Below, piece by piece: positions 1-64,000 of a DNA stretch of 64,000 bases. The stretch covers positions 6,668,477-6,732,476 of the forward strand of contig NC_092035.1 in the NCBI RefSeq assembly GCF_042242105.1, read 5' to 3'. The notes beneath the pieces are model-generated. The model was not told the origin of the DNA. It ran no database searches and worked only from the letters and a program-made list of their open reading frames with translations. The position numbers were made by a program, and so were the translations under genes. Position 1 is the stretch's first letter. Each line of letters opens with the position of its first letter. The DNA comes from Pempheris klunzingeri (taxonomy: Eukaryota > Chordata > Actinopteri > Acropomatiformes > Pempheridae).

Positions 1-61
1 GTGAAATGTCTGTCTTGATGGAAGCAGCCGTGCTGAGGGGACACTTTGCTGATGGGGCCCG

Positions 62-157
62 ACACACACACTGCAAGCCCATACACACACACACACACAC
101 ACACACACTGCAAGCCCATACACACACACACACACACGCACGCACACACACGTGTGC
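62..157. repeat. CA microsatellite with a duplicated spacer
   Basis: Two runs of (CA)n are each preceded by the same short word, ctgcaagcccata, followed by a CA/CG mixed tail. This is simple-sequence DNA with no coding content. Confidence 0.9.
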
Positions 158-1539
158 TCACACATAACCTTGTGTCTTTTACTCTCACTCCCAGGCTTTA
201 TTGACACTGAGATGAGAATGACAGTATGGGGGCTCTCTGGGACGCTGTGCTCCAGGAACAGGAGGACATACCTGTGACCTTCAACAATACAATATAGCAC
301 AGCATCACAGTCACAGACTCTCCATCCCAAAGTCTAATCTGCAGGAGGGCTGAGTGGATGCTCCCCCCCCCCCGACCACAGCTCTGTACTCCGTCTGCCC
401 CACAGGCTGCAGCAGCTTGTTATTTTCTCTACAACTACTGAGCAGACTACTGGATATTCATGGTCACTCCCCTGCTAATATCAAAGCCTAATGAGTAGAC
501 TGGCCATAGGATCAATCCAGTTTATTCATCCTGGGTCTTCTTTCCATACTTTTGTCCATCCTTTCTCTCAGTTCTGGTAAAATTGTACTCCCCAAACTTA
601 CTGCTGAGATCTGGGAGCATGATGGAGGGCTGCATCTCAAATAATGTTTTCAGACAGATCAAAACCAAAGAAGTAAGCAATAAACATCATATTCTCCATA
701 TGGAAAGAGCACTGTGCTGGTTTAGCATCGCACTCCTACACTCACGATGGACCGGAAACCCTGCAGCACAACCAAACATACCTACTTTTTTTCCCCCCTC
801 TCATTCTTTTTCCTGGTCAAAACCAGTGCCTACATTATCCACAATGCAACCGGGCCTGTCACGATAAGTACTTTATGGTACGATATATACAGTTATCCTT
901 TCACTTTGCACTTGCTACCCTACTTCAAGCTTCCTTTAACTCATCTCAGCTTTAATACATGAGTGACTGTTCACCTCTCTGCAGTGAACTACTGCAGGGA
1001 AAAGATGCACCAGGAACAGGAAGTAAGTGAAGTGAGTTTATCTATAGAACAAAAGAGTTGAGAGGAGTACTGAGCTGCTGCGGTGGAGTCCAGCACCACC
1101 ACATTCTTAGAACTAATTCATGCCAGTAACCCTGACTCAGCTTTCTCCTCACCCTAAACAAGCTTTAATTTGATCACAAAACCGGGCGTATCAGTGACAT
1201 TGCTGGTTTATTAGCTAATGATTTCCCTGAGAACAGGCCCATGGGCCTCAGTGATCAATGTTCTGTGAAACAAACCCAGGACAAGCAGCAGTGACCAAAT
1301 TCAAATCCTCTCTTTGTCTCTCAGGTACTAGAAACTACAGCAGCCATGCAGCTAAGTGACATCAGTCACTGCATACCCAACATCATGATCACCATCATTC
1401 CCTTCGTTCTGACAGTCACACACCCAGAACTATACTAAACATTAGCACACATAAAGGGTCCATTTAATAAAGTATAAAAGACATGAGATGTGTTTAGCTT
1501 TAGAGAAGCTGGCTGGATGAGCAGCAATTTTCTGCTGCT
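158..1539. other. No gene recognised
   Basis: I see no exon with supported splice sites and no recognisable protein on either strand. Short open frames near 583-960 have no family resemblance. If the promoter at 8.6 kb belongs to a leftward gene, this stretch is probably its intron. Confidence 0.5.
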
Positions 1540-2045
1540 AAACTCAGATTAAACTGAAGTTATTCTGCTCGGCCCCAGATACCTTAGAGACACCTTAGAG
1601 ACACCTTTTCTAACAACATAACTACTCTGGATGGCATCACTCTGGCCTCCAGCCCCACTGTGAGGAATCTAGGAGTTATCTTTGATCAGGATTTGTCCTT
1701 TAACTCCCATATTAAACAGATTTCCAGAACTGCCTTTTCCATCTATGTAATATTGCTAAAATCAGGCCCATCATATCCATAGATGATGCAGTAAAATGAG
1801 TCCATGCATTTGTCACTTCTAGGTTGGACTATTGCAACTCGTTATTATCAGACTGCCCCAATAAATCGTTAAAGACTCTCCAGCTGGTCCAGAACGCTGC
1901 TGCTCGTGTTCTGACGAGAACTAAGAGAAGAGACCATCTTTCTCCTGTACTGGCTTCTCTTCATTGGCTTCCAGTAAAATCTAGAATAGAGTTTAAAATC
2001 CTTCTCCTCACCTACAGACAGGATGTACGGCCCCACAGAGTTACA
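1540..2045 (+). mobile_element. LINE (L2/Rex1-like) fragment, C-terminal reverse transcriptase region
   Basis: The stretch translates, with frame breaks, into the C-terminal part of a fish non-LTR retrotransposon polyprotein. It contains words such as [35 protein letters not shown] and [19 protein letters not shown]. An internal stop and a frame change near 1750-1800 show it is dead. It is truncated at both ends, stopping at about 2022-2045 where a second copy (40283-40862) continues. The family is abundant in teleost genomes. I am sure it is LINE-derived but less sure of the exact clade. Confidence 0.85.
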
Positions 2046-5000
2046 ACTGTAACTTTTAAGTTCATTTCAAAGATGTTAACTAGTTGAGTGGTTTATATCT
2101 AAGAATACCTTACAGCAACAGGCTGAATCTTCACTTGGAACGCGGTGACTGAATGCGTTAGAGGCCAAACAAGTATCAGCTCAGACAGCGTTTATCCGCT
2201 GAGAGTGACGGTCCACACGCCCCGGCTGTGTCCACAACTGCAGACAGACCGTCTGCGACCTCTGGAACTCCTGTCTGTCTGCTCTGTGTGGCCGCCGGTC
2301 ATGCCAGCAGAGGAGGGGGAGGGAGGACGAAGGCTCAGCTCGTCTCCTTGACATGTTGCAGCTGACTGACAGTCACAAGCTGGAGGTGAGAGATGCACGG
2401 CGGCGGCGGCGGCTGCGGAAGCCTTTACGGTTTCACATACTCTGCTAAAGATCTGCTAAAGCGTGGCTTTCTGACCAACGCTGGGATTGTGATATAAAGT
2501 GGGATTATCTTGTGTCATGTCATTTCAAAGATATGAGGGGGAAGTGCTTATTACATGTGCTATAATTGATATTCTTCAACATTATCCAAATATTACCACA
2601 TTCAAACGTGGAATTATATGTAGTGATAATATCTGCATGCTCTGGTAATTCTTTAATGATAAATGGTAACAATGAGTCACATCTTTTAGACCAACAGAAC
2701 GCTGCGTCCTTCAGCTTCTTGTCAGTGGTCATTCTGAAAATTATGATTCAAATCACAGCTCTTACAATTTCAAAGTTGCACTCATGCAAATCATGATTTT
2801 ATCATAAAAACAATGAATCGTTCAGCCAACTGCTAAATCATCTGTCCATCGGTCCAAACTCACTATGCACTGCACAATGCAATTCACCCAAATCCAACAC
2901 TAAAGTATTATTGCAGGTCTGGATAAATGGAGTGCCTCAGTGTGTCGTCTCATATCATGTACATATCAGACAGACAGCCTCTGTCCTCCACTCTACACCC
3001 ATCACAAAGTCACCTTGTTTCCCTGCAGTAACAGCACCCAGGGGTCCAGTCGGCCCTCCCTGTCACAGCGTGGCCCCTGCTGGCCGCCGTCTGACGCTCG
3101 GACACAGAGCTGCACATACCGCCCCCTCCCAAAATAAGCTTGCGACAGAGCATCAGCTGCTTTGACTTGATTCAGGCTGACATCGCTCCAGAGACAGAAC
3201 AGATTATTTGATTCTAGATTCCTGGTTGTGAGTCCAAATCAAATTTATTATCTATTATCACTGATACGGTCAACTCTGCTGTTTCTGGCCTCTGCCCCCA
3301 AACTCATCAGGATACATTCAGTTTTTAAGCCCACTGCTGAAATCTGCCCTGATACGCAGCATTTCATCCCTCAGCGAGTTTATTTGGGCAAATCCTCAAC
3401 CTGCTATCAGCTCTTATTCTAATTCCCATGTGGATGGACCACAGAGACACACACACACACACACACACACCCTCAGAACATCAGCACATTAAGACTCCTC
3501 ATAACTGCGTTTGTTGCCTTGTCAGAAATGATTACACCAAACATGGATTGGCTCTGCAGTGGTTGCGTAAGCAGCTTGTGTCCTCAGCCAACCTCATCCT
3601 CATTGCTGCATCCGACTCCAGCGCTCCCAACCTGCAGCGCCGGCTTCAAATCCACCTCCAGGCTCCCACTTTTGTCACAGTGTGTTAAAGAAGTGGGGCA
3701 GGAAGAGGATCAAGGTTGGATGTCTGACAACCTCACGTGGAGCGACGATGACGCTGACAGCTTCATCCCTGAACATATAAGCTGCATCCTGGCGTGCAAG
3801 GTCACATCCCGCAGGGTGCAGTGATCATTACCATAGTCACAGCGCACACCAACGCTATTAAAAGGATTTATAGTTTTATCATTTTCTACTATTTTATTAC
3901 TTAAATGCTTGTTTCCATCCACCTCTGCTGTGTGACAACAAGTTGGCTGGTTGATGGAGATGAACAGCAGGTAGAGCTGATGCTCAATTCGTTCCATTAA
4001 CGGAGCAATGTGTAAGATAAAGCCAGAGTTTGACTTGAAAACGGGCTGTGTGTCAGAAACCCACTGACAGGGACAGGAGATGTAGCGGAGCAGAACAGTA
4101 GTCCTGGCAGTCGCCGCCCACAGCATCTCACCACCGCCAGCGAGACCAAACGCTGCAGCGCTAAGAGCTAAGCCGAGCTAAGCCAAGCTAAACTAACCCA
4201 GCATGGAGCGCCGGCTCCTGGCTAATGTCTGCTCTTTACACAGACCTGATCCACATCTGACTCACCTGAGCATGTGTGCCTATAAATGTGCATACCATTT
4301 TTATTTGATTCTGTTCTGTTATTTTCTACACAGTCTGTTCTACATGAATATGGCACGAAGGAGCCTCAGCTGTCATTTCACTGTGCAACCCTGAGCTGCT
4401 AAATGCCAAATCCATGAGTAAATACATTGTGAGGACACTACAGGTTTATTAGGGGAGGAGGAGGTGAAATACTGGGTCCTAGTTGTTAGGAGCAGACAAC
4501 CAATTCTAAAATATTACACCTTTAAACGATGACAAAAGTAGAGGACACAGGGAGACACAACGCTTTTTTAAACAGTGCCACATCCTGGTCCAGACTGTGG
4601 AGATCTCTGATCTCATTGATGGCCACATGATGTGGACAGACTGAATATGGATGAACGAGTGAAGTGATCAAGGACTGAATCAAACAAATCCTCCCAGGGA
4701 TGAAGAGCATGTGATGTCTGAGATCAGGCCCTCTGGACTTCAGAGGCAGATCAAAAGGTGAAGAATTGTTCTACCTGCACACCAAAAACACAGTCAGGTG
4801 TGAGCACGGGCTCAGGGGAGCCCTGAAAGCACGTCAGCACTGGGGGGAGGAATGAGCCACAGCCCATCAGCATCGCTGCCTGCAGCAGGGGAATGAAACA
4901 CCTTTCAGCTGCCTCCTGGTCCAGCGGAGCAGGTCTGTATGTGGTCCTGTATTTCTGCATGGTCTGTATTTGTGCACGTCCAACATCTCAACACAGATCA

Positions 5001-8000
5001 CAAAGTGTGATGCAGCACAGCACTGCCGTTACAGGCTGCTTTAGATCTGCTGCATTCATCACACACACACACTCCGCTGTGTGGGGCCTAACCCTAACCC
5101 TGCACCTGAATGCAGAAGTGAGCAGCCAGGCATCGCAGCACTGATGCAATGACTCCCATCAATGAGGGCCAGCGTTCTCTCTGCTTCATTAAAGAGGCGA
5201 CTTGTGAAATATCAAAGTCAGCTCGACGGCAGCACAGCACAGACCACACAGGGGCAAGCCTGACCTCAGGCTCATGAAGACATGAGCAAGGAGAGGGAAA
5301 GAGAGAGAGACGGGAACAGCAGAAGAAATAGCGCTGACTCCAGGAAGGATTCAGGGAATACTCACATCAGCGTCTCTGAAACTGAGGCAGCAGAACTCAG
5401 GCGAGCGGAGTATCGACACAAACGGCCACGAGGACAGAGTGAAGATGGAGAAGAGGAGCTGAGTGTGATAGATTTACACACACGGACCGAGACCCACTTT
5501 ACATCTGAAGTGGTTTTCAATCAGACGGAAATAAAAGAGGTTTACTGCTGCCGGCAAAAAGGCTGCTGGCAGTGAGCGCTGAGCATTTCATTTCAAGTAT
5601 TATGTTAACCATGGAGACACAGACCTCTATAACTAATACTAAATCTGTGGAGTGCTCCTTTAACTAGGCCAAGTCTAATGCAGCGGCTCTGATGACTGGG
5701 CTGTACCTGTGACGGGCCCCCGGAGCTCACAGACAGAGGACCTGACCTGACTGGTGTGGAAAGGGCTCAAGGGGCACGTGAGGCGAGAGGCTTCACTGAC
5801 TGCCTGATTTTTGTGCTTCCACAACATACCTGTGGTCCCACTGTTTCCTGTCCGTCCCTCCACTTCGGATCCCGGTCTCCAAAGAACCCAGCGGCTGTTT
5901 TATTATTTCTGCAGTATGTTGTTGGATGTGTCGTCCTGTGAGATGGGGGCACAGATCTGTGGCACAAGCTTTAGCAGCATGTGGTGAGAGCAGAGTGCGA
6001 GCAGGCTGCTGCTTCTTCATTCATACCGTGCATCCACGACACACATTGTTCTCACGAATGTCGCTTTTCATTTGTGCGTCTTCTTTCCTAAATCACACAC
6101 TTTACTCTTCTTGTCCAGGACACACAGCGACACACACTTCCTGCCTCTCCACCCCCGTCTGCCCTGCAGTGTCTGATGCATCGGATCACGTTGGCTCACA
6201 GCACACCCCACCTCCAACGCTGATCTGAGGCCATCTGCTGTGTCGTCACACACTTTCACAGTGACACAGATTCATTCGTGCTTTCACGCGACCTCTGGTC
6301 TCTGGTCATGACTCACACCTGCTTGGTGACTGAACGTCTACTTCCTGGTCAGAGCCCCGACCTGATGGACTGATCTCAGTACAGCAGGTCATTTGCCAGC
6401 TCATCACGGCATGTAAGTTCTTGTATGGCAGCGTGTGTTTAGACAACATCTAACATGTCATAACGGTCTTTAGTGAGATGGCAGTACGCTGTTACAAGAA
6501 GTAAAGCTACTGACACGGTAGCAGCACGAGGATCCACACGCTCCTCTTTCCTGAGCCTTTCTGAGCAGAACGAGCCCCGTCCTGCTACAGAGTCACACCT
6601 CCCCGACTTTGAGCACACACGAATGGAAGTGAACATGCATTCTGTCAGATGCCTTTTTACTTCTATTTTTGTGCATGTAGGCTAAGTGGAAGACAAGAGC
6701 AGAAAAGCCTGCGGCACGCTGAGCTGAGCCGTGCACAGGCCAGAAGTAATCGCAGCACAAATGAATTTGCCAAATAGGCGTTGTGTTGCAGCCAAAGGCA
6801 GTTTTCCTCACTGGGGAATTACACGGGGTGATCCATCTTCATCCCACAATAGTCTTTTAATGTGTGCTGCATTATTTATGCCTGATTCCAAGAATGGGTG
6901 TTTAACGAGTGCTTAAGATTAGAGTCATGAATTCACTGCCTTAACAACCTTTCTGGATAACTAAGACTGTGCTTTCAGACATATTTTCTTTCATCATGTC
7001 AGCACTGTGTGATGCTTTTTGCATCAGTGAAACATGTAAAGTCACTTGGAATGACATCAGACCAAAGTGACAAAATAGAGAATCACTCTTCCAACAGGAC
7101 ACTGAGTTCTTATCTCTGAGTATTCCCCAGCGCACAAATAAATCTCTATTATTGATATATTGATTTAAACACTCACTTTCCATTAAGCCCGGACTCCCAC
7201 AGCTCAGCAGACAGAGCAAACCAAAAGCACGTATGCACTCTACATGGAAGCAGGAATTCCACATATGTACAGGACATGTTTGGGAAGATGAGGGCTGTAA
7301 CATTTCCACAAGGACCAGGACCCTGATCATGTCCTCACCAGCTGCTGGTCTGAGTCCAGCGCGGGGCCTCTGCTGTCCCTGCCTGTCTGCTGAGGTGGAT
7401 ACTCCTCCACCTCTTCCAAAGCTCAGGATCAGATCAGCTCTCTGGCTTTCTGATGCCTCCCTGGTTGTTCATTAATCACCTTTCCTTAAAAAGTTGGCAG
7501 AATTGATGGGCTCCGCTCTTCAGACTGAACACTGTTTGCTTCGACAAAAATTACAAAAATGCAACTTTTAGAAATGCACTTTTATTTCTGGACACAAAGC
7601 TGGCAGGCTGTGGTCTGAATACTGAAACTGTTCTTGTTTCTCTGAGGACAGGAGGTCTGTTTGCTGATAAGCCACATGAAATGTGGGTGTGACACAGATG
7701 ACTTTTGTCCTTTGAATGATGTCCTACTGTGTGATACAGCCATCGTGTTCATAAACTGCTAATTCTATCAGTACAATTTAATTATTAATCCTTCAAATAT
7801 TGCGATACACAACATTTTAGAAGTCGTGCTCGCTGCGCTTTCTGTCACCGGGAAAGTAACGCCAAACTCGATCGAATAAACTGCTAATTTAAGGACAACT
7901 TGATTATAGGTGTGTCATCGGTGTGTTATGAATTATGTTAAGATCCTGTCTGGGCCAATCTGTCTGACCCTTCTATTCGGCGTGCAGGTGAGACATAATG

Positions 8001-8357
8001 CAGCCGTGCATCAAATAATACAACTGATTTGCCTGTTTTCTTCCGCCAAAATCCACAAGCCTGAGCTGTGCTGAGCAGCATCGTCCTGGTAGTGAAGTTA
8101 CAATTCAACAGAACAGAACCGCTGGTTTTCACCTCACACACATGCCGCATTCATCCGTGGGTTTTATTCAGGTAAATCAATCATGTGCACTGTTTAGCGA
8201 GCTGTGTGTTTAAAATGTTAAAAGACGAAAGGTCAAATTGACACATTTTTAAATGGAGTTTTGACTTTGGGTAGACAGTCTCTCTAAACATGTAGACTCG
8301 AGCAAGAATGATCTATCAACAGAGAAATAAGAAAGCGACCCGTTAACGGGTACTTAC
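2046..8357. other. No coding exon recognised; probable intron of a leftward gene
   Basis: About 6.3 kb carries only short open frames without family resemblance, a small CA tract near 3449-3470 and two TAACCC-type copies near 5088. A minus-strand donor at 8352-8357 suggests that the stretch is first-intron sequence of a gene whose coding exons lie left of the window. A conserved non-coding element would not be visible to me here. Confidence 0.4.
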
Positions 8358-8500
8358 GGAGAGCTTGTGGTCAAAGGGGCTGGAGCTCCCTGATGCAGGT
8401 GATGCCGCGTCCGAACTCCAGGAGGACGCGGTAATGGTGGAGCGCAGCTCTGCGGGGGGAGGAAGGGGAAAAACCAAAGACCACGGAATCACTGGACGAT
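8358..8500 (-). other. Probable non-coding first exon of a leftward gene
   Basis: On the minus strand the GC-rich stretch ends in CTCTCC followed by a strong GTAAGT donor (8352-8357). It lies directly downstream of three CCAAT boxes. The only ATG I see opens a frame that closes after a few codons, so it would be 5' untranslated sequence. The upstream limit is unknown and 8500 is a guess. In human, ADARB1 lies downstream of and in the same direction as SLX9 (FAM207A) and begins with non-coding exons. adarb1 is therefore a candidate, but only from gene order. Confidence 0.45.
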
Positions 8501-8549
8501 ATCATCCAGGCAAGGTCTGTCCTGTGTGTCTCCAAAACTGCCTTCTCTT

Positions 8550-8628
8550 ATTGGACCGCAGGGAGGAGGTGGGCGCAGAAAAACGAGGCCACATTGGAGC
8601 ATAACGCACCAGCGCACTCACTGATTGG
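8550..8628 (-). promoter_or_regulatory. CCAAT-rich promoter for the leftward gene
   Basis: ATTGG, which is CCAAT on the minus strand, occurs at 8550-8554, 8593-8597 and 8624-8628, all in the same orientation. The surrounding sequence is richer in CG than its flanks. The spacing is typical of NF-Y dependent vertebrate promoters, and the candidate first exon lies just downstream. Confidence 0.5.
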
Positions 8629-8696
8629 ACACACGCGGCCTTTCTATTGACAAAAAACTGTTTTGATACGCCATGTGTTACACTACAATAGTCCTG

Positions 8697-8700
8697 TGTA

Positions 8701-8731
<31 letters not shown>

Positions 8732-8896
8732 TGATTTTCTATTGAGATAAATAACTTGATGCTCCTTGTACTCTAAATGAACCTCCTCCTACAAGCTCTC
8801 TGCACTGGAGATTCAGAGGAGCTTTTATTTTGAAAATGTTCTTTTAGAGGACTAATATTTCATCCATCCATCCATCCATCCATCCATCCATCCATC
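8697..8896. repeat. Microsatellites: GT/GA run and (CATC)n run
   Basis: A (TG)n-(AG)n run occupies about 8697-8729 and a clean CATC tetranucleotide array 8861-8896. A poly-G stretch follows the second. The sequence between the two runs is unique and shows no exon. Confidence 0.85.
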
Positions 8897-9861
8897 ATGG
8901 GGCAGGGGGGGGGGGGGTCTCCCAGCTGACACAGGGGCACAGCACAGGCCTTGCTGTCCTGGTTGCAGGCTGCAGGAATCCAGTCGCTCCTTTGTTCCTT
9001 GCTACTTAGCAGCTTGGTGATAACTTGCTGGTGTGCTCCTGTTGCTCTGAAGATCAGCTGGCAGACTTTGGATCATACCTGCTGGTGCTGATAAACATGG
9101 TTCCTGCAGGGCTTCGTGTCGCTGCCATGAAAAAGGTGGTCTGCTTGGTACAGACCACCCTGAGGCTGGAGCTGGAGGTGAAGAGCCCAGCCAGGAAGAG
9201 CCAGGGGAAAGAGAAAGCTGGACCATCAGGGGTGAGAGGGCAAACAGTGGGGGAGCCCTGCTTATATTGACCTGAAGGTGTGGGGGTCATGTGCCCCACA
9301 CTGACCAGTGGCAGCTGGAGGGCTGGGTCCAGGGGAGCGTTAGGTGTGACTACTCTGGCAAACTGAGTCCAGAGAGGGAGCCCTTCGTTGAAAGGACAAG
9401 AAACGTGAGGGCCCAACATGATGAGAGTCATAAGGAGCAGCGTTTGGTTCATCTAAGTAACTCACACAGGTCAAAGGGCCAAAACATGGATACTGGCGGC
9501 CGCGGCAAGACCGGATTCTAGTTTTGTCAAAATTGTACATTTCTGAGAGACAGCTGGAAGTGTGACCTCGCTCATCCCAGCATCACTTCACTGCTCAGCT
9601 TTAAAATATTACAAATATTACAATACGGTTCTTTGTTGCACTGGAAATGAATGTTGATCAGTGCCAGATTTTATCCACGAGGGCATAAAATAGTTGAAAT
9701 TACTGCATTATTGGGGTGTATAATGATTACACCCAGCCTCACACATACCGTACATAGTCACTGTACATTTTGCTTCATCATACTTCTGATCCATTACAAG
9801 AAAATATTGTACTTTTGACTCTACTTCACTTGTTAGATGCTTAAATTACAAGTTTCTTTGC

Positions 9862-9940
9862 ATACAAACTGGGATTCAAACCTGGAACCTTCTTGCTGTG
9901 AGGCAACAGTGCTAACCACTGCACCACCACGCTGCCCCAA
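9862..9940 (-). mobile_element. SINE piece, tRNA-derived head (family B)
   Basis: The reverse complement reads as the head of a common fish SINE: a tRNA-like A box region (GTGGTGCAGTGGTTAGCAC), the word CTCACAGCAAGAAGGTTCC, then a B-box-like GGTTTGAATCC. The same words recur at 45205-45465. Only the head is present. Confidence 0.75.
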
Positions 9941-9998
9941 GACCAAACAGTGAAAAAGAGAAAACGAGTGGAGGAACATTGATAAATAGTTCCTCCTA

Positions 9999-10080
9999 CA
10001 CCTCCTGAGTGAATGAGGATGTGATGTAAAAGTTGGTCAAATGACTAGAAAGGTGAAATACAGACCATTTACCATTATAT
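9999..10080 (+). mobile_element. SINE 3' tail (family A)
   Basis: The words tgaatgaggatgtgatgtaaaa, gactagaaaggtg and cagaccatttaccatt match the tail of the longer copy at 15419-15690 read on its minus strand. The head is missing. Confidence 0.75.
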
Positions 10081-11350
10081 TACACCAGTTCATTTGGTGC
10101 TAGCTGTGTGTCCACGTGCTCCTGGGCCACTCCAGTCTTTGTCAGCTCTGTAAACAGTGATGCAAAGCTGAATAAAGTTTAATGATGATGACAAAGTGTG
10201 TTTGCTTGTTGTTTGGATCAACACAGCCATTTGAAAAGGTTGGACAAAGAGAGAGAGAGACAGAGAGAGGGAGAGAGAGAGAGACAAAACAAACAGCAAC
10301 CAGAATTCTCCAAAATAAGATCTTAAGAGAATGGAGAGAAAAATGCAAAGATGCAGGTGAAACGATGAGCACAGGCTGACCATCCCAGGGTCTCTGTCAG
10401 CTGTCATTACCCCAGAGCTGGTTCATGGTCTAACACACACAGTGCATTAGACCATGGACCAGGTCTTCATCAGGTCCTCTCTGGAGTCCGGCCGGACTTC
10501 ACAGCCTCAGTCATGTAACGGCCCAGTCGACGGAGGAGCCGTCCACGCCTACGACACATGTCCGGATCTGAGGAAGGATGCTACCCATGAGCGCTGTGCT
10601 CTTCCAAACCATCCATTATTAATGAGTCCTAATGGGCTGCAGCAGCACTGGAGCGGCTATTGATTGGGTTTTTCTTACCTCTCAGCTAATCATAGCCAGG
10701 GCCTGAGGAGGAGGAGAGGCTCTGCTGCTTCTCTCACAGCCAGATCTTCTTTCAGGCTGCAGGACGGCATCCAGCTGCAAACTCTTCTTCTGTCTGACAC
10801 TTCATGTCCTCACAACACTTACAGTTTAGTTACATTTTCAATGTCGGACTTTCACTTGTATTGATGTAGTACTTTATCACAGGATGACTCCTTTTACGTC
10901 CAGTAAGAAACGGCAGTGTTACTTTTCAGTGGCGCTTCACTAAAGCAGATGCAGATTTAAGATGCTGTTAAAAGAATCAGATAAAAGTGAACATGGTGAG
11001 AAATCCTAGTGTACAACATGATTATGAGTCAGAAGTGTGAGCCAAAAAAAGCATCTAATATTACGACAAATGAGTTGGACATGTTCACTTCCTGACTTCA
11101 TGTCAGAGACAGAGCGAGCTCTTTGGGACGAGGGGAAACGTGACGAGCACTAACTTCCACAACATGCTGATGTGCTGATGGCGACTCGCTGCCACGCTGT
11201 GTTTTACCTCACACCCCCGCCCTGACAGCACAGCCCTCTACACAGACAAACACTCAGGAAGTAGACGGGTGGGAACGCTTTGTAGGGGTTGACACAAACA
11301 GGAGTTAGAGATGCGACAGAGTGGACAGAAAGGCCAACTGTAAACAGTCC

Positions 11351-11356
11351 TTTATT
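11351..11356 (-). terminator. Poly(A) signal candidate for slx9
   Basis: AATAAA on the minus strand lies 138 nt downstream of the slx9 stop codon. It is the nearest canonical hexamer I noticed. Confidence 0.5.
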
Positions 11357-11493
11357 AGTGGAGAGGATTGTGGGTAATTACAGTGAGAGGACGTCATGTC
11401 TGTGACAGTCAACACGTCTGTGTCAGCAGCATCCTTCAGCCAGGGGCCGGGGGGGTCAGGTGTGTCCACTGGGACACAGAGGTGCTGCTGCTG

Positions 11494-20957
<9,464 letters not shown>

Positions 20958-21026
20958 GACTTCCAGCTCGGCTCAGTCCGACATGTGTTCCTCAGCGTCA
21001 CATCCGTCAAGCCCACGGCACCACCA

Positions 21027-21034
21027 CCGGAAGT
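21027..21034 (+). promoter_or_regulatory. ETS site in the slx9 promoter
   Basis: CCGGAAGT lies 70 bp upstream of the slx9 start codon. A second CCGGAAGT is at about 21246. ETS sites close to the start are usual for housekeeping and ribosome-biogenesis promoters. No TATA box is seen. Confidence 0.5.
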
Positions 21035-21059
21035 GAGTCTGTGTCGCCTTCAGGTTTAA

Positions 21060-23672
21060 ATGTCACATTTAGTCTTCAGCACTTCTGGCTAATGTTAATG
21101 TTTTGTCTTGGCTTTAATACACTGACTCACTTTTTATGTAGATTACTCCTATGGCTAGCTAATGCTAACAGTTATATGACAATATGACATTCCCTTTAAC
21201 ATCTGCACAGTTTAGCCTGATAAGTCCTTTAATTTGAAATCCGTACCGGAAGTATACGTTTATAGTCAGGGGAAATTGACACTATTGACATTGCCAGCGT
21301 GTTCCGATAAAGTGGTCCGGTGGCGCACAGGGCAGAACATTAGTTCCACATTAACAAATGCTTCCCAAACATTACAATAGTTTGATAATATTGATGAAAC
21401 CAGGCCCGATGTTCCGCTACATTTGCTGCCTTTAGGAGGCAGGAAGGTTATAACCATCAGATAAGCAGGTCTAAAAAAACGGAGGCTCTTATGCACATGA
21501 ATTTATCCTAAATAAACATTGTTGAAACAGATTTCTGAGTTTTGTCTCCAAGCTGCCATGATGGCATTCAGTTGATTTATGAAGAGAAGAAAATTTAAGT
21601 TCTATGCAAGAGAAGTGTAAGATCATCAATCACATAGTTGTGTGAGCAAATGTCATTTAATTTGATGCCAATTAAATGTAATGGCTGGATGTCAGCATGA
21701 CTGGAAGGACTATAATCCCTGAATAATTCATGGGCCTGTGGCATTTCTTTTGTTTGATGTATCATCCCTATCCTCTGTGGCTGGAGGTTTGGATTATAAC
21801 AGCTCAATAAAAGGCGCACTACCTTGAAGGATAATGAAGGATAACACCGTTGAAAATCATATTTATTTGCAGGTAAATGTGGCAAATGAATATGAGGTCT
21901 ACAATAAAAAAAAAAAAACAAGCAAATAGTCATTTAAACACTACTATGAGCTATAATGTACAGTACATATGAATGTTTGCATGTATACAAAAATAGACTT
22001 ATCAAAACACATTTACACAAATGGGTAGAATGTACATACCACAAAAATAACACCAGATGACACAAGACTACATGAGTACTCTGATTTCAGCCTGTCACTC
22101 TTTAGCCTAGCTTTAGGTCCAGTACAAGCACTTGTGCCTCTTAGAGATGAAGGACATGCACAAGAAGCAGCTGTGGTGTGACTGGGAGGCGTCATCATGC
22201 CTTCACCCTCAGCCTCCAGCTGCTCGGTGAGCAGCACACATCTGTGCTTCTGATGGGAATTTCCATGTAAACGTTTGTCAGTCAAAGTGAAGACGTGTTG
22301 TTGAAATGAAGCACAGCTTCCCTGAATGAATTCGTGCTGTCTTGGTTCAGATGTTTAGAAAGTATCGGAGCTTGAATTTGGTAAATGTACATTTGTATTT
22401 TATCTGCACGAGGAATTTAAAACATCTCATGAAATAAAATCTGACTTAAAAAGTTCTATGACAAACTGTGGTAGGACAACACATATCAAATTCAGTTCAA
22501 TGTCACTTCCTGAGACACGTGAGGACAGAAGAAACAAGTCCAGACCCCTTTGACTGATCTGTGGGAGCAGCATGTATGAATCACCCCTCAGGTACAATAA
22601 AGCTTCACTCTGCTTGGACTGTGGTGAACACCAGGAACAACTTGGCAAAGAAATGTTAAAGGTACATTTAGGGTACTTTGTGTGTGTGTGTGTGTTATTT
22701 TGCATATTGTAATCCCAACTAAGCTTAAACATTTTGTTTGACATCTGAAGTGAACCCTGTCCATGTTCATAACCTTTTATATTTATGGTGCTTTGTGTGT
22801 TTTAATATGTTAATATGTGTTGTGCCGTACAGTTTTTCATCACTGTCTGATATTTCTGTCAGCCAAATGAAATAAAGAAATGAACTAATAAATAGTTAGA
22901 TGAGGCGATAATGAAAATACGAGTTAGTTGCAGCCCTCGTCAGCAGTCAGGAAACGTCACGACTCCACATTGTTTGAGAAGGATGAATTGATTAAATCTT
23001 ACTTGCTTGTTTCCTTATGTAACATCTTAGAATCTGAAATAGTAAAACTGGAGCTTCATTTCGTTTTCTTTTTAAACTTGACTTCACCAACATTCAGAAC
23101 ATTCATCATTCATTCAGAATATAGAATACAAATTCAACTGGATCTCTTGGTTGACTTTTCAAAACGAGTCCTTCAGTTGTTGTCTGTACAAACACTGCAC
23201 CCCCCCCCTTACATTTGATTATTTCTTCTGTCTGTGCAGCTGGAGGAGAATCACATTTCAAGCTTTGCACATTGACCAAAGTGAAAGCTGAGGACTGAGA
23301 GTCCATGAAGTGCTGTGTGTTAAAGGAAAATACTGACAGAAAATATACATCCTGATCTAAACATATTGGTGGCACATTCTCCTCTACGACACAATATTTG
23401 AGCAGAAACAAATGTTTGTGCTACAGACACAGAACACCAAACATGAGCAGCAAAGTCAGTCACAGGACCAAATGACACACGCTACAGGGAACAAAAGAAA
23501 AACATGCATATCTGCTCCTAAGAACCACTAAACATTTGGCGTAGTATGTACTCACATCAAATAAGAGGAATACCAAAAACCATCTTAGGAATGAGGAGTA
23601 TTTCTAGGAAGAAAGGACTGTACTCTGTGTGCTGAGGGTGTTCTTCATCTACCTCTGGTGTGTTAGGAACGT
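21060..23672. other. Intergenic region and plcd4 3' untranslated region
   Basis: No coding exon is supported between the slx9 start and the plcd4 stop. The right part must hold the plcd4 3' UTR. An AATAAA overlaps the plcd4 stop itself (23672-23677) and others occur further away (for example 21862-21867), so the cleavage site cannot be fixed. Confidence 0.5.
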
Positions 23673-26600
23673 TTATTCCAGGTCTGCGACCCTGATGTGT
23701 ACGAATAAGGATGAGGGAGGAATACTGGTTCCATCTTTGGACAGAAGGTGAATATGACGATAACCTGAGAACACAACACAAAGACAGGACATGGTCTCCT
23801 GACTGATTTCATCTTCAATAGATGAAAACAGGATGCAGCTGATAAACTAGTCTGCTCTGTCACTCTTACCTTGCTGCATGCAGCTGAGAGGGAGAGTATA
23901 CTGGCCCACAAAGTCATTTTTAGACGTCTTGTCATAGTCTTCCACCACAAAGTGCACCATGGCCAGCTCCGGAGTGTGGATGATGAAGCGCAGAGTGTCA
24001 TACCACACCGGGTTGAACCCTGCAGAATACACAGAAGCCACAGTTACCCATTCATTCATTCCTCCTGTATGTATTTGTCAGGGGTGTATGGGCCCACAGC
24101 CTCTCCTGCACCATTGTTCTCAATGTATCTGGTCTCCTGCTTGGCCTGGTCCATAGGAACACCATGGATCTCCACTCTGACCAGAGGATCCACGATAGAA
24201 TCCTCTTTGATGTTGACTTTGGGCAGCTGCTGACCACTGATCACCTTAAATACACAAGTACAGGGTCCTCAATAGAACGATGACTGAAATGGCCACTAGC
24301 CTGCAGGGATACATGCTTTCTTACTTTCTTTGGGGTTTGTACCTGTATGGTGAGGACAACAGGTTGGTAGTCGTCCCGCTTTTGGGGCGTCTCAGGGTCA
24401 AAACTTTTCTCGTCCTCTCTCATGAAACTGGGCTTTAAGATGTAGCCAGAGCTGCCGTTCTGACTGAACAGCCCGTCATTCAGATCCATTCCCTCCCCAG
24501 CAGTCTGGAAATTCAACGCAACTGAATAAAAAGAAAAAGATTCACTTTTTTAAAGATTCACACGAATTTAGAATCACAACACACTGTATTCAGGCACTTG
24601 TCATGAAAGCAGCACCCTGAATTTAGATTTTACTTCAACAGCAAAACCTATAAAACACAACTTCTCAGGTGTTTTCTGATTTATATACCAAACAATACCG
24701 AAGGGATAAGAGACTCTAAGATCTGCATTACAATCATTTGGCAGATGCTTTTGTTCACACTTGCAAGAAGTGCATTTAAACCATGTTGGAGCTACAACTT
24801 GATATCATTCAGTGTTGGCAGTGTGTAAGTTAGAGGCTATGCTATGCTACTGAAGTTAAAGATACTTATGATTAATTGCTAAGCTGAGGAAGTATAGGCG
24901 GTACTGTACGGTTGTATAGTTCATATAGCTTCGTGGCCATGTAGCATTGAGTTCTGCTGCCTGACTGATGAGTCATCATCATCTTTAACAGACGAGTTGT
25001 GGGATTGTGAGTAAAACTAGAGGGGCACTGCTTTTTTCACACTTGTGGGGATTTTGAAAGGCACTATGTAGACATCATCAGTAAAAGGAATGAAATAAAT
25101 GTAGTTCCTCATGCAGTAAATGGCGTGTGATACTGGACACAGCCCAACTGAATGAGAAGGGGTCTGACTGGCAACATCTGTCAAATCAGCGCTGCCATCA
25201 TTCATCACTGCTTTGAATTTGCATAAATGCACCACACCTACCTCCACTGTACATACTGTTGTTATGAGTACTTATATTGTTCTTGTTCTTATTCTTATTG
25301 TTGTAGTTTATTTCTTACTTTTTTACTGTACATAGAGAGACAAGTTCACCGGAGTCAAATTCCTTGTTTGCTTGTACAAACTTGGCCAAATAAAGTTGAT
25401 TCTGATTCTGAGTTTCTGCCAGACATTTTTTTGAACTCATTCATGTTCATCCTCTACTCGAAGGCTCCTCTACTACCTTTGCTGCCACTTTGAGATAAAA
25501 ACTCGCCAGGTAGCCCCAAAGAGACTGGAAGTGAAGTGACTTCAGGTTCATTTGATGTTATGTTGCTTTAGGCTTTCAGTGGGGTCCACTCTTTAACCAT
25601 GATATTAAAAGCTGGCCTACTATGTGTCTATGCTTTCAGAAGTGCTAGCTGGTGCTGCAGTGAGGTCTGGTGTCTCTTTGTCTGTCTTATGTTATTCAAA
25701 CCCTCTCTGGAACAGTCTGGGAGCTGCTGCTGTTTGCTGTAAAAGCCAATATTAAACAACAAATGTGCCTATTTTGTCCCATTATGTCTTGATTTAAGTT
25801 GATCTTTATCTGTAGCCCAATGTACCATTACTAATGAAAGCAACACAACAGAACAGCATCAAAGAAAGTAGCTCTAAATGCCTGCTTGAGTTCAATCACC
25901 AATTTGGCACCCAGCATTCCACATTTCCTGAGGATTGAAATTGGAGGAGTCAGTTCGGAAGCCACTGGGATAAACCCTGGTCAGATGCCGCGAGTTATGG
26001 TGCACAAACTCGGCCCCTGAAAAGGAGATCATATCAGAAGTGGATTTAACATCTATAATAGGGTGTGACTGAAGCCCTTCATACATCATATGCCTATCAT
26101 CAACACACTGAAATGTAGTCATTTTGACACAAAATATATCAACCTATTGAACCTGATATTTACAGCATCAATCATCAGCCATACATGTCTGAAGCAGAGA
26201 GGAATGATAGCAACGGACTTACCAGCCTCTCTCAGGTGTTTGCGGGCCTTGGACTCTGTGAAAGAGGCCACCTCATAGAACTTGGAGTGGATGCGGGAGT
26301 GTTTGAAGCTACTGAAGTGGACGCTTTTGCAGTAAACAACACAATCTGACAGCTCCTTGGACAGACGCTGCCTTGACCTCTATAGAAAGAAGACGATAAA
26401 GGACATTCATGTAAACGCTCTGTATTTGTACAGCACCTTTCTAGTCACTTCGACTACTCAAAAGCGCTTTTACATCACGTCCTCATTCACCCATTCACAC
26501 ATCATTCATTCGGGAGGAATCTAAGCTGGAGGAGACTGTTCTTTCACACACTGAAAGACAGAGGAACATGTAGTCCTCAACATTTCTAGTGGAGCCCAAC

Positions 26601-29600
26601 AAATGTTTTCCACTGATACTTAACTCACCCCACCGGTAAATTTCAATTCTTACTGAGACGTGCCACAGTAACTTGTGTTTTTATCCTGTTTTTATTCTTG
26701 ATCCTTGATCGGTTTAACTATACTTTTAGCCAAATATAGGAGTTTAGGTTTACTGGGGTTGGCTGCTTTTGCTTGTTAATTTGGAGAACTTTATCCAAGG
26801 CCACAGCTAGGTTAACAACAGGGGTGTTTGTCACAACTGACAACTGTCTACAGTGTAAAATGTTATGGCATAGGCTACCAGTTTAACATGGTATTCGAGA
26901 GTCAAAAGTGGTATGCTGTTTTAGATGTGGCACACAACATTGGCACCAGTCTGCTGGAGTTCAGTGTTCAGAGGAGTGAGAATGCCATTTAAACGTTTTA
27001 AACTCATTTGCACCATTAACACATTGATGTCTGATACTCAGAGAGGTCGACCTGTGAACTAGCTCTGTGCTCAGGTTAGCTGACTGTTACTTCAGTCACG
27101 ACCACGTGATAGGGTAAACCCTTGTGATGCAAAGGAATCCTGTCATGGGTGGAAGAACCGGGCACATTGAGACCTTGAGACAACCTCTTTTTGCATTGTG
27201 TAAGTGATACTGGACCACAATGCCAAGCAAAAGCAGGAGTGCTGCCAGAGTAGCTTCCATGACTGTACAGATCAGAGGAGTGGCAGGTCCAAACACCATG
27301 ATGACAGTGAAACCTGCAGAGCACCTCCGAATGAACGCCTGCCTGCTTCCACATGAAAGCTGATCTGGCTGGTCTGCGCAGGCTTCAGAGTGTCTCACCC
27401 TCCACCCTCCACACATACACCTTTCCCTGTCTAGCAGACAGCAATACAGCCATCTCTCCAGACACCTAAACCATCAGCAGAGGCACCGCCGAGCTCACAT
27501 CACTGCCAAACTTGATGCTGGCCTCACCTCTGACGACCGTGTTGACAGGAGTCCCAGTGTGGCATTTCATTCTTCTCAGATGCTTATCAATATACATGAC
27601 TCTAAGTGTTCAATGATTCCTTTACACACTTAGTTTGCTGCACTGGACACAGATACACATTCAGCATTCAGCATTATCCTCTAAGGCCTAACAGCCTGTA
27701 ATGTAATATATGGCTGTCACCAAATGACATACATTCCATAATAATTTCCATAAGCCAGGATTCAGACGGCAGACACCCCTGGGTGGAATGCAGGGTGCTG
27801 CATTGGTGATGTAAAACACACAGTATTTTCTCATATTGTGCATACTGCATACTGCTCTCTGAAGACTCCATTGCAGCACTGCCTCTGCTCTGCCGCTGTT
27901 TCTGAAGGGGAGTCACATTAGCAGAGCATTTAACCGAGCCATTAACGGCCCTCGATAGAAAGCAGTTCCCAATAAAATAACGCTGCACACACACACATTT
28001 CACTTTTCCAGTTGTTGTGGGTACAGTTCTGTCATATCTCCATCCAAAATGAAGTAAATCTGCTGGGTCTTCACCTCCTCAGATGGACAGAGCACATGAA
28101 GACTGAAGAAGTGTTGGTTTTTGCAGCCAGTTTGCATGCTTTGATTGTACCTCCAACATATCTTTATCAAGAAGCTAGCTTTAGTGATGAAGCAACAATG
28201 GCGGAAAACAAGGTGAATTCAAGTTTTCAGTGGGCGGGAGATCACATGATCAACAGATCCCTGCTCTTATTATCACATGCAGGGCGACATCTAAAGAGCG
28301 GTTTCACACACATGCACTGAAAGAGGGAGCAGGAGAAAAGGAGGGTCTTTAGACACACAGTGGAAACATATTTATGGTGAAGAGACATTAAAAGTCCATT
28401 TTGCATAATATGTCAGCTTTAAAGACTGAGCCACCAAAACACAGCTCTGGAAAGTTATCATGGCGGAAAATGTTTTAACTTGACTAACTCGAGGTAACAG
28501 TAGAGATACAGCATTCATCTTATAAAGTCATCCATGTGTGGAATGTGTGCTTGCGTGCATTTGAATGTCTAGTGGGGCATGTTGTTGGTTAACATTGTTC
28601 TGAATTGCAGTTAAAAGCTGATCCAGGTTCAGCGTTTATGCTGGACAGCCCTGCGTTGGCAGTGTTAAAACATCTTTGTCAAATCACATTAATTTCGTTT
28701 AAAAATGAAGTTTAAGCTAATTAAGGCTCCTGATGCAACTTTTACTTGAAATGATGCATTTTGACATTGTAGAAAAGTTTCTGTCACTCGCCAGTGACTT
28801 AAAAACATACAGTATCAATAAATCAGGGACAAATAAAACACAAAGTGATCAGCTATTCCATCAAGCATACCAGCTGCATTATCTGTCATGTGGCCTGATA
28901 ATGTTGTGCCTGGTTATACATGGCTCGTTCCTGCCACTGAGAGCTCTTTCAATTTCCAGACGAAGGCAGACGAGCAGCATTTGTCCAAAACAAGGCCCCA
29001 CAAATGATGATAGAGTAGCAAGTGGAGACATTAAGCTGAATAAAAGAGGAGAGCCATCTCTTACTAATACACTTACTAATACATATTTGGAAATGAACTA
29101 TTTGGAACTTGATGTCCAGGTCTAGCCCTGCTTAGAGATTCTACACTCCACTATTTACCAACAGACTTGATTACTCACTGCAATTAGTGCTTTTCAAAGT
29201 ATCAAGTATCCCATTTTAGAGGAGACTGTACTACCTTCAGCTTGTCAGGCTTAGCCTAGATTGGCCTGGCATGGTTTGGCATGGCTGGTCTGGTCTGACT
29301 TGATAGAATTCATGTGTACGTCTTTAGAGTTCAGTTCCACACGAGAGAAATGTTCTGTGTTTTTAAGTTTGAGAAGGACTTCAGTTTATTACTGTGGTAG
29401 AAGACACCAGTGTCAGGTGGTAGCACAGTGCTGAAGTCTCGTCCTCTCTCTGTGCCCTGTCCCGGCCTGTCTCTGTGTCTGTCTCTGCTATCACAGTGTA
29501 AACAGATCACCTCATCTAACACCCAGTGTCTGCTCCCTGCCCTTCAATCCGCTCTATTTTTCATGAGGGATGACAGAAGTTTATGCAATCCTTTTCCGCT

Positions 29601-32600
29601 GGCTAAAAAGGTGACAAGATTTCTGGACGTCTCTGAGTGGCTCACTACAAAAGCTTCAGTCAAACTGGGAGAACAAACACACACCTCTTTTAGCTTAGTG
29701 CCAACTGTGCTGTAAAATAAAGTTACATGCATACTGTATGCAGTCACAGCAGATGGATGCATCTCTAAGTGTGCTTAAATAAAAGAAAGAATCACATTAA
29801 ACCATTTACATCTACACATTTACAGAGAAGGAACATAGATACTGTGAAATGATACAATCATGATTAATTATCATGATCATGAATCATGTGCTCATGCAGC
29901 TGCCAGAGTTGAAAACTCATTACACAGGACTCTGTGTATGACATGTGCGGCATACATAAAGTACATATACATGACCGCACAGCAACTCTATAGATATTAA
30001 AGAGCCATATTTGCATATTTGATCTATCTGCTGTGGTGTCTCTGCAGGACTGCCACCGCCCTCATCATCACATTTTCATAAAAATGATTGTGTATAGAAG
30101 CAAAAGCTGGTAGATTCACAAAACCAGTCACAAACAAGAGACCATCTTGCAAAAATGCTCACAGCACATGTGACACCAAATCGGTGTGTACAGTGCACTG
30201 GAACACATCACGTGAGATAAGTGAGTGTAAGTAAACAGGTGGACGGTGTCAAATTTATTCAATGTGCCGAAGCATCGTGGGAAGGACAGGAAAGGGTTAA
30301 CGCAGCTTCTCCTTAAACACTGTTTCTTACTGACTGGACCGCGACCTACCGGCATGGTCGTCTGTTTGTGGACCGTGGAACACGGGCAGCGTTAGTTGTG
30401 GTTGTTAGAACTTCTAATGAAGGTTGAATGTTAGATTGATTTATGGGGCATAAAGTGTGGGGGGGGTGACACCACACCCACCTGTGAACTCACTGAGATC
30501 TCAGCTGCACTTCTGCAGCATTCAGGACTGACACACAGCTGAGACACACACACATACAGCGGAGACACACACACACACACACACACAGCTGAGACACACA
30601 CACATACAGCGGAGACACACACACACACACACACACACACACAGCTGAGACACACACACATACAGCGGAGACACACACACACACACACACACAGCTGAGA
30701 CATTCACAGCTGAGACACACACACACACACACACACACACAGCTGAGACACACACACCTCTGATCTGTAGCCCTGCCAGAAGCAACCTGCAGGTATTACA
30801 AACCAACTCAGTGGCCACAATTCATAGAAACATGGTCACATATGCAGCGACTGTGAAGGGTGTCAGATTGCAGTTACACGCAATTAAAAACGCAGGTGGC
30901 CTGAACAGTAACATGCCAATACTTTAAAAATCCCTCCACTGTTGACTTACTGATGATAAAAGACAGACCATTACAGTGCTGCTGTGGACAGCTGTACTGA
31001 TTAAAACGGGCCCATGAACCGCTCTGCTCTTTATGTGTATTCATTCTCACTGCTCCTCTACTGGAATCATTACATCTCTCTACTAATAAACCATCTACTG
31101 CCACTACCAACTGTGATTAACAACATGCATTTAATCAAAAGGAGTTTATTTTGGGTTAGGCAGCTTAGTCTATTAAGTGTTTCATACAGTGAAATCCACT
31201 TCCTGATGTTCCTCAGTGCTGCATCATCAGCCTAAAAACGAGTCAGCGCGTGGATCCTGATTCTATATCAGGCTGACTCATCAGACTGTGTATAATAGGC
31301 TGCCTGAGGCTGAGGCCAGAAAGGTGTGCCACTGTGCAACCTGACCTACCTTAATCCTGTGACGGACACTCTCGCGGTGGAGGTTATCTTCGTCGATTTC
31401 AGCAACTTCGTCTTCGTCGCTGACCTCTCCGGTCAGAGAGTCTTCCGCCATCCCGTTGAAACTTTCTTCCAGACCGCCAATCTTCTTCGCTTTCAGCAGA
31501 ATCTTCCCCTTAAGATCCTGACAAGACGGTCAAAAAAAGCACAGGGTGTCAGAACAAAGGAACTTTAAACTGTTCATTTACACATATTACAGCACAAGTC
31601 ACTTAACGTGTCTGTTAATTCAGCACCACACAAATATCCATGTAGACATTTGAGTATAAACAATGAGACGATGAAAGAATCTGTTGAAATCAAGCTGTTA
31701 ACATGAACACGGTGATGAGATCTGGAACACTACTGTAACCTGTTTCTATATAAAAGAGAGGTCTACTGTAGACAATCTATATTTGTGGCAAAACAGAATT
31801 TTAGATACGGTTAATCACTTTGGTGATCTTTTATTAAGTAAGTTGTGCTTGAGGTCAGGAGGATTTCATTTAATTAGTAACCACTACTAATACTCTTGTA
31901 TCATACGTCGGCTACTATGTTAACATGCTGACAACAGGACAGCAATCGTTAAATATAGCATGCTATGATGTAACTCACAAAATCTGATTTATAAACGAAA
32001 TGATCAGGTCCAATTCAATTCAGATCAGTTCCAAAGTAACCCTGAGAGCAGCAGTAAATGGGCCTTTGTGTGCAAACAGTTCTGTGGCAGAGAGTGAGGA
32101 ATCAGTCAATCAATAAATCAATCACTGGCTCACATGGTACATCAGGCAGAATAGATAGATGTCCCATGGGTGTGCAGGGGGCTTGACATTTAAGCACCTT
32201 GCAAGGTGCAGGATGGCATTTCATTATGTTGCAGGAACGTCATGTTCAGTCGGAGGGAGCTGCATGTTTCTGCCACAGTCCTGCACCAGCGGGCTCACTG
32301 GAATGAATGAGAGGACTGCACTTCTTCTGTGTGACCAGTGCTGTGGTCTGTTTGGACTGAAGCAGGTCTCTATGTGGATTTGTGTCCATTAGGGAGAAGG
32401 CTTTCAGTAACGTGTGGAACCTAAGCCTGGTTTTCCTTTAAAGCCAACGAGTGGCCTGAGTGGGGAAGGGTTAGGACACAGACTGCATAGCTCACCTCAG
32501 GGGACGGCAACCCAATGGGGGCCTTTCCATCCAGTGTGCTTTTCAACAGCTTGTCACCAAGGATATGGTTGAGGTGTTGGGCCATGACTCTCTGTTGCTC

Positions 32601-35600
32601 AATGCTGCAGTGGTTCTCGATGGACAGGATGACTGGATATTCCGATACCTGGATGGGGGAGGGAGGAGGGAGGGAGGAGGGAGGGAGTTCGTAATTTAAC
32701 ACTAGAGAGCATTATCATAGGGGAAAGCTAATACGCCTGCTGCCATATACCTGTGGGTTGTGCCTGGCTGGCTGAAAGACCAGCAGATGGATGGACAAGG
32801 GGTCATGGGGCCACAATATTCAGTTGCAGACAGATGCTCATACACAGCAGGCTCTGACATGCACGTGAACCTGGCAACTGTTCACTTTGGCATGAGGCTG
32901 GCAGCTCCCTGGCTACTTCACCTCACAGGGTCATAGGGATATCATTGCGCAGTTGTACTCCCTCTTATTAATTTGCAATGAGATGCTGACTGATTTGTTG
33001 ATACAGCTTTACTGGACAATGAAAGTAAAAACAATTGCAATGCCAACATGAGGGGATTACAATTAATCTTTATTTATAGAGCGCCAGTTCATAGCAGTGT
33101 TATCTCAAGAGGCTCTCCATAAAGAGCAGGTCTAGACCAAACTCTTTCATTAAGAGAGAGACCCAACGATTCAGGAATTCAACATTAAGGATTCAAGAAT
33201 AGAGAAGAAAAGCCACATTGGGACCTGCGTGATCAACTTTCCAATCAGTTGTGACCTGTACAACATAAAAAAAGTGTCTTTCCAAAAGCAGCTGACTTCA
33301 CAGAGAAGTCAAACACTTCATTAACATGAGGGACAGGTACACGAGAGAGCCACTGTACTTAGAAGGAACACCACAAAACAATTCTGTGTATCAAAGCTCG
33401 TGGCTCAATGTTTTGCTGCAGCAGGGATTGATTAGAAAAGACTTGAGCAGACCAATCTGAGGCTGGAGTCAGGCGGTGTCCCCTAATGTTCTAGTTTCAA
33501 GCTAGTTAATGTGTAGGGTGTTTTTTTAAGTATAAAAGTAATCAAACATAAAGTTTGCAGCGACTTGAGTGAAATGAGCAGACAGATGGTGCTACCTTGA
33601 AGGCATAGTTGCCCACGGCACTGACCACATCCTTGAAGAGTATCTTGGAGGTGAAAGTGTGTCCATGATAGACGATGGGCTCTCCGTTGGCACCATCCCA
33701 GCAGTCCACTTCCACACACCGGCAGCCACGAGTCAGAGCCCTGAGCAGCAAAGACAAATTCAATTCTTTCCTAAATTTGTTCATTCACTTTTTTTTTATT
33801 CAGAGTCAAAAGGGCTTAAAGGGGGACTTAACAAGAATTTGACGTCAGGAATACCACTTTGTTTTATTAATACATTTTAAGTGGTGGCAGATTAATTCAG
33901 GGCATCGTGTTAGGGAATCTCATTACCCCTGAGAGGTTGAAGAGCACATTAGGCAAGGGGTTTCCGCTAAGGGAAGCCCTGAAATCTAAAAAATGGCTTG
34001 GACATGGATTTGGATCTAATCATCCTCTAAATTACTTTGAATATAACAAGAGGAATGGTTAAGTGATAGTGTTGGTGTCTGAGGGAAACTTTAGCTCTCA
34101 GTGTTTTTCTTTTCAGATTAGATAACAGATTAAAAGCCTTTACATACCAGACATGTTCTTTCATGTGATTAATTCACACGTTAATAATATTTTTTGAACC
34201 TGTATCCAGTGAAAGCTTTTACATCAGTGGTGGAATTTCACTGTACGAAATGGAACATTTATTTTTTGGGACCAAGGTCAATTTTTGCCTCTGACATATA
34301 CACATCAGAACAATCACATTCAGGGTTATCATTTCTTTGTTGCTTTACAGCTGTACTAGTGACTGATCCTCTGTCTGTGACAGCAGCTGCTCAGACTCTC
34401 CTCTCTGCTTTAGAAATGTAACGGCTTTCCTGTTTTTAAGCATTGTGCACATTCAGATGATTTACTGAGTGCTTTAGGGAAGCACAGGTTTAAATAGCCT
34501 TGTTTACGCCTCTCTCTCTGTTCTGTGGAGTGTAGAACCTTAACCTTATTTGTAAAATTGTGTTAGTCAGGGGCGTCATGATTTGCCGTTTATTTGTATT
34601 ACTGGTGTGTCAAGGCCTTTATGGGGGTTTGTATGCAATAGACATAAAAGATAGGATAGTGTAAGACATGTCGACTCTACAAGTGTGTGTATCATGTCTG
34701 CGTGTTTCCCACTAATTGGTACATTAGGCAACTGCCTGTGGTACCTACACCACTAACAAAGTTTTAAAATTAATGTTTGATCGTCTCACCAGCTTCAACA
34801 ACTATCAGTGGACTTGCTCAAAGAGGCAGAGTGAATTGTGCAGTGCCTCCATGGAGAGCTCAGGCCAGGTGAACTAAACATGTAATTGATCGAGTCAACA
34901 CCGTTTAGACACCAAAAACCTACAAACTCAAAATGGAATAAGCTCTCATATTAACTTTGTCTTACCATCCAAGTTTATATAACTCTGCTCTGCCACTGTA
35001 AAACATGCTAAACCTACCACCAACTAGCCCCACAATTAATCTGCACCACTTATTTCTCAGGGATTTGCTAATGAATTTTGCTGTGCCACAGTTTGCTGCA
35101 AGTGGGGAGTCACTTCAGTCATTGGAACATCACACAAACATTTCCATTAGAGCCATGTGAGCAAACCTGTCTACACTTAGACAGTTAACCCAGCATCATT
35201 ACCTGATGTATCCCTCCACACTGCTCTGTCCTCTGAGCTGGTCCTCCATCAGGTAGGTGTTGTGGGAGGAAGAGATGAAGTAATGGCACAGCGGCTGGCT
35301 CATGTCCTGGAAGACTTCCCGCCGCTGTGGGTTGAAGATGGCGCCCTCAGCTGAGCCGAGGTACATCAAGAAGCCATCAAATGTCATGGCATTCAGCAGC
35401 TTGGCTGGAAAGTAAGTGGGATAGTGTCAGAGCCTTCTTCCAAAGTGCTGAAATCCAACCTTTAAGGGTACCATTGTCCAGTACAGAGGGATTCCATTTT
35501 CCTATGGTCTCATAGAATCAGACAAACACCCAAATACAGTGTATTCTTCACTGTCCATGTACCTGTGTCAGAGGGCTCATACTGCTCAATGAGCCGCTTG

Positions 35601-37761
35601 GCACGCTGCTGAATGCCATCCGTCTCTAGCTGCTCCTCCTTCAGGAAGTCCTCCAAGTCAGTCTGGGTTAACTTCTGACCATCACCCGAGTACTCCTGGA
35701 AAACCCTCAACACATCCTCCCGCTGGGTCAACATCTTGTAGAAGAGGACAAACTCATCATCCTCCAATGTACCCGACTGGGACTTATCAGCCATCTGATA
35801 GAGGAGAAAGGGAGCACGCTGTTACTCAACAGATAGATGCATCAAAACCCAAGAGGTCTCACAGCAGCCTCAGGCTGGGCACAGGAAAATGGCCGTGGAA
35901 ACCAAACACTCTAGGTTGAATGCTTAAATCACAAGAATGACCATCATTTCTCACTGTGAAGAGACGATGAGCGTGGTGCTCATTCATGTCCACATTCATC
36001 ATCTTCAGTAAATCTCGCACTTCCTTGAAGTTCATCCTGCCATCATTGTTCTTGTCTGCTTTCTTGAACCAGTCACCAATCCATCTGGGAACACCACTTA
36101 AGGAAAATATCTCATTCAGTAGTGGATGAAAGACTCGACTGAGTTTTGAAATTGACACTCATTGAGAACTGAGTTATAGTAAAGGACTGTATATTTACTC
36201 ATTTCTCAAACTGGCACATTTCAGAGAAAAACGATCAGCTTTGCTGCAAAGCTGCTGACACTCTAATAACCACTCTCATTGATGGCATCTTACTGAAAAC
36301 AGTGAGCCAAAGATACTGGTCAAGTTTCTCTCGCTCCCCCATGTTCTCCAGGTTCTCAATCAGCTTCCTCATGCCTCTGATCCAGGACTGTGCTTCCTCG
36401 GCTGACTCTGCCACCAGGTCCAGGTTGCCCCTGCGACCGCGGAAGACCAGTGTGAAGCATCGCTCAGCTGGGAATTCATCAGCGATGCTGAGCAGCACCT
36501 CAGACTGGTGGCCTTCTCGTATCGCCTCCACATCACTCACTGAAACTGGGCACAAAGACCAACACAGGATGAAAAACTGAGCAACATGCATCATATATTG
36601 CAAAAACCAACCAGTGATGATCAGTGATTAATCAAACAGCTAAAAGGACAAACGGTGAGCTGCTGTATAATCCCTGGGTGGTAACCATCATAAGATAAAC
36701 AACACATTTCAGTTACATCTTCTAAAGAGGGCCGTGATTATCAGCTTCTATGAAAAGAAAAATGGTCAGAATGCAAAAAATTCTGGTGAGAAACTTGTAA
36801 CATAAAGAAGATAACTGAATCTTTGCCCCCTCTGTTTTCTCTAGAGTAACTGATGATGCGGAAAACAGTTGTATGCTTCGTACCAGTTGAGTGACGTCAG
36901 TGAATATACTATGACAGGTATTACAGTTCTGTCAGTCATGTGCTCTTACAGGTAGAGTGGGTGTTCCCAGCCTTCTTGGACTTGTACCAGATGGTCATGC
37001 AATCGTCCTGAAGTTTGAAGTAGCGCTGTTTCTTCCAAGTACGGGACTTGATCTTCCTCATTATTGTCCCCACCAACATAGACTGGAGGTTGTCATCCCC
37101 CTGGATGCCTGAAAAGAGAAGTCTACAGGTTTTATTGACAAAATATACTCTGATTAGATCATACCTTTGCTCTTTGGTTTTAATTCTAATGAGAACATCC
37201 CATTTGTAATGTTTTACAAGTTAGGCTGCACATTGTCTGCCAATTAGAACATGACAAGTCATTATTAACAATGGAAAACTGGGTTTTTAATGTTGTCATG
37301 TTAAGGAAAAACCTAAATTTGAATTTCATGAAATGATAATATCACACTCTTGCAGCCCAAAACATCTATAATGAAATTTTAATGGAATGTGTGTAATATG
37401 AAAATAAGATGTCTTCTCTACTCTCGGGCTCTTAGATTAGTAAGATACTACAATTAGTAAAATTCAGTGATGCTGTGAATCATATTTTGCCTGGCTTTGT
37501 TGAAAATCCTCTGACACGAATGTGGAACATGTCTGTGTTTAGAGGAGGCCAACAGTGACGAGACTGCAACAAACAGGACGGAATCAGACAGACATCGCTC
37601 TGACACTAACACAGACAAACCAGGCAGCTATTGGAGCGAGTCAGTGGACTAGTGGAGATGTCATATGTGATGTCCTCTCTTCAGTATCTAGAGAAGTGAA
37701 CCATAATCCCACGTCAGGAGGCAAAACCAGACTTACGGAGGCCACTCCCTGTGGAAGCCAT
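23673..37761 (-). CDS. plcd4: Phospholipase C delta 4, complete, 15 coding exons
   Basis: Exons: 37737-37761, 36950-37108, 36317-36545, 35955-36084, 35563-35794, 35203-35404, 33596-33740, 32496-32648, 31350-31517, 26223-26379, 25900-26016, 24343-24521, 24112-24244, 23870-24019 and 23673-23764. They join in frame to 2271 nt (756 aa; human PLCD4 762). The enzyme splits PIP2 into IP3 and diacylglycerol under calcium control. Layout: PH about 10-130, EF hands from 139 (loops at D148-E159 and D184-E195), X about 290-425, acidic linker about 430-480, Y about 485-600, C2 to the end. Catalytic residues are intact: His306 (SSSHNTYL), Glu336 and Asp338 (VEVDCWDG), His351 (YHGHTF) and Glu385 (SIENHCS). 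MASTGSGL and the C-terminal [14 protein letters not shown] favour delta 4 over delta 1 or 3. Exon 1 has only 25 coding nt. Several donors are weak (GTGCAG after exon 13, GTGATT after exon 11). Which fish co-orthologue (a or b) is unclear. Confidence 0.95.
26410..26566 (-). mobile_element. SINE tail (family A) in plcd4 intron 9
   Basis: Minus-strand reading gives the body and tail of the family seen at 15419-15690 (TCCTCCAGCTTAGATTCCTCC, AAAGCGCTTTTGAGTAGTCG, GTGCTGTACAAATACAGAGCG). It is head-less and lies about 30 bp upstream of plcd4 exon 10, in sense with the gene. Confidence 0.8.
30537..30757. repeat. Composite CA minisatellite in plcd4 intron 9
   Basis: A block made of cagctgagacacacacacat plus acagcggagacac and a (CA)n tail repeats about three full times (from 30537, 30587 and 30641), followed by two shortened blocks. 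The block length varies with the CA tail. Long open frames here encode only C-V dipeptides and are artefacts. Confidence 0.9.
33062..33210 (-). mobile_element. LINE 3' tail in plcd4 intron 7
   Basis: The reverse complement reads ATTCTTGAATCCTTAATGTTGAA, then TCTCTCTCTTAATGAAAGAGTTTGGTCTAGACC, then GGCGCTCTATAAATAAAGATTAA. It matches the end of the element at 40283-40862 and continues beyond it to the true 3' terminus. Confidence 0.8.
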
Positions 37762-40282
37762 GCGTTGTTGTCTCACACTGCTGCCATCTAAGAAAAGAGC
37801 AGAACAGGGCGCTTCACTAAGCTTTCACTCGAGGATTTTAGTCATTCGTGTGACTTTACAGCTCCAAGCCAAGACATGCAGACATGATGGTGATCAGCAG
37901 AACAAATGATTAGTTATTTGTATAAGAATCTCACAACCTTCTTGTCTTTTGCTGCCATAACTAAAAAGTCTTAAAGTCTAGGGGTCTTCATGCTGTTCTG
38001 TTCAGCGGTGAGGGGCAGGAACTAGGAGCTCTGTAAAATGGTTTTGGGCTGCTTGTGCAGAATGACTCCTTTAACAAGAGGAGCTGTCTCTCTGGGCGGC
38101 GCTGCATTAAATATCTGCTCCACAGACACTAGCAGCCTGATTATTCAGCCTCCATCCCTGAGCTGTTTACGGCGTCACCAGGCCGCTCACTAAGCTCATC
38201 CGTATGCTCTTTTGCTGCTCTGTTATGTTTTCGCTGCATTCTGTGCTGTGCTGCACTTTTTGTTCTGTCTCTGTGTCGAGTCCACTAAGCCAACTAATCC
38301 CTCAAAATCCCTGTCATGGTCTCTGCATTCCTTTCTCTCATGAGCTGAGCTAACTTGGTCCTGGTGCTTAAAACACTTGTCAGTTATTTCAAGTTCACTT
38401 TTATAAACAGAATTTTAATTTACAACAATAGCATTTTAGCAAAACAGCCTTTTCTCAGCATGCAGCAGTGCTGTTATGATTGGATGAGCCTCTAGTGGGT
38501 CACTAACTTAACTTAAGTCATTTACTCCAGTGACAGAATGAAGAAATAAAGCAACAGAATGAATACACTGCAGTAAATACACTAGAATAAAACACACCAA
38601 ATACCTGAAATAGATTAAGCAGTGTAGAGTACAGAAGTATAAAGTAGTGAATAGTTTCAAATTGATTAAACAACAGAAAAAGAACACAAAGGACACATAA
38701 AACTGATCAGAAAGTCGGGGGGGCTTTGAATTGAAATAGTCAATGAGGGTTAAATGGACATCAGTCCAGCTGCTGTGTCACATGTGGTACAGCTACACAG
38801 ACATTTATCCGCCGTGAACAGAAACCCAGGCAGCAACGCTGACAGTGTGTTGTGTAGTAATGTGTCTGTGTGCCCTCAGCAGAATAATCATGTTGTCTCA
38901 GCAGGTGATGATGTGCTCAATATTCCCATGATTCCTTCTTTCGCTGCTGTCAAACATCAGGTATATGGAGGTTCCTGTTCTGCCCTTAAAAAGTCAAGTA
39001 AAATAAGCCAAAAGAAGAGGAGGCAGTCTGACCTGTTGCAGGATCATCGCTGAGTCCCAGGGGTGCTGCTGCAGCGGCAGAGCTCACAGCTCATGTGGTC
39101 CAGGAGCTGCTGCTGCTCCTCTGCATGCCACACTAGTCTGCAGCCAGAGTCAACTCACTGTGACGCTCATATGACCTCCCTCCTCCCTCCTCCCCCCTCC
39201 CTCCTCCCTCCTCCCTCCTCCATCCCCTACCCCCTCTTTAGCTTGATCACCTGTTTGGCCCTATTTAGCGTGTCTTAAACTCGTCTGAGAGTCGTAGCTT
39301 CATTACGCGTCTTGGATAAGGAGAGTAGTGCAGGTTAAACCATGTGAACACACCGATGTTGGGAGTGGGTGCATGTCAGAGTGCATGTTTGGATCGAATG
39401 TCTCAGTTTGATCACGCTAACTGTGTGATTCAAGTCAACAAAGTACCTGTAGGATGATATCGTAGTGAGACACAGAACTCACAAGTGTAAATCTGATCTA
39501 AATAATAAATACATTATTATATTGCTGGCAAATTCCCTGTGATTTCCCATATTTGCTGAAAACAATACCTTATTGTGTGCTTTTCCAACTCAGTGCGACC
39601 TTCTAACTGAATGACTAAATGTGTTACAGGCTTATATAAGAAAACTCACTAACAGCATCTAATTCCAGGACCCAGTATGGCTGTCATGTTGGTCACATTA
39701 CATGTGAGTCTGACAGCCTGTTAGCTGTTGTACAAGATGCTCGCTGGCAGAGGATTCCAATCAGTCTGGTTCCCTAGAGTTGGCCCTAGACCACCTCCAT
39801 CCCATCATGCCAGGTGGAGGACCAGCAGAGCTCCACCACAGAGGGCCGTGTGTTTTCTGTCCCATCTAACGTTACTAAGCCCTGCTCATCAAACTTTGAT
39901 CAGGCCAGTTTAGCTGTGGGCCACGAGGACAGCACAGCAGGGAGAGAGTCAGCACCGAATGAGCAAACTGCTTTTAGCTCCGAGCTTCCAGACATCGTTT
40001 ATGCACCTGAGAGCCCACACACACAAGTTTGGATGTTTGGAATATTAATATTCACTCTGTGGGCTTCATCTGTGTTCCCTGCTCAGGTTCTGAGTCATTA
40101 ATAATCCACAGCCTCAGCTCAGCTTCCCAGCTCAGATTACAGCGACTGGGCCAAGACTAAAATGGAGGGGCTCCCTCACAATGACCTCCTCTAAGGCAAG
40201 AAAAGACTACAGTGCCCAGCAGGCCTGAAGTCAGAATTAGGTTTAGTGCCAAGTAGGTTTACACATAAAAGGAATTTGTCTA
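37762..40282. other. Intergenic region upstream of plcd4
   Basis: No coding exon is supported. A minus-strand candidate untranslated exon for plcd4 might end at a GTCAGA donor near 39033, preceded by GC-rich sequence (39034-39130), but nothing confirms it. A pyrimidine-rich CTCC array lies at about 39177-39235. Plus-strand frames at 38754-39053 and 39814-40101 resemble nothing I know. Confidence 0.4.
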
Positions 40283-40862
40283 GAAAAGAGTTTAAAATCC
40301 TTCTCCTCACCTACAAGGTTCTTAATGTTCAGGCTCCATCATATCTTTAAGAACTCATCGTACCGTACTACCCCACTAGAGCACTGTGCTCCCAGAACAC
40401 AGGCCTACTGGTGGTTCCTAAAGTCCTCTAAAGTAGTGATGGAGCCAGAGCTTTCAGCTATCAGGCTCCTCTCCTGTGGAACCTCCTTCCAGTTTGGGTT
40501 CGGGGGGGCAGACACCCTCTCTACATTTAAGAGTAGACTAAAAATCTTCCTTAGTGATAAAGCCTATAGTTTAGGACTGGCTCAGGCCTTGGACCAGCCC
40601 CTAGTTATGCTGCTATAGGCTCAGACTGCCGGGGGACTCCCATGATGCACTGGGCTCCTCTCTCCTCCTCTTCCTCTCCATCCTGATGCTTCATGTCTCG
40701 TTCATGTCTGTTACTCCCGTTAAAGGGGACTTCTTCCTGCCACTGTGTCCTAATATAATATCTGATGCTGCTCATGTGGCGATTCTTGAATCCTTAATGT
40801 TGAAATCCTGAATCATTGGGTCTCTCTCTAATTAAAGAGTTTGGTCTGTGCTGAGGATCTCA
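40283..40862 (+). mobile_element. LINE (L2/Rex1-like) 3' end
   Basis: It begins at the same word (AGAGTTTAAAATCCTTCTCC) at which the fragment at 1540-2045 stops resembling the family. It encodes the terminal words of the polyprotein (YYPTRALCSQNTG, FSAIRLLSCGTSFQFG, STFKSRLKIFL), then 3' untranslated sequence to TCTAATTAAAGAGTTTGGTCTG. Frame breaks are present. The promoterless, 5'-truncated structure is typical of a dead insertion. Confidence 0.85.
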
Positions 40863-40979
40863 CGTCTCCAGGTGATAAACGGCGTCACTTTATTAGCTCA
40901 TATGTAGTTATGACAGCGTGTCTGGCAGTGTCACTGCAGCACAATGAATATGCTGAAGCCGTTATTTGTTGAGCAACAA

Positions 40980-40985
40980 TTTATT
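40980..40985 (-). terminator. Poly(A) signal candidate for cnot9
   Basis: AATAAA on the minus strand lies about 200 nt downstream of the cnot9 stop codon. Confidence 0.4.
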
Positions 40986-41185
40986 GTGTAAATTAGCTGC
41001 AGAACACATGGCGAGGCAACAAATGTGAATGTCTTTGAGCCGTGGATCCACGGGAGGTTTGCACATCTGAAATCATCAGGCAGCAGCCTTTCATAAAAAC
41101 AGCGCCATCTGTGTCCATGGCTGAGGGCTCGTCTGTTAGGCAGTTCTTTGCTGGTGATCCTCAGGGTCGGTGTGGAGTGGGGGAG

Positions 41186-43661
41186 TCACTGTGGGGGGAG
41201 AGGGATGCCCCGGGGGTCGGTGACCTGACTCTCCTGCAAGTTCTTCACCAGCTGGGCCAGCCAGCGCTTGGTGGTGGTGTCATCCTTCAGGACCTGGGCG
41301 AAGGTGGTGTCTTTGAGCTGGTCGGGGAGGCACTGCCGCAGAGCTTCTCTGGCTCTGCACAACAGCAAACACACACGGCTCATATATGGACGCACTGCTG
41401 AACCAGACACCCCCCCCCCCACACACACACGTCGGCACCAACATGTTTTATGTGACCATCAGCAGGACCAGCAGGCCAGGATGAGCCAGCCTGTCCTCCC
41501 TGATCTCAGGGTGCTGTGGGCCCCACTGTACCTCAGTGAACATGACTCACTAAGAGCTGGATACTGGACTGATAGTACACACGAGATAGATGTTCCATAT
41601 CTATCAGGTGTCCTGTATGATCGTCTGTGTTAGACACATATCTGCAGCTCTCTTTTCTATATGTTCTCATTTTGTTGTCTGCTTATGTCCTGCTTTCTGT
41701 GTCTGTGGTCAATTCTCTTTAAAAAGAAAAACAGACCACATTGTAAATTGCCCCCCCCCACAAGAGGTGCAACAAAGCTAACAAGCAAGTGAGGGAGCTG
41801 CCAGTCAAGCAGAGTACCTGGAGTTGTCAGACAGGCGCAAGTAACAGCGCACCACATGCTTCAGGAGGCGGGCTGACGGCTCTTTGGACAGCTGGAGGAC
41901 CATTTTGCCCTGAGACAGAGGCAGAGACTGTAAAGCTGTTCAGAAATGTACATTACATTTAAATGATGACGAGCAACTCACAAGGATCATGGCAACGTGG
42001 GAGAAACGCTCATATGTCTGACAGATGTATGCCAGCCCCGTGTCATCCAGCAGAATCTTCTGCAGTATGAAGGTCGCAACCTAAAGTGTTGAAAGCTGGT
42101 CGTTACTGACTTGGCTTTTCATCACTTCATACAGTAATAACATGCGACAGGAAGAGGAACAGGCGGTATGCTGTGTGTGTGGATGTCACAGGGCCACCAG
42201 CCATCACTGTGTTGGTGAGATCAGTACCGTTTTAGAGAGCTCGCTGCCAGACTCCATGATGCGAAGGCACAGGGGAATGATCTCTGTGGTCAGAAGGAAG
42301 TTGATCACTTCCTGCTCATCTGTTTTCACCAAAGCACCTGGACATGGTCGACACAAGAGACTAAACTATTTCAAGCTACGAAAAGGACAGACCTATTGAA
42401 TTTCATTTCTACAAACTGAGGGAAGAATGGAATTCTGGAATAAACAGTGTTACCTATGACTCCTAAGCTGGTGAGGCGGAGGTACTCAAACGGCCGTGTT
42501 TTGCTCACTGTATGTAGGAACGGGTAGAGGAACAGTGGGATGTGTGCAGCCAGGAAGGCTGACCTGTGAATGACAAAAGTTATCAGGTCATATTTGTTTT
42601 AGGTGAGTGGCAGACTTCAGTGCTGCATACGTTTGGACCATTTTCAGGTTCTACCCTGAGACATGATCCTAAAGCCACACTGTCATATTTACCACGTACT
42701 GTAGTCTGTGCTGCACAGAAAGACGTGCAGTCCACTTACCTTGTCTCTGGATGGGAGGCCACACACTGGAGGAGTGCAAGGGCATTGCATACTCTGTTGG
42801 ACTGGTGAGCTGTCAGTGTGGGGGGGTTGATTGATGGGTAGATGTTGACAATTTCCTAGCAATGACATGGAGATGAAAACGCAGGTAAGTAAATTCTTGT
42901 GCTTCTTTTGTGACACCTGTGGAAAATGGCCTGATCTTACCTGCAGCAGGGCGGCTATGGTGCCACACGAGTGCCACAACATGGGAGCCAGGTCAGGCAC
43001 GGACTCCCTCTTCTTGCTGAGCTCCAGCAAGGCATTCTCCCTGGTCTCCGGACTGGACAGCTCATTGATCCACTGGTAGATCTTCTCTCTGTCAACCTGT
43101 GCCAGGGCTGTGGTTACAGCCTGAAAGCAATGTAGAAAAGGTAGCACCAGTGCAGCATGTTTGAAACCTGGCTCAGATCAGCTGGGGACAGCCATGGACA
43201 GCCATAGACAGCCTCAGACTGATGAGGTGGGGGGGGCAGTGCAAACCCAATGTGATGATTGTGGATGAATGACAGATGTAAAGCGTGTTAGATGCATGCC
43301 GGATTAACGAGCGGCCAGGAAGGCATTGCTGGTCATCTTAATTTGAACACCGTCAATGGAAACCAGTGAGGATGTGACACATTGACAGATTTACAAACTG
43401 CAATCTGACTACATTTTTCTGAGGCAGCTAACGTTATAGCCACATTTCAGGAAGTCACCTTAATATTACCACAGTATAGTTGGTGACTGCTAATTACCTC
43501 ATCTGTACACACCACGGTGATTTTATAGTGTAACGTCTCCTCAGCTTTGGAGCTAAAAGAGCATCTTAAGCTAGCATAGCCGGGCTAACCTGTGGACATG
43601 TAGGCTAGCTCCTGAAAGTTAGCTAAAGAGTCGGGCTACTTACTGCTCCTGTAGCCAGCAT
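41186..43661 (-). CDS. cnot9: CNOT9 (RQCD1/CAF40), CCR4-NOT complex subunit, complete, 8 exons
   Basis: Exons: 43644-43661, 42941-43120, 42740-42855, 42454-42563, 42228-42337, 41982-42080, 41818-41909 and 41186-41354. They join in frame to 894 nt (297 aa; human 299). Apart from the divergent N terminus (MLATGAVTTAL) the protein is almost identical to human: [37 protein letters not shown] and [18 protein letters not shown]9 is an armadillo-repeat scaffold of the cytoplasmic deadenylase complex. It binds CNOT1 and the tryptophan motifs of GW182-type partners and so links miRNA targets to mRNA decay. Differences from human are few (Phe to Cys in [11 protein letters not shown], Pro to Ser in SDNSRAREAL, Gly to Ser near the end). 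Its neighbour plcd4, same strand, matches the human 2q35 pair. ETS and YY1 sites mark the promoter. Confidence 0.97.
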
Positions 43662-43754
43662 TCTGCTTCAGTCCACACAAGCCTTTTAAAGACCCGAACC
43701 ACACATGAAATGTCTTACAGAGAGCTGTAGCACAGGCTTTAGCCTACATGGGCT

Positions 43755-43794
43755 GCCATGTTCTGCTAGCCACCGCTACCACAACACTTCCGGT
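43755..43794 (-). promoter_or_regulatory. cnot9 promoter with YY1 and ETS sites
   Basis: On the minus strand, CCGGAAGT lies within 43786-43793, about 125 bp upstream of the start codon, and AACATGGC (YY1 core) lies at 43755-43762, about 95 bp upstream. The order ETS then YY1 is that of many TATA-less housekeeping promoters, where YY1 sits just after the transcription start. Confidence 0.55.
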
Positions 43795-43837
43795 GGACTC
43801 TTTTCAAATTAAAAGCATAATTACTATACATCAATCA

Positions 43838-43844
43838 ATCAAAA

Positions 43845-43876
<32 letters not shown>

Positions 43877-43967
43877 TAGCGCTTAATTCCTAATTCAGAG
43901 ACCCAAAGATTCAGGAATTCAACATTAAAGATCCAAGAATCCCCACATGAGCAGCATCAGATATTAC
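43838..43967 (-). mobile_element. LINE 3' tail, interrupted
   Basis: The reverse complement reads CATGTGGGGATTCTTGGATC, TTTGGGTCTCTGAATTAGG and GCGCTATATAAATAAAGATTGATTG, with an ATTG tandem tail. It is the 3' terminus of the same LINE as at 40283-40862. At 43967 the similarity stops abruptly at TAATATCTGATGCTGCT, and another repeat terminus begins. Confidence 0.8.
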
Positions 43968-44045
43968 AGGTGCATCTCAAAAAATTTGAATATCGTGAAA
44001 AAGTGAATTAATTTCTCTAATTCAATTCAATTCAATTCAACATTT
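43968..44045. repeat. Terminus of another interspersed repeat
   Basis: The sequence caggtgcatctcaaaaaatttgaatatcgtgaaaaagtg is a word I know from vertebrate interspersed repeats, but I cannot assign the family. It is followed by an (AATTC)n run. It abuts the LINE tail exactly where that loses similarity, which suggests insertion or recombination. Confidence 0.5.
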
Positions 44046-44524
44046 AAGTAGCCCAATAGGAATGGGGTCTAGGAGGCATGTTGACAGTTTGGATGAGGAG
44101 ATCATTGAAGCCAATTCAGGAAGATCAATTGGAGAAAAACAGTCCAAATGCACATGCACACCTTAGAAGCCCTACAACAAAATGAGTCTGAACTGACACA
44201 AATCTAGACATCATTTTTGTCTTAGCTTAACCACTGTGATGTCATTCAGGGAAATAAAACTTCACATATGACCATGCGGCTCTGATACCATGTGTGGGAC
44301 ACACTGTGTGCGGTCAACAGAAAATGATCCCACGAATACAGTTGGTCAGAGGAATATTTTATTACAGCAAATTAAAGTGTGGGTACAGAAAGGACAGTTT
44401 CCTGGTCCATGCTGTCCCAATGTCATTTCTGTGTATGAGTATAAATACTGAATACACAGATACAGAATCTGTATGGAGTTTATACTAAAGGGAGTCTTAT
44501 CTGTTTTTACATTCAGCACCAATG

Positions 44525-44530
44525 TTTATT
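44525..44530 (-). terminator. Poly(A) signal of carm1l
   Basis: AATAAA on the minus strand lies 32 nt after the proposed carm1l stop codon. The closeness supports the short last exon. Confidence 0.6.
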
Positions 44531-44561
44531 GGCAAAACAGGAAAATAAGAACAGAAAAAAA

Positions 44562-47500
44562 TCAAAGTTCTGGAGGTGTGACATCTGGGGAATCCTTATG
44601 AGGCGCCCTTGGAGATGGAGAGAAATGGTAAAGATGTTACTGTTAAATTCATGTAATAATACATAATAATAATAATACGCTGACAGTACACTGGATACCA
44701 AGAAAATTCTAACTGCATTTATTAGTTTTATTTGTGCAAAATAGTCACACAGAATGATCAGTGAGAGATGCATATATAAAGAGATACATAAAAGATCACA
44801 TTAAAGGTGTACATGGTCAAATAAAATGGGATGAATAGACAGACGCTGCTTTAAAATGGATGTGTGTTTTAAATCAGTTCAACCAAAACAAAGGGGTGAT
44901 CATTTTTACAAGCGCTTTGTTTAACCTCAGTTTTAAAAACTGGGTAGCACAATTTACAGACACACAGCATAAAGAAACAGGTGACCAGCTGTCACTGGCC
45001 AGCTGTTTGGTTCTGGCCGCCATTGACTTCTTTGGAATTATATTCATGACCTATTTAAAATGACACAAGAGTACATATTTTCCACATCATGGATATATTT
45101 AGTTTTTCGGGACACCTGAGAATGTTTTACAGTCCAGTATTCTTCTGGGTTATTATTTCAGATGAAACTTCTACAGTACTGCACAGTATTAGTACAGTAT
45201 TAGCAGGGCAGCATGCTGGTGCAGTGTTTACCACTGGAGTCTCACAGCAAGAAGGTTCCAGGTTCAAAGTTGCCAGCAGCTAGTTTGCAGTTTGAACCTG
45301 GGGCTGTTCTGTGTGGAGTTTTCTTGTTCTTCTCCTGCTTACATGGGTGTTCTCCTCCCACAGTCATAGTTAATTGACTGTAAACTGCCTGTAGGCTGTG
45401 TGTGTGTCAGCCCCCTGCCCCACCTCTCACCCAAAGTCAGCTGGGATGGTATTAGCAGGTCTTTGCTACCCTCTTGTGGCTGCATGAGGAATGTCTTTCC
45501 TTCTGTGTGCAGTGTGGAAGCTGTGCATGTTTTGGTCATTCAGTAATGAGCATCTGAGTTCTGTTTAGTGTGCCACAAATAAAGGGTTACCTCTGTTCTC
45601 CTCACCCTGCGTCCTGGAGGACAGAGGCCACTGCTGCTGCACCTCTAGGCCACCAGCGGTCTGGAGGTCACTAGCTGTGGAACCAACATGTCCTGCACAC
45701 AGTTCAGAGTCACAGTTTCACACACGCAGGGATGAATTTCTCCAGCATTCCTTTGGTAGCTCAGTTTGTAATCATGTGTGAATATTCCTAGTATCATATG
45801 TGCTGAAAATGAATGCATAAGATGTGTAAGATGCATCATGACAGTTAAATAACTTTAGGGTACCAAGTATAGGACAGCAGCCAGGTCCAGTATCTTAAAG
45901 CCAGAGGATGAAATCGTTGTGATAACTCTTAGTTTGTAGATGAGACAGAACAGCCTCCACAGCTCCAGTGACACAGCACTGGGTCAGTCTGAGGTGAAGC
46001 CAGGCCCAGGCCACTATGACCAGGTTAGTCTGGAGGGACTCGTTTCCACGGTAACCTAGGTCTGACTTATCTGAGCTTCCTTTATCAACCAAAATGTATT
46101 AAAAACTAATCACGTTTGACTGAAATAAGCCTGGTTTAACTGCTAATGCTGCGTTCTGAAACACCCCTCTGACATCTAAAGATGAACAAAGGGCTCAGAA
46201 TGTCTGCTGCCAGTGTAACGTAGAATCTCCTGCTTCTGACATGTCACATCTGCTTTGATTGTTGGATGTATCAGGAGGAAAAGGAGTAACCTGAAGAAAG
46301 GGTTCTTGAGGTCCAGGATGTTTCCAGATTTGAAGCCGGATTGGTCGACTGTGGCTGTGATGTGGATGTCATAGCTCTGCCTAGAATGTCAAACAGGTAA
46401 ACAGAGTGAAAACAAGCTCCCATGGGGGGGCTTGAAAAGGCCTGATGGAAGCATAGGTGTACCTGTTGTTGGCGAGCAGCAGGACGGTCCCAGAGAGTGT
46501 TTGACCGGGCTTAGCGAAGAGCGGCGTCTGAAACAAACATCTGACCTGAGACCAGCGGGTCGGAGGCTCAGTGGGAGCTGTGGAGAGCCACACTGTTGAC
46601 CTGCAGAGACAGGTGGGGGTGTAGGTGGGTGGGTGGGTGGGGGGGGGGGTTACAGATACTACATTATTCTCACACTGATTCAATCTGTTGCTATGGAAAT
46701 GCCTCCTGTTATTTGACATAAATACGTCAAAGTGAAGCACCGTTTGAAAGTAGGTGCAAGTCAGAGGTGTGTATTTCTTACTGGGATCCCAAATAGGCCA
46801 CATCGAACCAGAAGGCCAGTCCATGGACCAGACCAGGCTGTAGCAGGGTGAAGACAAAGGGAATCTCCATTCTGGTGACACACACACACACACACACATA
46901 CAGTATTTTGACAGATGATTTTGATCTTGTATCCTACACACTATACACATCTTTACTGTTTATCATTTCATACATTCCTCTTCTCCGTGTCTGCTTTGCT
47001 GCTGCACTGAGGAACAATCTACCTAAATCCTTAAACCTGTTGTGTTAAAGCTGTTGTGACTCCACACTTTCAGATTCATCATTCTTGAGACGTATGAGCA
47101 TGTTAGAAATGGCCTATAGTAAACTACGCTAGTGCAGGACACTAAGTGTTGGTTCATGTATTTTCTCCAGCTTCCTCCCACAGTCCACAGACATGCACAT
47201 TAGCAGGTGACTCTAACCGGTGTGAGTGTGAGTGGTTGTCTGTGTCTGTGTGTCGGCCCTGTGGTTGGCTGGTGACCAGTCCAGGGTGTACCCCGCCCCG
47301 CCCAAAGTCAGCTGGGATTGGCTAGATTGGATGGACATCCAAACAATGCTGATTGGATGAGCATCTGTGCTTCATTAAATATGCCTCACTTTTACCTCAT
47401 ATCTGCTCACAGCTACATTACGGTGTTGTAAACCACTTATCAAATGGTCAGACTACGTATAAATGCTGATGATGAATGTAACCTGCGTAAATCTTCTTCT

Positions 47501-50500
47501 TTTAGCTCCCTGAAGTTGATGCAGTGTTTCACAGACCTGGCCATCAGGATCTGTACATCAAAGGTGTCCTGGAAAAAACATGAAATCCAAATCTGTTGAT
47601 AACAACACATTTCCTAGAGAACTGATGCTGCAATAGATGGAGCAGATAAAGCTAACAGCCATGTATGTTGGAGAATAGCAGGACACTATATACTATACTG
47701 TCTAACTAACATTACAGGCTGCTGTTCTACCCTGGGTAATGCCTGTCAGGCAGCAGTGTTCTATGGCTGCTGACCACTTGTATTCATCTTTCTGGAATCA
47801 GCAGAAACATTCAGAAACTTGGAGTTCTCCACTAGTAAATCAGATTCTGTGCTGTGTAACATGCATCGGTCATAGCATACTGATCTGTTGTCAGTAGGGG
47901 TGTAACGGTACACGTGTGGGTCTTTTGGTTCTGAACAAATGCAGCATTGTTTTAACCACTAAAAGTGAAGCTTTTGGTCTGTGGAACTTCATTTAGAACT
48001 CTGAGTTTCCCTCCAAGCAAAATATAACTGTGGCAAAGGGCCAAATGTTGTTCGTTCAGCCACATGTGGTGGAGTAATGTCAGACCTGTTGGTGCTAATG
48101 TAACAGAGCCCAGCCTCCTACTTATGGTGAAGGCAGATAAACCAGGGCATGAAGGTCCCCCTGTAAAGTGTCCTGTTTGGTAAAGTCTGTTTTCTCAATT
48201 CACTTCAGACAACAGACACTGACAGCTGTTTGGATGAAGGCTCTCTGGCAGTATTGTTCAGCTGCAATCAGGAATACTGCTGCTTCCAACCTGCTCACTC
48301 ATTTCACACAGCATCGTCTGAATGTGAACGTCACTGATGTCCCGCTCTGCTACAGCGTGGACATGAAGAGACAAAGCGCCTCGGTGCTACTGGGACTGAT
48401 CGGTCCTGATGCGAGGCTCCATTCACTTTCATTTGATTTACTTGTGAGTAAATGCTACTTTAGCATTAGCAGGTTGCATCTAGTTGCAGCTGTACTGACA
48501 GCAGTAGTTTGTTCAGTAAAGCACTGTGACTTGTGTGTACCGTTACGCCCTCACACACAGTGACCGGGCTCCAGCTCCACGTACCACTATAGGCTGCCTG
48601 AAGAACTCGTCCACTGCAGCAGTGTGAAGAGCACTCAGGTTAACTCCGTAGAAGTTTCTCTGCTGCCTGAGGAGAGAAAAGTGACGGGTGAACACTGAAG
48701 TCATTTACAGTGTGCTGCTTCACACATTTGATAGTTCATGAGTTCAGTGTGCAGAGAGTCCACACACAGTCTTTTCTTACTGTTTGTACTTTACTCTTGT
48801 TGTGCTCTTTGTGGACTCTCTTGCACGCAGGTTGGATTTATTTGTGGGGGAAGCACCAAGTTACTTTGTGCTCCGTTCAATCATATTTGGCACAATTGTG
48901 ACGAGCCCGTCTGTAGGAATGAAGTTAATTAAGTCTTTCCTACAGTGTCACTGCTCGGAAACGGCTTCAGCTTACAATAACCCTACATTCCTCAAGGCTG
49001 ACGGAGCCTGACCTCCACATAGTGGTGGAGCAGTGAGGGGCACAGACCATGGCAGCACACACACATGCTGGTACGCTTGCATGCACAGACAAACTGCACA
49101 ACAGAGGTTGTATTGTTTGCATGAATTTCCAGAAATAAATGTACATAGCTTGGTTGTATTCACTGGATCTACACAAATGAACAAATTAGGAAACGATTCC
49201 TAACCTTAGCTTATGCATGACTCATTTTGTTCGTCTATGTCATTGATTGTCCTTGTTCATGTTCACTGTCTCACTATAGCCACTTTGCCTTTGATGGAGT
49301 TGCTGAGCCATGATTTCTCATGGTTACCTTCTTAACTTTCTTTTATTAAACAGAATCAAAGAAGATTGTGATCTGTCCTGTCTGCCATCTTTGACCAACA
49401 ACCATCATACAATTCTGAGAAAACACTGAATTTCCTGAATTTACTTTTAGTATAAAATATCAGCTTCAACCTAAATGTATCAGCCTACAAAAGATCATAT
49501 CAGTCAAGCCTTGGTTGGTGTGTGTGAGTCAGGACTGGACTGAACCGGAGCGTTTTACACCTCACAGGAAACATGGCTGACTGAGGTGAAGCACTGGGAA
49601 CACGTGTGTGTCTGTGTGAGAGTGGAATGAAAGGGAGGCAGTGTGTTTGTGTCCTCATGCATGGATTTATGTCTATGTATGCTGGTGTGTGTGTGTGTGT
49701 GTGTGTGTGTGAGAGACCAGAAACTAGCTCGTGCGTAGTGTTCGAAGTAGAGCTGTTCGTCACTGAAGGGAGCCAGATGAATATCACCACAGGAGGGAAA
49801 CATCAGTCCTGGAGAGGAAGAGGATGATGAAGAGACTTTAGAAAGGCTGAATAAGACAGACAGCTCTATGAACATGGAGAAAGGTAAGTCGTATGTCAAA
49901 ACTAACATGGCCCACATCTAAACGAGCTCATCCTACGTCACAAAACTAACATGACACTGAACCCCAAATTGCACCTGAGGCTGTGCTCTGCAGTGTGAGT
50001 GTGTCAGTTAGATCTCTCCTGTATGAATAGGTGAATGTGGCTGTAGTGTTAAAGTGCTTTGAGTGGTAAAAAGACTAAAAGGGCGCTATACAAGAACAAT
50101 CCATTTACCATTTAATAATGGCAATAAACAATGTGTTCAAGTCTAAACAAATTAGGGCCCCACTGATTTATCGGTCGGCCGATTTGATCATTGTCATGTT
50201 GCCTGATATGCGCCAATACAAAAACTTACAGTACAGAAAAAGGTGGTTGGGGGATTTACAAATGGTGAAATCATACAGTTTGTCCAGCAGAGTGCACTCT
50301 GACTCCACCACTGTCTGCAGCACAGCTGATCAGACATCAGTCCATTTCTTCATGGTTGCTAACTCGTTTGTAAAATGTATTGCTGAAATGTTAATAAATG
50401 ATGACCAGAGCCAGAGCTAATGCTTGCGCTGCTTGTGCTAACTGGAGCTGGTGTGTGTGCTAACTTGCTTCATAGACAGGGAGGTGAATATTCTAAACTT

Positions 50501-53500
50501 GTGCGACATGCATCCTTTGCATCGCCCGTTGCCATTTGGCGTCATCTCACATTTATTTGCATCTTTGCATTGACTTCGTATGTAATTTGCTTTGAGATTG
50601 GTGGAAACCATTCACCGTTCATACATTACGTCCTCAAGATTAGGAACTAATGTAAGACTCAACCAAAGGCCCTTATTACAGTCAAATGGACATGGACGGA
50701 CATACAGGGATGCTGTCTGCTTTATCATGTTGATGTTTCAGCCGCCAAGAAAGAACATAAACACCAGAACAACATTAACCTATAAAATCTATTTCAGATA
50801 AGATTTTGGATAAATAAGTATCCATTATCACTTAATTGTCACATGAAACTGAAAATAAAAAATAATGATCAGTTCTATGTATTAAATTTTCACTGATACT
50901 CTCATACTATTGATTTTTTTATTGCATTATTAAAAAAATAAATCAACAGGTTCAGAGGTTTTGTCCTCCTCTGATTCCCTGATGTTTCTCTGTTCCTACC
51001 ATTGGGTTTGAGCCATTTTCTAGCATGCAAGAAGCTCTCCATGAGTCGGTCATTGAGCAGCATGTACCCCATGGGCTCAGACACAATGACATCCACCATG
51101 TCCGGACAGTGGACCTCCTCCACCTCCCCCTCGAGGACCCTGATCCGCTCAGAGAGACTGTTACTCTGGACCAGGATCTGCACAGAAGACACAAAACATG
51201 AGCTACATTAGATAACACATCTACAGTACTCAGCAACTACTGGAGAAAGACATTATTTTGGAAGACAGACAACGTTTCAGGTTTCCAGCTTCGGTGAATG
51301 CATTTTAAATCCCAGCACTTAAATCCAGATTGATTCATTTCTTTTAAAGCCTGAGCTGTCGTTGCTGTGGCTCAGTGGTAGACTAGGCTGTCCCTCAATC
51401 AGAAGGTCGGGGGTTTGATCCCCAGCTCCTATCGGTCAACATGTCGAAGTGTCCTTGGACAAGACACAATTGTCAGGTAGATGCTCTTTGTGATGTCTGT
51501 GTGTTTCAGGGACAGCCACAGTATGTTTGAGTTGAGATGCTCCTTTAGGAGGATGCACCTCTTCTGCTGTTTGAGGAAGGAGCCACTGGTTCACAGTCTC
51601 CCAGATAATGTAGCAGTTCTATAGGTTTATACTGTGGCAGTATGGCAGACGGCTACAATAGTACAATACAGAACAGAAATCTTGGCTTGGTGATTGGGTG
51701 TTTTTCTTTCATTGGTAGTCATAGATACATTCTGCACCAAAGTTGTCCACAAGCTTTTAGCTTTGACTTTAAAGAACCAGATATTTTGTAATGCAGTTAT
51801 TAAGCTTTGGTCCTACAGATTTAACTGGGAGAATTCCATGTCTTCTCAAGCTGTAGAAGTGCTCCAACTGTGAGTCCCATATCTATATGTCTTTTGGAGA
51901 AATGATGTTAGAGGGTCAGTATCCCCAAAGTATCTGAAAAAACATATTTCCTCATTTGTCCAGGTTAGGAGATATCTGTCTCTTTGGTTTCTGCCTCCAC
52001 TCTGATACACTGGAGGTGAATGAATAGAATTGGTGGTGCTCACAGCACTAAGAAATTCCATTCAACCTTAAATGTCTTTCCAGAAACAATGTTGTGGTTG
52101 CTCCCGATAATCCACAGGGCGCACTGCCCACAGTTCTTCCTCAGGAAGAATTTCCCATAGAAAATGGGCGGCATGTTCTGTGGATTACCATGAATAACGG
52201 GGACACTGGTTTTGGAAAAAGGCTAGATCAGGTAACTCTGACACCATGTTAATATTCAATACTTAATAAAGGGCAGGGATCAGGCTGTGTGCAGCAGCAT
52301 CTCTCTGCCTGCTGAACTGGGCCAGATGTTGCTGCAACCCATTAACTCCCCAGAATGCCACGCTCTGCAAGTGATGTATGTACTCTATGTGTGTGTGTGT
52401 GTGCTATCTGGTGCGTTGCTGCGGTTTCTCTTTAGGCTCTGTCAAGGCCAACACACACATAATGTTACTGTCCAACCTCTGCATCTGAGCTCACAGTCAG
52501 CAGATTCAAATCTTGTAGGTTAGTTACAGAGACTGAAACAATGCTTTCATTTCTGCTGACAGCATTAACACCATCTTAAAGCTGATAACACTATGACAAA
52601 GACTGGGATGGAGGCTTCAAATCTGCTGACCTCAGTATACTTGGCCATGGGGCCAGACTCAACAGCGTATACCCTGGAGGCTCCTGCCTGGACTGCAAAG
52701 AAAGAGAGAAGCCCAGAACCACAGCACACATCCAGAACCACCTACACAGACAGAAGAGAAAAGGAAACAGGACCAGAAGCTTTTTAGATTCACATTTACA
52801 TTGCACTCCTGGACTGTATTCTAATGTCTACAATCCCAAAAGGCTCACAGTTGAGTTTTTTAAGAGTACAGGTGACAATCATACAGGAAACTTGATGTCA
52901 GAGAGGTAGGATGACATGCAACAAAGGGTCCCTGGTGGGGACATTGCTGTTACACGGCATGAACTGTAGCCCACTAGTCTATGTTGTTTTTCCTTTATTT
53001 CACATATCCACCTGCTAGTTGCATGGCATGTGATGGCTCCTTGGACTATTTATCTCAGTGAGCCCCATACATTTACTTCTAGGCAATGTCCATATGATGA
53101 CAGCCTTAAAGGATAGGTTCAAAGTTATAGCTCAAATCTTATTTTTGTAGTTGTGGCCATCACGTCTGTCAGTTATGATGAGAGTGTAGTAACTGGAGTA
53201 ATAAAGTACCATGGCAGCATTGTTACAGGTGAGGAAACACAAGCATCATCCAACAAGACAGGTTTCCACTGTTAGTGTACACCTCTGTTATTAAGGATGA
53301 GCATAAAGTGTGTTCAGTGGATGAAGTTTGTATCCCTAATGAAGAATCATTTATAATATAAAAAGGTGAATGAGCTTGTGGACAAGAGCTGTCACCTTGT
53401 CCCTGAAGTCAGTCTCATTGAGTAAAATGGCTCTCTGGTAGGTGGCGATCCTCAGGTGGTCCTGAAGCAGGCTCTGCTGCTGGGAGATACAGCTGTGGAA

Positions 53501-54714
53501 CTGCACACACAACAAGGAAGCATTTGGACTTTATCTATTTATCTCTAACAGCTGCAGAGTCAGGGCTGTCGAGTGTCTTACCTGGTAGCCCTGTACTGGG
53601 GCAGGTCCAGTCCTGTTTTCAGCCATGGTGGGATGTCTCCCGCTAGATGTTTGGCCTCTCTCTGCATCCTTGTTTCCTTTGCTAGTCTCCTCATCACCCC
53701 TTCGCTTCAATAATTGCTGGAAGACGGTCATATCTGGAGACCACAGAGTTGATGTTTGAACTCCTGACACACTAACCAAACCCTGGATGGTAGGCAGTGT
53801 GAGCTGGAGCATATCCAATACAAACCAGCAGGAGTTTGGAAATGCAGGAGAAGACTGAGCGTGCTGGCGCTGACCAAGAAGGACTGACCTCCGACCTGGC
53901 AGCAGTCCATCTCCTTGGAAACAGTTAACTGGAAGACTGATACTCTGTTGGCTGAAACATATTGGTTTAAACCAATGCGGACACAGCACAGGAAGCCAAC
54001 ACATGAAGAAGGCAGAGAAGAAGAAGACTGCTAACAAGCATGAATGTGAACAATGCAAGTTTGAAATTATTCAGATCATCTGCAACAAATGTTTTTATGG
54101 AGAAGATTGATTTGGTGAGACGCTGCAGCAGGGACTGATTGGCTCCATCAGAAAACTTGAGTGGACTATTTACATTTTACTTCAGACATGTAAGCTGCTG
54201 CGTTTTGCAGATACAGATTTCACTTATTGTCACTTGCTGCCCTCCAATCCTCTTTTGTCTTGACACTCCAAAAACTCTCTTATACTTCATTTCAGTCTGT
54301 CTCCAATACAAATGAGATGAATCGACTAACATTTGTCTTTGAACTGTCGTGTTAGAAACAGGTTGAAATAACTTTACTGCTCTGTCAGATATATTTTACC
54401 TTATTGTAAAAGAAAACGTCACAACTGAAAAATGAATGAATACTAAGATAGAGATGTATGATCACATCATAAAATAGGTCACGGTGTAATGGGCTGATTA
54501 ACCCGGCAGTGTTAGAGTTAAAATGAGCTCCATCTTGACCAGTTAACATTAATAATAATCCAATAGTTTGATATTCAGTACTAGTAGTAAGACTGTGAGA
54601 GGAGCCACTCTGCATAATCAATATGTTGTTGGTGATACTATTGTTAATGCTGTTTTAATACTTTTATTAGTCTAATTTGATAATAACATTCTATTTTGAA
54701 TGCAGACGTTGTAG

Positions 54715-54749
<35 letters not shown>

Positions 54750-55494
54750 CACCATCCTGCACAGTGAGCTGCTGAGTCTCCAGTCCTGTGCTGAGGAGCA
54801 GAGTGAGCTCCTGCTCTGCTCTCTGTCTGCACACACTGACCTGCTGCTGGCTGCTCACCTCCTCCTGGACCTTCACCTTCTTCCCAACACACACATGCAC
54901 GCACACGCACACACGCACACTAGAGGTTCAGATCAAACCAAAACCACCGCATCTAATATGATTTCATTGGCATAGCTATTCCTAACATGACCCTCATGGG
55001 CGATCAAAATGATTTGGATAAATCATGAATGATCTGTGGTCCATCCAGCATCTAGCGGATATGATAGTAGATAGAAAGTAGAGCACGTTGGTCTTTATCC
55101 ATGTTCACAGCAGTTTTCTCAACAGTTACAGAGCAGACATCAGAATGTTACACACTACAAAACTTTCTACCTGGGACATGCACTTGGCTCACAGGTGATT
55201 AAAGTGTAAAAAGATTCACAGCACAGGTTTGAATCTGGAACTAAAGCAGAACAGATTCGTTTCGAGAGTCGAGCTGGGTTAGTTCAAGCACAAACACTAA
55301 ACCAGGTTTCTTTAGTTGAAACACATCTTTTAAAGTCAAAACCCAGAACCCAAAGTTGAGAAAAGTGTGCACCCTGCAGCCGCCACTGTTACCTCATCAT
55401 GTGTCTCCATGTGCTCCTCCTCCACCCTCACCTCCTCCTGCAGAGTGAAGACCCTGACAGAGAAAGCCAATGACTCCTCACTCCTCTCCTCCAT
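44562..55494 (-). CDS. carm1l: CARM1-like (PRMT4-type) protein, probable pseudo-methyltransferase, 13 exons
   Basis: Exons: 55393-55494, 54753-54879, 53582-53733, 53396-53500, 52631-52741, 51000-51177, 49718-49808, 48585-48666, 47483-47568, 46782-46871, 46463-46600, 46291-46380 and 44562-44607. They join in frame to 1398 nt (465 aa; human CARM1 608). A divergent N-terminal PH-like region (1-127) precedes the PRMT core (about 125-450): [53 protein letters not shown] and [13 protein letters not shown]1 transfers methyl groups from SAM to arginines of histone H3 and coactivators. Here motif I reads LDVCCGSG (Cys168 for Gly), the double-E loop [12 protein letters not shown] (Asp242 for Glu), the THW loop TRW (Arg390 for His), and the YFxFY helix G-Y-Q-F-H. 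Glu190 and Glu233 remain. The C-terminal activation domain is missing. Least certain are exon 2 (AAG acceptor, flanked by CA tracts) and exon 13 (supported by phase and AATAAA only). Confidence 0.9.
45205..45465 (+). mobile_element. SINE (family B) downstream in carm1l intron 12
   Basis: The head is GCAGCATGCTGGTGCAGTGTTTACCAC, the B-box-like word GGTTCAAAG, and the body GTGTGGAGTTTTCTTG, ending in CACCCAAAGTCAGCTGGGATGG. It is the most complete copy of this family here and lies antisense to carm1l. Confidence 0.75.
46611..46650 (+). repeat. G-rich tract next to the carm1l exon 11 acceptor
   Basis: The plus strand carries at least four runs of three or more G (gggtgggtgggtgg and a long poly-G). 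On the minus strand it is the C-rich pyrimidine tract immediately before the acceptor of exon 11. It fits a G-quadruplex pattern on the template strand. Confidence 0.7.
47165..47335 (+). mobile_element. SINE 3' part (family B)
   Basis: CTTCCTCCCACAGTCCACAGACATGCAC, GTGAGTGTGAGTGGTTGTC, GACCAGTCCAGGGTGTACCC and CCCAAAGTCAGCTGGGATTGGCT form the standard 3' half of this family. It lies in a carm1l intron, antisense. Confidence 0.8.
50030..50115 (+). mobile_element. SINE tail, diverged family A type
   Basis: GTTAAAGTGCTTTGAGTGG, GACTAAAAGGGCGCTATACAAG and CCATTTACCATTT follow the order of the family A tail but differ in detail. It is probably a related subfamily, in a carm1l intron. Confidence 0.65.
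51365..51475 (+). mobile_element. SINE head (family A) with tRNA-like promoter
   Basis: GTGGCTCAGTGGTAGACTAGG is an A-box region, GGTTTGATCCCC a B box, and the body word CAACATGTCGAAGTGTCCTTGG follows. Only the 5' part is present. It resembles a tRNA but lacks a matching acceptor stem. It lies in carm1l intron 5, antisense. Confidence 0.8.
52885..52990 (-). mobile_element. SINE 3' part (family C)
   Basis: Minus-strand reading gives CTTTGTTGCATGTCATCCTACCTCTC preceded by GGGACCCTTTG, the usual downstream part of the family whose head is seen at 60033-60178. It lies in carm1l intron 4. Confidence 0.55.
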
Positions 55495-57156
55495 TCTTCA
55501 GTGTGAAAGGAAGCTGCTCGTTGAGAAGAAAGAGAAGGAGAGAGCAGGGGGGAGGAGGTGGAGAAAAAGGGGAGGAGAGATGGAGCAAAGATTATAGGGG
55601 AAACAAGGGCGAAAAGTAGGGAAAAGAGGAAATGGAGAAATCTGCAGCATATTTGTGATAAAGTGTCATTTTTATTTCAACTTACTGAAACTATGCTATG
55701 GACACTTTTACGTCTACATTCTTCTTTCATCTGTTTTCAAGTGATGTATCCAATACATGTATGGTCTGAAAGACCAGTAGTGGTCTGTAGGGGTTGGGTT
55801 GGGTGGGAATACTGGCAATGCACAGCTTAACAAATGCATTCAGCCTGATCACTTATTCTAAATGACAAGTAAAAATAGTGTAATGTCCCTTTAATGCAAT
55901 GCTAACACAGAAAACCCCAATGGGCCAGCAGTCTTAGTGAAACTGATGATGGGAATGTCATTAGTTCTTATGATGGCGCTAACAAAACAGTCAGAATGTC
56001 ACCAGTCATTAGGATACATCCTCTGGGCACCATGCATGGCTGTACAACTTTTCATGGCAGTCCACCAAAGAGTTGTGGAGATATTTCAGTCTGGACCAAA
56101 GTGGTCGAGTGATAGACTGATGACAGACGATGTCGTCCTGAGGGTGGGACCAGGGGAGAGGTCTGTGACTCATCAACGCCTTAAGGAATCATCTTTGAGA
56201 CGTTAATATCACATCAGATGGTAGTTGTCCTGCTCTTGATCTGAAATAAAGTCATTAGTGCCGGGTGTGCAGCACAGGCCCACAACAGTGCCTTTTAAAA
56301 ACAGATTTTCCACCACAGTCACCACACCAGTGTGGAAAATCAGTTTTTGAAGATCACTGAGGCTGATGCGGTGGAATCAGCGAACACAGCATTATGGCAG
56401 CGAACCATTGCCTCCATGTGCCATGTGTGATGTTACTGTTGGCTGCAGCCTGAAGCAGTGACTTCACACTACAGGATCGTAGTGATCTTCAGCGCTGTGA
56501 TCATATAATGCACACATCGTCCCAACCATTCCTCATTTACACTCATGGTGAGGGTCAGTCCATTTCAAATAGCAGCACTCCCTCTGCTGGATGTATAGCG
56601 TCACTGCAAGAACACAGATGGAACATCAGCCACCTCATTTTACCATTAAATGCCACCATGTCACTGTCCCATATTCTTTTATATTGAAAGTATCAATAAA
56701 GACCTTGTATCTCCCCCACAGGGAGGTCCTGCCATCAGACCCTACTGTCAAACTGACAGGCCCTAGTAAGTCCGACTACATTATGGCATTTCATTGCAGG
56801 TTCCCAACAAAGATAGCGTTTGTGCTGTTTATACAAAGGGATTAGTTTAAATCCACATGTGCTCACTGGAGGTTTTACCTGCCGCTATAGACAAGAAGGT
56901 GACGAGTGACATGGATCCTAGACATGGATGTCTAGAATATTTACATTAGTGCTAGTTCACATGTTCTCAGTCTTAGGAAAAGTACAGTGGCATTCCAATC
57001 AAAACGTAAGCAGGCAACTGAGAAGTATGAGCCTACGTGACAACATGACAGACTTACTTATCTGTCTGCACCTGCATTCCTGTCCAGCAACTTTCTCTGG
57101 TCTGAAGTGTTTCTCTCCACAGGATGTGACATGAAGAAACAAACCCAAACTCAAGC
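55495..57156. other. carm1l upstream region, no gene recognised
   Basis: No exon is supported. The 200 bp upstream of carm1l contain purine-rich GGAGAGA-type sequence. Any untranslated first exon of carm1l would lie here or further right and cannot be placed. Confidence 0.4.
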
Positions 57157-57392
57157 CTAGAGTAGAGCCATTACCCTCTCCTCTCCTCTCCTCTCCTTCT
57201 CATTCCTCTGTAAGTCAACTCCTCCTCCCCTCTTCACCTCCCAGTAACAGCCCTCAGACAGACCTTCTCTACACGGCAGCTGAGCGGAGCTGTAAAAGCT
57301 CTCCTCTACCAACAGTGTCACCTCTCTGTTGTGGGCAGGCAGTAGGAGGGTCTGTGTGCTCCGTTTGGGCCCAGTGAGAGTTCTCAAGGTGT
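57157..57392 (-). pseudogene. Truncated PRY-SPRY (B30.2) fragment
   Basis: On the minus strand an AG acceptor (CTCGTCAG) opens a frame of about 78 codons to a stop at 57157-57159. It resembles the PRY part and start of SPRY of fish TRIM and NLR-B30.2 proteins: LTGPKRSTQTLLL aligns with the usual PRY opening, then HNREVTLLVEE and the hallmark LPCREGLSEGCYWEV. After GGGVDL the similarity ends and the frame runs into a GGAGA microsatellite, so roughly two thirds of SPRY are absent. B30.2 domains bind protein or ligand in immune sensors. No RING, B-box, coiled coil, NACHT or partner exon is visible nearby. I read it as a relic or stranded exon rather than a working gene; it could also be a terminal alternative exon of a neighbour. 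Confidence 0.7.
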
Positions 57393-59060
57393 CTGACGAG
57401 TAGACAAGACAAAATTACAAGACAGTTTTAGAACACGGGAATATCATCAGCAATATCAAGCTGTCAAAGTTCATTATTTGTCATAGAACATTCTGGAGAC
57501 AGATAAGAGAGCAGCATGTATATATACAGTTATTTCTATGCATATACATAGGCAGTAATTTAAGGAGGTCTGGACCCGTCCAGCACTGTCGCCTTTATCC
57601 ATCTCAGCTATCCCTCTCTCAAGCACATCAAGCTGTGTAGTTGGATTCTATAACACATTCTATTAATATACATACACTGTCTAATGTCCTGGCTACATGT
57701 AGAGGTTCATAAAAGGTTAGATTTTATACAAGGCATTAAGTCCACATTGATTAGATGGCAAGTTGAAGCCAAGCACACTTTTTTAATGCTTCTGTCTTGA
57801 CCAGGTCTCCTTGTTAAGGAGAGTTTATAATAGAAACATAATAATAAATGTAATTCTCTGTAGTTTTGTACAGGTTTAAGTCCAGGAGGCTTCATTTGTA
57901 TTCCTGACTGGCGGGGAATCCCAGGCATTTAAACATCTGCAGCCCTTAACACGAGTACTCACGTAGGGGTCATAGGGAACTGATTCGGTGCTGAGGTTTA
58001 TATGGCTTACATGACCACCTTATACAGCACAGTTTGGCACAGAGTCATTTCTATATTGAATTTCATTCTAAGCTGTATGCACCTGTTCCTCATTCCTAAC
58101 CAGGAGGGATCAGCTCCTGTCTTTTAGCCCTGGACCATACTGACACAGTCAAGTCATGAGACATGACGCGAACAAATAGTTCAGCAGTACAATCAATCAT
58201 ACACATACACGGATTCTTTTCTAATTTAGCAACAATATACAGTGGTAAAATTCTTAATGCCTGACCAACATCACTTTAAAATACCTCCAGTGGTTCAGGT
58301 GAGTAGAGTTGACGATGTTGAAAAGATGATAATAATAATGCTGTAGAAATGTATATTATGCTTAATTTAACACATGAGTTCATCCATTGTAATACAGGTG
58401 CTTCCCCTCAATTCTCTGGCTATTATTTGAGTGGAAGCTTTTATCTGAGAAAATATTGAAAATTATGATTCTTAAAAATTGTCATAGGCCTACTTGAATC
58501 CCAATTTTTTTTTTATTTGTGGTTGCATATAACAAGCAACATGGCCACATTGTCACTGCCAAACAAAGGGCACACCAGGCAGTTGGAAGTTCCTGAACCC
58601 AGTCCACAAAGCAGTGCAGTTTTCCTGTCCAAATCCCTCAGCAGCTATTTCAAGTGGACCAAACAAATAGCTAGATACAGTAATGTGGCGTTCTTCTGAC
58701 CTTGACTCCTCTGTCAACCACATGACAAATATTTTCACACTAACAAACACTCTCAAGGCTTTACATGTGGCCTTCATACAAGTACAGTTTCCTCATACCA
58801 CAGGTCCTCTACAGAGTCGTTGGATAAATCTGGACCGAATACTGAGGTCCCAAACATGCACTTACTTGTTACTTATTGTCCACATTCACAACTCACGGTC
58901 TCGTTTCAACCCCAGATCACCTGTGCTGAGCCCAACCACAGTAACCCCTTTCTTCAAACAAGGAAGCTCTTCTTTCAGAAGCCGACTCAAATTCTTTCAA
59001 GTCCATAGCTCTGACTTGGCAGGAGTGGGAATGCATATCCATCCGTCCCTGCTTTATCCT
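57393..59060. other. 3' flank of the Ig gene, no gene recognised
   Basis: AT-rich sequence without supported exons. An AATAAA on the minus strand at 58512-58517, about 545 nt after the Ig gene stop, may be its poly(A) signal. Confidence 0.4.
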
Positions 59061-62000
59061 TCAAATTTTCCGTAGAGCTCCCAGAATGCACAAGACCACC
59101 ACTGTGACCAGCAGGACTCCAGCGATCAGTCCAATCCGAATCCATGGGAGAGACTCAGATGATGTCTCTGGGGTGTCTTGACAAAGGGATGGGGGAGGGA
59201 GTGTAGATGGGTGGAGAGCACACATCAAAGCACAGTATAATCTTTGCCAATGAAAATGACAATACAGATAGGTTACTAATTTTCAATCTTCAATATCAAT
59301 CTGGTCGAAACCAGAACTATAGAGTTGAGTGAGGAGGACCCAGGCCTGAAATGTTGACATTTTTTCTCAAAGTTGTCCTGCTGTAAACTCTACAGCTGCT
59401 CACCTTGATCTGGGAATGATGATACCGTCTCCACGAAGGTTTCCATTGGCTGTGACTCTGTGATTACTATAAAAACATCATTCAATGAGCACAAAATGTT
59501 GTGTGAAGTTGCAGGTATGGTGGCCCTGAAAGCTCAAAGCACCACAACATGAGACACACATACAGACAGAACAAAAGCAAATGAAGAAAACAAAACATGA
59601 CACAACGCAGAAAAAACAAGGCTCACCTTGTATTGGCTGCGTGGAATCTTCCAGGAGAACAGGAATACGATCGTATGGGAATTCAGTGGATCCGTCCGCC
59701 TCTTCTGTCCAAACTCTTGGGACCCAGTACGCTGTTGCTGTGGTTGTCTCATCAGACTGAAGAGCTACATGAAAAATGCCCCAAACACAACAAGTATTAA
59801 CACCAACTAATGAGGTCATGAGTCCACTGACATGATGCATTCACTGTGGTATAAGAACAGCCGTGTGTTATGGATTTGGAACTGTCAGGTCAAGCTGTTG
59901 TCTGTGAAACTTCAGCTCAAAAAGATTTCCCACTGAAGGGTCGGCCATGCTACAATATTCCGCCATCATCAGTCTACTGATAAAAACATACTGTGCTGCT
60001 GCAATTAGAAGAGTGAGACTGAAGATTACAAAGTGCCTTGGTAGCCGAGAGGTTACAGCACACGCCGCATAACCGTAACCATCGCCGGTTCCATTCCAGC
60101 TGGGGGTGCACGCCATACCTCCACTCCTGTTTCCACTCTGCATCTTCACTGTAACTGTCAAATAAAGGCAAAACTAATCTGTAAAGGAGAATAAAATAAA
60201 GATTACCAATAAGTGTAGGGCTTGTGTTAAGCACAGTCAGTGTGATGCTCTCTGGTATTCCAGGCCTGGGATCGTCAGAATCCCTGAAAACAGAATTAAT
60301 AATGGTTAGAATTTTCAATGATTGTCTTTGTGCACTGACATAATGAAAAAAATGTGTCTATGATTGATTATAACACCCAGCTGAGCTCATAACGCAGCAG
60401 GACAGGTGTAAAAAGACACAAGTGTTTGCCCTGTTTGGATTAGCTTGATATCTTTTTATTGTCAAGTATTAGAGACAGAGGTTTTGTACAAAACAATATT
60501 GTTTTAGAACTTCACATAATAAAAAAAGCTGTGGGAGGAGTGCAGGACGGGGGCTGAACTGGCACTAGGGATCGGGTGCAACAGTTGGAATCCTTTCTAA
60601 TTCCTTGTTGAATCTTTTTGAGTAGTACAAGTTATAAATATGTACTGTTTTTATTTCACTCCGTATAGCTGAACCACATCTTGTCACTGTAATGTGGCAC
60701 TCATTAACCCTGTCCTGACACATTCCTCCCTGTTGCGGTGCTTTGTGACCATAACCATATTTGTCAATGTATTTAAAGTGCCAGAGATAACTGCTCGTTA
60801 CTTATGCAAAGTATATTGAAACCATAAAGTCTATTAAGATCCTGACAGCTGCTTGATCTATGAAGTATTATAGTAAAGGGCTCATTAATTTCGGAGATAA
60901 AGCAGTCCACAGACCTCACCTAGTTTTATACAAACAACGGTACTGTCCATTGTCACTCATCGTTGTTGGACTTATAAAAAGATGAAATTCTTCTTTAGTG
61001 TCAGCTAATACATGAACCCGAGACATATCCTCAGAATCAGATCCAGTATGGGAGAGAGTCTGTGAAAAGCACAAAGAGATGACCAGATGTTGATGGGAGA
61101 CACTTTGATGACAGAAAACAAACCAACAGTATCCAAGTATGTGATGTACAATGACCCCAGCGCCTACAGACAGCTGCTTCTGTTATACAGTCCGTTTTGG
61201 GCTATTTAGAGTTTTCTTATTGTTCTGATTACATAGAGTCTCAGAGTTTTGATATAATGCCTAAATGAATGTAAAATATCAAGTATATAACTAGAATAAA
61301 CCAAATGAAACACTGTCAGCTGTCAGAACACCAGCGAGTGTGTTTTCTTGTGTTACACATCACCAAATCTTCTGAGGGATGAAAATAGACAGAGACAGGC
61401 GGATTAGTACAGCAGCTCGGACAAAATGGATTCTCAGGCAACAAGTGGACTGAGCTCATTTCAGATTATTTCACTGCCCCAGCAGCTGATGACAGAGAGG
61501 AGAGCCACTTCTGATTCGGACTGTCTGGTCTGCTCTGATGGCGAAGCTTGTAAATGGGACATTTAATTACATAAATGAGGACGATGTTAAGGAGATCGAA
61601 ACAGCCCAAGAGTGCAAGTGTTACTGCAAACTCCACAGCAGCAGCCTGTGCTACCAGCTCTGTACGCCGGAGGAGACGGTGCGACCAAATCACAAAGATG
61701 AATAATGTTAAGTGATTAACTTAAGATGGGCCACATGATCCTTGTTTTTTCTGTTTATGAAGGTGTGACATGTTTTTCTGATAATAACAGGACAAGAAAA
61801 TCCCTAGTTATGGATGGCTGAAGGACAGTCCTTATCCTCATATGACTGCCTCTACATTATGCACGACCGGCCATCAGCAGTTACAGTACCTCGCTTTGTG
61901 TTGACACTATAGTGCTGCCATTCCTGGTCCACCAGGCTTGCAGCTCGCTGGGGGACTGACCTCTGGAGATCTGAAGGTAGCAGGCCATTTTCACCTTGTC

Positions 62001-63729
62001 ACCAGCAGGCACCACAAGGGAGCTCTCAATGTGAGGCACTGGGGGGAGAAAACAGGAAAGTGGCAACAGAAGAGCAGATGTGAGGTGGAAACCGAGATCA
62101 ATTAGAATGTAATAAATGAATAAAAAGAGGATGAACCTGAACAGCCCTATCAACCAAAATAAAGCATAATTATACTGACTAATGATTCTATGATGTTTTC
62201 TATTCTGAAATACATTTTATATTGATCAATCAATCAATAAACTGAAATACAGTGTAGCTGGAGAGCGATCTTGTCCCTGGACAAATGTATTTTTAATGTG
62301 GCTTATTTCCTTATAGTCAACATCATTGTTAAGGCAACATTACCTGCTGGAGGGAGTGTCGTGTGCTGTTGCTGCTAAAGTTCACACATTAACACTGCAC
62401 CAGAGAACTTGTTATCATCTCCTAAATCACAGATAAAGAACGTGCCTTATTTTCTCTAGTAGTCATAAGAATATGTCAGAGATAGATATGGACTATCTGA
62501 GCCATGTCTGTCTCGGTTTGGAGAGTTGTGACCTATATTGCATTAATTGAGTAGCCGGCCGGAGGACAGAGGTGGGTCTTTGGGGAACATTGCCAATGAG
62601 CTTCTGCCCACTCCACGGCTACACTAGTCGGTAATCTGTGTTCTGCACAATGACTGTGGTGAAAAGCTCATAGTATAGCAGCTTAGCCAATGAGCATTTG
62701 GATCAGTGTCTTCGTCTGGCAAGCACATCTTCTGTGCCTAGCTTCAGGCAACTGATTGCAAGCAAGCAATGCCATTCCTCCCACTAGACTCAATAGACTG
62801 TCTTTAACTTCCATGTATGTTCCTTGAACGTTATAAGTTAGTTGATTGAATGTTATATTGTTATTGCCAATCAATTCAGATCTCTGACCTTTTCTAAACA
62901 TTTTCTATAGCTTGTTGAAAAGGGAGCCGACAGGAAGGTATAAGGGAGGACAATCCATCCAACAACACCCACAAACCGGGTGCGTACCACACAGAATCAG
63001 AGCACACATGAAGCTGTTACATGGACTTAGTCTTACACAGCCATGGCAGTAACTCCACCTCTTTCTTTCTCCAACTCACCCTTGACTGTGAGCCACACTG
63101 TTGATATGGTTTTTCTTCCTCGCCAAATGCACTCGTACATGTCAGAGTCGCTGAGGATCGTGTTCAGAAGGACCACAGACCAGTCTCCTTCTCTGAGCTT
63201 CTCTTCTGAGGGCAACTGGACTCGGCTCTGGAAGCAATTATGGGACTATTAGTCACAAGCCTCAATGTTTCCTTCTCAGAATGTTAATCTTGACAGTGTA
63301 GGCACGGAGGAATCAGCAGGCTTCTCTGTGGCAGCGTGGCTGAGAGCTCCCACACCACATCATTCATACAGGTGAACATGGATGTGCCCAGACAGACTAA
63401 ATCCACAGACTTTGGATTTAAAAAGTGAGGGTGCAGGTCATATCCTCGTCATGTGTATGTTATACTGTACAGAACCTGCACTGGGACTGAACCAAAGCAA
63501 ACTTGATTAAAGTACTGCCGATTCCACGCTGTAAATTATAGAAAGACAGCACTAACCTTAAATTTGTCTCCCTCTCTTAGGTCCTCTCCCTGCAGAATTG
63601 CAACATCCACCCCCATGGCCTCCCACTGAACACTCCCTTCGTCCCCCAGGTAGGCTGAGCCGTTGCAAGGCAAGATGACGGACTCTCCAAACTCCACCTG
63701 AAGGTTCACTGTCTGCGCTCTATGAATGG
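59061..63729 (-). CDS. Two-Ig-domain type I membrane protein, 5' end missing
   Basis: Visible exons: 63557-63729, 63080-63227, 61890-62038, 60920-61059, 60207-60283, 59627-59764, 59404-59466 and 59061-59176. They join in frame to 1004 nt (about 334 residues after the missing signal-peptide exon, which is probably right of the window). Ig1 has VILPCNGS, VQWEA and the hallmark DSDMYECIW; Ig2 has VKMACYL, LQAWWTRNG and SDNGQYRCLY. A Thr/Ser-rich stalk of about 65 residues follows, then one membrane helix (IGLIAGVLLVTVVVLC) and a tail ending LRKI. Sequons NGS and NTS are present. Each Ig domain is split over two exons by a phase-0 intron. The protein is probably a cell-surface recognition or adhesion receptor. 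The tail is too short to signal by itself. I cannot name an orthologue; B7-, nectin- and CD4-like families are possible. Confidence 0.85.
60033..60178 (+). mobile_element. tRNA-derived SINE (family C) in an intron of the Ig gene
   Basis: GGTAGCCGAGAGGTTACAGC serves as A box region, GCCGCATAACC and GGTTCCATTCC as B box, and the end TGTCAAATAAAGGCAAAAC is the classic tail of a fish SINE. It is antisense to the Ig gene. The open frame on the minus strand through it is not a gene. Confidence 0.85.
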
Positions 63730-64000
63730 CTGGGCAGGGGGAAGTGGAGCATAAAAACATGAAATCAGTTCAAGACAGGAAAAATAACGCAGAGGAGCCG
63801 GAGAGAGAAAGGTTGTAGGAGACAAAGACAAAGTCAGGCCTCTGTACAGTTCTGGTTTTTATTAAATAGTTTTGTGCTCGTCCCAATGTTAACTATGCTC
63901 TTTCCATATTGTTTTATTGGAATAACATCATATGCCATATCCCATCATAGATTATCAGGTCAAAGGTAAATATGTCCTGTGATTAAAAATGCTAAGACAC
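63730..64000. other. Intron 5' of the first visible Ig exon
   Basis: The minus strand ends in a good pyrimidine tract and CAG before 63729. No signal-peptide exon is seen up to the window edge. Confidence 0.5.

Follow-up and report, generated by a model that had tools for sequence, protein, structure and literature searches.

Inactive members of the arginine methyltransferase (PRMT) family have been described for the trypanosome prozyme and for the second domains of PRMT7 and PRMT9 (PMC4234254, PMC10908127). The Trypanosoma brucei prozyme PRMT1-PRO (TbPRMT3) is reported to carry a Glu-to-Asp change in the double-E loop and to miss the THW residues (PMC4234254), and PRMT1-ENZ is stated to require it (PMC10908127). 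For CARM1 itself, the E267Q mutant has been called enzymatically dead (PMC11035800) and methyltransferase-deficient (PMC11466993), and the change of Tyr150 to Phe is said to weaken dimerisation (PMC11035800). A gene named carm1l is listed for the spotted gar between pum3 and fybb, followed by rictorb (PMC8042750). Within one open literature library, no match was obtained for CARM1 as a pseudo-methyltransferase or for 'methyltransferase CARM1-like', and no study of carm1l was evident from the titles or abstract beginnings of papers on teleost carm1 paralogs and zebrafish or fugu prmt4.

Structure and descent of carm1l

The carm1l gene of Pempheris klunzingeri, a second and fast-changing copy of CARM1, was analyzed within a window of 64,000 nucleotides, to which the coordinates in Table 1 refer. 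Its 14 exons, running from 55494 to 44562 on the minus strand, together give a stop-free frame of 507 codons. In a preliminary description of the locus 13 exons had been joined in frame; the single open frame holds, but the exon count does not, as exon 3 had been skipped. Because the 42 residues of this exon were omitted, the residue numbers given then are 42 too low, and the reported constant lag of 25 behind human CARM1 is an artefact of the numbering, the true offset being +17. At 126 nt, exon 3 matches exon 3 of the species' own carm1 in both length and phase. It is recovered by the PFAM model of the CARM1 N-terminal domain (PF11531; C24:6722297-6722431), a conserved domain of which it encodes a part, scoring 35.1 bits by itself. 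The least certain coding exon is exon 1, which has no homology support, and for exon 2 alternative acceptors are possible.

Table 1. Exons of the carm1l model and codons of the replaced active-site residues (window coordinates)
Feature	Position	Strand	Remark
Exon 1	55393..55494	-	start codon, 34 aa; open frame, donor gtaaca, phase matches exon 2
Exon 2	54753..54879	-	3' part within PF11531 match (residues 51-130)
Exon 3	53826..53951	-	126 nt = 42 aa; part of CARM1 N-terminal domain
Exon 4	53582..53733	-	45 nt longer than in carm1; GYQ at end
Exon 5	53396..53500	-	carries His171 (CARM1 Tyr154)
Exon 6	52631..52741	-	SAM-loop motif I (11-residue motif), Cys210
Exon 7	51000..51177	-	double-E loop (12-residue stretch), Asp284
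Exon 8	49718..49808	-	donor gtctct, very weak
Exon 9	48585..48666	-	segment taken to be dimerisation arm; PF22528 spans residues 309-470
Exon 10	47483..47568	-	part of open-frame exon model
Exon 11	46782..46871	-	part of open-frame exon model
Exon 12	46463..46600	-	TRW loop
Exon 13	46291..46380	-	FFR at end; weak donor gttact
Exon 14	44562..44607	-	14 residues, then stop; without activation domain
Codon Gly167 (CARM1 Tyr150)	53588..53590	-	exon 4
Codon His171 (CARM1 Tyr154)	53495..53497	-	exon 5
Codon Cys210 (CARM1 Gly193)	52724..52726	-	exon 6
Codon Asp284 (CARM1 Glu267)	51049..51051	-	exon 7
Codon Arg432 (CARM1 His415)	46555..46557	-	exon 12

Exon 14 was preferred as the end of the gene because its stop is followed by AATAAA (at 44530, around 30 nt downstream). 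Read-through of exon 13 would give an alternative end, with a short unspliced tail that includes RYTGS and resembles the carm1 exon following FFR (also RYTGS); the tail is possibly used in this way or is a remnant. Both candidate ends lack the activation domain, and a search of the window with the C-terminal exons of the own carm1 did not recover the C-terminal transactivation domain (best E-value 1.2, outside the gene). The PF11531 domain scores 55.5 bits (cut-off 22) versus 117.9 bits for exons 3-4 of the own carm1, and has thus diverged. The oligomerisation subdomain (PF22528) is recognised with 71.1 bits (cut-off 27).

The best match of carm1l is CARM1 (512-516 bits for CARM1 chains versus at most 165.5 for PRMT6). 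In the core, 219 of 326 residues are identical to human CARM1 and 107 differ, with neither gap nor stop. Exon lengths equal those of carm1 in 10 of the 11 exons compared (3-13), the exception being exon 4, and the phases agree in all 11. Judged by these sequence features, carm1l is an old paralog of CARM1 (PRMT4) by descent. A retrocopy origin was ruled out, the introns lying at carm1 positions. The core positions do not settle the branching order, since carm1l and the own carm1 share a state against human at 7 positions, carm1l and human against the own carm1 at 5, and all three differ at 12. CARM1 is linked to SMARCA4 in human; matches to the QLQ domain lie on C3, on C7 and, at a distance of 2.3 Mb from carm1, on C17, but not on C24, which carries carm1l, and this linkage thus gave no clue to the origin of carm1l. 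Scans of prokaryote contigs, which include no relative, and of viral contigs, with one match of 37 residues (41% identical), yielded no carm1l.

Active-site residues and in-genome controls

All five replacements reported in the preliminary description are present, renumbered Gly167, His171, Cys210, Asp284 and Arg432, as are the two glutamates it had listed as retained, Glu232 (CARM1 Glu215) and Glu275 (CARM1 Glu258). Motif I reads DVCCGSG, with Cys in place of the first Gly of GxGxG; the double-E loop keeps Glu275, its second Glu being Asp; the THW loop reads TRW and the YFxxY helix GYQFH. Retention extends to Arg186, Asp183 and Trp433 and to the greater part of motif I. Further replacements occur at seven contact positions (F151Y, M163L, A216S, S217G, K242E, M269L and Y417S). 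Assembly error was ruled out as the source of the five replacements: with 107 differences in an ungapped and stop-free core, five isolated errors explain nothing.

The normal carm1 on C17, identical to human CARM1 at 302 of the 326 core residues, retains all five residues. The seven type I-like loci found in the genome besides carm1l were compared where the exon concerned was recovered, some of the short-exon matches having weak E-values. The first Gly of motif I was present at 7/7 loci, the second Glu of the double-E loop and the THW sequence each at 6/6 recovered loci (C1 not recovered), and both Tyr of YFxxY at 5/5 (C10 and the C17 locus at 6.0 Mb not recovered). Polarised by outgroup PRMTs, the five replacements are derived in carm1l.

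A list of 32 active-site positions allowed a broader comparison. The own carm1 keeps 32 of these, PRMT6 22 and carm1l 18; at the other 295 positions carm1l keeps 201 and PRMT6 87, overall identity being 67% and 33%, respectively. The site-versus-rest odds differ between carm1l and PRMT6 (z = 3.95), although the site-versus-rest difference in carm1l alone is not significant (P = 0.23). Among the 104 positions common to human CARM1, the own CARM1 and PRMT6, carm1l changed 9 of the 22 active-site positions versus 13 of the 82 others (P = 0.018). At the level of sequence, these in-genome controls support the view that active-site protection was lost in carm1l while the frame was kept, and to that extent they bear out the earlier proposal of a pseudo-methyltransferase.

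Selection and interpretation

The dN/dS that the preliminary description had proposed to compute is around 0.11-0.15 for the single-genome pair carm1l versus carm1 (0.23/2.08 by NG86 and 0.225/1.50 by LWL85, dS being near saturation). The differences are distributed over the three codon positions as 83/50/172 of 325, and neutral simulation introduced on average 12.4 stops and never 0 in 2000 runs, whereas carm1l has 0. These three results point to purifying selection on carm1l. The pairwise ratio is an average over the history of the two genes, with which a recent release is compatible.

The best reading of these data is that carm1l is a pseudo-methyltransferase that is no longer selected for arginine methylation but is still constrained, to which we assign a probability of around 0.5. 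The protein would fold like a PRMT, bind SAM poorly or not at all and act without catalysis, methylation not proceeding at CARM1-like rates. Most likely it would take the second place in a dimer with CARM1 or another type I PRMT and so raise or lower the activity of that enzyme, as PRMT1-PRO does for PRMT1-ENZ; its role may be that of a helper or decoy and not of a working enzyme. We infer the partnering with CARM1; the genome does encode a possible partner, namely a carm1 whose motifs are intact. Set against the best reading are the retained residues listed above and the fact that one species was seen. The replacement of Glu by Asp is a conservative one. The partnership in particular is countered by the segment 304-325 of the dimerisation arm, which ranks second among 15 segments in extent of change (11/22), and by the Gly at the position of Tyr150, a residue implicated in CARM1 dimerisation. 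That ray-finned fish kept an ancient carm1l as a non-catalytic partner tuning CARM1, convergent with the prozyme in the Glu-to-Asp change of the double-E loop and the loss of the THW His, is a tentative extension that we consider rather doubtful.

It is unlikely, though to be weighed seriously, that carm1l is still a methyltransferase with an altered rate, product (e.g. mono- or changed dimethylation) or substrate, as the retention of Glu232, Glu275, Arg186 and Trp433 would suggest. In TbPRMT7, Glu181 presumably corresponds to CARM1 Glu267, and we take Gln329 to be a natural departure from the THW His. The E181D mutant of this enzyme is reported to gain dimethylation, a new product, but the same source calls the three Gly of the motif, the first of which (Gly193) is Cys in carm1l, strictly conserved (PMC12153873). 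Activity is further opposed by the loss of both YFxxY Tyr, together with Y417S, S217G and M163L, and by the 9/22 versus 13/82 changes, considering that an active enzyme should keep its active-site positions better than the remaining positions shared by the family.

Distinctly less probable is early decay, in which carm1l was long constrained and recently released, a stop having yet to arise. The splice sites, earlier called normal, bear on this: all 13 introns have GT..AG, but the description was too strong, as the donors of exons 3 (gtttgt), 8, 10 (gttaca) and 13 are weak. Scored with a frequency matrix, the donors of exons 3-13 average 1.5 bits versus 3.9 bits in the own carm1 (paired P = 0.064), that of exon 8 being very poor. 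A few weak donors occur in the own carm1 too. The many active-site changes and the missing C-terminal domain also fit decay, as does, weakly, the absence of a CpG-rich stretch near the start (between 54001 and 57000 the observed/expected ratio is 0.21-0.38). Against it stand the stop-free frame, the ungapped core, the conserved exon lengths and a dN/dS well below 1, albeit a pairwise average. A non-catalytic scaffold without CARM1 binding, e.g. a protein that reads transcription factors or the substrates of CARM1 through its N-terminal domain, is improbable: PF11531 is still recognised and several beta-barrel blocks are well kept while the arm segment is much changed, but the N-terminal domain has diverged and the activation domain is lost.

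Comparison with known systems

If the best reading also holds in other fish, carm1l would be a pseudo-arginine-methyltransferase encoded by a separate gene in vertebrates and would give a genetic handle on the regulation of CARM1 dimers by a dead partner. In any case, the name carm1l alone does not justify annotation as an active histone methyltransferase.

With CARM1 / PRMT4 the gene shares its exon organization, core identity and both PFAM domains, but it differs by the five replacements in the SAM-binding and active site, by a longer linker before the core (the 45 nt in exon 4) and by the lack of the C-terminal activation domain. The name is shared with the CARM1-like gene of another ray-finned fish, the spotted gar, and the two may be orthologs; the setting is different, as carm1l of P. 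klunzingeri adjoins cnot9 on C24, whereas a pum3-type CPL domain is found on C19 and rictor on C7. Unlike the C-terminal pseudo-domain of PRMT7, which is fused into a single chain, carm1l is encoded by a gene of its own. In this it resembles PRMT1-PRO of T. brucei, likewise a stand-alone PRMT paralog with a Glu-to-Asp change in the double-E loop and an altered THW loop, although carm1l is of unrelated origin, is known here from its sequence and has a hypothetical PRMT partner.

Structure of carm1l and its surroundings

The carm1l gene lies on C24 (6668477-6732476 for the window) of a 646-Mb genome of 439 contigs. It comprises 14 exons that join into 507 codons followed by a stop. The preliminary description had given 13 exons in a single open frame, of which the frame stands and the count does not. 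The missing exon fits exon 3 (126 nt, frame-neutral), and its omission left the residue numbering 42 too low. That exon 3 is real follows from the CARM1 N-terminal domain (PF11531), which spans residues 51-130 of the joined protein and was matched in a whole-genome search at C24:6722297-6722431. Exon 1 is a predicted exon, placed from its reading frame and splice signals. At the 3' side the gene closes with a short exon, whose stop precedes an AATAAA. Since the C-terminal exons of the genome's normal carm1 matched nothing in the window above chance level, carm1l lacks the activation domain. The donor of exon 13 is weak; beyond it the frame stays open and contains RYTGS, which also occurs in the carm1 exon after FFR, possibly a relic or an alternative end.

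The gene adjoins cnot9 and a phospholipase C gene, which we take to be of the delta type. A spotted gar gene also named carm1l is placed between pum3 and fybb in the available text of PMC8042750. In P. klunzingeri a pum3-type CPL domain is found on C19 and rictor on C7, so that synteny gives no confirmation of orthology with the gar gene. Scans of prokaryote and viral collections for relatives turned up no carm1l.

Features of the window (window coordinates)
Feature	Position	Strand	Remarks
carm1l	55494 to 44562	minus	14 exons
carm1l exon 3	53951-53826	minus	
PF11531 match	53821-53955		whole-genome search
carm1l exon 4	53582-53733	minus	+45 nt relative to carm1
Open stretch past exon 13	46179-46290	minus	
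Dispersed repeat	about 45199-45366		last carm1l intron; at least 39 more genome copies, 74-84% identity
cnot9 exons (Rcd1-like)	41189-43177	minus	PF04078; just downstream of carm1l
Phospholipase C gene	31284-37220	minus	PF00388 X domain; one exon resembles PH, below cut-off; EF-hand resemblance by eye
Open segments resembling exons of an immunoglobulin-domain membrane protein	59481-62216	minus	by eye; one with V-set/I-set match below cut-off
Minisatellite	19760-20112		20-bp unit, 17.6 copies, 60-bp higher-order period (96% matches); all three minus-strand frames open
Reverse-transcriptase-like retroelement fragment	1800-2084	plus	by eye

Divergence from carm1 and selection

Genome searches recovered one other CARM1 gene, on C17 near 7.53 Mb, whose exons 3-13 measure 126, 107, 105, 111, 178, 91, 82, 86, 90, 138 and 90 nt. 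The carm1l exons agree with these in phase and in length, save exon 4 (152 in place of 107 nt), which provides a longer linker ahead of the catalytic core and ends at the lost Tyr150. Core identity to human CARM1, taken from its PDB sequence, is 302/326 for carm1 and 219/326 for carm1l; 88 of the 302 positions common to human and own carm1 are altered in carm1l, which makes it the fast copy.

Differences between carm1l and carm1 at first, second and third codon positions number 83, 50 and 172 in 325 codons, and dN/dS is 0.23/2.08 (NG86) or 0.225/1.50 (LWL85), with dS near saturation. Of the shared four-fold sites, 57/100 differ; as silent sites are saturated, the duplication is old. Neutral simulation at this divergence yielded a mean of 12.4 stops and no stop-free run in 2000, and at 20% divergence 5.8 stops, with none in 0.15% of runs. 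The absence of stops from the 507 codons, together with these dN/dS values, supports the earlier view that carm1l is not a decayed pseudogene, and the protein has been under selection through most of its history. It may have been released recently, the basis being one genome. The splice sites, described before as normal, are GT..AG at 13/13 introns, but the donors are somewhat weaker than those of carm1 (mean 1.5 versus 3.9 bits, P = 0.064, with an assumed donor matrix) and that of exon 8 is poor.

Loss of active-site conservation

All five replacements originally reported are present; in corrected numbering they are Gly167, His171, Cys210, Asp284 and Arg432, for CARM1 Tyr150, Tyr154, Gly193, Glu267 and His415. 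Glu215, Glu258, Asp166, Arg169 and Trp416 are retained. As a control we used seven other type I-like loci of the same genome (carm1, prmt6 on C21, and loci on C22, C5, C17 at 6.0 Mb, C10 and C1; paralog names are presumptive). The first Gly of motif I is kept in 7/7, the second Glu of the double-E loop and the THW His each in 6/6 recovered (C1 is missing from the set), and both YFxxY tyrosines in 5/5 (C10 and C17 6.0 Mb missing). Several matches concern short exons that were assigned from gene order, their individual E-values being weak (for the Tyr exons of C5, C1 and C22, 0.5 to 2), and as only the best candidates were scored, a further type I-like locus may exist. Among the loci seen, carm1l alone departs from the family residues, at 5/5 positions, and since outgroup PRMTs keep these residues the replacements are derived.

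We compared 327 positions (326 core plus Tyr150, gaps scored as changes), including 32 presumed SAM or substrate contacts. Own carm1 keeps 32 of these, PRMT6 22 and carm1l 18, against overall identities of 109 for PRMT6 and 219 for carm1l. PRMT6 thus preserves contacts over the rest (22/32 versus 87/295, P = 2e-5), whereas carm1l does not (18/32 versus 201/295); the odds ratios differ (z = 3.95). It counts against a loss of active-site protection that carm1l alone shows no significant excess of change at these presumed contacts (P = 0.23), and that over the 32 positions by themselves the difference between carm1l and PRMT6 is not significant either (P = 0.44). Among 104 positions common to human CARM1, own carm1 and PRMT6, carm1l has altered 22, namely 9/22 in the active site and 13/82 elsewhere (P = 0.018). 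Both tests indicate that the usual protection of the active site is gone. The most changed of 15 segments is 150-171, the first helix (13/22 versus 76/281; P = 0.003, uncorrected for 15 segments), followed by 304-325 (11/22); the latter and 326-347 (5/21) presumably belong to the dimerisation arm. Judged from sequence, carm1l retains fold signature and frame, and has lost active-site constraint and activation domain.

Catalysis and a putative partner role

We infer little or no methyl transfer by carm1l. Glu181 of TbPRMT7 is taken here to match CARM1 Glu267. Its E181D mutant had altered product specificity and was not killed, according to the accessible part of PMC12153873. CARM1-E267Q is called enzymatically dead in an excerpt of PMC11035800 and methyltransferase-deficient in one of PMC11466993, but carm1l carries Asp, not Gln. 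The latter review, as far as available, states that the Ser217 hydroxyl bonds to the carbonyl of Y153, which we read as Tyr154, and that phospho-Ser217 abolishes SAM binding while dimerisation and coactivator function stay; in carm1l the residues matching Ser217 and Tyr154 are Gly and His.

Against a dimer with CARM1 stands the Gly at Tyr150 (Y149 in PMC11035800), where a Phe mutant weakened dimerisation, as stated in the excerpt. Two further points weigh the same way: the second JAK2 site given there, Y334 (read as Tyr335), is Phe in carm1l, and one of the most altered segments lies in the dimer arm. Pairing with CARM1 as a dimer partner would nevertheless be backed by analogy. TbPRMT3, in the available text of PMC4234254, has the double-E Glu-to-Asp change, lacks the THW residues and showed no activity; we read it as the protein later named PRMT1-PRO, which its active partner needs (PMC10908127, in part). 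As carm1l shares these two kinds of loss (double-E Glu to Asp, altered THW loop), a dimer with CARM1 is the favoured reading, and the trypanosome prozyme would be the best precedent for its role.
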